A stretch of 64,000 nt of DNA from Fenollaria massiliensis (GTDB lineage Bacteria; Bacillota; Clostridia; Tissierellales; Peptoniphilaceae). The notes beneath the pieces were generated by a model, which made no database searches, was not told where the DNA came from, and saw nothing but the letters and a program-made list of their open reading frames with translations. Shown one piece after another: positions 1-64,000 of this stretch (position 1 is the stretch's first letter; every line of letters begins with the position of its first letter). Made by a program: the position numbers and the translations under genes. The stretch lies in the NCBI RefSeq assembly GCF_000312505.2, contig NZ_HG326224.1, positions 124,001 through 188,000 on the forward strand, in the 5' to 3' direction.

Positions 1-1290
1 TTCATAAATATTTAAATCGCCCACTCTAACAGCAAGTGCTTCTTTTTTAAGTCTTGCACCGTGACATTCAGGGCATTCAATCTCTTCTACATACTCCTCA
101 GTATTATCTCTAATTGCTTGAGACATAGAATTTGTAAGTCTATCCATCATCACAGATAAAACTCCTGGCCATTTTTTGTTAAATTCCTTAGAAGTCTTAG
201 TAAATAGTGAATTATATTTAAATCTTACATTGTAATCAGTACCATTTAGTATATCGTCTATCATCTTCTTAGGTGCCTTATTAAATGGCTCGTCCTCTTT
301 AAAATCATATTTATCTAAAATAAATTTAAATATTTTATAATAATAAGTGCCCTTCTTTGAATTTTTAAATGGTTCTATAACCCCTTCTTCAAGTGAAAGT
401 GAATAGTCTGGTATAACTAAGTCCTTGTCAATACTTCTAAAATATCCTAGACCGTTACATCTCTCGCACATACCAAAGGGACTGTTGAATGAAAATAATC
501 TTGTAGATAGCTCATCGAATGATAAGCCGCAGTCAATACAAGCATACTTTGTTGAATAAGATTTTTCATATAAATCTAAATAATTTATCTTAACAAGTCC
601 ATTAGAATAATGTACTGCAGTCTCAAGCGAGCCTGTAAGTCTCGATAAAATACCATCTTTAATTACAAGTCTGTCTATAACTATGTCTATATCATGTTTC
701 TTATTCTTGTCAATCTCAACTTTATCGCCAATCTCATGCATTTCACCATCTAAGATATATCTAACAAAACCATCTTTTTGAATTTGCTCAAGAACTTTTT
801 TGTGCTGACCCTTTTGTCCTCTAACGATTGGCGCTAAAACATAAATCTTTTGTCCTTCTTTATGGCTCATAATAATGTCAGCAATTTGATCAATTGTTTG
901 TGATGTAATCTTTTTGCCACAGCTTGGGCAATATATTTGGCCAATTCTAGCATATAAAAGTCTTAGGTAATCATAAACTTCTGTAACTGTTCCTACAGTT
1001 GATCTTGGATTGTTACTAGTAGTTTTTTGGTCTATTGATATAGATGGACTAAGTCCGCTTATAAACTCAACATTTGGCTTTGTAGTATTGCCTAAAAACA
1101 TTCTAGCATAACTAGAAAGGCTCTCTACATATCTTCTTTGACCTTCAGCGTATATTGTATCAAAGGCAAGTGATGACTTACCTGAGCCAGAAAGTCCAGT
1201 TATAACCACAAATTTATTTCTTGGTATATCAATATCTAAGTTTTTTAAATTGTTTTCATTGGCACCTCTAATAACTATTTTATTCTCCAA
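1..1290 (-). CDS. uvrA: UvrABC excinuclease subunit A, N-terminal 430 residues (runs off the window)
   Basis: Damage-recognition ATPase of nucleotide excision repair. It works in the cytoplasm with UvrB, encoded just upstream. The reading frame is open from a TTG at 1290 to base 1, so only the first 430 residues are present. Visible are the Walker A loop GLSGSGKSS near residues 32-40, the following SYARMFLG stretch, a CPSCGKK zinc motif around residue 120, a second CxxC pair (CERCNG) around residue 275, and CPECHGARL near residue 410. The TTG start lies inside the last codons of uvrB (11 bp overlap), which implies coupled translation. A GGAG-type site sits upstream within uvrB. I see no later start that would keep the N-terminal ATPase motif complete. 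The family assignment is secure; the start is inferred. Confidence 0.95.
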
Positions 1291-3247
1291 TGAATAACTC
1301 CTCCTTCTTCAATTCTTCAATCATATCTCTATATTTAGCAGCTTCTTCGAAATTTAAATCCTTAGCTGCCTTATTCATCTTCGTCTTAAGTTTCTTTATC
1401 TTATCTTGAACGCCTTTGGCGCTATAAGTATATTTTTCGCCCTCATCCATCGCTTTAGTTACTTCAATAACATCTCTAATGGATTTTTTAATAGTCATAG
1501 GCGTTATATTATTATCTTCATTGTATTTCATCTGTATCTTTCTTCTTCTAGATGTTTCATTAATAGCATTCTCCATAGACTTAGTTATAGTATCAGCATA
1601 CATAATAACTAATCCGTTTGAGTTTCTCGCAGTTCTTCCTGCAGTTTGAACTAAAGACGTTTCACTACGTAGGAAGCCTTCTTTGTCAGCGTCAAGTATA
1701 GCTACTAAAGATACTTCTGGCAAATCCAGTCCTTCTCTAAGAAGGTTTATTCCGACTAAGCAGTCAAATTTTTTCTCCCTTAAATCCTTTATAATCTGCA
1801 TTCTATCTATCGCTGTGACATCTGAGTGCATATAAGTAACATTGATTCCTAATTGATCAAGATACTTAGTTAAGTCCTCAGCCATCTTCTTAGTAAGTGT
1901 TGTGATTAAAACTCTTTCATCTTTTTTAGCTCTAATTCTAATTTCTTTTATTAAATCATCAATTTGACCCTTAGTTGGCCTTACTTCTATAAGTGGATCA
2001 AGTAATCCAGTTGGCCTAATAACTTGTTCTACTGTATTTTTAGACCTCTCTAGCTCATATTGAGCAGGCGTTGCGCTGACATATATAACCTGATTCATCA
2101 TAGATTCAAACTCAGCGAATTTAAGAGGTCTATTGTCAAGTGCGCTCGGTAGTCTAAATCCATAATCAACTAGAGAAGTTTTTCTTGATCTATCTCCCTC
2201 GTACATCGCTCTTATTTGCAGCACACTTACATGTGACTCATCTATAAAAGTTATAAAATCCTTTGGAAAGTAGTCTATCAAAGTATATGGCCTTGATCCG
2301 GGCTTTCTTTGTGATAAGTGTCTTGAATAATTTTCTATGCCTGAGCAAAAACCAATTTCATTGAGCATTTCCAAATCATAATTAGTTCTCTCTTTTAACC
2401 TTTGTTCCTCAACCAATTTGCCGTGCTCATGAAGCCACTTAAGTCTATCATCTAGCTCAAGCTTAATGCTTTCAATAGCTTTTTTAACTTTATCATCTGT
2501 TGTCGCATAGTGAGACGCTGGGAATATTGATACATGCACTCTAGTGCCAATAATTTCTCCAGTTAATGAATCTATTTCAAGAATTTTGTCAATCTCATCG
2601 CCAAAGAACTCAATTCTAAATGCATTAGTCTTTTCTGATGCTGGGAATATATCAAGTATATCTCCCCTAACTCTAAATGTACCTCTGATAAAATTTATGT
2701 CATTTCTAACGTATTGTATACTAATTAATTTTTTAATTACATCATCTCTAGAAATTTGCATCTCAGGTCTGAGTGATACCATCAGCTTCTCATAATCAAT
2801 AGGATCACCAAGACCATATATACATGAAACGGACGCAACAATGATTACATCTTTTCTTTCAAATAAAGCGGCTGTTGCAGAGTGTCTTAACTCATCTATA
2901 TCATCATTGATCTGACTATCCTTAGCGATATAGGTGTCAGTTGCTGCTACATAAGCCTCTGGTTGATAATAATCATAGTAACTTATAAAGAACTCGACTG
3001 AGTTATCAGGAAAAAACTCTTTAAACTCACTGTATAACTGATATGCAAGAGTCTTATTATGTGCAATGACTAAAGCTGGTCTTTGTGTTTCTTTAATTAT
3101 ATTTGCCATAGTAAAAGTTTTGCCAGAGCCTGTTACGCCCAGCAAAACTTGATCCTTATATCCTTTTTTTATTCCATCAGACAGTGACTCTATCGCTTTT
3201 GGTTGATCACCAGTAGGAGTATATTCTGATTTTAGATTGAATTTCAC
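1280..3247 (-). CDS. uvrB: UvrABC excinuclease subunit B
   Basis: Helicase-like subunit that receives damaged DNA from UvrA and positions UvrC for incision. It has 655 residues, normal for the family. The Walker A motif GVTGSGKT lies at about 37-44. The beta-hairpin region [11 protein letters not shown] lies near 90-100, and the helicase motifs with GRTARN near 540. A C-terminal UVR domain (about 620-650) contacts UvrC. It starts with GTG, and that start overlaps the stop of the upstream lipoprotein gene by one base. Its own end overlaps the uvrA start, so lipoprotein-uvrB-uvrA looks translationally coupled. No LexA/DinR box is visible immediately upstream because the gene is internal to a longer transcript. 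Confidence 0.98.
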
Positions 3248-4848
3248 TATATATCACCCTTGCTAATATCTATCTCATAAATTATCCTCTTTGTATAGTT
3301 CTTGTCTATAACCTTAGTGCTCTTAAATAATTTCTTTAAATCATTTGTTAAATATAAATTTAAATTGTCCACGTTTTCAAAAAGGACTTCCTCTTTAAAA
3401 TTATTATCCAATTTGTGCAATATTAAATCATAAGACTCGTGATTTATATCTTTTTTTGCTAAAATATAGTCATCATTAATTTTTTTAATGTATGAATAAT
3501 CACCTTTAATTATCATCTTGTAAAATCTTTCGCTTAAATTATAAGTATATAGGCTTATGCCTTCAACTTTATTATCACTTCTATAAACAAAAGAATTATC
3601 ATCAGCGTAATAATAATTTTCTACCTCATCAATGAAGTCATAATCCTCAAAATCTTTAGTGATGTATAGCATTTGATTTACATCATACTTTGATAAATAT
3701 ACATAATAACCGTTGATGTACGAAGCTTTTATGATATTATCTTCAGCACTAAACAATTCTAGATAATTATCGTCATTAATATCAAAGTCATATAGCTTTG
3801 TTATATTTGCTTCAGCTTTGCTAATAACTAATAAAGAACTCTCGCTCTTAAAGCTTGCATCTATAACATTTACATCGTTTTTATATTCAATAAACTTATA
3901 TTCATCTTTGCTAGCAAAATAAACTACACTACGTAAATCTGATGAAGTATCTTTATAATTTATAATTATGTCGTCGTTCTTATTATTTTTGTAAATAGAT
4001 TTGATTGAACCATCAAAAGATAAAATTTTCTTAGATTTTTGCTTTTTAGTGCTATAGATATATATATTATTTGTCTCGTTAGATTTTTTGTTGTAATAAA
4101 TAGCCTTTTCTGTGTTAAGCGCGAAAATATTGCCATTGCCAATAAATTTTGATATATCGTCTTCATTTATAGCTAGTACTTTACCTTCATTGGCATCAAA
4201 ATCTATGCTAATATTTTTTATTGGATGCTCATAATCACTCTTATCATAGACAAACTTATACTTTATTTGCCAAATAGGTTTATCTATATAAACTAATTCC
4301 GCTGAATCTGGTAGGTTCGTAATTAAATTATACTTTTGCTTAACAAAATTTATTGCATTATCCTTAGTGTATTTTATATCTATAGTTTTAATATTTTCTT
4401 TGTCAATAACAAAGTCATCCGCTTCAATGTCTTGTGGAAGCTTTTTAAGAAGTTTAATGCTTATATATGGCGCACAAACATTCTTAGAGCTTTTCTTAGA
4501 AGAAAGCGTAATATGAAACTTACCTTTTTTGTAAATAAGAGAGGAAACCTCTATATCATCAGTTAAGCATGGCTTAATTACCATGCTTAATAATGAAGTA
4601 TCGTTTTTATCAATTTCAACCCTGTCATTTTGCACATCAATTTCTTTTAAATAATTGATTTTTCTAAGTACAAAAGCAAGCTCTTTATTTTCACTTAATT
4701 CAATCTCTTCTCCTTCTTCTATAGGAGAATCAATGTCATCAAAGCTATAGCTCTTGTCGTTGTCCTTGATAAATAGTGGACCATTTGAACAAGCGCTTAA
4801 TAAAATTATTGAGATAAATATAATTAATAAAGATATATTTTTTCTCAT
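3247..4848 (-). CDS. Uncharacterised lipoprotein with a PepSY-like segment
   Basis: A 533-residue exported protein. A short basic N-terminus and hydrophobic stretch end in the lipobox LLSAC, with the lipidated Cys at about residue 20, so it should be anchored on the outer face of the membrane. Residues about 155-235 resemble a PepSY-type unit: an IWQIKYKF strand followed by a [10 protein letters not shown] strand. The C-terminal half is a run of short strands rich in Tyr, Asp and Asn that could form a beta-propeller. I do not recognise a named family and assign no function. The gene ends one base into uvrB and starts 9 bp after the YdbC-like gene, so it is part of the ftsE-to-uvrA run. Its ribosome site is weak. 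Confidence 0.75.
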
Positions 4849-4857
4849 CTAATTAAT

Positions 4858-5118
4858 TTATATTTCTTCGTCTTCGCTAGACTCATCATCTGAGCCTAAG
4901 TCTATATCATTTAATAAATCTCTTAATTTTCTTGCTTCAGCGTGTGTTAGCGATATACCCTTTCCCATCCTGCTGTGATCTTCTTTCCAGTTTCTTATGT
5001 CAACTTTGCCGTCAGCACCGTTCCATGAAATAACATTCACTTCTTTAACCATGCCTCTGCCATTATTAGAAAATTCTCCTAATTGTTCTAGTATTTCGTA
5101 TTCAAAATCTTTTGCCAT
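4858..5118 (-). CDS. YdbC/PC4-like single-stranded-nucleic-acid-binding protein
   Basis: A small 86-residue protein of the YdbC family, related in fold to the transcription coactivator PC4, known in lactococci as a single-stranded nucleic-acid-binding protein. Seen here are the family signatures EILEQLGEFSNNGRG, ISWNGADGKVDIRNW and GKGISLTHAEARKLRDLL, followed by a very acidic tail from about residue 75. It lies between ctpA and the lipoprotein-uvrB-uvrA genes with gaps of about 10 bp. A role near DNA repair is an attractive inference, but only position supports it. A GGAGAG site precedes the ATG. Confidence 0.85.
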   Translation of the reverse strand: MAKDFEYEILEQLGEFSNNGRGMVKEVNVISWNGADGKVDIRNWKEDHSRMGKGISLTHAEARKLRDLLNDIDLGSDDESSEDEEI

Positions 5119-5128
5119 TTTAACTCTC

Positions 5129-6361
5129 CTATTTATTTAATATTTCTATAGCTTTTTGTATTTGATTATCTTTTGCAAGATTATCTATAGATATAGTTTT
5201 TACTTCTTTATTTAATTCTACTTTAATATCTGGGGCTATGCCCTTGCCATGTATATTAACTCCACTTGGTGTGTAATATGCACTTGTTGTTAGCTTTAAG
5301 CCTTCTCCATCCGGCATATTGAAAACTGTTTGAACTATGCCTTTACCAAATGTTTGCGTACCGATTATAGTAGCTCTCTTTCTGTCTTTAAGTGCCCCAG
5401 CAACTATTTCTGAAGCTGATGCAGAGCCTTTGTTGACAAGAACAGCTATCTTGATATCATCTGCGCCCTTAGTTGCGTTTATTGTTTCCTTGTTGTTTTG
5501 CTTATCAAGTGTGTACATTATTAGTCCACCATCAAGAAAAGTGTTAACTACTTGTGTTGATGTTGTTAATAGTCCTCCTGGATTATTTCTTAAATCAAGT
5601 ATAAGTTTTTTCATGCCTTGTTTTTTAAGCTCTTTGTATTGCTTGTCAAAATCATTATATGTTGGTGTATCAAAACCTGATATACTTATATAGCCAATAT
5701 TATCTTTTAAAAGCTTTGATGAGACAGTTTGTACTTTTATAATCTCTCTGACTATTTCAAAGTCAATAAATTTAGCTTTGCCATTCTCATCTCTTCTAAG
5801 TACTGTTATTTTAACCTTTTCGCCAGGTTTCCCTCTCATAATCTTAACAGCATCATCCATCTTATCAGCAGTAAAATCTTTTCCATTAATCTTTATAATC
5901 TTATCATCAGTTTTTAATCCTGCTCTATCTGCTGGAGTGCCTTTCATTGGAGCAACAACTGTGATTAAGTTGTCATCTATGGATCCGCTGACGTATATGC
6001 CAAGTCCAGCAAACTCTCCATCAGTCTCTTCGTTGAATTTTTTGTATTCATCTTCAGTCATATAGTATGAGTATGGATCTTTTAAGCTATTTACAGCTCC
6101 TTTTAGCATACCTATAAGAACGTCGTAATCATCAGCTTTCTTATAGTAGTTTTTATCTATCATACGCTTTACTTCATTTATTCTTTCTAATACGTATTCA
6201 TCATTAATTTTTTTACTTGACTTCTCATTATCATCTTTTTTTGCAATAATCTTCTTATCAGCAAGTTTTTGGCTAGAATTACCAAGGTTATATGAAATAA
6301 CATTGCTAGTTAAAAATAATGCTAAGACCAATATCGTTATTAGTATCTTTTTTAATTTCAT
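5129..6361 (-). CDS. C-terminal processing peptidase, S41 family (CtpA/CtpB type)
   Basis: An exported serine protease with a single N-terminal membrane anchor, a PDZ domain (about 100-195) and an S41 catalytic domain. With the chosen start, the catalytic pair is the Ser of the GSASASEI motif (about 315) and the Lys of TFGKG (about 340); the 25-residue spacing is that of CtpA/CtpB proteases. I prefer the second in-frame ATG, at 6361. The first, at 6373, lies within the ribosome site GGAGG that serves the second. The upstream neighbours ftsE, ftsX and an EnvC-like wall hydrolase activator suggest it processes proteins involved in division-linked wall remodelling. That role is inference. Confidence 0.93.
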   Translation of the reverse strand: MKLKKILITILVLALFLTSNVISYNLGNSSQKLADKKIIAKKDDNEKSSKKINDEYVLERINEVKRMIDKNYYKKADDYDVLIGMLKGAVNSLKDPYSYYMTEDEYKKFNEETDGEFAGLGIYVSGSIDDNLITVVAPMKGTPADRAGLKTDDKIIKINGKDFTADKMDDAVKIMRGKPGEKVKITVLRRDENGKAKFIDFEIVREIIKVQTVSSKLLKDNIGYISISGFDTPTYNDFDKQYKELKKQGMKKLILDLRNNPGGLLTTSTQVVNTFLDGGLIMYTLDKQNNKETINATKGADDIKIAVLVNKGSASASEIVAGALKDRKRATIIGTQTFGKGIVQTVFNMPDGEGLKLTTSAYYTPSGVNIHGKGIAPDIKVELNKEVKTISIDNLAKDNQIQKAIEILNK

Positions 6362-6372
6362 TGTATCCTCCA

Positions 6373-7492
6373 TTATTTAACCCAATTAATAGGGTTTGTG
6401 AAATTACCGTTCTTTCTTACTTCAAAGTGCAAGTGCGCTCCTGTTGAAAATCCAGTTGATCCAACTTTTGCTATCGCTTGACCCTTAGTAACTTTTGCTC
6501 CTTTGCTTTTTAAAAGTCTTGAGCAATGCGCATAACCTGTAACTATCTTTCCACCGTGGTCAACTAAGATTAAGTTACCATATCCACCATACTTGCCAGC
6601 GAAGATAACCGTACCGCTTGCTGCAGCAACAATATTTGTTCCAGTAGGTGCAGGTATATCTATACCCGAGTGTAATCTTCTTATATTAAGTATAGGATGT
6701 GTTCTATAGCCATAGCCAGAACTGATTCTTGTATAACCTGGTAGTGGCCAGCCAAGTTTACCTCCTACAAATTTCTTAGTACTTGATTGAAGTTTAAGTA
6801 TTTGTGCACTAAGATTTCTAGAATCTCTTTCTAATTTTGCAAGACTCTTCTTGGCTTTTTCTATATCATTTTTTTAATATAGTAAATTGTTTTTCTTGTT
6901 CTATCTTTAATTTTGAAACTTCATCTTTTTGACTTGATAGTTTATTTTTATTTTGAACTTGAGTCGTTTTTAGATTTTCTAATGTAGTTTTTATCTTGAC
7001 AATGTTGTCAACTTCGCCTTCTATGCTCTCTATAAGCTTCTTATCCCTCTTAGCCATCTTTTGAACCATGTTTTTCTTGGACAAATAATCATCTAAAGAT
7101 TTTGATGAAAGAAGTACTGTAACATAGTTATCGTCACTGTTCATATACATGCTTCTAAGTCTTTTTCTGAATAAAGAATCATTTTCTTTTAATCTTTCTT
7201 TAGCATCTTCAAGCTCAGAACTTTTTTGAGCTATCTTTTTGTCGGTATCAATTATGGCAGTATTAAGATTAACAATGCTAGTATTAAGTATTGATATATT
7301 GTTACCATATTTTAATATGGTGTTATATACGCTTGTAGACTCTTTTTGTTTTATATTAATCTCAGTTTTAGTATCTTTTATCTTCTTGTCAATATTTTTC
7401 TTTTTGTTCTTTAGCTTTCCTGCTGCAAAAACACTTTGAAAGCTTAGAATTATGATCAATAAAACAATAATAAATCTCTTTCTATTAAACAA
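6373..7492 (-). pseudogene. EnvC-like murein hydrolase activator / M23 peptidase, interrupted by a +1 frameshift
   Basis: Two frames together make one typical protein of about 372 residues. Residues 1-208 carry a signal peptide and a long coiled coil, ending at a TGA at 6866-6868. The M23 (LytM) domain continues in another frame down to the TAA at 6373-6375. That part has HxxxD as HSGID, the terminal HxH as HLHFEV, and GYGYRTHP between strands. The frames meet at seven A residues (6869-6875, minus strand); six would restore one frame. No usable start codon exists for the M23 part alone. It starts at a TTG with an AGGTGA site. FtsEX normally controls exactly such an activator, and ftsX ends 9 bp upstream, so a working gene is expected. 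Sequencing error, true inactivation and slippage remain possible. M23 subdivision (active enzyme or activator) is not settled. Confidence 0.85.
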
Positions 7493-7500
7493 AAAATCAC

Positions 7501-8400
7501 CTATACTTTCAATAACTTCTTCAATGAACCAATGCTGCCAAGCATACCAATACCTACAGCTAATGTAATAAATATTATGCTGAAGTCATCTAATATACTC
7601 TCTGGACTTACAATTGCCTCGTTAAGTAGGCTGCTATTTGAAACTACAATGTATTCGTAGATGTATGAGTAGCCAAATTTCACTACCATTATAGCTAGTA
7701 CAGCTGCAATAAGGCCAATCAATATACCTTCAAAAACATAAGGGCCTGTAATGTAGCTATTTGTAGCCCCAACATATTTCATTATCTCAATTTCTTTCTT
7801 TCTTGAACTAATTGATAATTTTATAGTATTTGATATTAAAAATATTGATATAAATATCAAAGCTACAATCAAACCAAAGCCACCTATTTGCATATACTTA
7901 GATATTTTAAGTAGATGAACTACTTCCTCAGATAAGAATCTTACATCCTCAACACCTGGTATGAGCTTTATATTAGCTGCAACATCGTTTATCTTTTCTA
8001 TATCTTCAACGTTAACTTTAAAAGCATTTGGAAGCGGATTATCTTCTTTGTATTCCTCCAATAAATAGCTTTTGTTCTCCCATTGTTCAAACATACTTTC
8101 AAGGCCTTCATCTTTTGATATAAATTTTACGTTTTTTACCCCGTCTATATCCTTAATCTTGCCTTCAAGTTCCTTAATTCCCGCATCATCAACGCCATCT
8201 AGTAAGAATACCTTAACTTCATTTATCTTTTCTTTAGTATCGCCAACAACTTTATTTACACTTAAAACTATTATTAATACAGTTGAAAGTATTAATAAAA
8301 CCGACAATATTGATATTATCGATGCAAAAGCCATGCTAAAGTGTCTTGCTATCCCTTTAAAACCATCTTTTATAATATTTATCAATTCTCTAGATTTCAC
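7501..8400 (-). CDS. ftsX: Cell-division ABC transporter permease FtsX
   Basis: Integral membrane partner of FtsE. Together they transmit the state of the division ring to an extracellular murein hydrolase activator. About 299 residues with the family layout: one N-terminal membrane helix, a large extracellular domain (about 45-155), then three more helices (about 165-185, 215-240, 265-290). The motif SISSRKKEIEIMKYVGAT is typical. I chose a GTG start at 8400, 11 bp inside ftsE, because AGGTGG stands 8-9 bp before it and family members begin close to the equivalent residue. The longest frame would begin at 8433. Confidence 0.95.
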   Translation of the reverse strand: MKSRELINIIKDGFKGIARHFSMAFASIISILSVLLILSTVLIIVLSVNKVVGDTKEKINEVKVFLLDGVDDAGIKELEGKIKDIDGVKNVKFISKDEGLESMFEQWENKSYLLEEYKEDNPLPNAFKVNVEDIEKINDVAANIKLIPGVEDVRFLSEEVVHLLKISKYMQIGGFGLIVALIFISIFLISNTIKLSISSRKKEIEIMKYVGATNSYITGPYVFEGILIGLIAAVLAIMVVKFGYSYIYEYIVVSNSSLLNEAIVSPESILDDFSIIFITLAVGIGMLGSIGSLKKLLKV

Positions 8401-9073
8401 AGTAATACCCACCTTCATACATATCACTAACAACGCTTCCGTGGTTTAAAGTGATTACTCTTTTCTTCATCTCGTCAACTATGTTTTTAGCATGTGTCGC
8501 CATGACTATGGGTGTGCCTCTATTGTTAATGTCTTGCAATAGATTCATTATCTCCCATGCAGTATCTGAGTCAAGGTTACCTGTTGGTTCATCTGCGATG
8601 ATAACATCAGGTTTATTAACCAAGGCTCTAGCAATGGCTGTCCTTTGGCACTCTCCACCAGATAACTGATGAGGGTAAGATTTTGCTTTATCACTTAAGC
8701 CAACCATGCTTAGTATAATTGGCACACTTCTTCTAATCTCTCTAGGTTTCTTGCCAATGATTTCCATAGCAAATGAAACGTTCTCATAAACAGTTTTATT
8801 AGGCAAAAGTCTAAAATCTTGAAAAACAACGCCTATATATCTTCTGATATAAGGTATCTTTCTATTGCTAACATCTGTAATATCTTCGTTATTTAAATAT
8901 ATCTTGCCGCTTGTGGGCCTAATCTCTTTTAATATTAATTTAGTTAAAGTTGACTTACCTGCTCCAGATGGTCCTATTAAAAATACAAACTCACCCGGTT
9001 TTATATGTAAGTTTATATCGTTTAGAGCAAGGACTTCACCATACTTTTTACTAACGTTTTCTAATCTAATCAA
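8390..9073 (-). CDS. ftsE: Cell-division ATP-binding protein FtsE
   Basis: Cytoplasmic ATPase of the FtsEX complex. Walker A is GPSGAGKST, the ABC signature is LSGGECQR, and Walker B is VIIADEPT. About 227 residues. The most likely start is TTG at 9073, giving a protein that begins with an IRLENVSKKY stretch as in relatives, with AGAGGTG 8 bp upstream. An ATG at 9094 would add seven unfamiliar residues that cover the ribosome site. It is the first gene of the minus-strand run down to uvrA and is divergent from the folate gene at 9169. Confidence 0.95.
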   Translation of the reverse strand: MIRLENVSKKYGEVLALNDINLHIKPGEFVFLIGPSGAGKSTLTKLILKEIRPTSGKIYLNNEDITDVSNRKIPYIRRYIGVVFQDFRLLPNKTVYENVSFAMEIIGKKPREIRRSVPIILSMVGLSDKAKSYPHQLSGGECQRTAIARALVNKPDVIIADEPTGNLDSDTAWEIMNLLQDINNRGTPIVMATHAKNIVDEMKKRVITLNHGSVVSDMYEGGYYCEI

Positions 9074-9105
9074 AAAAATAACACCTCTTGTCATTTATAT
9101 TCATT

Positions 9106-9135
9106 TTGTGGTAAAATATACATATATATTATAAT
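9106..9135 (+). promoter_or_regulatory. Putative promoter for the cyclo-ligase/CofE-like pair
   Basis: TTGTGG at 9106-9111, an 18 bp spacer and a perfect TATAAT at 9130-9135, then 33 bp to the TTG start at 9169, with AAAGGGGG as ribosome site. The AT-rich divergent gap also has to hold the ftsE promoter on the other strand, which I could not place with confidence. Confidence 0.55.
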
Positions 9136-9168
9136 ACAAAACAGATAAAAAATAAAGGGGGAATTTCT

Positions 9169-9744
9169 TTGAATAAGAAAACACTAAGATCTCAGCTCTT
9201 AGAGATAAGAAACAATATCTCCGAAACAGATAGAATTAATAAATCAAAGATAATTATTGATAAATTGATGGCGACTCATGAATATAAAAACGCTACTAAT
9301 ATCATGGCTTTCGCAAGCTTTGGCACTGAAGTTAATACTCATGACTTTATAAAGACAGCGCTTAGTAGCGGCAAGAGAATTATCTTACCTATTTCAATAA
9401 AAGAAGATAGAAGCCTTTTTTTACAAGAAATTACAAATTTTGATGAATTAAAACCATCGACTTATGGTATACTAGAACCGGAGAAGAAAGAAAATTTCGA
9501 TAGAAAAAAACTCGACTTAGTTATAGTTCCTGGTGTTGCCTTTGATCACAGAGGCTTTAGGATGGGCTATGGCGGCGGTTACTACGACAGATTCCTAGCT
9601 TCTCTTGATAAAAGAACTAAGATCGTTGCTATAAATTTTGAAGAGCTTTATGTATATAGAGTTGTTATTAGTAGATTCGATATGAAGGTTCCTGTTCTTA
9701 TAACAGATAGAAAAATTAGAAATTTCCAAAGGAGAGTATTATGA
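9169..9744 (+). CDS. 5-formyltetrahydrofolate cyclo-ligase
   Basis: ATP-dependent conversion of 5-formyl-THF to 5,10-methenyl-THF, a salvage step in one-carbon metabolism. 191 residues, normal length. Visible are the ATP-binding C-terminal motif RMGYGGGYYDRFL (about 128-140), the preceding VPGVAFD, and an N-terminal basic segment with the substrate-binding region. The start is TTG with a strong AAAGGGGG site 8 bp upstream. The stop overlaps the next start as ATGA, so the CofE-like protein is translationally coupled. That suggests the two products act in related chemistry. Confidence 0.95.
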   Translation: MNKKTLRSQLLEIRNNISETDRINKSKIIIDKLMATHEYKNATNIMAFASFGTEVNTHDFIKTALSSGKRIILPISIKEDRSLFLQEITNFDELKPSTYGILEPEKKENFDRKKLDLVIVPGVAFDHRGFRMGYGGGYYDRFLASLDKRTKIVAINFEELYVYRVVISRFDMKVPVLITDRKIRNFQRRVL

Positions 9745-10934
9745 AAAGATATATTGGTACAAATGTAATGGGTTTAAGATGCCCTATAATTACAGCAGAA
9801 GATAATATTGTAGACATCGCTGTAGATACTATATTAAAAGCTAGTGAGGCTGGAAACTTTAAAATCGATGATAGAGATGTTGTTGGTTTAACTGAATCTA
9901 TAGTTGCTAAGTCAATGAATAACTTTGCCACAATTGATGATATAACTAATGATGTTAAAAATAAATTTAACTGTGATGAAGTTGCTCTAATTCACCCTAT
10001 TATGAGCAGAAATAGATTTGCAATTTGCCTAAAAGGTATTGCTAGAGCTTTTAAAAAAGTATATGTTTTATTAAGCTACCCTCACGATGAGGTTGGTAAC
10101 CACCTTTGTGACCCAGATGAGCTTGATAACTTTGACATCAATCCTTATGGAGAAATAATCGAAGAAAAAGAGTTTAAAAAATGCTTTCCTGATACTAGAC
10201 ATATATTTACAAAAGTTGACTACATTGAATATTACAAAGAACTTATTGAAGAAGCTGGTGCAGAAGCAGTTATGCTCTTCGGAAATAATGAAAGAAATGT
10301 ACTAAAATATACTAAAAATATCTTAGTTTGTAGCATACACACTCGCATTAGAACTAAAGAAAAACTTAAAAATGCTGGTGCTGAAAAGATTTTCTGTCTA
10401 TCAGAAATTTTGAATGCTCCTGTCAATGGATCTGGATATAATGAAAAATATGGTCTACTTGGTTCAAACAAATCTACTGAAAACAAAATAAAGCTGTTTC
10501 CAAGGGATTGTGACAATGTCGTATATGCTATACAAGAAAAAATTAAAGAAAAAACTGGCAAAAAGATTGAAGTTCTTGTTTATGGCGATGGTGCATTCAA
10601 AGATCCTATCGGCAAAATCTGGGAACTGGCAGACCCTGTTGTATCCCCTGCCTTTACTGATGGCTTAAAAGGTACACCAAACGAATTAAAACTTAAGTAC
10701 ATCGCTGACAATAGTTTTGCTGGACTTAAAGGCGAAAAGCTAGAAGAAGCTATAAAAGAAAAAATTCATAATAAAGGAAATAACTTAGTTGGTTCAATGG
10801 AATCACAAGGAACAACACCAAGACAATTAACAGACCTTATTGGCTCACTATGTGATTTAACAAGCGGTAGTGGTGATAAAGGCACGCCTATTGTATATAT
10901 AAAGGGTTACTTTGATAATTTCTCAGAAGAATAA
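9741..10934 (+). CDS. CofE-like gamma-glutamyl ligase homologue, substrate unknown
   Basis: A 397-residue protein related to coenzyme F420-0:L-glutamate ligases, with the family's beginning (GTNVMGLRCPII, residues about 6-17), VVGLTESIVAKS (about 47-58), and a C-terminal GDGAFKDP and TSGSGDKGTP. It is longer than archaeal CofE (about 250). Long versions occur in many Firmicutes without any known F420 pathway, and no F420 genes are visible here. Translational coupling to the folate cyclo-ligase makes folyl-polyglutamate or another glutamylated cofactor a possible substrate; this is inference. A terminator follows 14 bp after the stop. Confidence 0.8.
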   Translation: MKRYIGTNVMGLRCPIITAEDNIVDIAVDTILKASEAGNFKIDDRDVVGLTESIVAKSMNNFATIDDITNDVKNKFNCDEVALIHPIMSRNRFAICLKGIARAFKKVYVLLSYPHDEVGNHLCDPDELDNFDINPYGEIIEEKEFKKCFPDTRHIFTKVDYIEYYKELIEEAGAEAVMLFGNNERNVLKYTKNILVCSIHTRIRTKEKLKNAGAEKIFCLSEILNAPVNGSGYNEKYGLLGSNKSTENKIKLFPRDCDNVVYAIQEKIKEKTGKKIEVLVYGDGAFKDPIGKIWELADPVVSPAFTDGLKGTPNELKLKYIADNSFAGLKGEKLEEAIKEKIHNKGNNLVGSMESQGTTPRQLTDLIGSLCDLTSGSGDKGTPIVYIKGYFDNFSEE

Positions 10935-10947
10935 TAAATATAAAATT

Positions 10948-10975
10948 GCTCATATATTCAGTATGAGCTTTTTTT
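10948..10975 (+). terminator. Rho-independent terminator after the CofE-like gene
   Basis: Stem GCTCATA/TATGAGC (10948-10954 with 10962-10968) closed by a seven-base loop and followed by seven T residues. It ends the short plus-strand folate operon. Confidence 0.85.
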
Positions 10976-10986
10976 ACGCATAAAAA

Positions 10987-11020
10987 TACCCTCTCTACTC
11001 GTAATGAGTAAAGAGGGTTT
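10987..11020 (-). terminator. Terminator of the cell-wall polymer/transketolase transcript, usable from both sides
   Basis: A long inverted repeat, ACCCTCTCTACTC paired with GAGTAAAGAGGGT around a short loop, flanked by T-rich sequence on both strands. It lies between the convergent CofE-like and transketolase genes, so it can stop the minus-strand transcript and back up the plus-strand terminator. Confidence 0.85.
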
Positions 11021-11031
11021 TATAATTTTAA

Positions 11032-13011
11032 CTATTTTTCTATAAGTTTGCTTACTTCTTCTTCAACGTGTTCTTTAGTAATTCCGTATTTTTCAAATAA
11101 GACTTTTCCTGGTGCTGATGAACCAAATCTATCGATACCAATTGCAGTACCTTCTAGACCAACAAATCTGCCCCAAGGCATTGTTGAAAGTGCTTCAACT
11201 GATACTCTTCTCTTAACATTTGATGGAAGTATCTTTTCGATATATTCTTTGTCTTGATTTAAGAATATTTCTTGTGATGGCATACTAACAACTCTTATTG
11301 ACTTACCTTTTGCTTCTAAATCCTTAGCTGCTTCTATTGACAAAGCTACTTCTGATCCTGTTGCTATGATTATAGCGTCAATTGCATCTTTTGCTTCTTT
11401 ATGAACTATATAAGCACCTTTTAAAGCTTCTTCTGATGAATTATCAAGAAGTTTTAATCCTTGTCTTGAAAGTATCAAGCATGTTGGTGTTTTTTTGCTA
11501 ATTAAAGCTGCTTGCCAAGCGTAGCAAACTTCTCTTGAGTCAGCAGGTCTAATTACATTGATGTTTGGTATGCTCCTAAGCATTGCTAAGTGCTCTATAG
11601 GTTGATGAGTTGGTCCATCTTCGCCAACGCCTATGCTGTCATGAGTTAATATATATATTGCAGGTAAATTCATTAGTGATGCAAGTCTTATTGATGGCTT
11701 CATATAATCTGAGAAAACTAAGAATGTTGCTGCATAAGATCTTAGTCCGCCATGAAGTAAAATTCCGTTAACAATGGCTCCCATTGCGTGCTCTCTGATA
11801 CCGAAGTGTATGTTTCTTCCTTCTGGACATTCGCTTGAGAAGAATTTTTCATCATTCATAACTGATTTATTTGATGGACCTAGGTCAGCTGATCCGCCCA
11901 TAAGATTTTCTAATACGTGACTTACCTTGTTAAGAACCTTGCCTGATGAGCTTCTTGATGCATCATCTTTTAGTTCTATATCAGTGCAAGCCTTTAGTAC
12001 TTCTTCACTTACTTCTTTATCGTAGAAGCTCATAAGCTTGTCATAATCTGCTTTGTATTTAGCTTTGTATGCTTCTAATTTTTTGTACCAATCTTCTTCA
12101 TATTTTTCTAGCTCTACGCTCTTTTCTTTCATATAATCAAGAACGTCTTTGCTCACATTGAAGCCTTCTTCTTCATATCCAAGATTTTTTCTAAGTGCAG
12201 CAAGTGATTCAGCTCCTAAAGGTGCTCCGTGAGCGTCAGCGCTTCCTTCTTTGCCAGTAGCACCATAACCAATCTTAGTCTTAATCTCAATTAATGTTGG
12301 TTTATCAGTGCTTTTCTTTGCTTCAGCTATAGCCTTCGATATAGCCTCGATATCATTACCATCTTCAACGTATAGAGTGTTCCAGCCAAGTGCTTCATAT
12401 CTTGCTCTAACATTTTCAGTGAAAGCAAATTTTGTATCGCCTTCTATAGTAATGTTATTTGAATCATATAAAACAACTAATTTATTTAGCTTAAGTGTTC
12501 CAGCTAAAGATGATGCTTCATTTGAAATACCTTCTTGTAAGCAGCCATCGCCGCAAAGTATATAAGTCATGTGGTCAATAAGTTTATTGTCATCTTTATT
12601 AAAAATTGCTGCTAAATGCTTTTCGGCCATAGCCATACCAACGCCCATAGCAATGCCTTGACCAAGTGGTCCTGTACTTGCTTCAACGCCCTTTGTATGC
12701 ATATACTCAGGGTGACCTGGTGTAAGTGAGTCAAATTGTCTGAAATTTTCTAAGTCTTCAATCTTTAGTCCATAGCCATATAAATTTAGTAATGAGTATA
12801 GAAGCATTGATCCATGTCCTGCAGATAAGATGAATCTGTCTCTGTTTATCCAATCAGGATTCTTTGGATTGTGCTTTAAGTGCTCATTAAATAATGTAAA
12901 TGCCATTGGCGCTGCTCCTAGTGGCAAACCAGGATGGCCTGAATTAGCTTTTTCAATAGCTTCCGCCGATAATACCCTAATAGTATTTATTGCCTTTTGT
13001 TTAACGTCCAT
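11032..13011 (-). CDS. tkt: Transketolase
   Basis: Thiamine-diphosphate enzyme that transfers two-carbon units between sugar phosphates in the non-oxidative pentose phosphate pathway. Full-length single-chain form of 659 residues. The N-terminal domain has SAGHGSML (about 64) and the ThDP motif GDGCLQEG (about 150). The central part has DLGPSNKS and GIREHAMG, and the C-terminal domain closes with the SAPG motif. Start ATG with AGGAGG. It is the last gene of the minus-strand polymer run, 14 bp after tagA. It may supply pentose or other sugar phosphates, or merely share transcription. Confidence 0.97.
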   Translation of the reverse strand: MDVKQKAINTIRVLSAEAIEKANSGHPGLPLGAAPMAFTLFNEHLKHNPKNPDWINRDRFILSAGHGSMLLYSLLNLYGYGLKIEDLENFRQFDSLTPGHPEYMHTKGVEASTGPLGQGIAMGVGMAMAEKHLAAIFNKDDNKLIDHMTYILCGDGCLQEGISNEASSLAGTLKLNKLVVLYDSNNITIEGDTKFAFTENVRARYEALGWNTLYVEDGNDIEAISKAIAEAKKSTDKPTLIEIKTKIGYGATGKEGSADAHGAPLGAESLAALRKNLGYEEEGFNVSKDVLDYMKEKSVELEKYEEDWYKKLEAYKAKYKADYDKLMSFYDKEVSEEVLKACTDIELKDDASRSSSGKVLNKVSHVLENLMGGSADLGPSNKSVMNDEKFFSSECPEGRNIHFGIREHAMGAIVNGILLHGGLRSYAATFLVFSDYMKPSIRLASLMNLPAIYILTHDSIGVGEDGPTHQPIEHLAMLRSIPNINVIRPADSREVCYAWQAALISKKTPTCLILSRQGLKLLDNSSEEALKGAYIVHKEAKDAIDAIIIATGSEVALSIEAAKDLEAKGKSIRVVSMPSQEIFLNQDKEYIEKILPSNVKRRVSVEALSTMPWGRFVGLEGTAIGIDRFGSSAPGKVLFEKYGITKEHVEEEVSKLIEK

Positions 13012-13025
13012 ATTAACCTCCTATT

Positions 13026-13787
13026 TCAATTTATATACTCTACTGCGTTTTTTGTAAAAATTATCTTCATTAAAAATCTTGGTATGTCCAGTTGTCTTTT
13101 AAATCGTTTAGGTTCCTTTATGAGTCTATACAGCCATTCCATACCTATCTTTCTTATAAAAGCTGGCGCTATCTTGACATTGCCAGCTAATACATCTATG
13201 ACACCGCCATTAGCAATTGCAAGCCTTGAATTAATTTTGTCTTTATTATAATAGATAAATTTTTCTTGATAGCCCGCTCCCATACCTACAAAGATGGCGT
13301 CCGCCTTTGAATCATTTATCTTTTTTATCAAAGCTTCTTCTTCATCGCAAGATGAATTGCCATTGTGACTGCCTTTAAAATATCCGTTGTTATAGCCTGC
13401 TACGACTATGTTTGGATAATCATGATTAATCTTCTCTATAGCTTTCTCAGCTATGCCAGGCTTAGCTCCTAACAAAAACAGTGAGAGACCTTTTTCGTTC
13501 ATTAGCTCCAAAATCTTGATAGATGTGTCATAGCCTGTAACTCTTGATTTTAGCGGCTTTTTCTTTAATTTTGATGCTATCATTAGACCAATTCCATCGC
13601 ATAAATTTAGTGATGCTGAGTTAATTATTTCTTTAAATTCATCATCTCTTCCAGCTCTCATAACTATCTCTGGATTTGGTGTGTAAATATAATTAAGTTT
13701 ATCATTATCAAAAAATTCATTAATCTTCGCAATGGTTTCTGACATGTCAATATTATTTATTCTTACACCTAAAATTTTAATGTCCAT
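13026..13787 (-). CDS. tagA: WecG/TagA/CpsF-family glycosyltransferase
   Basis: Membrane-associated transferase. The family adds N-acetylmannosamine or its uronic acid to undecaprenyl-PP-GlcNAc in teichoic-acid-like polymers. About 253 residues. The conserved Thr is in YTPNPEIVM (about 34) and the catalytic-type Asp in LNLCDGIGLM (about 62); GMGAGYQEKFI follows near 180. I prefer ATG 13787 over 13796, because AAAGGATG lies upstream and the product then starts MDIKILGV as in relatives. It overlaps the csaB fusion by 11 bp. Next to wecC, a ManNAcA donor is plausible. Confidence 0.92.
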   Translation of the reverse strand: MDIKILGVRINNIDMSETIAKINEFFDNDKLNYIYTPNPEIVMRAGRDDEFKEIINSASLNLCDGIGLMIASKLKKKPLKSRVTGYDTSIKILELMNEKGLSLFLLGAKPGIAEKAIEKINHDYPNIVVAGYNNGYFKGSHNGNSSCDEEEALIKKINDSKADAIFVGMGAGYQEKFIYYNKDKINSRLAIANGGVIDVLAGNVKIAPAFIRKIGMEWLYRLIKEPKRFKRQLDIPRFLMKIIFTKNAVEYIN

Positions 13788-15971
13788 AAGCATCATCCTT
13801 TAAAAGTTCTAGTGCAAGCTTGCTTGCTTCTATTGCTTTTTTCTTATTTTCTTCATTAATAGAACTTAATTTATTTATAAAATCTATTCTATTATTGCTA
13901 ATGTATTCATATGCCTTGATTAAATCATAATAATTAATACCATCTACGTCAATATTTATGCTCTCATCAAAATCTTTTAGAAGCGTCTCGGTCTTTGGAT
14001 CATAAGAAAGTCCAATAAATGGCAAGTTTTGATGAATTGCATATATCATAGCGTGTAGTCTCATAGCAACGATAAAATCAGCGTTTTTCATAAGATTCAT
14101 AAGTATTTCAACTGGATATTTTTCATCGATTATCTTGCTTGATTTTAAATTTGCTGCAATTTTTTCTGATATAGTCGTATCTCTTGGCATCTGCATTGGC
14201 ATGAAAACAATATTTTTTCCTTGATCAATAAGATAATTTAAAAATTTAACTAGCTCATCTATAAGTTTTTCGTCATTCATCCATGACCTAACCGAAACTA
14301 AAACTGTATCTTTATTTATATCAAATTTCTCACGAATACTTTCATCACTTGCCTCTTTTAGATTAAAGACTGGATCTGATAAAACTTTTACATTTTGATT
14401 ATTGACCCCAATTGATTTAATGAAATTATATGAATCAATATCTCTGAGCGTGATATAATCTACTTTATTAAGTACTCTTCTTGTGAAATTTCTGTTGAAT
14501 TTTTTATTTATCGGTCCAACACCATTCGAATAAACAAAAACTTTTTTCTTATAGTGCTTAGCAAGCTTCATTATTAATAAATAGTACCAAATTGATCTGG
14601 AACTTGTCTTGTCTTGTAAGAGGCTTCCGCCGCCGCTTATAAGCATGTCAGACGCTTTAATGCTCTTAATTACATCAAAGAGCTTAAATCTATCAACAGC
14701 TGAAACACCATATTCCTTCTCAGTTAGACTTGGATCCTTTGACAGTACTTTTATATTTAGATTTGGATCCAAGGCTTTAAAAGACTCAAGTATTGACTTT
14801 AGTATAGCATCATCGCCTGAGTTTGAAAAACCAAAGTAGCCTGACATAATAACATGCTTTGCTAGAATCTTCTTATAAATTTCTACGTGCTTCTCAGCCA
14901 TCTTTATATGAGTGAAATTATCAATGATTCTAGTATATAAATTTTCACCAAGTTTTTTACGCTCATCAGCATTATTTTTTAGCTTAAGTATATCTGCAGC
15001 AAGAGCCTTATAATCTTGCTTTTCAAATAGCTTTCCTGTTTCGCCATCTAAAATTATCTTAGGTATGCCGCCAACTCTTGACGCTATAGTAGCTTTTTTA
15101 AGTGAGCCACCCTCCATTATGACATAAGGAAATGATTCACTTAAGCTGCATAAAACGTTTATATCAATCGCATTCAGAAAATCATATGGATGAGTCTCGT
15201 TGCCTAAGAAATAAACATTTTGCTCTAAGCCTAAATCTTTTCTTAAGCTTAATAAATGCTCTTTATCTTGACCATCGCCTGCAAGTAAAAATATGACAGA
15301 TTTATCTTTATCAATCACTTCTTTTGCCGCTCTTAGAAATGTTTCATGGTCTTTAACTTTGTCAAGTCTAGCTAGTATGCCAACTATAAACTTATCCTTG
15401 TAATCAATATTTTTCTCTTTTAAATAGCTTTCTTTATCTTTTATTATTTTATCTTCTAAAAATATACCATTGTATATAGTAAATATCTTATCCTTATCAA
15501 AGCCTCTACTTACAAGCATGTCCTTGAAACTATCAGAAACAGCTATGTAATTATCAAATCTTTTTAAGGCAAACTTATTAAGATTAGTAAAAACTATATT
15601 TTTATAAAAATTATCTTTAAAATCTAATAAATAATCGCTGTGAACAGTAGTTATGAACTTGGCATTAACTTTTTCTTTAAAAAGTAGCTTATAAGATTAG
15701 CTCTTGCACCATGTGAGTGAACTATCTCAAAACCTTCACTCTCAATGAGATCTTTAAGCTTATTAACTACAGAAAAATCAAATCTGCTTCTTTGTTCGAT
15801 AACTTCTACATCTATGCCGTATTTTTTTAGATCATCAGCAAAGGGCCCTTTGATAAAGCAAACTAATTTTACATCAACTTTATCTTTTAAACCGCAAAGC
15901 AAATTTATGATGTGAGTCTTGGCTCCGCCAGTATCTCCGCCACTAATTAGATGAAGTACTTTCATAATCAA
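13777..15971 (-). pseudogene. csaB: Glycosyltransferase-CsaB (polysaccharide pyruvyl transferase) fusion with a frameshift near its start
   Basis: Residues 1-105 (from 15971) are the N-terminal half of a GT-B glycosyltransferase, with SGGDTGGAKTH and HSHGARANL. That frame stops at 15651-15653. The second frame carries the rest of the same domain (TTVHSDYLL, AVSDSF, LEQNVYFLGN, MEGGSLKKA), and then a full CsaB domain from about residue 375 of the joined protein (MSGYFGFSNSGDDAIL, SGGGSLLQD, AMRLHAMIYA). The frames meet at five A residues (15670-15674, minus strand); six would restore a protein of about 731 residues. CsaB adds ketal pyruvate to wall polymers, creating the ligand of SLH domains. 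If translation begins only at a downstream start, the CsaB domain could still be made. An error in the read, true mutation and slippage are the alternatives. Confidence 0.85.
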
Positions 15972-17478
15972 TTCCTTTGTTTCTTAATCCCATGATTAGT
16001 GCTGCATACATAACAAAATATATAATCATAGCTGGGAACTCAAAAATATTTTCTACAGAATTTTGTATTAAAACACCTAATGCGCCGCAAAATAGTCCGC
16101 ATGCTAATATTTTGTTATCTAAATTCTTTTGAGTGAATACAACTTTTAATGTAGATATTAAAAATCCAAGTATCATAAAGCCAATCGCGCATACGCCATA
16201 GTAACCTGTTTCAACCAAGGTCTTTAAATAATAATTATCTAAGTAGAATGGTGATAAATCATTGTTTATAGCAACTGCTCCGCCATATCTACCAAGGCCA
16301 ACGCCCCAAAATTTATGCTTTGACCAAACTTTTAAACCTATAGTCCATCTATAGATTCTTCCGCCACTAGCTGATTTAAACATATATTCTGGTGTAAGCA
16401 TATATAAAAGTCTTGTTGATAATGAATTTCCTGAGACTATAAATAAAGAGCCAAGTATTACAAATGGAGTTAATACTCTAACGTTTGTAAATAAAATGAA
16501 TACAAGCATAGCTAATGCAAAAGCTATCCACGCTCCTCTTGAGTATGTTAATAACAAACCTAAAAGCATTACCATAGTCTCGATAAAATATACTGCTTTA
16601 AGCTTTTTATTCTTTTCAATTAAAAATAATGATATTACCAATGGTAAAATTAATACAAATATAACACCAAGTATATTAGGCGAACCAACTATAGAAAAGG
16701 CTCTTACCTTTATCGATTCGCTTGAGTCTATCCAATTGCCTGGCATTTTCACTTTAAATATAAATTGATATATGGCATGAAGACCAAGTAAAAATCCGCC
16801 ATGCGATATAAATTTTGACACAGTCTTGACAATATCTTCACTTGTGAAGAATTGCGCAAAAATGTAGTACCACAAAACATGTTGAAACATTGCTCTAAAG
16901 CCTTCTATAGCTATCTTAGTGTTTGGTTGAACTACAAGTACATGTATTATTCCTAGAATAAAATATATAGCTAGAACAAAACCAAATGGAGTGAAATTAT
17001 ACTTAATGCTGCCATTTGAGTTCATTCTTCTCATTGCTAGATAAAAAATCATAAATAAGAAATAAAATTCATCCCAATAGTTTGCAAATGAGCTAAGTCC
17101 AGGAATTTTTCTGATAATGTAGTCAGTAAATATATAAAAAACTAATACTAAGACAAAAATAAAGCCAAAGTATTTTACACCTGTTAGCTTAATAAAGCCC
17201 TTGTAAATGATTGACTCATGAAATGAATTATTAAATTTATCTACTAAAACATAAATAAAGCTATCTCTATAAACCTTGTTAAGCTTTTTATAAAAGATAG
17301 ACATCTTCATGTCAATCTTATTTAATAACTTATATAAAAAGCTTCCCTTTAGACTGTCACTATAAGTCCTTTGCTTGTATTGAGGCTTAGTATAGTCAAA
17401 TAGAAAGCTTGATCTAAGTAGAGAAAGTATATAGACATATAATCTATATAAAAAACTCTCTTTGAATAGTTTTTCCAT
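15943..17478 (-). CDS. O-antigen ligase/polymerase-like membrane protein
   Basis: A polytopic protein of about 511 residues with a basic, Tyr-rich N-terminal segment of about 95 residues and then roughly ten to eleven membrane helices. The Wzy/WaaL-type signature YSRGAWIAF lies near residue 315, followed by a large external loop containing GRIYRWTIG and GVGLGRYGG. Members polymerise or ligate lipid-linked glycans outside the membrane. It overlaps the glycosyltransferase-csaB gene by 29 bp and follows two DUF4330 genes. The start is either TTG 17487 or ATG 17478; neither has a strong ribosome site. I give the ATG. Confidence 0.85.
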   Translation of the reverse strand: MEKLFKESFLYRLYVYILSLLRSSFLFDYTKPQYKQRTYSDSLKGSFLYKLLNKIDMKMSIFYKKLNKVYRDSFIYVLVDKFNNSFHESIIYKGFIKLTGVKYFGFIFVLVLVFYIFTDYIIRKIPGLSSFANYWDEFYFLFMIFYLAMRRMNSNGSIKYNFTPFGFVLAIYFILGIIHVLVVQPNTKIAIEGFRAMFQHVLWYYIFAQFFTSEDIVKTVSKFISHGGFLLGLHAIYQFIFKVKMPGNWIDSSESIKVRAFSIVGSPNILGVIFVLILPLVISLFLIEKNKKLKAVYFIETMVMLLGLLLTYSRGAWIAFALAMLVFILFTNVRVLTPFVILGSLFIVSGNSLSTRLLYMLTPEYMFKSASGGRIYRWTIGLKVWSKHKFWGVGLGRYGGAVAINNDLSPFYLDNYYLKTLVETGYYGVCAIGFMILGFLISTLKVVFTQKNLDNKILACGLFCGALGVLIQNSVENIFEFPAMIIYFVMYAALIMGLRNKGIDYESTSSN

Positions 17479-17479
17479 C

Positions 17480-17974
17480 TTAATCAACTTTCTTTCTATC
17501 AGCTATAAGAGCGCTAAGTCTGTAGTTATCAGACTCTAAGAATATTGTTGAGCCAAGTCTTAGCTCTTGCTTGCCAAATTTAAGTGAATTGCTTACATTA
17601 GAAAAATTACCTTCTATAGTAACTACAGTTTTTTCCTTAAGTGGATCAATCACTTTTTTAATCTCACCATTGTTATCAACTGTGTTTACGTAGTAGTCTT
17701 CTCTCTTGACATCTTTAACAAAGATATCGAAGTGATTTTTCATCTCTCCTAGTTGATCGCCAATTCTTATGCAATCAGTATTGCCTTTATTTTCATATAA
17801 ATAAAGTGTTGCCTCATACTTTTCAGTAGTTTTACCTAAAGTTATATCAGCTACATCTTTTCTCATTAGTTTAAGTGAAGCAAAGAAAACTAAGCCTATT
17901 ACAATCAATACTGCTAATATATCTAATAAACTTATTTTGCCAAATAATCTTAATTTATTATCTATTATTTTCAT
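17480..17974 (-). CDS. DUF4330-family protein, second copy
   Basis: 164 residues: a short cytoplasmic N-terminus with the motif LFGKISLLDILAVL, one membrane helix (about 15-38), then an extracellular beta-rich domain. This matches my recollection of DUF4330, a family of unknown function often found beside polysaccharide genes. It overlaps the upstream DUF4330 gene by 17 bp and the following ligase gene by a few bases, so all are probably made together. The paired arrangement suggests a heteromeric membrane accessory of polymer assembly; no activity can be assigned. Confidence 0.75.
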   Translation of the reverse strand: MKIIDNKLRLFGKISLLDILAVLIVIGLVFFASLKLMRKDVADITLGKTTEKYEATLYLYENKGNTDCIRIGDQLGEMKNHFDIFVKDVKREDYYVNTVDNNGEIKKVIDPLKEKTVVTIEGNFSNVSNSLKFGKQELRLGSTIFLESDNYRLSALIADRKKVD

Positions 17975-18440
17975 CTACTTCCTCCACATTTGTTATATAG
18001 CCAAGATATGCGTGGTCTTTTGTTTTAACGTACATATCAACGCCTGCTTTTATCTCTTGTCCACCTAAAGACATGTATGGTCCTGTATAGTTAACATTTG
18101 CCTTAATCCTAACTATAGGGTTAACAAATTCTGCGTCATCAACAACGATTATATCGCCATTAGTCTTTACCAATTCATTCTTTCTAGCTTGAATATCAAC
18201 GCTAATAATTTCTCCGTCTTGAAATGTTTCTTGAGCGAATAATTTATCTCCCGGCTTTAAATCTTTGATTGAATCTCTAGTAATATTATCTTTAGCTTCT
18301 GCTGTGATTATAACTGTTCTTTTTGCCTCTTTACCTATGCTTGACTTAATGTTCTTTCTGTTTATAAGTAAAAATACAAGTAATAACAATATTAATATAA
18401 TAAATATATCAAATATATTTATCTTGAATTTCTTCTTCAT
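17958..18440 (-). CDS. DUF4330-family protein, first copy
   Basis: 160 residues with a Lys-rich start, one membrane helix (about 9-26) and an extracellular domain predicted to be mostly strands. It shares the layout of the next gene (IFDIFIILILL against LLDILAVLIVI; then a VxITxEAK-type strand and a GGQEIKAG/FGKQELRLG-like turn). The two copies are diverged paralogues in tandem. It starts immediately after the glycosyltransferase stop, with GGAGGAATAAATG giving a strong ribosome site. Function unknown. Confidence 0.75.
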   Translation of the reverse strand: MKKKFKINIFDIFIILILLLLVFLLINRKNIKSSIGKEAKRTVIITAEAKDNITRDSIKDLKPGDKLFAQETFQDGEIISVDIQARKNELVKTNGDIIVVDDAEFVNPIVRIKANVNYTGPYMSLGGQEIKAGVDMYVKTKDHAYLGYITNVEEVDENNR

Positions 18441-19688
18441 TTATTCCTCCAAAATTTTGTTTATAATGTTATTAAGCTCTTCTGCTTGTGCCTCTCTTGA
18501 ATATTTTTTGATAAGCTCTTTATCGCCATAATAATTATTCTCGCTCTTATAGTTTTCATATAGCTTCATTATGGCGTTTTTAATCTCTCTAGTCTCACCC
18601 GGCTCAGCGACTATACCCGTCTTTGTCTCTTCTATAAGCTCTCCTGCTGCTCCGTGCTTTGGAACTATGGCTAAAATATTTTTATAAGCTCTTAGATATT
18701 CAAAAACTTTTCCTGTATAAAAATTCTCAGAACCTTTGCCCTTACCTATTAAAAGCAAAAGTACGTCTGCCTCAAGAAGTTTTCTTATTGATTCTTCATG
18801 AGCTAGATAAGATAAATAATTAATTTCTTTTTCTAAATTATAAGTCTTTTTATACTCTTCTATCTGAGAGTCCTTTACATTGCCAGCTATATTTATCCTA
18901 ATATCGCCCTTATCAATTTTGCCTTCATCAATAAGCTCTTTCAAAGCTGATAAAAATTCATGCAAATTTCTTCTGCCATATAAAGCGCCTGTGTGAATAA
19001 AGGTGAATTTATCGCTCTTTTCTTTTGGATATATGCCTAAAAAGTCCTCTTCATCGTAACCATTGGGTATATATGTGGACTTGCCCTTAAGCTCAGGCAA
19101 ATCAGCAATAAAATTATCAAGCATAAATCTAGTATTTGTAATGAAATAATCGCATTTATAATTTATTTCAAGCTCAGTCTTTTTTGATAATTTCATCTTT
19201 ATTCTTGATGAAAAGCTATCTAGGTGGAATGGATTATTCGTCCACTCATCTCTATAGTCGACTATCCACTTCATCTTAGGAAATTTCTCTTTTAGATACA
19301 ATCCAAATAAATGTGCTGAATAAGGATAACTTGTAGTATATATAACATCTGGATTAAATTCTAGAGCTATCTTTTCAATCTCTTTTTTATTAAATTTATA
19401 CCAAAAAACTTCAGCATCTGGAAGCGCAAAAAACTTAGCATAGACTTTTTTAATAAGACCGCTATTGTTAATGTCATGTGCCTTAAGTCTGATGACTCTC
19501 ACATTTTCAGGAACATCATTTAATAAGCTGTCATCTTTTAAGTCTTTGCTAGCATCTTTTGATACGACTAAGACTTCATTGCCGAGCCTTGATAGATACT
19601 TTACAAATTTTAAACTTCTTTGCACACCACTTCCACCTATTGGCGGGAATTGATTTGCAATAAATAATATCTTACTCAAGTTCTCCAC
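18441..19688 (-). CDS. Glycosyltransferase, GT4-like (WbuB type)
   Basis: GT-B fold transferase of 415 residues. The N-terminal domain has FPPIGGSGVQRSLKF (about 14-28), a donor/acceptor cleft motif YTTSYPYSAHLFG and the linker IPNGYDEEDF (about 215). The C-terminal domain has FIHTGALYGRRNL, and EYLRAYKNILAI near 325 in place of the classic EX7E region. It probably adds one sugar to the lipid-linked wall polymer. It starts at GTG 19688 or TTG 19679 inside the last codons of wecC, so the two are coupled. The sugar cannot be read from the sequence. Confidence 0.88.
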   Translation of the reverse strand: MENLSKILFIANQFPPIGGSGVQRSLKFVKYLSRLGNEVLVVSKDASKDLKDDSLLNDVPENVRVIRLKAHDINNSGLIKKVYAKFFALPDAEVFWYKFNKKEIEKIALEFNPDVIYTTSYPYSAHLFGLYLKEKFPKMKWIVDYRDEWTNNPFHLDSFSSRIKMKLSKKTELEINYKCDYFITNTRFMLDNFIADLPELKGKSTYIPNGYDEEDFLGIYPKEKSDKFTFIHTGALYGRRNLHEFLSALKELIDEGKIDKGDIRINIAGNVKDSQIEEYKKTYNLEKEINYLSYLAHEESIRKLLEADVLLLLIGKGKGSENFYTGKVFEYLRAYKNILAIVPKHGAAGELIEETKTGIVAEPGETREIKNAIMKLYENYKSENNYYGDKELIKKYSREAQAEELNNIINKILEE

Positions 19689-20941
19689 TACCCAATAAAT
19701 AATAATTAAATCCTAGTTCTTCAACTTTTTCTCTATCAATAAAGTTTCTTGTGTCAAAAATATTCTTTTTATTCATAACTTTCTTTATTTCTTTATAGTC
19801 AAGAACTTGGAATTGACTATGATTTACGCCTAAAACCAATAAATCTGCACCTGTAATTACTTCTCTAATATCACCATAAAGTTCATTAAATTCAAGTATT
19901 TGATCGTTTTTGAATGGATCATAAACAGCTACATTATAATCATCATTTAGTAAAGCAATAAGATGAGTTATTGGACTTTCTCTAAAGTCATCAATATTTG
20001 GCTTAAATGATGAGCCAAGTATAGCTATCTTAGAGCCTTTTTCAACTATCTTCTTTATCTTATCGGCTGTAAATTTAGGCATAGAGTCATTTATATCTCT
20101 TGCTTGATGAATTAGTTTCGAATTTTCTTTATCCGCTGTTACCAAGAACCATGGATCTACTGAAATACAATGTCCGCCAACTCCTGGTCCAGGAGTATGA
20201 ACATTTACTCTTGGATGTTTATTAGCTAATTCAATTAGTTCCCATACATTTACACCTAGTGTATCACATATCTTAAGCATTTCATTTGCAAGAGCAATAT
20301 TTACATCTCTAAATGTGTTTTCAAGTAATTTACATACTTCAGCTGTAGTTGCATCTGTTGTAAATACTTCTGCGTCAACAAATGTCTTATATACATCTCT
20401 AACGATTTCAGCAGATTTTTTGTCAACACCGCCCACTACTCTATGGTTATTTTTAAGCTCATATAAAATATTTCCTGGAATAACTCTTTCAGGACTGTGG
20501 GCTAAATATATGTCTTCAGACACTTTTAAGCCAGACTTTTCAAGTATAGGCTTAACAACATCTTCTGTAGTACGTGGTGGAGATGTTGATTCTAAGACAA
20601 CTGTATCGCCTTTCTTAAGAACTTTTAAAACATCGTGACATGCATCCTTAATATATTTTAAATCGCAACTCTTGTCTTCATTAAAAGGTGTTCCAACACA
20701 GATGATATACATATCAGCTTCATGAATCCTATCTGAAACCTCTATCTTACCCTCTTCTATAGCTTTGTCTAAAATTTCTTTAAGACCTGGTTCATCAATC
20801 TCCAAAGTTCCATTCTTAATCTTTTCGATTTTTTTCTTTTATTGGATCATATCCAAATACTTTGAAATGATCACTTAATATTGTGGCTGTTGGTAAGCCA
20901 ATATATCCTAATCCTAATACGGAAATGGTTTTAATACTCAT
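19672..20941 (-). pseudogene. wecC: UDP-N-acetyl-D-mannosamine dehydrogenase (WecC-like), frameshifted
   Basis: NAD-dependent oxidation of UDP-ManNAc to UDP-ManNAcA, or a close nucleotide-sugar dehydrogenase. The N-terminal Rossmann motif VLGLGYIGLPTA (residues 8-19) is in a frame that begins at ATG 20941 after GGAGG and stops about 32 codons later. The remaining 377 residues lie in another frame: ICVGTPF, LAHSPERVIPG, catalytic Cys in GVGGHCISVDPWF, and ILGSSFKPNIDDFRESP. The frames join at seven A residues (20829-20835, minus strand); six would give one 422-residue protein. Without the Rossmann start the enzyme should be inactive. The signature residues fit WecC better than UDP-glucose dehydrogenase. 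Error, mutation and slippage are all possible. Confidence 0.88.
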
Positions 20942-20974
20942 TTTATCCTCCTATAATTAATATGTAAAATAAAA

Positions 20975-21319
20975 TTATTTATTTAACGCTAAACTTATCT
21001 TTAAACCGGCATCAACCTTAGCCATCAGCTTATCGGTTACGGTTCCAATTTTTTCTCTCAATCTTTTCTTATCAATAGTTCTGATCTGCTCAAGTAAAAT
21101 AACACTATCTTTAGGCAAGCCAAATTCCGGTCCATCTATTTCTATATGGGTCGGTAGTTTAGATTTGTTAAGTTGACTTGTAATTGCAGCTACTATGATG
21201 GTTGGTGAATACTTGTTACCTACATCGTTTTGAATAACAATGACTGGCCTCACACCACCTTGTTCAGAGCCTATGACAGGTGATAAATCTGCATATATAA
21301 TATCACCTCTTTTTATCAT
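20975..21319 (-). CDS. mazF: MazF/EndoA-type mRNA interferase
   Basis: 114-residue type II toxin, a sequence-specific RNase, close in length and motifs to Bacillus Endo[31 protein letters not shown] at the start (residues 3-32 overall), [10 protein letters not shown], and the C-terminal [17 protein letters not shown]. It lies just downstream of alr, as ndoA does in Bacillus, but no antitoxin gene fits into the 82 bp between them. It has its own near-perfect promoter. The polymer gene wecC begins 33 bp downstream with no clear promoter, so mazF may be its leading gene. Confidence 0.95.
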
Positions 21320-21354
21320 ATTCTCACATCCTTTCTGATAAGTAAGACAATTAT

Positions 21355-21383
21355 ATTATAATTTAAAATCGCTTATAAGTCAA
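21355..21383 (-). promoter_or_regulatory. Promoter for mazF and perhaps the polymer cluster
   Basis: On the minus strand TTGACT (21378-21383), 17 bp spacer, TATAAT (21355-21360), then about 35 bp to the mazF ATG with GAAAGGATGTGAG as ribosome site. No terminator is visible between mazF and wecC. Confidence 0.8.
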
Positions 21384-21401
21384 TAACTTTACCAGTTTAA
21401 G

Positions 21402-22577
21402 CTATATATCTTTATAATTATGTGAGCTTATTTCTTTATCGTTATAATAATATTTTCTAGAAATTCTATCTTTCATATCTGTTAGCACTTCATAATTAAT
21501 AGTGCCTTCAATTTTAGCAATATCATCATAAGTCATAGCCTTGTTAGTGCCGTCACCTATGATAGTTACTACATCAGCTACTTGAGCATCTGTTCCTGTA
21601 GCATCAATCATAAATTGATCCATACAAATGTTTCCAATGCTGTTTAAAAGTTTATCTTTGTATAAAACCTTTAGCTTGTTTTGTAAAAGTCTTCTTACTC
21701 CATCTGCGTAACCTACTGGAATAGTAGCAACTTTAGTCTTTTTATCAGCAATGAAAGAAAAAGTGTAGCTAACACCTTCTCCTGCTTCTATCTCTTTAAC
21801 GTTTGATATGCATGCTTTTAATTGCATTAATTTTTTTAAAGGTAAATTTTCTTTTATAACTTCATCCGATGGGAAGTAGCCATAAAGAATTATGCCTGCT
21901 CTAACATAATCAAGGTTTAATTCCTTTAAATCCATGATGGATGCTGAGTTAGAGACGTGTTTTATCCTTATATTAAGTCCAGAATCTTCGAGCATGGATA
22001 CAGTTTTTTTATAGTTATCATATTGCTTTTCTGTTAAAGTCTTGTCTTTTATATCAGCATTAGCAAAATGTGTAAATATACCTTCTATATCGATATTTTC
22101 AAGTTTTGAAATCTTTAAAATATCTTCTACAGACTTTGCTCTGTGGACTTCATCTGCTTGAAAGCCAATCCTTGACATACCAGTATCTAAAGCGATATGT
22201 ATCTTAGCTAATTTATTTTGTCTTATAGCTTCATCACTAAGTTTTTTTGCCTTTTCATAGCTAAATATAGCGCTCGTTAAATTATATTTAACTACTTCTT
22301 CTAAATAATTATCCTCCAAGTAGTTAAGCATAAGTATATCCTCTTCAATGCCTGCTTTTCTAAGCTCCATAGCCTCGCTTGCAACTGATACAACAAATCT
22401 GTCAATACCTAAGCCTTCCATAAATTTTGCAAGAGCTACAGCTCCATGACCATAAGCATCAGCCTTAATAACTGGCATAATCTTCGTTTCAGGTCTGATA
22501 GCCTTTTTAATTGAATTGATATTGTACTCAAGATTGTTTAAATTAATTTCAAGCCAAGCGGCTCTATTGCCATTCAT
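21402..22577 (-). CDS. alr: Alanine racemase
   Basis: PLP enzyme producing D-alanine for peptidoglycan. 391 residues. The PLP lysine is in MPVIKADAYGHG (about 36-47), and the catalytic tyrosine lies in GEGVSYTFSF (about 272). SNSASIMDL and YADGVRR also match. It follows the AcpS-NnrD gene with no gap and precedes mazF, recalling the Bacillus order acpS-alr-ndoAI-ndoA with the antitoxin missing. The start ATG overlaps the upstream stop closely. Confidence 0.97.
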   Translation of the reverse strand: MNGNRAAWLEINLNNLEYNINSIKKAIRPETKIMPVIKADAYGHGAVALAKFMEGLGIDRFVVSVASEAMELRKAGIEEDILMLNYLEDNYLEEVVKYNLTSAIFSYEKAKKLSDEAIRQNKLAKIHIALDTGMSRIGFQADEVHRAKSVEDILKISKLENIDIEGIFTHFANADIKDKTLTEKQYDNYKKTVSMLEDSGLNIRIKHVSNSASIMDLKELNLDYVRAGIILYGYFPSDEVIKENLPLKKLMQLKACISNVKEIEAGEGVSYTFSFIADKKTKVATIPVGYADGVRRLLQNKLKVLYKDKLLNSIGNICMDQFMIDATGTDAQVADVVTIIGDGTNKAMTYDDIAKIEGTINYEVLTDMKDRISRKYYYNDKEISSHNYKDI

Positions 22578-23720
22578 TTATTTTACCTCCATCAACTTAA
22601 TAGCCTTGGGTATAAACTCAATTATATCGCTTGCTATTAAAGAATATTCTGTGTATTTTTCTTTTGCAAGATCCCCTGCTAAGCCATGTAGATATACTCC
22701 GAACTTTGCTGCGTCAAAGACTTTAAAGCCTTGAGCAATAAGCGATGCTATAATTCCAGATAGTACATCACCAGAGCCTGCTGTCGCCATGCCAGGGTTT
22801 CCTGTATTATTTATGTATTCAATATCTTTATCCATGACAATAGTATTATGACCTTTTAAAACTACCACCACTTCGTATTTATCACTAGCGATGCGCGCAT
22901 ATTTTTTAGGATCTTTTATAATTTTTTCTATGTCAACGTCTAATAGTCTTGCAAGCTCAGCAAAATGCGGTGTGATAACAGCTCTATAGGCTAATTTATC
23001 TACATACTTCTTTAAATAATGAAGACCGTCTGCATCAATCACAAGTTTTTTATTTGAAGCGACTATATCTTTATAAATTTTATCTCTATCGTCAAAGAAT
23101 GACCACGCTGGCCCAAAAAGCACAGCGTCCATATCAGCTAAATCATAATTATCATTAGTTCTAATTATTGTTTCAGAAAGCTTTACACTAAGTATATCTT
23201 GTATATCCTTATCAATGTATAAATAAGATAGACCGCAGCCAGTCCTCATCGCAGCGAGCGACGCAAAATAAGGCGCTCCAGTCATAGACAAAGAACCAGC
23301 AAATATGGCAAGCTTGCCGTAATCGCCTTTATGTGTAAAATCATTCCTCTTTTTAAATATTTTAAATTCATCAGCAATATTTCTTTTATAAGTATTTTCG
23401 TCAGTACTTGCAACGCTTATGGCATAGTCACCGTCGTGTGAGATTGAGACAAAAAAATTTATACCATTCACATAAGCAAATGGTACATCGTTTTTTCTCT
23501 CTATAGAGATATCTTTATATTGTAAGCCAGCTAAATTGCCGTTCAAAGCCTTAATAATAGCTTCTTTAGCCGCAAAAATTCCAGCACAAGTTTCATCAGC
23601 CTTGGCTGATGATTCTATATAGCTTATCTCTGCATCACTAAAGAAGCGATTCAAAAACTTTTCATTTTTCATTAATTTTCTAATTTTAGATATTTCAAGT
23701 ATATCTACGCCTATACTCAT
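22578..23720 (-). CDS. Fusion of holo-[acyl-carrier-protein] synthase with ADP-dependent NAD(P)HX dehydratase
   Basis: Residues 1 to about 110 are AcpS: GVDILEI with the metal-binding Asp at residue 5, and FAAKEAIIKAL with its Glu. This domain transfers phosphopantetheine from CoA to acyl carrier protein. Residues about 125-380 are NnrD, which dehydrates damaged NAD(P)H hydrates: GDYGKLAIFAGS, DADGLHYL, VVLKGHNTIV and NPGMATAGSGDVLSGI. NnrD is usually joined to the epimerase NnrE; no NnrE domain is present. The linker is short (about 15 residues) and the frame is uninterrupted. The gene lies between pyrD and alr. Both domains look catalytically complete. Confidence 0.9.
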   Translation of the reverse strand: MSIGVDILEISKIRKLMKNEKFLNRFFSDAEISYIESSAKADETCAGIFAAKEAIIKALNGNLAGLQYKDISIERKNDVPFAYVNGINFFVSISHDGDYAISVASTDENTYKRNIADEFKIFKKRNDFTHKGDYGKLAIFAGSLSMTGAPYFASLAAMRTGCGLSYLYIDKDIQDILSVKLSETIIRTNDNYDLADMDAVLFGPAWSFFDDRDKIYKDIVASNKKLVIDADGLHYLKKYVDKLAYRAVITPHFAELARLLDVDIEKIIKDPKKYARIASDKYEVVVVLKGHNTIVMDKDIEYINNTGNPGMATAGSGDVLSGIIASLIAQGFKVFDAAKFGVYLHGLAGDLAKEKYTEYSLIASDIIEFIPKAIKLMEVK

Positions 23721-24622
23721 TAAATTATTCCTCTAATCTCTTCAAAACTTTCTATCTTATTATCGTTCATGTATTTTTCTAAGTCTTCTGCCATATTTGC
23801 CATAATCATAGGCTCTGTAAAATTCATAGTTCCTACTTGAACTGCACTTGCACCAGCCATGATGAATTCGATGACATCTGTGTAATTTCTGATGCCTCCC
23901 ATGCCAATAACTGGTATATTAACGGCTTTTGCCACTTCATATGTCATTCTCAAAGCTATAGGCTTGATTGCTGGGCCCGATAAACCTGCAGTTTTGTTAT
24001 TAAAAACAGTTTTGCGTCTGTCTATGTCTATAGCCATAGCGTTAAATGTGTTAACAAGGCTTAGTGCATCTGCGCCGACTTCTTCGCAAGCTTTAGCCAT
24101 CTCGACTATATCGTTAGCATTTGGTGAAAGTTTTACTATAAGTGGTTTATCTGTTATGTCTCTAACTTTTTTAACAACATCTTTTGCAACGCATGTTTTT
24201 ATACCAAAAGCCATGCCACCACTTTTAACATTTGGGCATGAAATATTAAGCTCTATCATTTGAGCCTCTGTTTCAGATATTAATCTAACTGCTTCTAGAT
24301 AATCTTCTATGTTATTGCCGCCAATGTTTACAAGTGTGATAAGATCTTTTGATAGTAAAAAATCTAGTTCCTTATCTATAAAAGCTTGTATGCCTGGATT
24401 TTCTAAGCCGATGCTATTCATAAGGCCACTTGATGTTTCATAAAGTCTAATGCCTTCATTGCCGTCTTTTGGGTTAAGTGTAAGTCCTTTAGTTGAGACG
24501 CCGCCTAGTTTTGAGATATCGTAGTATTCTTCATACTCTTTACCAAAACCAAAGGTACCGCTAGCAGCTATAAGTGGGTTTTTAAATTCAATATCAGCTA
24601 TTTTAACTCTTAAATCAGTCAA
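23720..24622 (-). CDS. pyrD: Dihydroorotate dehydrogenase B, catalytic subunit
   Basis: FMN enzyme oxidising dihydroorotate to orotate in pyrimidine synthesis. 300 residues. It is class 1B: the catalytic base is the Cys of [13 protein letters not shown] (about 125-137), and the phosphate-binding motif [10 protein letters not shown] lies near 240. It pairs with PyrK, encoded upstream with an 8 bp overlap. It ends at the first base of the AcpS-NnrD start, so the pyrimidine run continues without a break into acpS and alr. Confidence 0.97.
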
Positions 24623-25364
24623 TTAAAAACACACCTCCTCCAAATATTGGACCGTCCTTACAAACGCGTCTCATACCAACCTTAGTCTTTATACTGCATC
24701 CTCTACATGTGCCAACACCACACGCCATTCTTGATTCCATGCTAACTAAGACTTTATTTCTATTGTGAGCCTTTAATAATAAAGCCTTCATCATTGGGAA
24801 TGGTCCGCATGTATAAATCTTATCATATTTTTCACTCTCAATTATGTCTATGATGTAGCCTTTATAGCCAACTTTTCCGCTTTCAGTAGATATGTATGTG
24901 TTTTCAACATATTCTTCGAAATCTTCAATAAGATATGGATTATCTCTAAAACCAGCATAATAATCTATGTTTTTAGTAATATTTTGTATAGATCTAGCAA
25001 GGTATTTTAGAGGCGCTATGCCAACAGAGCCACCAACTAAAGCTATTTTTTCATCTTTATTAGGTAGAGGAAACTTATTTCCAAGTGGTCCAAGAAGATA
25101 TAATTTATCGCCTTTTTTAAGCTTCATCATGATATCTGTTCCTCTGCCAACATTTGCAATAAGTAGATAGATATTGCCATCCTCATCTATATCATAGATG
25201 CTTATAGGTCTAGCTAGAAGAGGGTCTGTTCCTTGCCAAGATTTAATCATATAAAATTGTCCAGGTGCACCTTCAAACGGTCCACTAACTTTTAAAACGT
25301 AGATATTATCAATAATGTGATTATTTTCTAATATCGTACCCTCTTTGTATGCATTTCTAGCCAC
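24615..25364 (-). CDS. pyrK: Dihydroorotate dehydrogenase B, electron-transfer subunit
   Basis: FAD and [2Fe-2S] subunit that passes electrons from dihydroorotate dehydrogenase to NAD. 249 residues. The flavin-binding motif [10 protein letters not shown] lies near 55, the NAD-binding [13 protein letters not shown] near 110, and the iron-sulfur cysteines in [13 protein letters not shown] plus a distal Cys in RRVCKDGP (about 210-235). It overlaps pyrF by 8 bp and pyrD by 8 bp. Confidence 0.96.
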
Positions 25365-26223
25365 AAATATCCTCCTTCATCTTTAAAACAGCTTCTCTAA
25401 TATATTTTGTATAATTTTTATCATCATAATCAGCTTCATCTTTGTGCTTAATATGGCTTGTTATTATTCCTCTAGATGAGTTTACAACTCCGCCGTCAAG
25501 CTCATTTAGTAATTTTCTAACAGTTGAAGCCTTTCCGCCTTGAGCGCCATAACCTGGAATTAAGAAAAATGTTCTTGGGAATCTCTTTCTTATATCATCT
25601 TGCTCGCCGCTGTCCATGATATTATCACCAACAACGAAACCTAGAGATGAGTATCCGTAGTCACCAATGTATTTTTCAGCAATCTTATCAAGATTGTCTC
25701 CTATTATATTATACAATGTTTCGCCTTTACTTTCAAGGTATTCTATATCTAAAGCGCCAGGATTTGAAGTTCTTAGTAAAACAAATATTCCTTTTTCTCC
25801 ACTTTCCAAATAACTTAGATATGGTTTTATACTGTCATATCCCATAAATGGTGAAAGAGTGATAAAATCTGCTTCAAAATCTCCTTCAAAGTGTGCTTTT
25901 GCATACATTTCAGCAGTCTTAGCAATGTCCGATCTTTTGATGTCACCTATGCTTAATTTATTTTTTCTTCTTAGATATTCAAGTGTTTTTTTGTATGCCA
26001 TAAGTCCTTCAACACCTAGTGCCTCATAGTATGCAATTTGAAGTTTATAAACAGCGACTAAATCCTCTGTTGAGTCGATTATATCTTTATTAAACTTAAA
26101 TACTCTATCTGCAATACTTTCTATACTATTTAAATGTTCTGGAATATAGGACAAATCTGTGTCTAAACCGACACAGATTGGACCCAATTTTTGAACTTCT
26201 TCAAATAATCTATCTATAATCAT
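25357..26223 (-). CDS. pyrF: Orotidine 5'-phosphate decarboxylase
   Basis: Last step of UMP synthesis. The long subfamily-2 form, about 288 residues with the chosen start. The active-site lysine region is IGDIKRSDIAKTA. VGLDTDLSYIP near the N-terminus and FLIPGYGAQGG near the C-terminus are typical. I chose ATG 26223, directly after the pyrI stop, because relatives begin at MIIDRLFEEV. Upstream in-frame starts at 26235 and 26283 overlap pyrI and add unrelated residues. The ribosome site is weak, so coupling to pyrI is likely. Confidence 0.94.
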   Translation of the reverse strand: MIIDRLFEEVQKLGPICVGLDTDLSYIPEHLNSIESIADRVFKFNKDIIDSTEDLVAVYKLQIAYYEALGVEGLMAYKKTLEYLRRKNKLSIGDIKRSDIAKTAEMYAKAHFEGDFEADFITLSPFMGYDSIKPYLSYLESGEKGIFVLLRTSNPGALDIEYLESKGETLYNIIGDNLDKIAEKYIGDYGYSSLGFVVGDNIMDSGEQDDIRKRFPRTFFLIPGYGAQGGKASTVRKLLNELDGGVVNSSRGIITSHIKHKDEADYDDKNYTKYIREAVLKMKEDICG

Positions 26224-26224
26224 A

Positions 26225-26647
26225 TTATTCGCCATAAACATGATCACAGTATGCACATTTGTATTTGCCTTTTTCTTTATCAACTAAGACAAACTTATGT
26301 GGTATATTTCTTTCAACAGATGTTATACAACGAGGATTCTTGCATTTTATAACGCCTTCAACAATTTCTGGAAGAGTTAAATTAATCTTTCTTTCAATCT
26401 TTTCATCTTTGATAACATTTACTGTGATGTTTGGATCTATAAAGCCTAGTGCAGATAAATCTAGGTCTATTTCGTTTTCTATCTTAATCATATCTTTTCT
26501 GCCCATCTTTTCGCTGTGAGCGTTCATGATTAAAGCTACAGTGTAATCAGCTTCTCTAAGATTAAGATATTCAAATATTTGTATGCCATGTCCAGCTTGT
26601 ATGTGGTCTATAACTATTCCCTTTGAAATACTATTAATACTTAACAT
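26225..26647 (-). CDS. pyrI: Aspartate carbamoyltransferase regulatory chain
   Basis: Zinc-binding regulatory subunit that mediates nucleotide feedback on PyrB. 140 residues. The N-terminal allosteric domain contains [13 protein letters not shown] (about 9-21). The C-terminal zinc domain has CKNPRC and CAYCD, four cysteines in the right order. The start overlaps the pyrB stop as TAATG. Its presence makes the enzyme the dodecameric, allosteric type rather than a lone catalytic trimer. Confidence 0.96.
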
Positions 26648-27570
26648 TATTTAACCCCCAATAACTTTGCTATAAGTGCCATTCTTATATACATACCGTT
26701 CTTTACTTGTCTAAAATACCAAGCTCTTGGATCGTCGTCAACTTCAACTGCTATCTCATTAACTCTTGGTAGTGGATGAAGAATTGCTAAATCTTTCTTA
26801 GCATTTTTAAGTTTTTCAAGATCAAGCACATAGCTGTCTTTTAATCTTACATAGTCAGCTTCATTGAAGAATCTTTCCTTTTGCACACGAGTCATGTATA
26901 ATACGTCTAAGTCATCAATTACATCTTCAAGTCTTTCTACTTCTGTATATGGTATAGATTTTTTATCAAGAACTTGTTCTTTGATGTAGTTTGGAACTTT
27001 TAATTCATCTGGTGATATAAGTACAAACTTGTTATTACTATATCTAGACATTGCCTTGATTAGTGAGTGAACTGTTCTACCAAACTTTAAGTCGCCGCAT
27101 AAACCTATAGTCATGCCATCAAATTTGCCCTTAGCGCTTAGTATTGTAAATAGGTCTGTAAGTGTTTGAGTTGGATGTTGATGTCCGCCATCGCCTGCAT
27201 TAATTAGTGGTACTGTACATGCGTTGTGTCCATATTGAGGAGCACCTTCCTTTGGATGTCTCATAGCAATGATGTCTGAGTAGCAGCTAACAGTTCTTAA
27301 TGTATCTGCTAGTGTTTCACCCTTTGCTACAGAACTAGAGCCCGGCTCCGAAAAACCAATAACACCTCCGCCTAATCTTAACATAGCGGCTTCAAATGAA
27401 AATCTGGTTCTCGTGCTGGGCTCATAGAATAGAGTAGCTAGGATTTTACCGTCACAAACGTGAATAAAATCCTTTTCATTTTTTACAATTTCTTTACCTA
27501 GATCAAATAGCTCATCTAGCTCCTCTAGGCTTAGATCTTCCGGATCAATATAATTTCTTCCCTTAAGCAT
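26647..27570 (-). CDS. pyrB: Aspartate carbamoyltransferase catalytic chain
   Basis: Carbamoyl phosphate plus aspartate to carbamoyl aspartate, the committing step of pyrimidine synthesis. About 307 residues. [17 protein letters not shown] and HPLPRVNEI are the substrate-binding motifs. I start it at ATG 27570, after a strong AGGGAGG site. The longer frame from 27630 would run through the promoter. It is the first gene of pyrB-I-F-K-D. Confidence 0.97.
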
Positions 27571-27601
27571 AATATCCTCCCTATATTTTTTTATCTTTAT
27601 A

Positions 27602-27630
27602 ATCATACTACTAATAAAATTAAAAGTCAA
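27602..27630 (-). promoter_or_regulatory. Promoter of the pyr operon
   Basis: Minus strand TTGACT (27625-27630), 17 bp spacer, TATGAT (27602-27607), about 31 bp before the pyrB ATG. The leader would be about 25 nt, too short for a PyrR attenuator, so any pyrimidine control must use another means. The -35 box overlaps the last codons of the upstream gene. Confidence 0.78.
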
Positions 27631-28307
27631 GAACTTTTTTTACTTTTTTCAAATTTTATAAACTTGTATGCTTCGTCAATTTTTTTGATGATATCAAGTC
27701 TAATTTTCTCTAGTTCTTCATCATCTTCTTGCTTGGAAAGTATTGACATAAGATAATTATACCTCATATCAATAAGTTCACTATTGGTATTATCATCAGA
27801 ATAAAGAGCACTTAAATTATTATAATATTTAAAGCTCTCGAAATTTTCAAGCGTATAATTTTCAATTAATAATTTATCATTGTATTTGAAATTCTTAAAA
27901 AACTTTTCTTTCTTAGCTAATTTAGCATTGCTGATATGTGCAAGAATAATTATATACATTATAAATATAATCGTCATAATTATAGTATATTTAATAAAAT
28001 AATGATTAGTATAAACATCAAGACTTCTTTTAACTAGTAAGCGAATTATGATAAAGTGTAAAAAAGCCCTTCTAGTTGCGTTACTCGCTATAATTCTAAA
28101 GACATAAAACGTTTGTGTATCTTTGACTCTTGGTCTTATGATTAAGTAATAAAAAATCAATGATACACTTAAAGCTATATCAAGCCTATGTACCTTAGAT
28201 ACAGGTAGTAAAATAAAATTAAGTATCATTAAAGAAAAACTTGATAATTCTATAATAGATCTTAGGTCCATAATATATTCATTAAAGTATTGTTTATTTT
28301 TTTCCAT
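27627..28307 (-). CDS. Hypothetical membrane protein
   Basis: 226 residues, no family recognised. It has about four hydrophobic segments: near 20-37, 43-57, 77-92 (with basic residues around) and 101-122. A charged cytoplasmic C-terminal half ends in a coiled-coil-like stretch ([18 protein letters not shown]) and KKSS. TATAAT stands at 28323-28328 on the minus strand with a poor -35. A GGTGAT site precedes the ATG. It precedes pyrB by 56 bp but has no evident tie to pyrimidine metabolism. Confidence 0.6.
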
Positions 28308-28446
28308 AGTATCACCAAGTATATTATACCATTAAATCATAAGTTTTTCATACCTTTTATAAGATATTTATACTAAAACATATACATTTTTTGCAATATT
28401 TTCAAGAAGCTAAATTAATCACATAATTGCCATAATATTTTTGCAT

Positions 28447-28470
28447 AAAAAAATGAGGCTTGCGCCTCAT
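28447..28470 (-). terminator. Terminator of the glycine reductase operon
   Basis: Minus strand stem ATGAGGC with GCCTCAT (28453-28470), GCAA tetraloop, followed by seven T residues. It lies directly after the grdD stop and closes the trxB-to-grdD transcript. Confidence 0.92.
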
Positions 28471-28474
28471 TTTA

Positions 28475-29656
28475 TTAGCAATTTGCATCACTTGTTATAT
28501 ATCCAGCTTTTGTTAAAACTTCTTTAGCTTTATCAAGGTTCTTTGCACTTACCATGATAACTGGTCCTGTACAACCCATACCGCTTTCAGCATAGATGCT
28601 TTCTTTCCAAAGTGCTTGTACTGAATCTTCTAGTTCTAGTATATCGATACCAGCAATAGCTTCTTCAACAACTTCCTTTGGTGGAGCTGCAACAGCTTCC
28701 TTTGGTCCGTCATCTTTCTTTTCATTTGCTTTATTTAATGATGCTAAAACATCTTTTAAGCCAGCTGCATTAGCTGCTTCAAAAGTCTTCTTAGCTACCT
28801 TGTGTAAATTACCTTTAACAAGGCCTGCAGCATATGTTAAAGCGTTAGCTACAACAGGAACTCCTGATGCTCTAGAAACTATAAGTATAGTTCTGTCAAA
28901 TCCTTCACCAATACCAGGTCCATATCCAAAACCATTAGCTTCGTATGATCCACCTGTTGTGAATGATGAGAACATCTTCATAAGGATGTTACCTGTTAGT
29001 GAGTCATTAACTACAACGTCGCACGAAGCTTGTAATAAGTCGTTTCCTCTCATTACATCTCCACCGTCAGCTCTGTGTGACTCAGCAAATTTTATATTAA
29101 ATCCGTTATCGTTTAATTGTTTAAAAGCTCTTTCAACTTGTCTAGCTCCGTCAACATTTAGTATACCAAGACTTGGATCTTGATTACCTAATGCTTTAGC
29201 TACTATTAAGCCATAGATACCATTAAGAACCATTGCTTCTACTCTGTGTGCAGAAGATGTTCCTGTAGTTGTTGCTATAAGCATTTCTTTACCAAATCCA
29301 GGAGTTACTGCTCTACCAACAGTTGATACTCCGATTGGGAAATTGTAATGCATAGTAACGCATGCATCTATCTCTCCAGCATCTAGTAGTTCTTCCATCT
29401 TCTTATATCCTTGATCTTCATCAGAAACTTCATATTGAGTTAAATTTGTTTCTGCTTTAGGACCGATAAGAACAACTTCTATTGAAGAATCTCTAGATTG
29501 AGCAAGTTCTGCAGCTTTAACTAAGTTTTCAGTACCATGTTCGCTACCAAAACTTGTTAGGCCAACACGTACTTTTTTACCGAATGAACCAGTTTCTAAT
29601 CCATCTGCGATGTCATTAAAAACTTGTCCAATCATTTTCTTAATGTTGTCTGACAT
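28475..29656 (-). CDS. grdD: Glycine reductase complex component C, subunit alpha (GrdD)
   Basis: With GrdC it forms protein C, which takes the carboxymethyl group from the selenoprotein GrdA and releases acetyl phosphate. 393 residues. The core resembles PlsX-type phosphate acyltransferases (VRVGLTSFGSEHGTENLVKAAELA at the start, GYGPGIGEGFDRTI near 250, interrupted by conserved loops). A Cys near residue 362 in SGMGCTGPV is a good candidate for the acyl-carrying residue. The C-terminus ends in DANC. It follows grdC by 10 bp and is followed by a strong terminator. Confidence 0.96.
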   Translation of the reverse strand: MSDNIKKMIGQVFNDIADGLETGSFGKKVRVGLTSFGSEHGTENLVKAAELAQSRDSSIEVVLIGPKAETNLTQYEVSDEDQGYKKMEELLDAGEIDACVTMHYNFPIGVSTVGRAVTPGFGKEMLIATTTGTSSAHRVEAMVLNGIYGLIVAKALGNQDPSLGILNVDGARQVERAFKQLNDNGFNIKFAESHRADGGDVMRGNDLLQASCDVVVNDSLTGNILMKMFSSFTTGGSYEANGFGYGPGIGEGFDRTILIVSRASGVPVVANALTYAAGLVKGNLHKVAKKTFEAANAAGLKDVLASLNKANEKKDDGPKEAVAAPPKEVVEEAIAGIDILELEDSVQALWKESIYAESGMGCTGPVIMVSAKNLDKAKEVLTKAGYITSDANC

Positions 29657-29666
29657 ATCGTCACCT

Positions 29667-31208
29667 CTAATTTTCTTCAGTGAATGATTTAGCGAAATCT
29701 CTCATTGCATCTGCTACATATTTCTTAATAGTCTCTTCAGATGCTGCACCTTCTTCGCTAACCTTTCCTGGGTTCTTTTCGATTACTATAGAAACACCGT
29801 CGAATAGGTTTGTCATTCTACCTAAGAATAAGCTTCCCTTACCAACAATCATAGCTCTTTTTACTGCTCCGCTCTTGATATCATCTATAACAAATCCAAG
29901 ATAAGGTGCTCCTGAAGGTATATGGCCTTGAGTTGGAGCCCAACCTTTCATACCATGTTCAACGATAAAATCAGGAAGTGCAGTTCTTTCGATTTCGCCA
30001 TTCTTTACAGCTAAAGCTCCTATCATCTTAAAGTTAGCTTCAGGAACGTCACCTGCTCCAGCTGGTCTTGTTATATCTGGATTTTGCATTTCTACTGAAT
30101 ATTTATCAACATCTATGATTTTTAATCCAGCTTTTGTTAGTGGATTTGTAACTAAAGAAGTGATAACTGCTTGTGGTGATGAACCAGTGCCAACTGTATG
30201 TCTGCCGACAATATCAGTTCTTATTATTGGATGTTCTCCATCATTTTGAGAAACAACAAAAGCAAATCCTGCAACGCAGTCTTCGATAATTGGCATTTCC
30301 TTCTTAACGTGGTCTCTACCATTCATACCAAGTTTAGCACTTGAACCACCAGCTACAACCATAACATTCTTAAATGTACCTGCTTGTACAAGAGATGCTG
30401 CTGAGATAAGTGAGTGAGTAGGTGCAGCACAGAAACCTCTTACGTCTGAACCTGATGCGTTAACTAAACCAGTTAATTCTGCTATAGATTTAGCAAAGTT
30501 ACCGCCACCCCTTTGATTCATATCGCCACATGCTTCTTCTGAACATTCAATAACGTATTCAATTGATGCAGGATCAATATTGTTCTTTTCTATACAGTTT
30601 AAAGCAGCAAATATACCTGATGCTTTAACAACAAGGTTTTCAAACATTACGTGAGCTGATAAGTTTTGGTCAACATCATGTGCTCTCTTTACGCAACCAA
30701 CAATTTTATCTTCGTTCATGATTGCTTCAGCACCGTGATCATTGATTAAACTTTCTATTTCTGCTAATTCAGTGCCTTTTCCTAATCTAGCGATTAAATC
30801 GTCATTGATTAATGGATGTTCTTCGAATTCTTTTCTAACTTGATCAGTAAATTCTGGAGTTAAGAAAACTAACTCGAAAACGTCAGCTACTTTCATCATA
30901 CCGATTAGTTCAGATTGTGGAAGAATTTCACCCTTAACACCGTGTCTATCTGCGCCAGATAATAAGTGTTCATGCCATGGTTCAGGCACTTCTCTTAACT
31001 TAGCTGGAGTTTCATTACCTATATAAATTTGGTTAGGTAAATAGTTAACACAGTCTTCGAAACTTCTTAAATGTTTTGGAACTGCCTTTAGATACTCTGA
31101 ATCTGGATGTAGAGTTCTTTCTGTTGTTTGTGTTGTTCCATTGTGGATTACCATATCAGGTGCTTGTAATAATACAAATGATGCACCCTTTAATACTGAA
31201 TAATTCAT
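29667..31208 (-). CDS. grdC: Glycine reductase complex component C, subunit beta (GrdC)
   Basis: Thiolase/FabH-like half of protein C. 513 residues, the usual length. KGASFVLLQAPDMV at the N-terminus, a possible nucleophile loop GFCAAPTHSLIS near residue 258, GRHTVGTGSSPQAVIT near 338 and PSGAPYLGF near 430 are typical. The ribosome site is GGAGGTG. It is separated from grdB by 118 bp that hold a hairpin, so expression of grdCD may be tuned separately. Confidence 0.96.
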   Translation of the reverse strand: MNYSVLKGASFVLLQAPDMVIHNGTTQTTERTLHPDSEYLKAVPKHLRSFEDCVNYLPNQIYIGNETPAKLREVPEPWHEHLLSGADRHGVKGEILPQSELIGMMKVADVFELVFLTPEFTDQVRKEFEEHPLINDDLIARLGKGTELAEIESLINDHGAEAIMNEDKIVGCVKRAHDVDQNLSAHVMFENLVVKASGIFAALNCIEKNNIDPASIEYVIECSEEACGDMNQRGGGNFAKSIAELTGLVNASGSDVRGFCAAPTHSLISAASLVQAGTFKNVMVVAGGSSAKLGMNGRDHVKKEMPIIEDCVAGFAFVVSQNDGEHPIIRTDIVGRHTVGTGSSPQAVITSLVTNPLTKAGLKIIDVDKYSVEMQNPDITRPAGAGDVPEANFKMIGALAVKNGEIERTALPDFIVEHGMKGWAPTQGHIPSGAPYLGFVIDDIKSGAVKRAMIVGKGSLFLGRMTNLFDGVSIVIEKNPGKVSEEGAASEETIKKYVADAMRDFAKSFTEEN

Positions 31209-31289
31209 CCATACACCTCCGTAATATTTTTTTATTATGAATTATCTATAACATAGTATAACTATGACATAAACATAATTATGTACATC

Positions 31290-31309
31290 GCCCTTAATTA
31301 AAAGGGCGA
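31290..31309 (-). other. Hairpin between grdB and grdC
   Basis: Perfect inverted repeat CGCCCTT with AAGGGCG around a short AT loop, in the grdB-grdC gap. No T-run follows on the minus strand, so it is not a standard terminator. It may stabilise or process the mRNA. The remaining gap is AT-rich with small palindromes such as CATAATTATG. Confidence 0.6.
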
Positions 31310-31326
31310 CTTATTATTTACAATAA

Positions 31327-32640
31327 TTATTTATCGAAAACAGTTTGTCCGTCAACTTCAGTTTCTAAAGCATGTAATGCTTTTTCAACTAGTTTTCTTC
31401 TTAGAGAAACTTCTTCATCATGATCAAGTTTTGGATCTCCAAGTGGATGTGGAATAGCTATTGTAGGAACTATTCTGTTAGCACCAACTGTTAATGAAAT
31501 TGGAACTACTGTACACATGTGAACTACAGGGATTCCTGCACGTTCAATTTCTTTTACCATTGTTGCACCGCAACGTGTACAAGTACCTCAGGTACTAGTT
31601 AATATAACTGCGTCAACTTTGTTTTCAACTAATTCCTTAGAAAACTCTGCTGCGAATTTCTTTGCGTTTGCAACGGCAGTTCCGTTACCTACTGTTGTGA
31701 AGTAAGCATTGTATAACTTACCAATTTTTCCTTCTTTTTCAAATTCTCTCATTATATCTAATGGAAGAACTCTGTTAGGATCATCGTTAGCATATACTGG
31801 GTCATATCCACCATGAGCAGTTTCAGCATTTTCACTTGTAAATGCATCTATACCTGTGATGTCATATCTACCATATTTAGAAGCAGATGAAGATTCAATG
31901 TGATCAGGGTTACCCTTAGCACAAATACCGCCTGAAGTAACTAAAGCTATAGTAGCTTTAGAAATATCTTTAACAGCTGGATTTGGATCAACTCTATCGA
32001 AGTTAGGCATTGGATATTCTGTTACAAATTCTTCACCTTTTAACTTCTTAATCATCATATCTACAGCTCTCTTTGCTCCTCTTTCTTCTACGAATAAATT
32101 GTATCTTACTCCTCTTTCGATGTATCCTTCTTCAGCTGGAGTACCGATTTCTTCATTCTTAGCTAGTTTTAGAGCTAATGGAGCCATCTTCTTAACAGCG
32201 TCAACCATACCAGCTGCACTGTTCTTTGTGCTTACTATATATACTGATTTCTTGAACATATCTGCGCCTGGGTTTTCAATGTACATACCAGTTACAGCAG
32301 GAATGCCAAGTTCATTTTGTACTGCATCTGTAATTGTAGCACAAGCTACACCGTATCTTCCTGCGTTAAATGCAGGTCCTGCGATGAATAGATCCGGTTC
32401 ATATTTTTTAACCATTTCTAGTATAGCTGCTTTTGCTTCTTCTATGTTTTCTCCGAAATATGAGTCACCACATACTATAGTTGCAACAATTTCAGCTTCT
32501 CCTTTGAATTGACCATTTAAAGCCATTCCAGGACCCATAACCTTTTCTTCAACATAAGGTTTTATATCAGCTTTTTCTTCTCCACCAACACCGGCAAAGA
32601 ATTGGTTAATATAATGAACTACTTTTAATTTACTCATCAT
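31327..32640 (-). CDS. grdB: Glycine reductase complex selenoprotein B (GrdB), with in-frame UGA at 31588-31590
   Basis: Substrate-specific subunit of protein B, which binds glycine through the pyruvoyl group of GrdE and passes it as a selenoether. 437 residues when the TGA is read as selenocysteine near residue 351. The context is TSTUGTCTRCG, the U-x-x-C-x-x-C motif of the family. Homology continues without a break on both sides (PMPNFDRVDPNPAVKDIS before, AGIPVVHMCTVVPI after). The frame ends with a separate stop at 31327. A small GTTGC-GGT-GCAAC hairpin begins 14 nt after the UGA. Gene-finders would cut it into 350 and 77 residues. Confidence 0.97.
31562..31574 (-). other. Candidate bacterial SECIS hairpin in grdB
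   Basis: Directly downstream of the recoded UGA (13 nt between), GTTGC pairs with GCAAC around a GGT loop. Bacterial SECIS elements are hairpins inside the coding region a short distance after UGA, and a GU-containing apical loop binds SelB in E. coli. The stem is only 5 bp, so this is a suggestion. Confidence 0.45.
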
Positions 32641-32671
32641 ATTTCCCCCCTTTTACTAAAATTTTTGGGCA

Positions 32672-33148
32672 CTATTTATATTGAGTGTACTCATCTCTGA
32701 TATTTTTGATTTCACTAGTAATAGCGTCAACGTCTAATACCATTTCCATCATGCCTATTTGTTCGTCATAAACACCTGCATCTACACTTTCCTTAAATTC
32801 AGGTTCTAATGCATGGTATACCTTAAGTCCCAACGAGACTCCGGCTAAAGGACCAGCCCATGTAGGGTCACCTGCTGTAACAGTTTCAGCTGCTAAGCCT
32901 GCTGTTTCAGCTTCTCCTCCACCAAGTAAAACTATGATGTTTTCTGCACCGTATTTATCTACGGCTTCTTTTACTCTGTTTTGGTTTTCTAGGTCCATAG
33001 CGCCTGCAGCTGTTCAGACAAAACACTCAGTAGCTGAGAATACAACTTCTGCTGGAGTTGTCTTTACACACTCTTCCATAGCAGGACCAGGAATACCGTC
33101 TCTGTCGCCAATTATAACAACTTTTGAATTTTCATTAAATATTGACAT
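32672..33148 (-). CDS. grdA: Glycine reductase complex selenoprotein A (GrdA), with in-frame UGA at 33014-33016
   Basis: Small selenoprotein that carries the carboxymethyl group from protein B to protein C and is then reduced by thioredoxin. 158 residues if the TGA is selenocysteine at about residue 45. The context is [14 protein letters not shown], which has the C-x-x-U redox motif. Before it stand [18 protein letters not shown]; after it [17 protein letters not shown]. Start ATG 33148 with AAAGGAGAG. Conventional gene-finding would see only the 108 residues after the UGA. Downstream of this UGA I find only a weak stem-loop. Confidence 0.97.
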
Positions 33149-33193
33149 TCAAAAACTCTCCTTTCCTTTTTTAATTTTAAAATTTTTAATTAA

Positions 33194-34480
33194 TTATTTG
33201 CCTCTTGCTGTTAAATATCCGAAACCTACTTCAGAAGTAGCTCCTGTTATAGCTTGGATTTCAACTGTTACTGAACCATCAGCCTTTAATGAACCGTCAA
33301 ATCCACCTGCGATTGTATCGATAAATTCAGGGTGACCTATAACTTTGTCCATCTTAGGTAGTTCAATTAATTCATTTGCGTTACCGCCAGTAATAACTGC
33401 ATCTGCAGCCTTGTCAGCGTCTGCTAATGATTGAGAAGCACCGTCTCTACCAGCGTATTCGTCTGTAATAATTACAGTCTTAACGCCTTGGCCTTCGATC
33501 TTCTTGCAGTTCATGATTAAGTCTGTATCTGGGTTACCAAAACCTTCTTGTGAAACAACAGCTCCATCAAGATCTAGATATCTAGTTAATTTAGCAGTCC
33601 AGTTTGAGCTTCTTTCCTTATCTGCAAGATAAACGTTTTCGTTAGTGATAATCATACCAACAAAGTTGATAGTTTTACCGTGTTCTTTGTACAATTCTTT
33701 AACAACTGGGTTGTTCATGTGTACATAAGATGGGTTCTTATCGCATGATGATACGCAGTTACCACTGATTATAGCTCCGTCAAAAACTTCAGTTGGGTAT
33801 AAAATTGTAGGAACTATTTGTTTTGCATCGACACCATAAACGTATGTGTCATGTAGAAGTCCTTGAGATTGTAGCATTTGAACATATGCGACTCTTGGAA
33901 GTCCTTTGAACTTTTCAGCACCTTCCATTAAAGGTAATGTTTCATAAACTTCTGTTTCATCTGGAGTCAAGTTTCTTGCTGCTTCTGCTAAGTAAGCTGC
34001 AGTCTTGAATCCACAATATCTTAGAGCTTTTTCATGTTCGTGTTGCTTTAAACCATCAACTGGTTCAGCAATAACAACGATGTTGTTAGTTTTTGAGAAT
34101 GGTGTATATTGAGCACCTGGGCCTGTCATGTCGACAATACCTTCTTGGAAACCAACAATTTTACCTGTTGTCATTACTGCACAACCTTTAAGAACGTTTG
34201 TTTTACCTGAACCAACTACATCAACTTTTGAAAGAATTCCAGGGAATACTCCGCCAGGTCCTTCAACTTTAACTCTTGGTTCAACAACATCTTTAACCGG
34301 TGTGATTCTAACACTTTCTCCCGGTCTAGCGATTTCTACGTCTACAGATTTAATGTGTTCATCTTCCTTGCAAAGGTTGATGATGTCTTCTTTATTTACA
34401 TATAGAACTCCATTTTCTACCTTTGTCTCTTGGCCGAATTGAACATCTTTAATAAGCACGTTGCCTATTTCTAGACGCAT
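33194..34480 (-). CDS. grdE: Glycine reductase complex component B, alpha and beta subunits precursor (GrdE)
   Basis: Proprotein of 428 residues, split after synthesis into two chains. A conserved Cys at the cleavage point becomes the pyruvoyl group that binds the amino group of glycine. The expected site is GNCVSSCDKNPSY near residue 242. The N-terminus MRLEIGNVLIKDVQFG and C-terminal TGATSEVGFGY are also family-like. It lies 56 bp after trxA with an AGGGAGG site, and 45 bp before grdA. Confidence 0.96.
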   Translation of the reverse strand: MRLEIGNVLIKDVQFGQETKVENGVLYVNKEDIINLCKEDEHIKSVDVEIARPGESVRITPVKDVVEPRVKVEGPGGVFPGILSKVDVVGSGKTNVLKGCAVMTTGKIVGFQEGIVDMTGPGAQYTPFSKTNNIVVIAEPVDGLKQHEHEKALRYCGFKTAAYLAEAARNLTPDETEVYETLPLMEGAEKFKGLPRVAYVQMLQSQGLLHDTYVYGVDAKQIVPTILYPTEVFDGAIISGNCVSSCDKNPSYVHMNNPVVKELYKEHGKTINFVGMIITNENVYLADKERSSNWTAKLTRYLDLDGAVVSQEGFGNPDTDLIMNCKKIEGQGVKTVIITDEYAGRDGASQSLADADKAADAVITGGNANELIELPKMDKVIGHPEFIDTIAGGFDGSLKADGSVTVEIQAITGATSEVGFGYLTARGK

Positions 34481-34536
34481 AATCTCACCTCCCTTAAAAT
34501 TTTAAATATATTTAACTATATAATAGTAAATAAACT

Positions 34537-34851
34537 TTAGTTATATTTTTCTAACATTTCTCTAACTGATTCTTTAGTAGCGTCTTCTTTAACTCTTGAA
34601 TCAACTTGAGAACCATCTTTATAGATAGCAATTACTGGTAAACCCATAACTTTTTCGCCAATTGCTAATCTTCTTCCTTTTGAAATATCGAATGATGTGA
34701 ATTTAACGTTTTTGAATTCATCTTCCATAGCGTGGATGTGTGGCATTAAAGCCTTGCATGGTTCACATGTAGGTCCCCAGAAATCCACTAATACATATCC
34801 TTCAGCTTGTTTAACTTCTTGTTCGAAATTGTCCTTTGTTACTTCTAACAT
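34537..34851 (-). CDS. trxA: Thioredoxin dedicated to glycine reductase
   Basis: 104-residue thioredoxin with the fold pattern VLVDFWGPTCEPCKALMP. The active-site motif is CEPC rather than the common CGPC, a variation also found in thioredoxins of glycine-reductase loci. It probably reduces oxidised GrdA each cycle, using electrons from the trxB product encoded just upstream (52 bp gap). Confidence 0.95.
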   Translation of the reverse strand: MLEVTKDNFEQEVKQAEGYVLVDFWGPTCEPCKALMPHIHAMEDEFKNVKFTSFDISKGRRLAIGEKVMGLPVIAIYKDGSQVDSRVKEDATKESVREMLEKYN

Positions 34852-34903
34852 TACGATTCCTCCTTAAAATTTCTTTAAATTCTTTAATTTATACTTGAGA
34901 CTA

Positions 34904-35845
34904 TTAGTCTGCAAAGTGCTCGTTAATATACTTTTCAGCTTGTGTAGCTGCTATAGCTCCGTCTGCTGTTGCTGTAACAACTTGTCTTAATTCTTTCTTT
35001 CTGTTATCTCCAGCTGCAAATACTCCAGGGATATTTGTGTGCATGTTTTCATCTGTTACGATGTATCCGCCTTGCATATCTAGTAAGCCTTCAACTATAT
35101 CGTTCTTTGGAGTATATCCTACGAATACGAATAAACCAAATGTTCCGTCGTTTTCGTCAGCAAATATTTCTCTTCTTTCTTTTGTCTTAGTATCTTCAAG
35201 TACTATGCTTGTTAGAATACCATCACCTTTTACTTCTACAACTGTTGCGTTCCAGATATAGTCAAGTTTTGGATTCTTGTATGCTTTTTCCTTAATACTT
35301 TCAGCTGCACGTGCTTCATCTTTACCTTTTCTGTAAACAAGTGTAACTTTTCTAGCAAATTTAGATAGATACATTGCTTCTTCGAAAGCTGAGTCTCCAC
35401 CACCAACAACATAAACTTCCATGTCTTCAAAGAAGTTAGCGTCGCATGTTGCACAGTAGCTTACGCCTCTGCCTGTGAATTCTTGTTCGCCTGGGCAACC
35501 AATCTTTCTTGGTGTAGCGCCTGTAGCAACTATAACAGTTTTGCCTTCATAAGTTTTGTCTTTGCAAACAACTTTTTTAACTTTATCGTTAAGTTCTAGT
35601 TTTTCAACTGTGTCTATAACGAATTCTGCGCCAAAGCTGTCTACTTGATCTTTCATTCTCTTAATTAGGCTTGGGCCTGAAGCTTCTTCAACTGAACCAG
35701 GATAGTTAGCAACTTCATCAGTTATAACTATTTGTCCGCCTGCTTTTTCCTTTTCTAGGATAAGAGTTTTAAGTCTTGCTCTTGAAGCGTATAAGCCAGC
35801 TGCAAGTCCTGCAGGGCCTCCTCCAATAATAATTACATCATACAT
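34904..35845 (-). CDS. trxB: Thioredoxin reductase
   Basis: NADPH-dependent flavoenzyme supplying electrons to thioredoxin. 313 residues. FAD-binding GGGPAGLAAGLYAS at 8-21, redox pair CATC near 134, NADPH motif GGGDSAFEEA near 153, and C-terminal FAAGDNRKKELRQ. First gene of the operon behind the glycine riboswitch, which points to a dedicated role in glycine reduction. Strong GGAGGAAT ribosome site. Confidence 0.96.
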   Translation of the reverse strand: MYDVIIIGGGPAGLAAGLYASRARLKTLILEKEKAGGQIVITDEVANYPGSVEEASGPSLIKRMKDQVDSFGAEFVIDTVEKLELNDKVKKVVCKDKTYEGKTVIVATGATPRKIGCPGEQEFTGRGVSYCATCDANFFEDMEVYVVGGGDSAFEEAMYLSKFARKVTLVYRKGKDEARAAESIKEKAYKNPKLDYIWNATVVEVKGDGILTSIVLEDTKTKERREIFADENDGTFGLFVFVGYTPKNDIVEGLLDMQGGYIVTDENMHTNIPGVFAAGDNRKKELRQVVTATADGAIAATQAEKYINEHFAD

Positions 35846-35898
35846 TATGATATTCCTCCTTATACTACATATTGTTAATTAACAAATTGTCCGTAAAT

Positions 35899-35933
35899 TA
35901 AAAAACAGAAAACAAGCCACTCTTGTTCTCTGT
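35899..35933 (-). terminator. Riboswitch-controlled intrinsic terminator
   Basis: Minus strand ACAGAGAACAAG pairs with CTTGTTTTCTGT around a short loop (35905-35933), followed by TTTTTT. The upstream arm overlaps the 3' strand of the second glycine aptamer, so glycine binding should prevent the terminator from forming and switch the operon on. Confidence 0.85.
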
Positions 35934-36095
35934 CTATAACCTGTGAGATTCTCTTAAACAAGATTGCTCCATCGGTGCTAAAAGCTTTCCAGAGTACTGT
36001 CAAAATACGGTTCTTTTACCTGAGACTTTTGAATTAGAGTAGTGAGCTCAAATTCTTTACCCTTCGGTGACATACGTTCTCTCCCGCATCTGTCG
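35906..36095 (-). promoter_or_regulatory. Tandem glycine riboswitch
   Basis: This is the one stretch over 300 bp without a gene (35846-36213). Read on the minus strand, aptamer 1 begins GCGGGAGAG, then CACCGAAGG, then GTCTCAGGTAAAAG and CTCTGGAAAGC. Aptamer 2 follows after a short linker with GCACCGATGGAGCAA, then CTCACAGGTTATAGACAGAG. These are the conserved blocks of the glycine class in the proper order. An intrinsic terminator overlaps the end of aptamer 2. Downstream genes are trxB-trxA-grdEABCD. The second aptamer deviates at one base of the CACCGAAGG block. Confidence 0.92.
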
Positions 36096-36115
36096 TCCAG
36101 TTCTTTACTAACTAT

Positions 36116-36144
36116 ATTATACTACAAATAGTATAAAATTGCAA
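36116..36144 (-). promoter_or_regulatory. Promoter of the glycine reductase operon
   Basis: Minus strand TTGCAA (36139-36144), 17 bp spacer, TATAAT (36116-36121). Transcription would begin about 10-15 nt upstream of the first aptamer. Confidence 0.82.
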
Positions 36145-36213
36145 GCTTTTCTGTATTTTATTTTTTTATATCTGAATTAAAAATTCTTTGCTATTATCCT
36201 ATAGTTTTATAAT

Positions 36214-37815
36214 TTATTCAAAATGTTTTAATATATATCCTGCGATATTGTCTGCATGGTCACCTATTCTTTCAAGATTCGATATTGTGTCTAAGAATAT
36301 AATGCCTTGCTCTTCTTCGCATTCGTTTGACATAAGTCTTCTAAAGTGTTTCTCTCTAAATTCTTTTTCGCATACGTCTATCTTCTTTTCTACTTCAACT
36401 ATATCATACGCCATATCTTCAGACATTGCTCTATATGCACTCATTGTAAGTGTAAATACTTTTACTGTTAAATCATACATTTCATTAAGTTCTTTTTTGC
36501 CTTCTCCAGTAAAGTGTATATCCATGTTTATTCTTTCTTCACTTAGTTGAGTTATATTTTTAACATGGTCTCCAGCTCTTTCTATGTCGTTTACTATAAA
36601 GAATAAATCATCGACTGTTTCGTGTTGTTCTTTAGATAGTCCTGATGTTGACACCTTTACTAAATAATCTATTATTTCTTTTTGAAGACTGTTTATAAGA
36701 TCTTCTCTATCGTAAATAACTTCCATAAGCTCAATTTTTTTGTTAATTAATAGATTTCTTGAATCTTCTATGTTTTGTAAAACTAAATCATTCATTCTTG
36801 TCAATTCATCCACAACTGTTCCTATGGCTAAACCTGGTGTAGTTAATATACGATAGTCTAGGTGTATAGCGTGCTTGTCTTCTTTATTGTCGCTTTCTGG
36901 AATGATTTTTTGGGCAAGCTTAACTAATAATTTTGCAAATGGCATCATCCAAAGTACATTTATTACATTAAAGAATGTATGTGCCATGGCAATTTGTGTT
37001 GTTGTCGAAGCAAAAGTATTGACAACATAAGCTTCTATCGGATTCTTTAATAATAATAAAAATACAATTGAGCCAAAAACGTTAAATATAAAATGTATAA
37101 ATGCTGCTTGTTTTGCTGTTCTACTTGCTCCAATACTTGAAATAAGTGCTGTTGTTGTCGTTCCTATGTTTTGTCCAAATAATATTGGGAAAGCTATGTG
37201 CATATTAATAATGTTTTGTGACGCAAGTGCAAGTATTATGGCTTGTGCTGCTGATGATGATTGAAGTATAGTTGTCATTACAATTCCGACTAAAAGTCCT
37301 AACCACGGATTAGTTAATTTTGCCATTAAATTGGCATAAAATGCGCTTTCTCCTAATGGCCTCATCGCGTCGCCCATAGCTGCCATACCAAAGAATAGTA
37401 TACCAAGTCCTAAAACAATTTCCGCATAACTTTTTATTCTTTTCTTTTTACCAAGCATAAATAATAAAACACCGATGAATATCGCTATTGGTGCGTATCT
37501 AGAAATATTTAGAGCTAGCATTTGGCCTGTGATTGTTGTACCAATATTTGCTCCAAAGATGATTCCAACTGCTTGATATAGGTTCATTAGTCCTGCGTTT
37601 ACAAAGCCGACAACCATAACTGTAGTAGCTGATGAACTTTGTATAATCATTGTTACTACAGTACCAACTAATATACCCATGAAGGTATTTTTAGTTAAAG
37701 CGCCAATAATATTTTTTAATTTGTTTCCTGCTGCCTTTTGAAGTCCGTCTCCCATAAGGCTCATTCCATATAGGAATAAACCAAGGCCGCCCATAAGTCC
37801 TAATAAATAATCCAT
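36214..37815 (-). CDS. Na/Pi cotransporter family protein with PhoU-like domain
   Basis: 533 residues. The membrane half (1 to about 310) has eight or nine helices and the two inverted-repeat signatures IIQSSSATT (about 58) and ILQSSSAAQ (about 185) that form the sodium/phosphate site. The C-terminal part (about 330-530) is helical and PhoU-like, with GDHVKNI and GDHADNI repeats. The likely role is sodium-driven phosphate uptake controlled by its own cytoplasmic domain. Last gene of the rodA-led run; I see no clear terminator in the 70 bp after it. Confidence 0.9.
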   Translation of the reverse strand: MDYLLGLMGGLGLFLYGMSLMGDGLQKAAGNKLKNIIGALTKNTFMGILVGTVVTMIIQSSSATTVMVVGFVNAGLMNLYQAVGIIFGANIGTTITGQMLALNISRYAPIAIFIGVLLFMLGKKKRIKSYAEIVLGLGILFFGMAAMGDAMRPLGESAFYANLMAKLTNPWLGLLVGIVMTTILQSSSAAQAIILALASQNIINMHIAFPILFGQNIGTTTTALISSIGASRTAKQAAFIHFIFNVFGSIVFLLLLKNPIEAYVVNTFASTTTQIAMAHTFFNVINVLWMMPFAKLLVKLAQKIIPESDNKEDKHAIHLDYRILTTPGLAIGTVVDELTRMNDLVLQNIEDSRNLLINKKIELMEVIYDREDLINSLQKEIIDYLVKVSTSGLSKEQHETVDDLFFIVNDIERAGDHVKNITQLSEERINMDIHFTGEGKKELNEMYDLTVKVFTLTMSAYRAMSEDMAYDIVEVEKKIDVCEKEFREKHFRRLMSNECEEEQGIIFLDTISNLERIGDHADNIAGYILKHFE

Positions 37816-37823
37816 ATCATCAC

Positions 37824-38291
37824 CTATATAAGATTCATAAAATCAAGCTGTCTTAATGCTTCATACAATATAACCGTACAAGAGTTTGCCAGGTTTAACG
37901 ATCTTTTTAAATCTTTAATCATTGGTATTCTTATTGCTCTTTCGCTATATTTTTTAATCAAATTCTCTGGTAAACCAGCTGTTTCTTTGCCGAAGAAAAT
38001 AAAATCGCCATCTTTAAATTTAACATCAGAATAAATATTATTGGTCTTTGTAGTTGCCAAATAAAAATTTATATCTTTATTCTTTTCGAAAAAATCGTCT
38101 AAATCTTCATATATTGTAAGATCTAGATACTTCCAATAATCAAGACCAGCTCTTTTTAAATGTTTGTCGTCTAAATCAAAGCCAAATGGCTTAATTAGAT
38201 GCAATCTTGAATTTGTTAAGACGCAAGACCTCGCTATCGCTCCTGTGTTGTGCGGTATCTCTGGTTCATGTAAAACTATATTGATTGCCAT
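37824..38291 (-). CDS. trmL: tRNA (cytidine(34)-2'-O)-methyltransferase
   Basis: SPOUT-class enzyme modifying the wobble base of leucine tRNAs. 155 residues. Typical are NIVLHEPEIPHNTGAIARSC (residues 4-23), FGKETAGLP near 100 and the knot-forming IRIPMIKDLKRSLNLANSCTVILYEALRQ split over 121-150. The AdoMet-binding knot is complete. 8 bp before nptA and 9 bp after the HAD gene. Confidence 0.95.
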   Translation of the reverse strand: MAINIVLHEPEIPHNTGAIARSCVLTNSRLHLIKPFGFDLDDKHLKRAGLDYWKYLDLTIYEDLDDFFEKNKDINFYLATTKTNNIYSDVKFKDGDFIFFGKETAGLPENLIKKYSERAIRIPMIKDLKRSLNLANSCTVILYEALRQLDFMNLI

Positions 38292-38300
38292 GAGTTCCTC

Positions 38301-39119
38301 CTAGAAATATTGTTTTAAGAATTTCATTATACCGTCATGATCATTGTCATAATCAGTTATGAAATCTGCTTTTTGTTTTAACTCGTTAGTAGCATTACTC
38401 ATGGCAACACCAACTTTCGATTCTTCTATCATTTCTATGTCATTATTGTTGTCTCCAAAGGACATTAAATTATTTAGATCCAATCCTAAGTTTTTACATA
38501 GATATTTTAACGATCTAGCTTTATTTACCCCTTCTGGAACAATCTCAATATTATTAGTCCAAGAACTCGATATTTTAATTTTATCAATTTTGCTTAGCTC
38601 TTGTCTTACTTCTTCAATATATTTTTTATCTTCTTCTACTAGTAATACTTTAAAATAAGAATTGTTCTCGCATGACTCTTTAATTTCTTTTATGTTATTA
38701 TATTCAATTATATCTATAGTATCTTTTATATTTTTAGGTACTCTTGAGTATGTGTTTAGTGATGTAGTTCCCTTAAGCCTATAAAACTCATTCACTCCGT
38801 AAAAATGAAAGTTCATCTTATAATCATATAATAAGTCAACAACTTTTATAAAAGCATCTGTATCAATTGGTTTTTCATAAACTCTTCTGCCTTCATAGTC
38901 TGTGACCACGCTTCCATTTGTGGCTACTATTGAAGTTTTAAATGGCAATATGTGTGCATAAGCTTCGATTGATTTATGAAGTCTACCGCTTGAGAGAACT
39001 ATTTCAACTCCATTTTCACTTAATCTTTCAAGCTCCAGTGATGTGCCTCTACTTACCATTTTTTCACTATTTAATAAGGTGCCATCCATGTCGAAGGCAA
39101 GTATTTTTATATCTATCAT
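38301..39119 (-). CDS. Cof-type HAD-family phosphatase
   Basis: 272 residues with the HAD motifs in order: nucleophile DMDGTLL at 10-16, motif II VLSSGR near 42, Lys near 195 and FGDNNNDIEM near 218. A C2 cap domain lies between. Members dephosphorylate sugar phosphates, PLP or flavin phosphates; the substrate cannot be told. The start overlaps the VanW-like gene stop by 4 bp. Confidence 0.93.
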   Translation of the reverse strand: MIDIKILAFDMDGTLLNSEKMVSRGTSLELERLSENGVEIVLSSGRLHKSIEAYAHILPFKTSIVATNGSVVTDYEGRRVYEKPIDTDAFIKVVDLLYDYKMNFHFYGVNEFYRLKGTTSLNTYSRVPKNIKDTIDIIEYNNIKEIKESCENNSYFKVLLVEEDKKYIEEVRQELSKIDKIKISSSWTNNIEIVPEGVNKARSLKYLCKNLGLDLNNLMSFGDNNNDIEMIEESKVGVAMSNATNELKQKADFITDYDNDHDGIMKFLKQYF

Positions 39120-40534
39120 GGCAAAATCACCGCATCGTTATTCCCACTATCTTGGACAGAGCTATCAATATCTGCAGATTTTTCAGAAACTCTAACTATT
39201 GTATCTCTCTTTGGATAATAGTTTTTTGTAAATTGTTTATTTGAAATAACTTTTCCATCTTTAGTAATAATTTTATTAGTTACTACTCTATATCCATCAT
39301 AACCCTTGAAATCAACTACTCTCTCTCCTGGTTTAAGACTAGGATCAACTTTTTCAATGGTTTCAGATTTAATTACTTCAACTATCTCTGATTTGAAGCT
39401 TATATCGTAATCTTTTTTAGTTTTGTCTCCGTATACATAAAATGTTACTTTATTTTTTGTAACATTTGAGTCTATATATATAGGAAAATCAAAATCATTT
39501 TTAAATCTTAAATTTTTTGTTCCTCTCCAAACAGCACAATCTTGTCCCTTTGGTACATAAGCAGCTGCTCTTGAATGAGGATGTCTTTCAATTATTTTAA
39601 CTCCTGCCCTTATAAGAGCATTATATAGTGTTGTTGAAGTTTGGCACATGCCTCCTCCTAAGCCGTCCTCATATTCTCCACCCTTTAATACATGAGCATT
39701 TTTATAACCTTTTGCTGCAGTTACGTCTCCTATAGCATTGTTAAAATTGAAAGATTCTCCAGGAAGCAATAATTTCTTTGAAACAGTATCTGACGATACT
39801 CTTATATTTGTCTTTCTCTCATTTGAGCTAGTACTGATGTCTGTTGTAAATGAGCCTATAAGTCCATTGATTTTCTCTAACTCAGAATGTTTTTTCTCTG
39901 GTTCAATAGTCTCAACACTTGCAGTAACTGTTTCTTTACTATTGTTTATAGCATCAATTATATCATTTTTTAATTTTTCTGAATTTAATTTTTTTCCTTC
40001 TTTACTCTCAGTAGAAGTTATTTTGCCATTACTCACGCTAAATTCTGCATTTACTGCGTCCGAATTAGTTTCGCTAGCAATTTTGGATACAAATTCATCA
40101 ACATGTGAGTAATCAATTTCTTTATCAATATTGATATTTAGTGGATTTTTTTTAAGTGCTTCAAATTTATTGTATCTTTCTTCTAGTTCTCCTTCTCTTG
40201 CATAATCGTATGCTTCGTTAACTGCTTTATCAACGTCCATCTTATGATCTAGATTTTTTAACTCAAAGTTATAATTTTTGTCTTCAACAGTTACGTTGAT
40301 ATTTTTTCCTTCTAATTCACTCGCTTTTGCTGTAAGAATTTTTTCTTTTGCCTTTTCTTTTGAAAGCCCTCCAACATCAATTCCATCAATGGTGATGCCT
40401 GAGTAAATATTATCTCCTTGTAGCGCTTCTTCCATAGCTTCTATCCTTTTAAGCTCTTTATATTTTGTATATCCAAAATATCCTCCGCCTAAAATTAATA
40501 TTAGGACTATAAATATTGCTAATCCTTTTTTCAT
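39116..40534 (-). CDS. VanW-family protein with peptidoglycan-binding and G5-like domains
   Basis: 472 residues. One N-terminal membrane helix (about 5-22), a PG_binding_4-type region (about 45-205) with the IDGIDVGGLSKEKA signature, the VanW core (about 235-365) with GGGMCQTSTTLYNALI, HPHSRAAAYVP and DCAVWRGT, then a G5-like domain with PSLKPGERVV. Exported and membrane-anchored, probably at the wall. VanW's activity is unknown. The start overlaps nth by 4 bp. Confidence 0.92.
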   Translation of the reverse strand: MKKGLAIFIVLILILGGGYFGYTKYKELKRIEAMEEALQGDNIYSGITIDGIDVGGLSKEKAKEKILTAKASELEGKNINVTVEDKNYNFELKNLDHKMDVDKAVNEAYDYAREGELEERYNKFEALKKNPLNINIDKEIDYSHVDEFVSKIASETNSDAVNAEFSVSNGKITSTESKEGKKLNSEKLKNDIIDAINNSKETVTASVETIEPEKKHSELEKINGLIGSFTTDISTSSNERKTNIRVSSDTVSKKLLLPGESFNFNNAIGDVTAAKGYKNAHVLKGGEYEDGLGGGMCQTSTTLYNALIRAGVKIIERHPHSRAAAYVPKGQDCAVWRGTKNLRFKNDFDFPIYIDSNVTKNKVTFYVYGDKTKKDYDISFKSEIVEVIKSETIEKVDPSLKPGERVVDFKGYDGYRVVTNKIITKDGKVISNKQFTKNYYPKRDTIVRVSEKSADIDSSVQDSGNNDAVILP

Positions 40535-41178
40535 TTATCCATTCCCCTTCTATATAAACAAATCTCGCTCAAATCGCATTCCAAGCACAATGGTCTTTGT
40601 GCCTTGCATACTCTTCTTCCATGAAATATCAAAAGATGATGGGCAAGTGACCAAGTGTCCTTTGGAAGCTTTTTCATAAGTGCTTTTTCAGTATCCAATA
40701 CATTGTCTTCATGAACTAAACCAATTCTGTTTGAAACTCTAAATACATGAGTATCAACAGCTATCCTTTGTTCGCCAAAAGCATTTGATAATACTACATT
40801 GGCAGTTTTTCTTCCTACTCCTGATAATTCTACTAGCTCTTCAAATGTTTTTGGCACCTGGCTATCGTATTTATGTACTAATATATCGCAAGTCTTTTGT
40901 ATGTTTTTTGCCTTATTTCTGAAAAAGCCTATGGATTTAACCATATCTTCAATTTCAGAAAGAGGTCTTTCTATGTAATCAACTGGTTCTGGCATGATTT
41001 GAAACATCACGTCAGTAACCTTATTAACTTGCTTATCTGTTGTTTGAGCTGATAATATCGTTGCTATCAAAAGCTCAAATTCATTTCTAAAATGCAGCTC
41101 AGGACCTGCGTCGGGATAATCCTGACGCAGTATGTCCAAAACTGTATTTACTTCTTTTTTATTTAATACTTTTTTCAT
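40531..41178 (-). CDS. nth: Endonuclease III
   Basis: DNA glycosylase/AP lyase removing oxidised pyrimidines. 215 residues. The helix-hairpin-helix VELSGVGRKTANVVLS contains the catalytic Lys (about 124). VDTHVFRV contains the catalytic Asp (about 142). The four cysteines of the iron-sulfur loop are CKAQRPLCLECDLSEIC near the end. It overlaps the DUF503 gene by 20 bp, so translation is probably coupled. Confidence 0.97.
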   Translation of the reverse strand: MKKVLNKKEVNTVLDILRQDYPDAGPELHFRNEFELLIATILSAQTTDKQVNKVTDVMFQIMPEPVDYIERPLSEIEDMVKSIGFFRNKAKNIQKTCDILVHKYDSQVPKTFEELVELSGVGRKTANVVLSNAFGEQRIAVDTHVFRVSNRIGLVHEDNVLDTEKALMKKLPKDTWSLAHHLLIFHGRRVCKAQRPLCLECDLSEICLYRRGMDK

Positions 41179-41461
41179 AACTATACATCTCTTTATCTAT
41201 GTTTGTAATTTCAACCCTATCGTCATTATCGATAAAGTTTATAATTTTCTCGATAGTTTTCTCGTTATATTTACTTTCATTTGAAACGAAGGAAAATCCT
41301 AAATCACTTACCTGCCACTTATCGTTATCTGCAGCTTCGCAAACAGAGACATTAAACCTTGACCTTATTCTTTCTACGATGGATTTAACAACCATGCGTT
41401 TATCTTTTAAGCTCAAAGCATCATATATAGTTATGCTGATAAGCATATTCGTAACGAACAT
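41159..41461 (-). CDS. DUF503 family protein (YlxP-like)
   Basis: 100 residues. The family signature SLKDKRMVVKSIVERIRSRFNVSVCEAADNDKWQ runs through 18-51 overall, with a conserved Asp/Trp core. Homologues often lie near rbfA/infB or repair genes; proposed ties to ribosome assembly are unproven. It starts within the stop of kbl (TAATG) and ends inside nth. Confidence 0.88.
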   Translation of the reverse strand: MFVTNMLISITIYDALSLKDKRMVVKSIVERIRSRFNVSVCEAADNDKWQVSDLGFSFVSNESKYNEKTIEKIINFIDNDDRVEITNIDKEMYSYEKSIK

Positions 41462-42651
41462 TATTGTAAAATGTTCATTTCCTTTCCTACTTTTTCAAAT
41501 ATTCTGCATGCTTCATCAAGTTGTTCTTTTGTATGAGCTGCTGTAACCATGCATCTTACTCTACCAGTTCCTCTTGGTACTGTTGGGAATACTATAGCTG
41601 AAACGAATACTCCGTTTTCAAGTAATTTTCTTGAGAATTCCATAGCTTTTGCTTCTTCGCCAATAATAACTGGAGTGATAGGTGTTTCGCTGTGACCTGT
41701 ATTAAAGCCAAGCTTGCTTAGTTTTTCCTTGAAATATCTAGCGTTATCCCAAAGTTTATCAGTGTATTCACTGCTTTCCATTAGCATCTTGATAGCTTCA
41801 GTTATAGCTCCAACTGATGCTGGTGTTAAGCTTGTTGAGAATAATACTGGTCTTGCTCTATGGATAAGCCATTCATACATAGTTTCTGATCCAGCTACAT
41901 ATCCACCGATACAGCCAATAGCTTTTGATAAAGTACCGATTGAGAAATCAACTCTTCCGTGTAAATGGAAGTGGTCAACTGTACCTCTACCATTTTCACC
42001 AAGAACTCCTGATCCGTGAGCATCGTCAACATAAGTCATGCATTCGTATTTTTCAGCTAAATCAACGATGTCAGGAAGCTTAGCTATATCTCCATCCATT
42101 GAGAAAACGCCGTCAGTTATGATAAGAACGTTTCTATAATTTTTTCTCTTTTCTTTTAAAACATCTTCCAAGCTATCCATATCAGAGTGCTTAAATATAG
42201 CTCTATCTGCTTTAGAAAGTCTTGAACCATCGATGATTGAAGCATGGTTTAACTCATCAGATATGATTAAGTCGCCTTTTTCAGTTACTGCTTGGATAGT
42301 ACCTGCGTTGCAGTTAAATCCTGATTGATAAACGAAGGCTCTTTCTTCTCTTTTAAACTCTGCTAAAACTTTTTCAAGTTCTTCATGGATATCCATGTTA
42401 CCAACTATGGTTCTAACAGCTCCTGAGCCTGCTCCGTATTTTTCTACCATTGCGATAGAAGCTTTTTTAATTCTAGGGTTATTAGCAAAACCTAAGTAGT
42501 TGTTTGATGATAAGTTTATTACTTTCTTACCATTTAAAATAATTTCAGCATCATCAGGTGAGCTTAATATAGGTAATTTTCTATAAACTCCTTGATCTTT
42601 TAACTCTTGGATTTTGTCTTTTAAAAATCCTAATTCGTGTACATTTGACAT
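41461..42651 (-). CDS. kbl: Glycine C-acetyltransferase (2-amino-3-ketobutyrate CoA ligase)
   Basis: PLP enzyme of the alpha-oxoamine synthase family, linking threonine breakdown to glycine and acetyl-CoA. 396 residues. The PLP lysine is in [13 protein letters not shown] (about 240). [25 protein letters not shown] and [10 protein letters not shown] also match. Related enzymes (AONS, SPT, ALAS) share the fold, but no biotin or lipid genes are nearby. In a glycine-reducing organism it could supply glycine; no threonine dehydrogenase is in the window. Confidence 0.92.
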
Positions 42652-42664
42652 AATACCCTTCCTT

Positions 42665-43561
42665 TCATTTGACTATATCATTTTTATTATTATCTATAAT
42701 ATTTGCATTTCTTTCGAGGATTTTTTTGCCTCGCCATAAGGCTGCCATGGCTTTATATTTTTCTTTAAATTCTCTATTGCTTAAGTTAAAGTCATCTTTA
42801 TATACAAGTCCATAGTCATCCAATTCATGAAACTCTTCATGATAAACTTTTTTGGCATTTTTATTATAAGGGCAGACTTCCTGGCAAATGTCACAGCCAT
42901 ATATGTAAGTCTTTATATTTTTCTTTTCAAATTCACTTAAGTCGCCTTTTTTTTGAGTGATGTACGATAGACACTTTGTCATCTGCATCTTATAGCCGCA
43001 AAGTGCTCTGTTTGGACAAGCCCTCTCACATATATCACATGAGCCGCAATCAATTTTTAGACTTTCATCATAAAAATCACTAGGCTCATTACTTATTATA
43101 TACCCAATAAAGATAAAAGAACCCAAATTTGGATTAATAATGCAGGTGTTTTTACCTAAAAATCCTAAGCCCGATTTTTTTGCAAGAAGTCTTTCAATCA
43201 AAGGACCTGTGTCAACAAAGACATGACTTTCACTTTTCTCATCTAAAAATAATTCTTTATCAATTTTATCAAGCTTTTCCTTGAAAATTTTGTGATAGTC
43301 ATATCCATAAGATGACCTTGATAATAAATAAGATCCTTCTTTTCTCTTAGCTTTTTTATAATTATAACTTAAGCCAAAAACAATTATACTTTTAGCATTC
43401 GGAAAAAGAGTTTTTGGATTTAATCTTTCTTCCTTATTGTACTTAGTAAATTCATTTGATGCATCTCCAAGCAAATCTAATCTTGATGCATCGGTAATCC
43501 TAAAGGCATCAACGCTGTATTTTTTTATTAATTTATCAAGTTCACTGTGTTTTATAATCAT
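42665..43561 (-). CDS. queG: Epoxyqueuosine reductase-like protein, short form
   Basis: Cobalamin and two-[4Fe-4S] enzyme for the last step of queuosine synthesis in tRNA. 298 residues. Visible are [23 protein letters not shown] (about 126-148 overall), and the ferredoxin clusters [12 protein letters not shown] (about 183) and [11 protein letters not shown] (about 234). The C-terminal HEAT-repeat part of long QueG (about 380) is missing, as in other short clostridial forms. It overlaps rodA by 4 bp. Confidence 0.88.
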
Positions 43562-44688
43562 TTTAATAAATCAAAGCTATCGTCAGTAAATCTTTTTGCT
43601 CCTCTATTATAATTAACAGAAAGAACTAGACCTATGCAGGCAAGGCCTGTTAATTGGAAAGTTCCTGCATAGCTTATAAATGGTAGAGGAATTCCTGTAA
43701 CTGGTAAAATTCCTAGTATCATACCTATGTTTTGCACTATATGAAATAGAAACATACCTAAAAACCCTGATACCATTGCGGAGCCAAAAACATTGTTAGA
43801 ACTCTTAGCTATAATAAGCATTCTTCTTAACATGGTGTAATATAAAAATATCATTATCGCTCCGCCTAAAAAGCCAGTTTCCTCACCTACTATAGCAAAG
43901 ATTGAGTCAGTATGTTTTTCTGGAACGTATTTATATAAATTTTGTGTACCCTTAAATAAACCTCTGCCAAAAAGTTTACCTGAGCCTAGTGCGATTTTGC
44001 CTTGAATAACTTGTCTACCCGAGCCCATAGCATCTCTTGTTGGATCAAGAAAGTCATATATTCTGTTCTTTTGATATTGATTCATTGAAAACCATAATGC
44101 TGGTATCGATAAAATTCCTAAACCTATAGCGTACATAACATATTTTAAAGAAATTCCTTGTGAAAATATCATTATGAAAATGAAAAATACATATACAATT
44201 GCTGTACCAAAATCTGGTTGTAAAAGAATCAAAAATACTGGTAAGAATGCAAATGCAAGTATTTTAAGCAAAACAAATGGATTATTTAAATTTTCTATAT
44301 TTTTATCTATGTACTTTGCAAGTGATATTATTAAACCTACCTTTACAAACTCTGATGGCTGAAATGAAAATCTTGATCCTATCTGTATCCAGCTTTTCGC
44401 ATCGTGAACAGTTTTTCCAAATATAAGTGTTGCCACTAATAATAAGATGCATCCCGCATATATGAATAGGTATAGCTTGCCCCATATATTGTAATCTATT
44501 ATCATCAAAGTAAACATCACAACTAGCCCTAATGCTAAAGACAAAAAATGTGTTTTCATTAAGCCGTTTTGTACTGGCTTTGCAAATGATAGAGTAGTTG
44601 AATATACCATGATGGTGCCAAAAGCAAGTAGCGCCAGTATTGACATTACTAAAATTATATCTATTCTTAACTTAGGTTTTTTAATCAT
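43558..44688 (-). CDS. rodA: SEDS-family peptidoglycan polymerase RodA
   Basis: Membrane glycosyltransferase polymerising lipid II in elongation, or the FtsW paralogue. About 376 residues, ten helices. HFLSLALGLVVM, PSEFVKVGLI (about 120), LQPDFGTAIV (about 160), GRGLFKGTQ, PEKHTDSIFAIVGEETG (about 265) and GIPLPFISYAGT (about 335) are SEDS signatures. I start it at ATG 44688 behind AAAGGAG, because ATG 44709 lies at or before the expected transcription start. First gene of the nine-gene run to nptA. Confidence 0.94.
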   Translation of the reverse strand: MIKKPKLRIDIILVMSILALLAFGTIMVYSTTLSFAKPVQNGLMKTHFLSLALGLVVMFTLMIIDYNIWGKLYLFIYAGCILLLVATLIFGKTVHDAKSWIQIGSRFSFQPSEFVKVGLIISLAKYIDKNIENLNNPFVLLKILAFAFLPVFLILLQPDFGTAIVYVFFIFIMIFSQGISLKYVMYAIGLGILSIPALWFSMNQYQKNRIYDFLDPTRDAMGSGRQVIQGKIALGSGKLFGRGLFKGTQNLYKYVPEKHTDSIFAIVGEETGFLGGAIMIFLYYTMLRRMLIIAKSSNNVFGSAMVSGFLGMFLFHIVQNIGMILGILPVTGIPLPFISYAGTFQLTGLACIGLVLSVNYNRGAKRFTDDSFDLLK

Positions 44689-44713
44689 ATTTTTCTCCTT
44701 TGCATACATATTT

Positions 44714-44742
44714 ATTATAAAATAAATATTTCTCTAAGTCAA
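44714..44742 (-). promoter_or_regulatory. Promoter of the rodA-led operon
   Basis: Minus strand TTGACT (44737-44742), 17 bp spacer, TATAAT (44714-44719). Its position supports the downstream rodA start at 44688. The stretch 44743-44824 is AT-rich with no further signal that I can see. Confidence 0.82.
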
Positions 44743-44824
44743 GAAGTATACTGATTATAATTTAATTTTTAATTAAATAATTTTACTCAATTTTTAATTT
44801 GCATAAAATGATTTTACGCAAAAT

Positions 44825-44859
44825 AAAAAAGCCTCGCTACTCTTAACGAGTGGCAAGGC
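44825..44859 (-). terminator. Terminator after rplY
   Basis: Minus strand GCCTTGCCACTC pairs (with two G-T pairs) with GAGTAGCGAGGC around a short loop, then TTTTTTATTTT. It ends the glmU-to-rplY transcript. Confidence 0.9.
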
Positions 44860-44872
44860 CATATAAACAATA

Positions 44873-45511
44873 TTATTCGTTGTCTTCTTCTTTTTCTTCT
44901 TTACCTACTACAGGTACATCAGCTGCTGAAGTTTCAACTGCTTCTTCTTCTTTTTCTTCTCTTGGTGCTGATAATGAACATACAACTTCATCTAGATCTA
45001 TAAGTACTTCAACATCTTTGTTGTCACCAACTATATCCTTAACTGTGAATGAGTCATCATATTCCATGTTTTGAACATCAATTGAGAAGCTATCTGGAAT
45101 GTTGCTTGGTAATACAAGAACTTCGATAGTATCAAGTTGTTGATTTAATACAGATGGTTGTTTTCTGATTTCATCTCTGTTAAGTAATTCAACTGGAACT
45201 TCGATCTTAATCTTTTCGTCCATGTTAATTCCTTGGAAACCAACATGTAGAATTTGATTTTTGAATGGGTGTCTTTGAATTTCCTTAATGATAGCTGGTC
45301 TAACAGCTCCATCGATGTCAAGATCTATGATACTTGTCATACCTGCTTTTTGGTATAACATTTTGAATTCTAGATCATTGATAGTAATGTGTTCTGATTC
45401 TTTTCCTTTTTGGAAAATTGCTGCTGGTAATTGTTCATTTTGTCTAATTTTATCAACTTTATTTTTTCCTACAGCTTCACGCTTTTGTGCTTTTAATTTG
45501 TATTCAGCCAT
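44873..45511 (-). CDS. rplY: 50S ribosomal protein L25/general stress protein Ctc
   Basis: 212-residue long form. The N-terminal 5S-rRNA-binding domain (about 1-90) has RQNEQLPAAIFQKG and FKNQILHVGFQ. The beta-rich C-terminal TL5/Ctc domain has VLVLPSNIPDSFSIDV. A Glu-rich tail (about 180-212) ends it. It follows the PrsA-like gene by 23 bp with AGGAGG; in Bacillus ctc sits beside prs and pth, close to this arrangement. Confidence 0.96.
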   Translation of the reverse strand: MAEYKLKAQKREAVGKNKVDKIRQNEQLPAAIFQKGKESEHITINDLEFKMLYQKAGMTSIIDLDIDGAVRPAIIKEIQRHPFKNQILHVGFQGINMDEKIKIEVPVELLNRDEIRKQPSVLNQQLDTIEVLVLPSNIPDSFSIDVQNMEYDDSFTVKDIVGDNKDVEVLIDLDEVVCSLSAPREEKEEEAVETSAADVPVVGKEEKEEDNE

Positions 45512-45534
45512 AATATCCTCCTTAAATTTATTAC

Positions 45535-46596
45535 TTATTTATTATCTGATTTGTCTTCAGCTTCACTGTCATCTTTTGTTTCAGTGTCTTTGCTGTCGTC
45601 TTTAGTATCAGCGTCTTTGTTATCAGCATCTTTTGCTTCATCATCTGCCTTTACATCGTCATCTTTAATTTCTGGTAAATCCATCTTCTTAACGTCTGCA
45701 TTTGCTCTAAGCTCTTTCATGTATCCAACAAATTTTTGAGTTTTTAATGTTTGTTCTATCTCAGCTTTTAAATCTTCAAGTTGATCTTTTTTATCTTCAA
45801 CTTTTACTATGTGATATCCCATATCACTCTTAAATACTTTTGAGTAAGAACCGATTTCAGTTGAGCTAACTGCATTTAAGAACTCTTCTGGCATTGATGA
45901 TGCTTGAACTTCGCCCATCTTACCGCCATTTGATGCTGAGTAAGTATCGCTTGATTCTTTCTTAGCTAGTTCAGCAAAATCTTCACCAGCTTGAAGTCTA
46001 TCGTAAAGCTTTTTAGCGTCATCTTCATTGTCCGCCATGATTTGGCTTAAGCTATACTTTATAAGCTTATCCTTGTTAGAATCATAGAATTCTTTGATTT
46101 CTTCATCAGTAATCTTATTGTCCTTATAAAAAGATTCTTCTAGTTTTTGTTGCTTATAATCTTTTTTGATACTATCTTTAATGAAATCATCTGTTATATT
46201 TTGTTGTTTCAAGAATTGTTCGTATTGTTCTTTACCGCCCATATCCTTGATTGTTTGTTCATATAACTTGTTTACTTCTTCATCTTCGATAGCAATCTTC
46301 TTCTTATCGATTTCTTGATTAATAAGTTCATCAACTATAAGTTTTTCAAGTATATTATCTTTAAGCTTATCCTTAAAAGAAACACCGTCTTTATCAGTTT
46401 TCTTTAGCGCTTCTTCTCCAAGTTGTTGCTTATACATACGTTCATATACTTTATAGTTTTCTGTGAAATCTTTTTCACTTATTGCTTTTCCGTTAACTGT
46501 TGCTACTGCATCTTCATCTGCTTTTTTACAAGATGTAGCAAATAAGATTGACATCACAGTTAAAACAAGCAAAATAATTTTAATGTTTTTCTTCAT
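45535..46596 (-). CDS. PrsA-like foldase lipoprotein (parvulin type)
   Basis: Extracellular peptidyl-prolyl isomerase/chaperone for secreted proteins. About 353 residues. Signal with lipobox FATSC (Cys about 23), SurA-like N-terminal helices (about 30-175), PPIC domain (about 178-270) with SLSQIMADN, NGGKMGEV and MGYHIVKVED. The last 40 residues are nearly all Asp, Lys, Thr, Glu and Ser (repeats such as DAD, KDD, TKDD), a flexible acidic tail that is not part of PrsA. I prefer the second ATG (46596), which has better spacing to AGGGGAG. Confidence 0.92.
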   Translation of the reverse strand: MKKNIKIILLVLTVMSILFATSCKKADEDAVATVNGKAISEKDFTENYKVYERMYKQQLGEEALKKTDKDGVSFKDKLKDNILEKLIVDELINQEIDKKKIAIEDEEVNKLYEQTIKDMGGKEQYEQFLKQQNITDDFIKDSIKKDYKQQKLEESFYKDNKITDEEIKEFYDSNKDKLIKYSLSQIMADNEDDAKKLYDRLQAGEDFAELAKKESSDTYSASNGGKMGEVQASSMPEEFLNAVSSTEIGSYSKVFKSDMGYHIVKVEDKKDQLEDLKAEIEQTLKTQKFVGYMKELRANADVKKMDLPEIKDDDVKADDEAKDADNKDADTKDDSKDTETKDDSEAEDKSDNK

Positions 46597-46628
46597 CATA
46601 TCTCCCCTTAATTTTTACTCATAGAATT

Positions 46629-46657
46629 ATTATATATCTTTTTAAATAAATTTTCAA
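46629..46657 (-). promoter_or_regulatory. Promoter for the PrsA-like gene and rplY
   Basis: Minus strand TTGAAA (46652-46657), 17 bp spacer, TATAAT (46629-46634), in the gap after mfd. It implies that prsA-like/rplY are also transcribed independently of the long glmU-mfd transcript. Confidence 0.8.
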
Positions 46658-46668
46658 GCTTTTTTTAT

Positions 46669-49600
46669 CTATTTACTCATTTTAAATAAAATTAATATAT
46701 CTTTTATGAGTTTTATCTTGTTTTCACCCTCTATAGATATTCTTATAACATTCATATATCTCTTGTTTATATAAAGTCTGTTCTTATATTTCTTATATAT
46801 ATCAGCTATCCACTGAGGATTGATAACTTTATCGTTTAAAAATTCTATCCTAAAATCGCCACCTACCTCATTAATTGATGTTATTGAAAATTCTTTTGCC
46901 ATGGATCTAATCTCGCTTATATCGATTAGATTAACTATTGATTTAGGTATATCGGCAAATCTGTCAACGATTTCATCTATAAGCTCGCTCTTCATCTCTT
47001 CGTTTTCAACTGCAGCTATCTTTTTATATAGATCCATCTTAATGTATTCGTCAGGAGCAAAATCATCTGGTATATAAGCATCAACGGTGATGTCAACTCT
47101 TGTATCAATATCTTCTTTAACTTCATATCCTCTAAGCTTCTTTATAGCAAGATTTAAATATTTGATGTATAAATCATAACCGATCGCAGCGATGTGGCCG
47201 TGTTGAGACGTTCCTAATAAATTACCTGCACCTCTAATTTGCAAATCACGCATAGCAATTTTATATCCACTTCCAAGCTCAGTAAACTCTTTTATCGCCT
47301 TTAGTCTCTCTTCTTGTGTTTCAGTAAGAACTTTATTTTCTTTATAAGTGAAATAGCCGTAAGCAATTCTATTCATTCTGCCTACTCTTCCTCTTAACTG
47401 GTAAAGCTGGCTTAGACCCATATTTTCTGAGTTATAAACGATAATTGTATTTGCATTTGGTATGTCAAGTCCTGTCTCGATTATAGTTGTCGATAGCAAA
47501 ACATCATATTTATGATACATAAAATCCATCATAACTTTTTCAAGTTTTGACTCAGTCATTTGTCCGTGACCGATGGCAATTCTTGCTTCAGGAACTAAAT
47601 TTTGTAATTCATTATACATTTTTTCAATGTTCTCAACATTATTAAAGACAAAAAACACTTGACCGTCTCTATCCATCTCTTTAAGTATCGCATCTCTAAC
47701 AAGACTCTTATTATATTCCAAAACATAAGTTTGTATAGGATATCTATCTTGAGGCGCTTCCTCTATAACAGACATACTTCTTATGCCTGACAAAGCCATG
47801 TGCATGGTTCTAGGTATTGGTGTGGCTGAAAGTGATAAAACATCAACATTTTCCTTAAGTTTCTTAATTTTTTCTTTATCTCTAACACCAAATCTTTGTT
47901 CTTCGTCTATGATTAATAAGCCTAAATCTTTAAATCTAACATCATCAGATAATAATCTATGTGTTCCAACGACTATGTCTATGCTATGAGTTTTAAGTTC
48001 TTCGGCCGTTTGCTTTTGCTCTTTACTTGTTCTAAAGCGAGACATCATGGCCGAACGGATTGGATATTTATTAAATCTCTCAATAATTGTCTCATAATGC
48101 TGCTGACAAAGTATAGTTGTTGGACATAAGAATGCAACTTGCTTACCATCCATGATGGCTTTGAACGCTGCTCTAAGGGCTACTTCAGTTTTGCCAAAAC
48201 CAACGTCCCCGCATAAAAGCCTATCCATGGGCTTATTTGACTCCATATCTCTTTTTATATCGATAATTGCTTCGAGCTGTCCCTTTGTCTCTTCATAAGG
48301 AAAGGACTCTTCAAAGTCTCTTTGCCAAGCAGTATCTTTTGAAAAGGCATAGCCTTCTTTTTCTTTTCTTATTGCATATAGCTCAACTAAATCTTCAGCC
48401 ATCTTTTCAATAGCCTTCTTTGATTTTGATTTTTGCTTGATCCAGTCATTTGTAGATAATTTATTTATCTTAACGTCTTTGCTATCTTTATCAGAAAACT
48501 TCTGTATCCTATCCATCTGAGCGATTGGTACATAAAGTTTGTCCTCGCCCTTATACTGTATATATAAGAAGTCTTTTTTTACGCCAAGAACTTCTAGCTT
48601 AACTATGCCCTTATATATACCTACACCATGGTCTTCATGAACTATATATGTTCCTTCGGATATATCTGAAATATCAAGCTTCTTTGAAGATTTTTTCTTT
48701 CTAAGTTTTTCTTTTTGCGAGCCATAAATATCATTTTCAGATAAAACTATAAATTTATTTTCACTAAATACAAAACCTCTAGTAGATGAATCATTTCTTA
48801 ATAAGAGTTGATTTGATAAAATCTTGTCATCTACTTCATCCTCTTGTATAAAAGCTATGTCATTATCTTTTAATAGAGAATAAATTCTATCGTATCTTTC
48901 AATATCTTTTATAGATAAAAGTATCTTATAGCCTCTAAGCTTATAGTGTCTTAAATCACCAAGAAGCGCTTCATACTTAGAATTATATTTTGTTACAGAA
49001 TTTAAATGTAAATTGTAAATAGCTTTTGGATTAAAATCTTTTGTATTTAATAAAATATTTGACAGTAAAACTAAATTATTCTTTTTAATCCTATTAAGAA
49101 CGTCACCATATGACATGATGGCGTTAAACTCTTTTTGAAGTATCTCGCCATTCTTATATAAGGACTCCATCTCTTGAGAGTGAAAATTTATGTACTTATC
49201 ATACTCTTCTTCAAGTCTTTTACTCTCATCTAAATAAATATAAGTATTTTCATCAAAATAATCAAAGATGCTGCACTTGAATTTATCAGGGATATATCTT
49301 AATAGTAGAGATCTGTTCTTATCAAAACTATCTTCCTTAAGCATCTCAAAATATTCTTTAAACTTCTCATTCATAAGTGAGTATGAGCTCTTGTTAGCTT
49401 CTTTTGTCTTGTCAAAGTCTTTTTTTAAATTATCAATAATATTTTTTTTGTATTTATCAAGAATTAAAATTTCTCTTGCAGGATTAATAATAATTTCTTC
49501 AGTCGTTGCAATAGTTTTTTGTGTATCTTTGTCAAAAATTCTTATTGAATCAATTTCATCAGAAAAAAACTCTATCCTAAATGGCATATCAGAAATCGAG

Positions 49601-50145
49601 TCAAAGATATCCACAATAGAGCCTCTAAGAGCAAACTCGCCTTTATTAGAGGCGATACTTGCTCTTTTGTATCCAAGCTCAGTTAAAGAACTAGTTAAGT
49701 CATCTATATTAACGACTTGACTAGTTTTTAAACTAAAGCTTAGGCTCTTATAGATATCTTGACTGATAAGCTCTTCATCAAGAGTTTTTACATCCATTAT
49801 CAAGATAGAGTTTTTGTCCTTAAGTACAGACATAAGTGTCTGTATCCTTGAATATTCAGTTTCTAAAGAGGAGTCGCTAACATTATAAAAAAGCATCTCT
49901 CTCTTTTTTAAATAATATACATTGGAATGAGAATTTTTTAAATCCTCATAAATTCTTCTTGCTCTTGCTTCATCATACGTGATGATGATGGAGCTAGTAT
50001 CAGTTTCATCTTGGATAGTTTTAACGCTAACGCCTATAGCTTCTTCTACAAGACCATTTATAAAAATGGGACTTAATTCGTTTTTAACGTCATTAACTAT
50101 ATCTTTGTATTGAAAAGCTAATAAGCCTTTTTGTAAAATATCCAT
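46669..50145 (-). CDS. mfd: Transcription-repair coupling factor
   Basis: DNA translocase that removes stalled RNA polymerase and recruits UvrA. 1158 residues. A UvrB-like N-terminal module, RNA-polymerase-interaction domain (EGTYIVHEDHGVGIYKG, about 490-510), SF2 motor with CGDVGFGKTEVALR (about 640), DEEQRFGV (about 740) and QLRGRVGR (about 920), then the TRCF C-terminal domain. It contains an uninterrupted A8 run (49442-49449), useful as a control for the frameshifts elsewhere. 7 bp after pth. Confidence 0.98.
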   Translation of the reverse strand: MDILQKGLLAFQYKDIVNDVKNELSPIFINGLVEEAIGVSVKTIQDETDTSSIIITYDEARARRIYEDLKNSHSNVYYLKKREMLFYNVSDSSLETEYSRIQTLMSVLKDKNSILIMDVKTLDEELISQDIYKSLSFSLKTSQVVNIDDLTSSLTELGYKRASIASNKGEFALRGSIVDIFDSISDMPFRIEFFSDEIDSIRIFDKDTQKTIATTEEIIINPAREILILDKYKKNIIDNLKKDFDKTKEANKSSYSLMNEKFKEYFEMLKEDSFDKNRSLLLRYIPDKFKCSIFDYFDENTYIYLDESKRLEEEYDKYINFHSQEMESLYKNGEILQKEFNAIMSYGDVLNRIKKNNLVLLSNILLNTKDFNPKAIYNLHLNSVTKYNSKYEALLGDLRHYKLRGYKILLSIKDIERYDRIYSLLKDNDIAFIQEDEVDDKILSNQLLLRNDSSTRGFVFSENKFIVLSENDIYGSQKEKLRKKKSSKKLDISDISEGTYIVHEDHGVGIYKGIVKLEVLGVKKDFLYIQYKGEDKLYVPIAQMDRIQKFSDKDSKDVKINKLSTNDWIKQKSKSKKAIEKMAEDLVELYAIRKEKEGYAFSKDTAWQRDFEESFPYEETKGQLEAIIDIKRDMESNKPMDRLLCGDVGFGKTEVALRAAFKAIMDGKQVAFLCPTTILCQQHYETIIERFNKYPIRSAMMSRFRTSKEQKQTAEELKTHSIDIVVGTHRLLSDDVRFKDLGLLIIDEEQRFGVRDKEKIKKLKENVDVLSLSATPIPRTMHMALSGIRSMSVIEEAPQDRYPIQTYVLEYNKSLVRDAILKEMDRDGQVFFVFNNVENIEKMYNELQNLVPEARIAIGHGQMTESKLEKVMMDFMYHKYDVLLSTTIIETGLDIPNANTIIVYNSENMGLSQLYQLRGRVGRMNRIAYGYFTYKENKVLTETQEERLKAIKEFTELGSGYKIAMRDLQIRGAGNLLGTSQHGHIAAIGYDLYIKYLNLAIKKLRGYEVKEDIDTRVDITVDAYIPDDFAPDEYIKMDLYKKIAAVENEEMKSELIDEIVDRFADIPKSIVNLIDISEIRSMAKEFSITSINEVGGDFRIEFLNDKVINPQWIADIYKKYKNRLYINKRYMNVIRISIEGENKIKLIKDILILFKMSK

Positions 50146-50152
50146 GTTCCAC

Positions 50153-50716
50153 CTATTTTCCGTTGTACATATTCATCGCATAATCTTCGCCCTTATCAAG
50201 TATACAAAGGCACGCTTTTGCTGCGTTTTTATATGTTTTTTCTATATCTACTTTTTCTTCTTTAGAGTATCTAGACAGAACAAAGTCTGCCAGATCAAAA
50301 TGTTCCGCCTTTTTGCCTACACCAATCTTTACTCTAGTAAATTTATCGTTATTAAGCTGATAAACTATAGACTTCAAACCATTATGTGTGCCAGCGCTTC
50401 CTGACTTTTTTATCCTAAGCGTAGCAAAATTTATATCGATATCATCAACTATTACAATTAAATCTTTGATATCAAGTTTATAGTATGCCATAAACTCTCT
50501 TATAGCAATACCACTCTCGTTCATATATGTCATAGGCTTCATTAGATAAAGCTTATCTCCATTATATGTCGTGTAGCCAAATTGTGCATGAAACTTAGCA
50601 TTATTAAGCTTTACATTTAGTTCGTCCGCTAATATATCTATAGTCTCAAAGCCAGCATTATGCCTAGTTCCATCAAAGCGATCTCCAGGATTGCCTAGTC
50701 CTACTATAAGTTTCAT
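50153..50716 (-). CDS. pth: Peptidyl-tRNA hydrolase
   Basis: Releases peptides from prematurely dropped peptidyl-tRNAs. 187 residues. GLGNPGDRFDGTRHNAGFE (6-24) carries the catalytic His. MTYMNESG near 66, DDIDINFATLRIKKSGSAGTHNGLKS near 92-118 overall and RVKIGVGK complete the pattern. Its first base is the last of prs (coupling), and mfd follows. Confidence 0.97.
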   Translation of the reverse strand: MKLIVGLGNPGDRFDGTRHNAGFETIDILADELNVKLNNAKFHAQFGYTTYNGDKLYLMKPMTYMNESGIAIREFMAYYKLDIKDLIVIVDDIDINFATLRIKKSGSAGTHNGLKSIVYQLNNDKFTRVKIGVGKKAEHFDLADFVLSRYSKEEKVDIEKTYKNAAKACLCILDKGEDYAMNMYNGK

Positions 50717-51666
50717 TAATCAAATATCGAGCTTATTGATTCGTTGTTATGAATTCTTTCGATTGCCTTAGCTAGTTGATCAGCTATGCTTACAACTTTA
50801 ATCTTGTCAGTAACGTTACCAATGTTTAGTGGTATTGTATCTGTAATTATAAACTCTTCAAGCTTACTAGAGATAAGTCTTTCAATAGCTGGTCCAGATA
50901 GTACACCGTGAGTTGCGCAGCCATAAACCTTCTTTGCTCCACCCTTTTCAGTTAAATATTCAGCTGCATGGCAAATAGTTCCTGCTGTATCTATGATGTC
51001 ATCAACTAAGATACAAGTTTTGCCTTCAACGTCACCTATAACGTTCATAACTTCTGATACGTTTGGCTTTGGTCTTCTCTTTTCAATTATAGCGATAGGA
51101 GCGTCTAATTCATTAGCAAAATTTCTTGCACGAGTAACTCCACCAAGGTCTGGTGAAACTACTACTACATCTTCTAGATTTAATGTCTTGAAGTATTCTG
51201 CTAAATGCTTGATAGCTGATAGATGGTCTACTGGTATATCAAAGTAGCCTTGGATTTGTCCTGCATGAAGATCCATAAGAACTGCTCTATCTGCTCCTGC
51301 TTTTTCAATTAGATTAGCAACTAGTTTAGCTGTGATTGGTTCTCTTGGTTTAGTCTTTCTGTCTTGTCTTGCGTATCCATAGTATGGAATAACAGCGTTG
51401 ATTCTGCCAGCTGAAGCTCTCTTGCATGCGTCTATCATGATTAAAAGCTCCATAAGGTTATCGTTAACTGGTTCATGAGTTGGTTGAACGATAAATACGT
51501 CAGCGCCTCTTACTGTTTCTTTGATATTTACAGCTATTTCTCCATCTGAGAAATGTGTAACTTCAGAATCAATAAGCTCTGCACCTAAGTGCTTGCATAC
51601 ATCTTTTGCTAATTGTCTATTAGCGTTTCCTGTTAAAACTTTTAGTTGTCCTAGAAATGAATTCAT
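50716..51666 (-). CDS. prs: Ribose-phosphate pyrophosphokinase
   Basis: Makes PRPP for nucleotide, histidine and tryptophan synthesis. 316 residues. [15 protein letters not shown] (about 60), [10 protein letters not shown] (about 97), [12 protein letters not shown] (about 167) and the PRPP loop [14 protein letters not shown] (about 215) are all present. GGAGGAAG precedes the ATG. The gene begins 47 bp before the end of glmU, in another frame. Confidence 0.98.
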
Positions 51667-53053
51667 TTTTCTTCCTCCATATTTTTTTATTTTTTACCCA
51701 ATCTATCTTATCAACTTGTCTAGCTCTTGCTATTGACAAAGAATCCTTTTTAACTTCTGTTATTATGGTTGAGCCAGCAGCTACATAGGCGTTCTCACCT
51801 ATGGCAACTGGTGCAACTAAATTAGAATTGCTGCCTATAAAGGCATTATCTTCTACTTTTGATCTGTATTTATTCTTTCCATCATAGTTTGCAAAGATTA
51901 CGCCGCAGCCGATATTTACATTGCTGCCAACATCTGCGTCGCCCACATACGCTAAATGACCAGCTTTCGTGCCATCGCCTAAGCTAGCATTTTTTATTTC
52001 AACAAAGTTACCAACTTTACAATCTTTGCCAATTTTTGAATTTGGTCTAAGGTGTGCGTTTGGTCCTACCTTTGTCCTCTCATCAATAAATGAGTCTTCA
52101 ATCAATGAGCTCTCTATAGTAACTCCTTTTGCTATATGTGAATTATTTATCCTAGTGTAGCCATATATCTTTACATTATCTTCAATAATCGTATTTCCTT
52201 CAAGTATAACGTCTGGATATATCTCTACGTCTCTGCCAATTTTAACATTTTCTTCTATATATACATTGGATGGATTTTTAAAGTAAACACCTTCTATCAT
52301 CCATTTTGTAATAATTTTCTTTCTTACAATTTCTTCAATTTTGGATAAATCTAATTGATTGTTAACACCTAGAGCAATATTTTGATCATCGCTTATATAT
52401 GCATCAACCTTTTTATTTTTACTCAATAGATAAGCAACAGCATCGGTTAGATAATATTCTTTTTTAACGTTATCATTCTTCAAATTATTTATTGCGTCTA
52501 AAAAATCTTTGCCCTTGAAGCAATAAATTCCTGAATTAACTTCTTTTATCTTAAGCTCCTCATCGTTTGCATCTTTTTGCTCAACTATCTTAGTAAGATT
52601 ATTATCTTTATCTCTGACAATTCTGCCATAACCATCACAATTGTCTAAGATGGCGCTTAATATAGTCATGTTATTATCGTTGTCTTTATGAAATTTAAGA
52701 AAATCTTTTAATATCTCTTCGTCAACCAGTGGTGTGTCTCCAAAAATAACTAATACGTTATCATCATTTTTTATATGGCCCTTGGCAAGTGATGCTGCAT
52801 AACCAGTGCCATAAGGCTCACCTGGCCCCATTTTTTGTTCGATAAACTCTATGCTTTTATCTGAAGAAAATTCTTCGATAACCTTATCTTTGTTGTTGCC
52901 AACAATTAAATATCTCTTGTCAAAGCCAGCTCTTTCAGTCGCATCTAAAACATACTTTAACATTGCCTTTCCGTTTATCTTGTGCAAGACCTTAATCAGA
53001 GATGATTTCATTCTAGAGCCTTCGCCAGCTGCTAGAATTATAGCTTGATTCAT
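51620..53053 (-). CDS. glmU: Bifunctional UDP-GlcNAc pyrophosphorylase / glucosamine-1-phosphate acetyltransferase
   Basis: Last two steps to UDP-GlcNAc, precursor of peptidoglycan and wall polymers. About 477 residues. The uridylyltransferase domain starts [10 protein letters not shown] and has PLVDEEIL and NSGIYCFKG. The left-handed beta-helix acetyltransferase domain (from about 250) has [12 protein letters not shown] and [17 protein letters not shown] use ATG 53053, which overlaps the MATE stop (TAATG); ATG 53074 would translate its ribosome site. The C-terminus runs about 16 residues past the usual end into prs. Confidence 0.96.
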
Positions 53054-54438
53054 TAGATTATATCCCCTTTCCAATTACCTTTTCTATATAGTATGTAGCC
53101 ATACAGTGATGTACATAAATTTGATAAACTCATCGCAAGCCATATTGCGATAGGTCCCATCATAAATACATGTTTAAATACCAGTATCATAGGTATTCTT
53201 AATACCCAAAGTCTTCCAAGAAGCATCTTCATCGCAAGATCAGTTTTTCCTGAGCCTTGGAAAAGTCCTTGATAAACATTATAAAGACCCATGCAAAAAT
53301 TTGTTAGCAAGATGAAAAACAAATATTCTCTTGAAAGATACATAAGATTTTCGCTTGCATTATTTAAAAATATTCCTAAAACTTGATCTCTAAATATCCA
53401 AACCACTATTGAGCCTAGAATGCATATAAAGTTTGACATATTACAAGCGGTTCTAAAGGCGAGTTTTACTCTGTCATAATTTTTAACGCCCTTATTTTGA
53501 CCAACTATGCTTACTATTGATTGGCCTATACCTCCTGGTGGCTGCGATATGATTGATGTGACCCTGTTTATTGTTACAAAAGCAGTTAGTGTATCTTGAC
53601 CGTAGGATAAAACAAAAGTATTAAGTATGATAAAGCCTAGTGCTTCACCTGATTGACCTACACATGACGGAACGCCTATAGAAATAATCTTTTTACAGGC
53701 AGCACTATCAAATTTATATTTAAAAAAGTTTATATCAATTAAACCTTTTTTTATTGCACATATAATTAAAATTATTGCCATAAAAGCTTGTGACAATATA
53801 GTCGCAAGTCCCGCTCCCTTAATCCCCATGTTAAGTCCTTGTAGACCAATGAATGGAATTTTATCATATATAAATATAGGATCAAGTATAGCATTGATTA
53901 TTGTTGATATACCGCTGACTGTAGTTGGAGTTCTTGTATCTCCAGCTGATTGGAACATAGAATTCGTTGAGAAAAATATAAATACAAAAGGTATTCCTAG
54001 ATATAAAATATCCAGATAAGCCTTGCTCTCTTCGAATAATTTTCCTTCTGCGCCCATTAGTTTAAGTATGGTCGAAGAAAAAACTATCCCTATACTTACT
54101 AATATGATAGACAGTATAATGGTTAATATATAAACATTTTCTTTATATGTTTTTACTTTTTGAACATCACCTCTACCAATGAGCTGAGAAATAAGACTCG
54201 TCGATGCTATTGATAAACCGATACCTATAGATATAAACAAAAACATAACTGGCCAAATAAATCCAGTCGATGCGAAACTTATCTCGCCAATACCTGATAC
54301 CCAATAAGAATCAACTAGATTGTAGAGCGTTTGTATTATGTTGTTTAAAACTATGGGTGTTGCGAGCGTTATTATTGTCTTTTTCATGTCGCCATGAAGA
54401 ATTAAGTCTCGTCTTTCGTCCAAATCTATTGCTTTCAT
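53053..54438 (-). CDS. MATE-family multidrug/Na+ antiporter
   Basis: 461 residues, twelve membrane helices in two MatE halves. LATPIVLNNIIQTLYNLVDSYWV at 26-48 and QPPGGIGQSIVSIVGQNKG near 300 are the paired inner-cavity motifs. GAGLATILSQ lies between. Ion-driven export of drugs or metabolites; the substrate is unknown. Coupled to glmU by TAATG and 8 bp downstream of an ABC permease gene. Confidence 0.93.
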   Translation of the reverse strand: MKAIDLDERRDLILHGDMKKTIITLATPIVLNNIIQTLYNLVDSYWVSGIGEISFASTGFIWPVMFLFISIGIGLSIASTSLISQLIGRGDVQKVKTYKENVYILTIILSIILVSIGIVFSSTILKLMGAEGKLFEESKAYLDILYLGIPFVFIFFSTNSMFQSAGDTRTPTTVSGISTIINAILDPIFIYDKIPFIGLQGLNMGIKGAGLATILSQAFMAIILIICAIKKGLIDINFFKYKFDSAACKKIISIGVPSCVGQSGEALGFIILNTFVLSYGQDTLTAFVTINRVTSIISQPPGGIGQSIVSIVGQNKGVKNYDRVKLAFRTACNMSNFICILGSIVVWIFRDQVLGIFLNNASENLMYLSREYLFFILLTNFCMGLYNVYQGLFQGSGKTDLAMKMLLGRLWVLRIPMILVFKHVFMMGPIAIWLAMSLSNLCTSLYGYILYRKGNWKGDII

Positions 54439-54446
54439 TGTTTCCC

Positions 54447-56096
54447 CTATTTTTTAAGTAAATATATTAGTGCTCCTAAACCAATTAATGAATATAAATA
54501 TATAAATGGTGTGTTTAAAAATATAAGTAAGGCATTTAATCCTGCAAGCAATGCTGTTATAAACATAGCCGCCATGCCAGCCCAAAAGTATCCCTTTTGT
54601 CCATTCTTAATCTTTGTTATGTCCAATGAGAATGGTATATTCTTCAGTAAAAGGTCCGAAGCGATGATACCTGATAGCATTATAAATATGATTGGATTGA
54701 TATAGTCAATAAACCAAGCATTTTTTACAAATAATGACATAAGCATCGCATTTATCAAAACTGGCACAAATATAAAGGAAAATAAGCCTCCTTTTTTCAC
54801 GCCATTTCTAAATTCTTTAAGTCTTAGATTGCCTGTGATTAAATGTATTACTGATGCTTTATAATTTGTAGCATAATTTAAAATTTGCCAAATGCCCAGA
54901 GCCATCATAGATGACATGTAATTAATTAAAGTCACGAACCTCGCATGATCTCTTAAAACCATATCAGCCATTGGGTCGCTGCCCTTCTTGAACGCAGCAA
55001 ATAAAAAGATTAGTGGATAAACAATTATCATAAGTGATATAGAGCCTAATTGAAATTTTAGTTTTTCATCAGAGCCCTTCATCCAAAATACCATGTTCAC
55101 CCCAGCTCTTTCCATATCATTCTTGGCAAAAAACTTATTTGTTAGTCTTTGTAAAAAGCTTGACTTTTTATTTATTATAACTTTATCCTTCTTTGATAAA
55201 ATTTCTTCAAAATCTTTGGATATAGCTGTATTTATCGCTATAAATCCAATGAAAAATACAATTAAAAGTACTGTATAAATTATATTTATAGTTTCAAAAT
55301 TGCCATATAATAGCTCAAATGGTCCTGTGAACCACATTGGTATGAATAAATATTTAAAAGCTTCACTTGAAAATATTTTTATCGCCATTTCTTTATCAAC
55401 AATGTGTCCAAAAACTTGAAAGCCTATCATAAGTACAACAAAGATCAGTACTTGTACTGTTGTTATTATAGATTTGATATTAAGATTTTTAAATATTCTA
55501 AATAATACATAATAAAATATATATTCAAACATTACAAGGCTTACAGATAGCATAACTACTTCAACTAGTAGTATAGGCACTTCTTGCGGCCTTTTTACTA
55601 ATGTAAGCAAAAGTGCTGGACCAAACATAATTAAGGCTAATTTCACTACATATATGATTAGTGATATTAACCTTGCTAAATTTATTTCTTTTTCGCCAAC
55701 AGGTTTATAAAGTAAAATGTCTCTATCTCTTGTATCTATAAGAACTTCAGTAAAGTCTACAATGATTCCTGCGAAAAATAAAAACATTCCTACAGCGAAA
55801 AGCGCTGTGTACCTTATTTTTATATCATCAATACTAGCGCAAAGTCCTGCTAGTATTAGCCCATAAATTAAAAATAATATATAGCCTCTTTTGAAAAAAT
55901 TGCTATTTTGAAAGAATTGTGATATTTTACTATTGCTTTCTTGACCCGAAAAGCTATTGGAAAAAGCAGATGTTCTTCTGTTTTCCATGATAAGCTTAGC
56001 CTTAAGTATTGCTCTAAGCTTGTCGTAGTCAACTTTTAGTCCTTTAAAAAGCGGCTTGAATAAATCAAGCACTTTTAGTGAGAATAATTTAAACAT
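54447..56096 (-). CDS. Putative ABC exporter membrane protein
   Basis: About 549 residues, around twelve hydrophobic segments, with a soluble basic stretch near residues 1-65 and another near 285-320. It belongs to the type of large clostridial permease paired with a single ATPase; no motif tells the cargo. ATG 56096 lies within the last codons of the ATPase gene (8 bp overlap) after GGGTGAGAG, so the two are coupled and probably form one transporter. Confidence 0.8.
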   Translation of the reverse strand: MFKLFSLKVLDLFKPLFKGLKVDYDKLRAILKAKLIMENRRTSAFSNSFSGQESNSKISQFFQNSNFFKRGYILFLIYGLILAGLCASIDDIKIRYTALFAVGMFLFFAGIIVDFTEVLIDTRDRDILLYKPVGEKEINLARLISLIIYVVKLALIMFGPALLLTLVKRPQEVPILLVEVVMLSVSLVMFEYIFYYVLFRIFKNLNIKSIITTVQVLIFVVLMIGFQVFGHIVDKEMAIKIFSSEAFKYLFIPMWFTGPFELLYGNFETINIIYTVLLIVFFIGFIAINTAISKDFEEILSKKDKVIINKKSSFLQRLTNKFFAKNDMERAGVNMVFWMKGSDEKLKFQLGSISLMIIVYPLIFLFAAFKKGSDPMADMVLRDHARFVTLINYMSSMMALGIWQILNYATNYKASVIHLITGNLRLKEFRNGVKKGGLFSFIFVPVLINAMLMSLFVKNAWFIDYINPIIFIMLSGIIASDLLLKNIPFSLDITKIKNGQKGYFWAGMAAMFITALLAGLNALLIFLNTPFIYLYSLIGLGALIYLLKK

Positions 56097-56880
56097 CACT
56101 CTCACCCATGGCTTTAACGAATTCTTCCGCTAATTCTTTATGATTTGTAAATCCAGTTACTTCATTGAATATATTTTCAAGCGATTCATCAGCGCCCTCA
56201 TTGTTATTAAGAGTCTTTTTAATATTGTCAATGCTGTCATTTAATATAACTTTTCCATTTTGCAATAAAATTATCTTATCTGATAGTTTTTCAACTACTT
56301 CCAAGATATGTGATGAATAAAATATAGTTTTACCTTTATTTTTAAGCGAGGCAAGTATTTCTTTTATTACTAAAACTGAGTTTGCGTCAATACCGCTTAG
56401 TGGCTCATCTAAGAATACTATGTCTGGGTCGTGCAATAAGGATAAAACAAATAGATACTTTTGTCTCATACCCTTTGAGAATGATGATATTTGTGAATCC
56501 ATCACATCTTTCATCTCAAGCACTTCTAGCATAGTCTTAGCTCTTTGAACAGCGCTTTCAATATCAATTTCATAAAGAGCTGCGTTTAGCTCAATATTTT
56601 CAATTGCTGTCAAATTCTCATAAACTTCACTCGCTTCTGGCACGTAGCCTATCTTTTTCTTATAATCAAGCGAATCCTTAATATTTTTACCAAAGACAGT
56701 TACATCTCCAAAATAATCTCTATTAAGGCCCATGATTATCTTGATAGTTGTTGATTTACCAGCACCATTGGGTCCTATATAGCCAATTATCTCTCCAGAA
56801 TTAACTGTAAAATTTACATCTTTTAAAATTTCTTTTCCATCAAAAGCATTTGATAAGTGCTCTACTTTTAATATCTCCAT
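56089..56880 (-). CDS. ABC transporter ATP-binding protein
   Basis: 263 residues. Walker A GPNGAGKST (37-45), Q-loop region YVPEASEVYENL, signature FSKGMRQK (about 138) and Walker B DIVFLDEPLSGID (about 158), followed by SSHILEVVEKL. An export-type ATPase, energising the permease encoded next. Start ATG with GGAGG; 23 bp after the small unknown gene. Confidence 0.93.
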   Translation of the reverse strand: MEILKVEHLSNAFDGKEILKDVNFTVNSGEIIGYIGPNGAGKSTTIKIIMGLNRDYFGDVTVFGKNIKDSLDYKKKIGYVPEASEVYENLTAIENIELNAALYEIDIESAVQRAKTMLEVLEMKDVMDSQISSFSKGMRQKYLFVLSLLHDPDIVFLDEPLSGIDANSVLVIKEILASLKNKGKTIFYSSHILEVVEKLSDKIILLQNGKVILNDSIDNIKKTLNNNEGADESLENIFNEVTGFTNHKELAEEFVKAMGESDV

Positions 56881-56903
56881 ACTGCCTCCTGATGTTTTAT
56901 TAA

Positions 56904-57398
56904 TTATTTGCCTTGAACTAAATCAACGATATAGTCTTTAAAGTCTTTACCGTTAACTGTAACTGCTCCTGTTCCTCCGAAAATATCTACATTTATTTTA
57001 AAGAAGTTCACTACTATAGTGTCTCCATCGATATATTTTTCTTCTAAATGACCTGGAACGAAAATTAATGTCTTGTTAGCATTAAGTCCGTCTAAGTTAA
57101 GTTTTTTGATTGGCTCAACCATCATGTTTACAACGCCTAAATCCTCTGTCATCCACATATTGTTGTTCCAAAACTTCTTTTCTTCTTTTGAAGCGTCGCT
57201 TAAAAGTTCATTATTTGATATAGCTGATAGTACTTTTCTAACTGATTCTTCATTGAATCCTTCGCAGAAAGTGTATTTCATTTCATCTCTTTCTGCTACG
57301 CTTCTGATATAGTCTTCAGAAACCTTTTCTCTCTCTGAAATGCTTTGCCAAAAGAAAAGCATCATCTCAATTACTTCTGTGTTAATTTTTACTGACAT
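56904..57398 (-). CDS. Conserved hypothetical protein, about 164 residues
   Basis: I do not recognise it with certainty. The N-terminal half is helical, with KINTEVIEMMLFFWQSISER (4-23) and a Trp-rich FWNNNMWMTED segment near 88. The C-terminal half looks like strands: KTLIFVPGHLEEKYIDGD, then VVNFFKIN and GTGAVTVNGK. No signal peptide or membrane helix. Start ATG 57398 after a perfect AAGGAGG; longer frames from 57431 run back into cvfB. It lies between the S1-domain gene and the ABC genes with short gaps, so it is probably co-transcribed. Confidence 0.7.
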   Translation of the reverse strand: MSVKINTEVIEMMLFFWQSISEREKVSEDYIRSVAERDEMKYTFCEGFNEESVRKVLSAISNNELLSDASKEEKKFWNNNMWMTEDLGVVNMMVEPIKKLNLDGLNANKTLIFVPGHLEEKYIDGDTIVVNFFKINVDIFGGTGAVTVNGKDFKDYIVDLVQGK

Positions 57399-57399
57399 A

Positions 57400-58230
57400 T
57401 TAATCCTCCTTAATTTCGATGGAATCGTCATTTATAATAATTTTTCTTTGTCTATACAAAATGGCGATTGCCCTTTTAAATGATGATTTACTCATGTTAA
57501 AGACCTTCCTTATATCATCAGGATCGCTCTTATCTGCGTAATTCATCTTACCTTTATGCTTTAATAAAATTTCATATACCTTAATCGAGTCACTCTTGTG
57601 CTCGTCATAAGCTGACTTTTCAAGTTTAGTGCTTAATAAAAGCCTTCCGTCCTCGCGAACAGTTTGTACCCTAAACTTCATTCTCTCGCCTACTTCATGG
57701 TCTTCGAAGACATCCTTCTTTTGAACCATGGCTTCATATTTGTCATCAACTGCTATGAATAAGCCAAATTCTCTAGAGATATTGTAAATGATACCATCAA
57801 CAATATCGCCTTTTTTAATATTATCAGACCTCTCTAAAGTCTTTCTTATCTTCATAGTAGTCGCAAGTCTGCCAGACTTGTCTATATATAGCTTAACAAG
57901 TACCATGGAGTTAAGTTTTGGATCTCTAATTGCTTCTGAAAATGGCAATAAAACATCTTTTTCAAGTCCCATGTTTAAAAAGTAGCCAATTTTTGTTTTG
58001 CTAACTACCTTTAATGCCTTAATCTCGCCTACTTCAATATATGGAAGTCTAAAAGATGATACAATTTCATTATCTACTGGATAATTAAAAATTTTAACAG
58101 TATCGCCTATATCATGATGCTTTTCATCGGACTTGGCATGATATCTGTTATGATCAAAGTCTTCTAGTGTATATTCATTTCCATTCTTAGCAATTATTTT
58201 TGCTTCAATTGTTTTTCCTAAATTGTTCAT
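57400..58230 (-). CDS. cvfB: S1-domain RNA-binding regulator (CvfB/YitL type)
   Basis: 276 residues. About three S1-like barrels (roughly 1-65, 68-135, 143-205), with GEIKALKVVSKTKIGYFLNMG and KGDIVDGIIYNISREFGLFIA as the clearest. A C-terminal winged-helix segment (about 220-276) contains DIRKVFNMSKSSFKRAI. CvfB binds RNA and affects virulence and translation in staphylococci. It is the first gene behind its own promoter in a run that goes down to mfd. Confidence 0.93.
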   Translation of the reverse strand: MNNLGKTIEAKIIAKNGNEYTLEDFDHNRYHAKSDEKHHDIGDTVKIFNYPVDNEIVSSFRLPYIEVGEIKALKVVSKTKIGYFLNMGLEKDVLLPFSEAIRDPKLNSMVLVKLYIDKSGRLATTMKIRKTLERSDNIKKGDIVDGIIYNISREFGLFIAVDDKYEAMVQKKDVFEDHEVGERMKFRVQTVREDGRLLLSTKLEKSAYDEHKSDSIKVYEILLKHKGKMNYADKSDPDDIRKVFNMSKSSFKRAIAILYRQRKIIINDDSIEIKED

Positions 58231-58259
58231 TTAATACCTCTTCATAAAATTTCATGATA

Positions 58260-58288
58260 ATTATATCATAAACAATAATTTTTTTCAA
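58260..58288 (-). promoter_or_regulatory. Promoter of the cvfB-led operon, with a direct repeat at the -35
   Basis: Minus strand TTGAAA (58283-58288), 17 bp spacer, TATAAT (58260-58265). The nonamer CTTATATTG occurs twice, 15 bp apart (58286-58294 and 58301-58309); the inner copy includes the TTG of the -35, a possible operator. Confidence 0.75.
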
Positions 58289-58345
58289 TATAAGTCTAGT
58301 CAATATAAGAACTATAATAGAGCTAATAAAATCACATCTAACATG

Positions 58346-58370
58346 AAAAACACCTCTAATAATAGAGGTG
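58346..58370 (-). terminator. Terminator after the TIM-barrel gene
   Basis: Minus strand CACCTCTA and TAGAGGTG (58351-58370) closed by a short loop and followed by TTTTT. It separates the aminopeptidase transcript from cvfB. Confidence 0.9.
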
Positions 58371-58377
58371 AATCATC

Positions 58378-59055
58378 TTATTTATCTCTATAAGCAATCA
58401 TTATGTCTTCAAGTATCTCTGGCGATGTTTTTGGTGTGTATGAAAGACAGTTTGCTCCTGCGTTTATTGTCTCAAGTATATGCTCATCGCTGTGACCGCC
58501 TGTTGCTATGATAGGAAATTTCTCTCCAACAATCTTTCTTACGTGTCTAATTAAATTTGCTGTTTCTCTTCCGCCAGCTATATTAAGTATTCTTGCTCCA
58601 GCATTGATCTTGCCTTCAATATCGTCATTAAATGAAGCGATTGAAGCAATTACAGGTATATCTATATACTCAGACATCTCTTTAATAACTTCATTTTTCA
58701 TAGGAGCGTTTACAACTACGCCAAAAGCTCCGTGAAGCTCTGCTTGAAAAGCTATCTGTATACTTCTTTGGCCAGTAGTCAAGCCTCCACCAACACCAAC
58801 AAAGACTGGTCCTGGTGAAACATCAAGTATCGCCTTTGTTATTGATAACTCTGGTGTAAATGGATATACAGCTATAACTCCATCTGCATTAGTATTTCTG
58901 ATGATGGCAACATCAGTTGAAAATACTAAGGACTTAATCCTTCTTCCCATGATGTTTATGCCTGAGCATCTATAAACTGCTTCAGGAACTTTTTGTACAT
59001 GTCTTCTAAGAACTGTATCGACACTTGGTATATATTTTTTCTCTTCGTTATTCAT
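58378..59055 (-). CDS. Conserved TIM-barrel protein of unknown function
   Basis: 225 residues. Barrel-like repeats of strand plus glycine-rich loop: VFVGVGGGLTTGQRS (about 82), FGVVVNAPMKNEV, IPVIASIASFND, ARILNIAGGRETA, and FPIIATGGHSDEHI with NAGANCLSYTPKT at the end, a typical phosphate-binding pair. Similar clostridial proteins are often labelled hydrolase, without proof that I know of. It overlaps the flippase-like gene by 8 bp and ends at a terminator. Confidence 0.75.
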   Translation of the reverse strand: MNNEEKKYIPSVDTVLRRHVQKVPEAVYRCSGINIMGRRIKSLVFSTDVAIIRNTNADGVIAVYPFTPELSITKAILDVSPGPVFVGVGGGLTTGQRSIQIAFQAELHGAFGVVVNAPMKNEVIKEMSEYIDIPVIASIASFNDDIEGKINAGARILNIAGGRETANLIRHVRKIVGEKFPIIATGGHSDEHILETINAGANCLSYTPKTSPEILEDIMIAYRDK

Positions 59056-60067
59056 TTCTCTCTACCTCTTTATCTGATTTGAAATTAACTGTAAAGAACG
59101 CTCCAACTATGATTGGTGCGTAAAATGTAAATACTCTCCAAAGTATCACTACTATGGCAATTGACGAGATATTTTTATATAATGGCCCAAATATACCCAA
59201 GAATGCTCCTTCAGCTCCTAGTGCAGCTCCTGGTAGAGGCACATAACCTGAAATCAGTGCGACCATGCATGCAGCGCACACACTTAGCACTACATCACCT
59301 GTTACTCCTCCAAAGGCTGAGAAAACTACGTGAGGTATTGACCACAAAGATATATTTTGAAATGCTACAAATATTGCGCACGGCAAAAGTTTATATAAGC
59401 CTTCCATCTTAAATACTCTAAATGAGTCATAAAATGAATCTATCTGTCTATCTAATCTTTCTATTTGTTCTTTAGGATTCTTCTTGTTAAAAAATCTTAC
59501 AATCTTAACTATAATTTCTTTACTCTTTCTTGGGAATATTATTACGCTCGCTATTAAAAATGTTACTAAAACGCTTAAAGCAACGCCAAGAATCATCATA
59601 AGACCAGTGAACCATGCCTTGCCTAAGCTGTGATAGGAATAATATATCGAGAACAATCCCAAGATAAGTGTAACGACATTGTTTATTATAAGTAATAAAA
59701 TTACTACCGACGATGAAAGACCCGGAGCTAAGCCAAAATCTCTCATTCTTAATACTTGCATTGGCTGTCCACCTGTTGATGATGGTGTGATTGCGTTAAA
59801 AAAGGCTCCCGTCATAGTTACCTTAAATGCATCAACTGGCCTAAGTTTTGCGCCCAACACTTTTAAAAGTGCATTAAGAGAAAGTGAGCCAAAAAACCAA
59901 AATAAAAATATCAAGAAGGCTGCTAATAGCAAGTAAAATCCATTAGCTTGCCTCACTGTTGATATGATTTTCTCTGGTCCGTCAATAAAGTATGCACTTA
60001 AAAGTACTATTACTATAGATAAAGCAATTACGATTAAAGAAAAGATTTTAGTCTTTTTACCCTTCAT
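59048..60067 (-). CDS. Lysylphosphatidylglycerol synthase TM-region/UPF0104 family membrane protein
   Basis: 339 residues, about eight membrane helices. The conserved GAFFNAITPSSTGGQPMQVLRMRDFG (about 88-113 overall) and PLPGAALGAEGAFL near 275 are the signatures of this integral-membrane family, shared with the flippase part of MprF but without its aminoacyl-transferase domain. A lipid-handling role is inference. It is coupled at both ends: 1 bp with the aminopeptidase and 8 bp with the TIM-barrel gene. Confidence 0.88.
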   Translation of the reverse strand: MKGKKTKIFSLIVIALSIVIVLLSAYFIDGPEKIISTVRQANGFYLLLAAFLIFLFWFFGSLSLNALLKVLGAKLRPVDAFKVTMTGAFFNAITPSSTGGQPMQVLRMRDFGLAPGLSSSVVILLLIINNVVTLILGLFSIYYSYHSLGKAWFTGLMMILGVALSVLVTFLIASVIIFPRKSKEIIVKIVRFFNKKNPKEQIERLDRQIDSFYDSFRVFKMEGLYKLLPCAIFVAFQNISLWSIPHVVFSAFGGVTGDVVLSVCAACMVALISGYVPLPGAALGAEGAFLGIFGPLYKNISSIAIVVILWRVFTFYAPIIVGAFFTVNFKSDKEVERNE

Positions 60068-61356
60068 TATTTGAAAAATTCTGTGAATATCTTATACAAG
60101 TTATAATGATCTTCAACGCTTCCAAATTCTCTAACTGAGTGCATGCCAAGTATTGGGTTACCGATGTCAACTGATTTTATATCTAATTGAGTTGAACTGA
60201 TAGGTCCAATAGTTGATCCGCCACGAACGTCTGATCTATTTAAGAAGGCTTGTACCTTTGCTCCAGCATTTTCTGCAAATTGCTTAAATACAGAAGCTGA
60301 CTCAGCGTCCGATGTATAGCTTTGATTTGCAGCGTACTTAATACAAACGCCTTCGCCCATCTTAGGCATGTTTGTTATATCGCACTTTTCTGGATAATTA
60401 GGGTGATAAGCGTGAGCAAGGTCAGATGAGATCATAAATGATTTTGCCTTTACTCTATAAAATTCTTCATCATCTAAACCAAGGGCTAAAATTATTCTTC
60501 TCATAACATTTTTTAAGAATGGACTGTTTGCGCCTTGTTTAGTCATTGAGCCTACTTCTTCATTATCAGAAACATAAATTAAATTTATTGCATTTGAAGC
60601 CTTATTAGCAATAAGCGCCTTATATGATAGATGAGCCATCGCTAAGTTATCAAGTCTGCCAACTTGAACAAATTCATCGTTTAAGCCGACAATCTTGCCG
60701 CCTTCTCTGTCATATAAGAATAAATCAAAATCAAGAATATCTTCTCTAGATACTTTTAATTCCTTTGCTATGATATCTTCTAATTTAAGTTTTTCCACAG
60801 TATCGTTAATTAGCTCAAGAATTGGAAGAGTATCCTTTTGAGCGTTTATATCAAAACCCTTGTTTACTTCTCTGTTTTGATGTATGCAAAGACTTACTAT
60901 ACTCATAAGATCCTTGTCAATATTAATTAAATGCATCTTAGGATGAAGTGCATCTTCTTTATTCTTTGTATATACTCTACCTGCTAGCGATAAAGCTCTA
61001 TCGAACCATGTGTGCAAGATAGCTCCACCATAAACTTCAGTATTTAGCTTGTGATAGCCGTTTTGATAAATATCTGGTTCTGGTTTAACTCTAAAGCATG
61101 GACTATCAGAGTGAGAAGCGATGATCTTAAAAGCAAGATCCTTTTTAGTATTTGGTAATTCAAAAGCTAAGATGGCTGAATCATTTTTCTTTACAAAATA
61201 CTTTCCTCCTAAGCTTAAATCCCACTTGTCTTCTTCTTTTAATTCTTTATAGTCACTCTTATGTAGTTCTTCTTCCATCGCCTTAACAGCAAAAAAAGCA
61301 CATGGACTTGCATCAATAAACTTGATTAAATCCTTTGCTAAAGTTTTTGAATTCAT
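60067..61356 (-). CDS. M18-family aminopeptidase
   Basis: Cytosolic dinuclear zinc aminopeptidase, usually dodecameric, that trims peptides for amino-acid catabolism. 429 residues. IIASHSDSPCFRVKP near 80 has the first zinc His. YVSDNEEVGS near 263 carries the catalytic Glu pair. SSDLAHAYHPNYPEK near 310 and GGSTIGP near 375 fit as well. First gene behind a consensus promoter. In an organism living on amino acids this feeds fermentations such as glycine reduction. Confidence 0.95.
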   Translation of the reverse strand: MNSKTLAKDLIKFIDASPCAFFAVKAMEEELHKSDYKELKEEDKWDLSLGGKYFVKKNDSAILAFELPNTKKDLAFKIIASHSDSPCFRVKPEPDIYQNGYHKLNTEVYGGAILHTWFDRALSLAGRVYTKNKEDALHPKMHLINIDKDLMSIVSLCIHQNREVNKGFDINAQKDTLPILELINDTVEKLKLEDIIAKELKVSREDILDFDLFLYDREGGKIVGLNDEFVQVGRLDNLAMAHLSYKALIANKASNAINLIYVSDNEEVGSMTKQGANSPFLKNVMRRIILALGLDDEEFYRVKAKSFMISSDLAHAYHPNYPEKCDITNMPKMGEGVCIKYAANQSYTSDAESASVFKQFAENAGAKVQAFLNRSDVRGGSTIGPISSTQLDIKSVDIGNPILGMHSVREFGSVEDHYNLYKIFTEFFK

Positions 61357-61381
61357 ATCGATTCCTCCCTTTTATATAATA

Positions 61382-61410
61382 ATTATAAACTATGCTATAT
61401 TTTATGTCAA
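61382..61410 (-). promoter_or_regulatory. Promoter of the aminopeptidase operon
   Basis: Minus strand TTGACA (61405-61410), 17 bp spacer, TATAAT (61382-61387): a full consensus, with AAAAGGGAGG before the ATG. Strong constitutive expression is expected. Confidence 0.88.
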
Positions 61411-61492
61411 GAAAAAGAAAAATAGAGCTTTTTAAATATTTATGTAAATATAATAATATAAAAACTGTAACCATTTTGTAAAGCTTAGCTAA

Positions 61493-61521
61493 TTGACAAT
61501 TAAATTTTAGTGAACTATAAT
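61493..61521 (+). promoter_or_regulatory. Promoter of the lipoprotein gene
   Basis: TTGACA (61493-61498), 17 bp spacer, TATAAT (61516-61521), full consensus, 18 bp before the ATG, with GAGGTGA as ribosome site. It diverges from the aminopeptidase promoter. Confidence 0.88.
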
Positions 61522-61539
61522 TTTACATGAGGTGATTAT

Positions 61540-62430
61540 ATGAAAAATATATTAAAAATACTATTAACTTTGACCATGGCACTACTTTTTGTTTCATGTG
61601 CTCCTAAGACAAATGATCATGGTAATGAGGCAAGTCAGGTTGATAAGCAAAATGAAACTCCAAACGATAAAGATGACGATACCATAATGTATACTAATCT
61701 TTCAAGTGATGAGACTAAGGACGAATTAAAAAATGCGCTCCTTGATAAAGGTCTTAATGAAGGCGATGTAGATTCATTTATGAGTAATCTTGATACTTAT
61801 AATGAAAGTGCTGACACGAGCGAACTAGCATCTAGCTTTACTAAATATAGTGACGATGTAGCTTATAACAATAGCATAGACAAATTTACTGAAAAAAATC
61901 CTGATTTTTTAGGCATAAATTGCAGAATAACAACATTTTCACTTATGAAAAATAGCATGGATGTAAATAAAGAGCTTGAAGATAAATCCTCTGTTTTAGA
62001 TTTTGATAAAAAAGCAATTAGTGATAAGTCACTATTAAGCGAAGATGAGATGAAAAAGTTTATCACTTACTATGCTCCAATCAATGTTAAGGATGAAAAA
62101 GCGAATTATGAAGATTTAATTACTAAAGAATTTAGTGAAAGAGGCATTAAATTTAATAATGATAAGGTAAAAGTTATTTCTGTTTACTTAAATTCAAAAG
62201 ACGAGATCGATGGCAATATACTCTTTATTGGCCACACTGGTTTAATGTATGAAAATCAAGGCAAGTACTATTTCTTAGAAAAATTAAGTTTTCAAGAACC
62301 ATATCAGCTATTAAAATTTAACTCAAAAAAAGAAATTTACGACTACTTAATGAAAAAATATAATCAAGATATGGGTGAAGGAACTCATGAGGCTATAATT
62401 ACAGAAAACGATAAGGTCTTCACATACTAA
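61540..62430 (+). CDS. Hypothetical lipoprotein
   Basis: 296 residues. Signal peptide with lipobox LFVSC (Cys about 21), then an acidic, Asn/Asp-rich linker (about 25-48), and a soluble domain with no family recognised. It has two similar-sounding helical segments in the first half (TKDELKNALLDKG and VNKELEDKSS regions). A stranded C-terminal half holds KVISVYLNSKDEIDGNILFIG and ends GTHEAIITENDKVF. It is monocistronic: own promoter, own terminator. Location on the outer membrane face is the only firm statement. Confidence 0.7.
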   Translation: MKNILKILLTLTMALLFVSCAPKTNDHGNEASQVDKQNETPNDKDDDTIMYTNLSSDETKDELKNALLDKGLNEGDVDSFMSNLDTYNESADTSELASSFTKYSDDVAYNNSIDKFTEKNPDFLGINCRITTFSLMKNSMDVNKELEDKSSVLDFDKKAISDKSLLSEDEMKKFITYYAPINVKDEKANYEDLITKEFSERGIKFNNDKVKVISVYLNSKDEIDGNILFIGHTGLMYENQGKYYFLEKLSFQEPYQLLKFNSKKEIYDYLMKKYNQDMGEGTHEAIITENDKVFTY

Positions 62431-62454
62431 AAAAGACGGATTAGTCCGCCTTTT
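62431..62454 (+). terminator. Terminator after the lipoprotein gene
   Basis: AAAAGACGGA and TCCGCCTTTT around TTAG, with one mismatch; it begins at the base after the stop codon. The symmetrical A/T flanks let it work in both directions. Confidence 0.75.
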
Positions 62455-62478
62455 CAAAATAAAATAAGTATTTACAAT

Positions 62479-62510
62479 GAAAAAGCTCTCAGAACATATG
62501 TACTGAGAGC
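62479..62510 (-). terminator. Terminator after rpsD
   Basis: Minus strand GCTCTCAG with CTGAGAGC (62485-62510), ten-base loop, then TTTTTC. It lies 8 bp after the rpsD stop. Confidence 0.9.
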
Positions 62511-62517
62511 TAATTTA

Positions 62518-63111
62518 TTAATGAGAATAATATTCTACTACGTAAACGTCTTCGATTTCTATTGGAATATCTTCTCTTTCTGGTAGTCTAGATAAAACTG
62601 CTTCGAATTTATCAACATCTTTTTCAATGTAAGGATATGAGTTTCCAACAACTGTTTGGAAGTTTTCCTTGAACATTTCATTTGATCTTGATTTTTCTTT
62701 TAAGCTGATCTTTTGTCCAACTTGTAATTGATAAGCTGGTTTGTCAACTCTCTTGCCATCAACAAGGATGTGTCCGTGAACAACCATTTGTCTTGCTTGT
62801 CTGATTGATTGAGCAAATCCTGCTCTAAGAACAAATGCATCTAATCTTGTTTCTAGTAATTTGATAAGAGCGTGACCTGTTTGATCCTTAGATTTCTTAG
62901 CCTTTAAGAATGCCTTCTTTAATTGAACTTCTGGCACTCCATAGTAAGCTCTTAATCTTTGTTTTTCTAGTAATTGAAGTCCGTAGTTAGATAATTTCTT
63001 ATCTGAACGTGCAGCTCCTTTTTTCATACCTTTTGTAGCTTTCGCTAATCCATAGACATTTAAGCCTAATCTTCTGACCGTTCTTACTCTTGGTCCGTTT
63101 AAACTTGACAT
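62518..63111 (-). CDS. rpsD: 30S ribosomal protein S4
   Basis: Primary 16S rRNA-binding protein of the small subunit. About 197 residues, the zinc-free form (no N-terminal cysteines). NGPRVRTVRRLGLNVYG at the start, and the S4 RNA-binding motif LDAFVLRAGFAQSIRQARQMVVHGHILVDGKRV spread over about 92-124. ATG 63111 follows AGAGGTG; longer frames would cover the leader. The gene stands alone, outside the alpha operon, as in Bacillus. Confidence 0.97.
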   Translation of the reverse strand: MSSLNGPRVRTVRRLGLNVYGLAKATKGMKKGAARSDKKLSNYGLQLLEKQRLRAYYGVPEVQLKKAFLKAKKSKDQTGHALIKLLETRLDAFVLRAGFAQSIRQARQMVVHGHILVDGKRVDKPAYQLQVGQKISLKEKSRSNEMFKENFQTVVGNSYPYIEKDVDKFEAVLSRLPEREDIPIEIEDVYVVEYYSH

Positions 63112-63160
63112 TAAAACACCTCTAAAAATATATTTGCCGCGGTATATTTTTAACATTCAT

Positions 63161-63189
63161 AGTTTATCACAAATGTTTTAGCTTGTCAA
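63161..63189 (-). promoter_or_regulatory. Promoter of rpsD
   Basis: Minus strand TTGACA (63184-63189), 17 bp spacer, TAAACT (63161-63166). The leader of about 40 nt looks too short for the known Bacillus S4 leader fold. Confidence 0.8.
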
Positions 63190-63227
63190 CCACTTTTTTA
63201 ATTTTTTATGTAAATATTCATATTTCA

Positions 63228-63256
63228 TTGAAAAAGTACAAATAATGATATATAAT
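63228..63256 (+). promoter_or_regulatory. Promoter of the M3 peptidase gene
   Basis: TTGAAA (63228-63233), 17 bp spacer, TATAAT (63251-63256), 30 bp before the ATG, with AAAAAGGATG as ribosome site. Confidence 0.82.
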
Positions 63257-63286
63257 TATTTATATCATATAAAAAGGATGAAAAAT

Positions 63287-64000
63287 ATGAAATTTGATGA
63301 AATTAAAAAACTTTATAAAAGAATAGATATAATTAGTGAAGCAAATCTAATTAATTTTTATGCCAATCGCCTCGCTAGAACTAAAAGTTTTGATGAAAAA
63401 AACTCTATAATCAGAGAGGTTGATATTATTAAAAGACGATACGATAGCTTTTATGAATACGTATTTATCAGGTTCGCACAGGATAGCAGCGATAAGTTTT
63501 TTAATGGTGAGTTCAAATACATTGAGGACAATGAAGATGAATTTAAAAAAGCATGCGTAAAATTTGCTCAAACCTTGCTTGATGACGATGACTTAGATAA
63601 ACTTAAGAAAAGATGGGGCAAATATTTCTTTGATAAGCTTGAAATAAAGCAAAACTTATATTATAAGGATGTAATCGGTTTAAACATAAATGAAAATAAG
63701 ATATTAAAAGAGATTAGCGATCGTAGAAACGCTATATCAATCCCTATTGATAATGAAATTGTTACTAGCAGAAACTTAATTACTCATCTTACATCACCAA
63801 ACAGAGAAAAAAGGAAAAAAGTTGCCCTTGCTATGAATAAAAATAATGTCAAAAGCAAAGACTTTTATGCGGAAAAGTATAGAGACCTTGTTGTTATTAG
63901 ACACAAGATAGCTAAAAGACTAGGTTTTGATGGCTATCTTGACTTTTCAGATAAAGACAGATGCAGGATTGATTACGACCATAACGATATTATTAATTTT
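63287..64000 (+). CDS. M3-family oligoendopeptidase, N-terminal part (runs off the window)
   Basis: Open from ATG 63287 to the window's edge, 238 residues. The charged helical N-terminus and the segment RDLVVIRHKIAKRLGFDGYLDF with RIDYDHNDI close behind (about 205-235) match the region ahead of the catalytic domain of oligoendopeptidase F/M3 enzymes. The zinc motif HEXXH would lie beyond the window, so activity cannot be checked. Cytosolic peptide breakdown is likely, in line with the neighbouring M18 gene. Confidence 0.8.
   Translation, partial: MKFDEIKKLYKRIDIISEANLINFYANRLARTKSFDEKNSIIREVDIIKRRYDSFYEYVFIRFAQDSSDKFFNGEFKYIEDNEDEFKKACVKFAQTLLDDDDLDKLKKRWGKYFFDKLEIKQNLYYKDVIGLNINENKILKEISDRRNAISIPIDNEIVTSRNLITHLTSPNREKRKKVALAMNKNNVKSKDFYAEKYRDLVVIRHKIAKRLGFDGYLDFSDKDRCRIDYDHNDIINF

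What the first reader, a model, noticed from the sequence alone, without database searches (positions are those of the whole stretch)
6373..20941. Three single-base frameshifts, all at A-tracts in cell-envelope genes, all one base from A6
The EnvC-like gene (A7 at 6869-6875), the glycosyltransferase-CsaB gene (A5 at 15670-15674) and wecC (A7 at 20829-20835) each break into two frames that together make one complete protein. Each would be mended by exactly six A. All other genes in the window, including mfd with an intact A8 run, are unbroken. Plain sequencing or assembly error in homopolymers is the leading explanation. The confinement to envelope genes makes slipped-strand phase variation, or transcriptional slippage that yields a mixed protein pool, worth testing.
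Basis: partly seen in the sequence, partly recalled or inferred. Interest (0 to 1): 0.6.

Follow-up and report, generated by a model that had tools for sequence, protein, structure and literature searches.

The report
Sequencing errors mimicking broken genes
Three cell-envelope genes look broken by one letter each beside runs of A, but many other kinds of genes in this genome are broken the same way while a sister species' copies are not, which points to ordinary DNA-sequencing error and not to gene switching.

Summary
In detail: the EnvC-like, glycosyltransferase-CsaB and wecC-like genes each change frame once at or beside an A-run. All three are unbroken in the sister species Fenollaria timonensis. 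The "envelope only" pattern is local to this window. In 532 kb of the same genome I count 17 mid-gene breaks among 455 comparable genes, 14 outside the window, including rho, grpE, prmC, ackA and purH; the reverse test gives 0 among 456. The window's three match that background (1.9 expected). 14 of 17 breaks have a run of five or more nearby, against 12% of random coding positions. The three genes' overall dN/dS is ordinary. The genome is 1,709,677 bp; the published F. massiliensis type-strain genome is 1,709,674 bp, made mainly by 454 pyrosequencing at 19.7x, whose known weakness is A/T homopolymer indels. Best reading: 454 consensus errors. Phase variation and transcriptional slippage are not supported. 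No reads or second strain were available, so this is very likely, not proven.

The parts
6866..7492 (-). 5' piece of the EnvC-like (PcsB coiled-coil + M23 peptidase) gene, first frame
   Evidence: ORF of 208 aa; Pfam CC_PcsB on this piece; tblastn match to residues 1-222 of the 372-aa sister protein
6376..6936 (-). 3' piece of the EnvC-like gene, second frame, holding the M23 peptidase end (upper limit approximate, overlaps the break)
   Evidence: tblastn residues 191-372 of the sister protein; M23 domain at 273-367 of the sister protein
6869..6875 (-). A7 run (coding strand) at the EnvC frame break
   Evidence: sequence; alignment with sister
15651..15971 (-). 5' piece of the glycosyltransferase-CsaB fusion gene
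   Evidence: ORF 106 aa; Pfam Glyco_transf_4; residues 1-102 of the 731-aa sister protein
13777..15687 (-). 3' piece of the glycosyltransferase-CsaB gene (upper limit approximate)
   Evidence: residues 96/99-731 of the sister protein; Pfam Glycos_transf_1 and PS_pyruv_trans; sister protein over the NCBIfam CsaB cut-off
15670..15674 (-). A5 run at the CsaB frame break; longest run in the sister's short context here is three
   Evidence: sequence
20822..20941 (-). 5' piece of the wecC-like nucleotide-sugar dehydrogenase gene
   Evidence: residues 1-40 of the 422-aa sister protein
19672..20838 (-). 3' piece of the wecC-like gene (upper limit approximate)
   Evidence: residues 35-422 of the sister protein; Pfam UDPG_MGDP_dh domains; sister protein over the TIGR03026 cut-off
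20829..20840 (-). two neighbouring A-runs (7 and 4) within which the wecC frame changes; exact place ambiguous
   Evidence: sequence; alignments
51620..51690 (-). 3' end of the glmU-like gene: likely a further one-base run-length difference, reading on into the start of the next gene
   Evidence: alignment with sister; the name glmU is recalled from the sequence, not scanned

Best explanation
The three frame breaks are consensus errors in the deposited assembly, not features of the living organism. The window belongs to a genome that is almost certainly the Fenollaria massiliensis type-strain assembly, made mainly by 454 pyrosequencing at about 20-fold depth. Pyrosequencing reads a run of identical bases as one light signal and miscounts it (established knowledge), most often in A/T runs, so in a low-G+C genome a few percent of genes come out with a spurious gain or loss. 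Three such genes fall in this window, in a stretch (about 5-23 kb) that holds several envelope genes. Shown here: the frame breaks; 17 of 455 comparable genes broken in the sampled third of the genome, in many functional classes; none found in the sister; association with homopolymers; ordinary selection on the three genes. Inferred: that the held assembly is the 454 one, and that accurate reads would show unbroken genes.
For: Background rate: 17 mid-gene breaks of 455 genes in 532,128 bp of this genome (all of C1, most of C4), 0 of 456 in the reverse test; Fisher p about 6e-6. They include rho, grpE, prmC, ackA, purH, tlyA, rnfB, lgt, yifB, sepF, cbiG-like, precorrin-6A reductase, an FAD enzyme and a radical-SAM gene. 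The window is not special: 14 breaks outside it predict 1.9 inside, 3 seen, P about 0.3. 14 of 17 have a run of 5 or more in the surrounding 18-20 bases, against 11.9% of random 18-base coding stretches, binomial p about 5e-11. dN/dS of the three genes 0.071, 0.050 and 0.047 against a median of 0.055 in 359 intact genes; 3' pieces 0.061, 0.047 and 0.042. Genome size 1,709,677 against 1,709,674 in the paper describing 454 GS FLX Titanium, 19.7x, Newbler (PMC4148993, passages). My G+C estimate from sampled contigs, worked out by hand, is about 34.7%; the paper's table and abstract give 34.46%. PMC3277595 (passages): in its 454 assembly homopolymer errors hit 2.1-2.8% of genes, biased to A/T, with more expected at low G+C.
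Against: No reads and no second strain of the same species were available. SOLiD reads helped to improve that assembly, which should have removed some errors. Three of 17 breaks (prmC, tlyA, radical-SAM gene) are at no run of four or more here, and ackA differs by two bases, so not every break is a textbook homopolymer error. The 5' piece of wecC is too short to judge (dN/dS 0.27 on 81 bases), and a few other broken genes lie near the top of the intact range (prmC 0.139, grpE 0.129; 95% limit 0.130). Some of the 14 breaks at runs could be real mutations.
Confidence: 0.95

Rival explanations
1. Slipped-strand phase variation: the A-runs change length during replication and switch the three envelope genes on and off.
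For: The runs lie inside coding sequence, and the genes concern envelope sugars and peptidoglycan, usual targets of phase variation (general knowledge). The 3' pieces remain conserved, as a reversible switch would require. EnvC is also split in a third Fenollaria genome.
Against: Runs of 5-7 are ordinary here: 1278 A5, 625 A6, 160 A7 and 12 A8 in 296 ORFs of at least 150 aa in C1 (ORFs not filtered for overlap). The same kind of break hits rho, grpE, prmC, ackA and purH. The CsaB run is absent from the sister. In G002 the EnvC break is at about residue 110, not 191-222, in a stretch where 20 of 100 comparable genes are split, so that assembly looks noisy.
Confidence: 0.02
2. Transcriptional slippage: RNA polymerase stutters on the A-runs and makes a mixed pool containing full-length protein.
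For: A-runs with conserved downstream pieces. Slippage rescue is known in bacteria: an 11-A run in Citrobacter tssM (PMC4256274, outline and abstract). Passages of PMC6260861 describe slippage by E. coli polymerase also around runs as short as five A and seven T, so short runs do not exclude low-level slippage.
Against: Three of 17 breaks have no run of four or more to slip on. The runs at breaks, at most 7, are no longer than hundreds of others in the same contig. It would have to serve rho, grpE, prmC, ackA and purH too.
Confidence: 0.01
3. True recent pseudogenes: real one-base mutations in the sequenced isolate, for example from culture or from a mutator lineage.
For: Frame breaks without further decay fit very recent mutation.
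Against: 17 genes, several of them usually essential or central (rho, grpE, prmC, ackA, purH), would be lost at once. mutS is present and open over 850 aa, and the sister's mutL-like ORF (name recalled) is not among the split genes here. The A/T-run signature is that of 454 error.
Confidence: 0.02

Closest known systems
Artificial frameshifts in Roche 454 assemblies (PMC3277595, passages read)
   Same: A/T-run bias; a few percent of genes hit; worse at low G+C
   Different: That study is on a lake metagenome (2.1-2.8% of genes) and isolates, and allows 20% or more for low-G+C genomes; here 3.7% of comparable genes, 3 of 17 breaks not at runs, and one of two bases
Homopolymer phase variation of surface genes (general knowledge, recalled)
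   Same: Length change in a coding run shifts the frame of envelope genes
   Different: Usually longer tracts in contingency genes; here runs of 5-7 and breaks in housekeeping genes too
Transcriptional slippage rescue, e.g. C. rodentium tssM (PMC4256274, outline and abstract)
   Same: Gene interrupted at a poly-A run
   Different: Run of 11 there; at most 7 here, and three breaks with no run of four

Membership tests
454 homopolymer consensus error | Breaks spread over many functional classes at a few percent of genes | tested here: met
   17 of 455 comparable genes (3.7%) in 532 kb, mostly not envelope
454 homopolymer consensus error | Breaks concentrated at A/T runs | tested here: met
   14 of 17 with a run of 5 or more in the surrounding 18-20 bases against 11.9% background; 3 of 17 not at runs
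454 homopolymer consensus error | Assembly made with 454 reads | tested here: inconclusive
454 homopolymer consensus error | Raw reads or independent sequence of the species disagree with the consensus | not testable with these tools
   No reads at hand; no second F. massiliensis genome was found (one search returned one locus, from F. timonensis)
Slipped-strand phase variation | Unusually long tract in contingency genes only | tested here: not met
   Runs of 5-7, common in the contig; housekeeping genes broken too
Slipped-strand phase variation | Length differs among cells or isolates of one species | not testable with these tools
   One genome per species held
Transcriptional slippage | Uninterrupted A or T run at the frame change | tested here: inconclusive
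   Runs of 5-7 at the three sites, but 3 of 17 breaks have no run of four or more; short runs can slip to some degree (PMC6260861, passages)
Transcriptional slippage | Mixed run lengths in RNA | not testable with these tools
   No RNA reads
Pseudogene | Relaxed selection or further decay downstream | tested here: not met
   3' pieces dN/dS 0.061, 0.047, 0.042 against intact median 0.055

The most novel reading that the evidence does not exclude
One of the three, most plausibly the EnvC-like peptidoglycan hydrolase next to ftsX- and ftsE-like genes, is truly phase-variable in Fenollaria: it is split in two of the three genus members examined, at different places, while the third keeps it whole. 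Cell separation would then switch on and off. The other breaks would still be sequencing error.
Probability: 0.02. Interest if true: 0.45.

Novelty: not a real feature. Interest (0 to 1): 0.05.

Why it matters
It matters as a caution. About 4% of the comparable genes in the sampled third of this assembly appear broken, probably by artefact, so claims of gene loss, pseudogenes or phase variation from it should be checked against the independent PacBio genome of the species. It also shows that a pattern seen in one window (envelope genes only) can vanish once more of the genome is counted.

Tried and rejected
Envelope confinement: rejected after the wider survey.

Rows dropped before the count: one search listed 19 split genes in this genome (12 in C1, 7 in C4). 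I dropped two: the queG/kbl junction (two separate genes here, one fused ORF in the sister) and an RluA-family ORF whose break at residue 51 lies before the family matches, which begin at residue 52 or later (odd dN/dS of its first piece). In the reverse test one search listed 4 rows (3+1): one ORF that lies antisense to a GrdA-like gene (window 32934-33335), one that I judged antisense from its letters alone, one apparent 5' extension, and the glmU-like 3' end, which I read as a difference at a gene end in this genome; none is counted as a mid-gene break in the sister. One search, without the overlap filter, listed 15 and 5 rows.

Mutator lineage: mutS found open.

Third species G002: its 120-kb stretch has 20 of 100 comparable genes split (25 rows, not curated, one of them queG/kbl), so it was not used as a reference. 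Its GT-CsaB copy is matched almost whole, with one TGA counted; no wecC match was found in it.

Same-species comparison was not possible: the one genome-contig scan returned a single locus, from F. timonensis, and warned that records very near the window's genome may be left out. Papers: the listings were seen as listings; passages or outlines were read of PMC4148993, PMC9302094, PMC3277595, PMC4256274 and PMC6260861.

Limits of the counts: gap placement in the alignments is not unique; only 29 of the window's ORFs were scanned with Pfam.

Full report
What was checked. The three runs and frame changes are in the sequence as described. The window is bases 124001-188000 of contig C1 of a 1,709,677-base, 7-contig genome. 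Its nearest held relative, G001, is Fenollaria timonensis GD5 (its contig C8 has the same length as the named record), collinear with the window at 84-88% DNA identity. Aligned with it, the window shows three net mid-gene frame changes: in the EnvC-like gene, the glycosyltransferase-CsaB fusion gene and the wecC-like gene. All three are open over their whole length in F. timonensis. Family scans of the sister copies name them: M23 peptidase with PcsB coiled coil; CsaB pyruvyl transferase fused to a glycosyltransferase; nucleotide-sugar dehydrogenase.

The 'six A' regularity. The sister has a run of six at the EnvC site, no run over three in the short context of the CsaB site, and at wecC the difference may sit at either of two adjacent runs. 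Any frame break beside a run will look one base away from some length, so three cases near six carry little weight.

Background rate. I took the whole of contig C1 (360,128 bases, including the window) and 172,000 bases of C4, and compared them with 530,000 bases of F. timonensis contig C8 by translated search in both directions. Of 455 sister ORFs with a counterpart here (294 + 161), 19 were split; after dropping two that are not breaks inside a gene (see Tried and rejected), 17 remain: 11 in C1 and 6 in C4. In reverse, of 456 ORFs (293 + 163), 4 rows were listed and none is a convincing mid-gene break in F. timonensis. The 17 are prmC, tlyA, an aminoacetone-oxidase-family FAD enzyme, EnvC-like, GT-CsaB, wecC-like, lgt, a TIGR03960 radical-SAM gene, rnfB-like, rho, grpE, cbiG-like, precorrin-6A reductase, sepF, ackA, yifB and purH. 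Three to five can be called envelope-related, depending on whether lgt and sepF are counted. The 14 outside the window predict 1.9 inside; three are seen (P about 0.3). The window is therefore not unusual. That its three are all envelope genes is less surprising because about 5-23 kb holds several: ftsX-like, a WecG/TagA-type glycosyltransferase, an O-antigen-ligase-like gene, a further glycosyltransferase and alanine racemase, beside unrelated genes such as transketolase.

Signature. 14 of 17 breaks have a run of five or more in the surrounding 18-20 bases, against 11.9% of random 18-base coding stretches; prmC, tlyA and the radical-SAM gene do not. By the alignments six are gains and eleven losses; the ackA case is two bases. 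Equal and longer runs are common: 160 A7 and 12 A8 on the coding strand of 296 ORFs in C1.

Selection. Counting each piece away from the break, dN/dS is 0.071 (EnvC-like), 0.050 (GT-CsaB) and 0.047 (wecC-like), against a median of 0.055 (5-95%: 0.021-0.130) in 359 intact genes; the 3' pieces alone give 0.061, 0.047 and 0.042. The 5' piece of wecC (81 bases) is too short to judge (0.27). Among the other 14, values run from 0.022 to 0.139, with prmC just above and grpE just below the 95% limit. The three genes do not look like decayed pseudogenes.

Source of the assembly. The description of F. massiliensis type strain 9401234 (PMC4148993; outline and passages) gives 454 GS FLX Titanium, one 3-kb paired-end library, 19.7x, Newbler 2.6, with SOLiD reads used to improve the assembly, and a size of 1,709,674 bases at 34.46% G+C (one sentence says 36.47%). 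The held genome is three bases longer, and from sampled contigs (lengths) I estimate about 34.7% G+C. The contig count differs (7 held; 8 scaffolds and 11 contigs in the paper). That they are the same assembly is an inference, but a strong one. A comparison of platforms (PMC3277595; passages) found homopolymer errors in 2.1-2.8% of genes of a 454 metagenome assembly, biased to A and T, and says that low-G+C genomes may have 20% or more of genes affected. The 3.7% seen here lies between.

Rivals. Phase variation would predict unusually long tracts in contingency genes. Slippage is known at an 11-A run (Citrobacter tssM, PMC4256274, abstract), and at lower level around shorter runs (PMC6260861, passages), so run length alone does not exclude it, but three breaks have no run of four or more. 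A mutator would require real loss of rho, grpE, prmC, ackA and purH together, and mutS is open. None fits the whole set. One loose end: EnvC is also split in G002, but at another place and in a stretch where 20 of 100 comparable genes are split, so that assembly looks noisy too.

Verdict. It is best explained by pyrosequencing consensus error. What could not be done is to look at reads or a second genome of the species.

Noticed in passing
   Followed up: yes
window 41461-43561 (-): queG and a BioF/Kbl-family gene are two ORFs here but read as one 699-aa ORF in F. timonensis; whether that is a real fusion or an error in the sister is open.
   Followed up: partly
   Followed up: partly
window 31327-32640 and 32672-33130 (-): Glycine reductase selenoproteins: the GrdB gene (Pfam GRDB) reads through one TGA at residue 351, and a GrdA-like stretch (name recalled) has one TGA; ORF listing cuts both at TGA. 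Known kind.
   Followed up: partly
window 10946-10955: F. timonensis carries about 6 kb at a point where the two flanking stretches are adjacent here.
   Followed up: no
window 17480-18440 (-): Two neighbouring DUF4330 genes of unknown function sit among polysaccharide genes.
   Followed up: no
G000:C1:195684-196951 (outside the window): A 1.27-kb element with seven matches at 91-94% identity in the 350-kb sister stretch, perhaps an insertion sequence.
   Followed up: no
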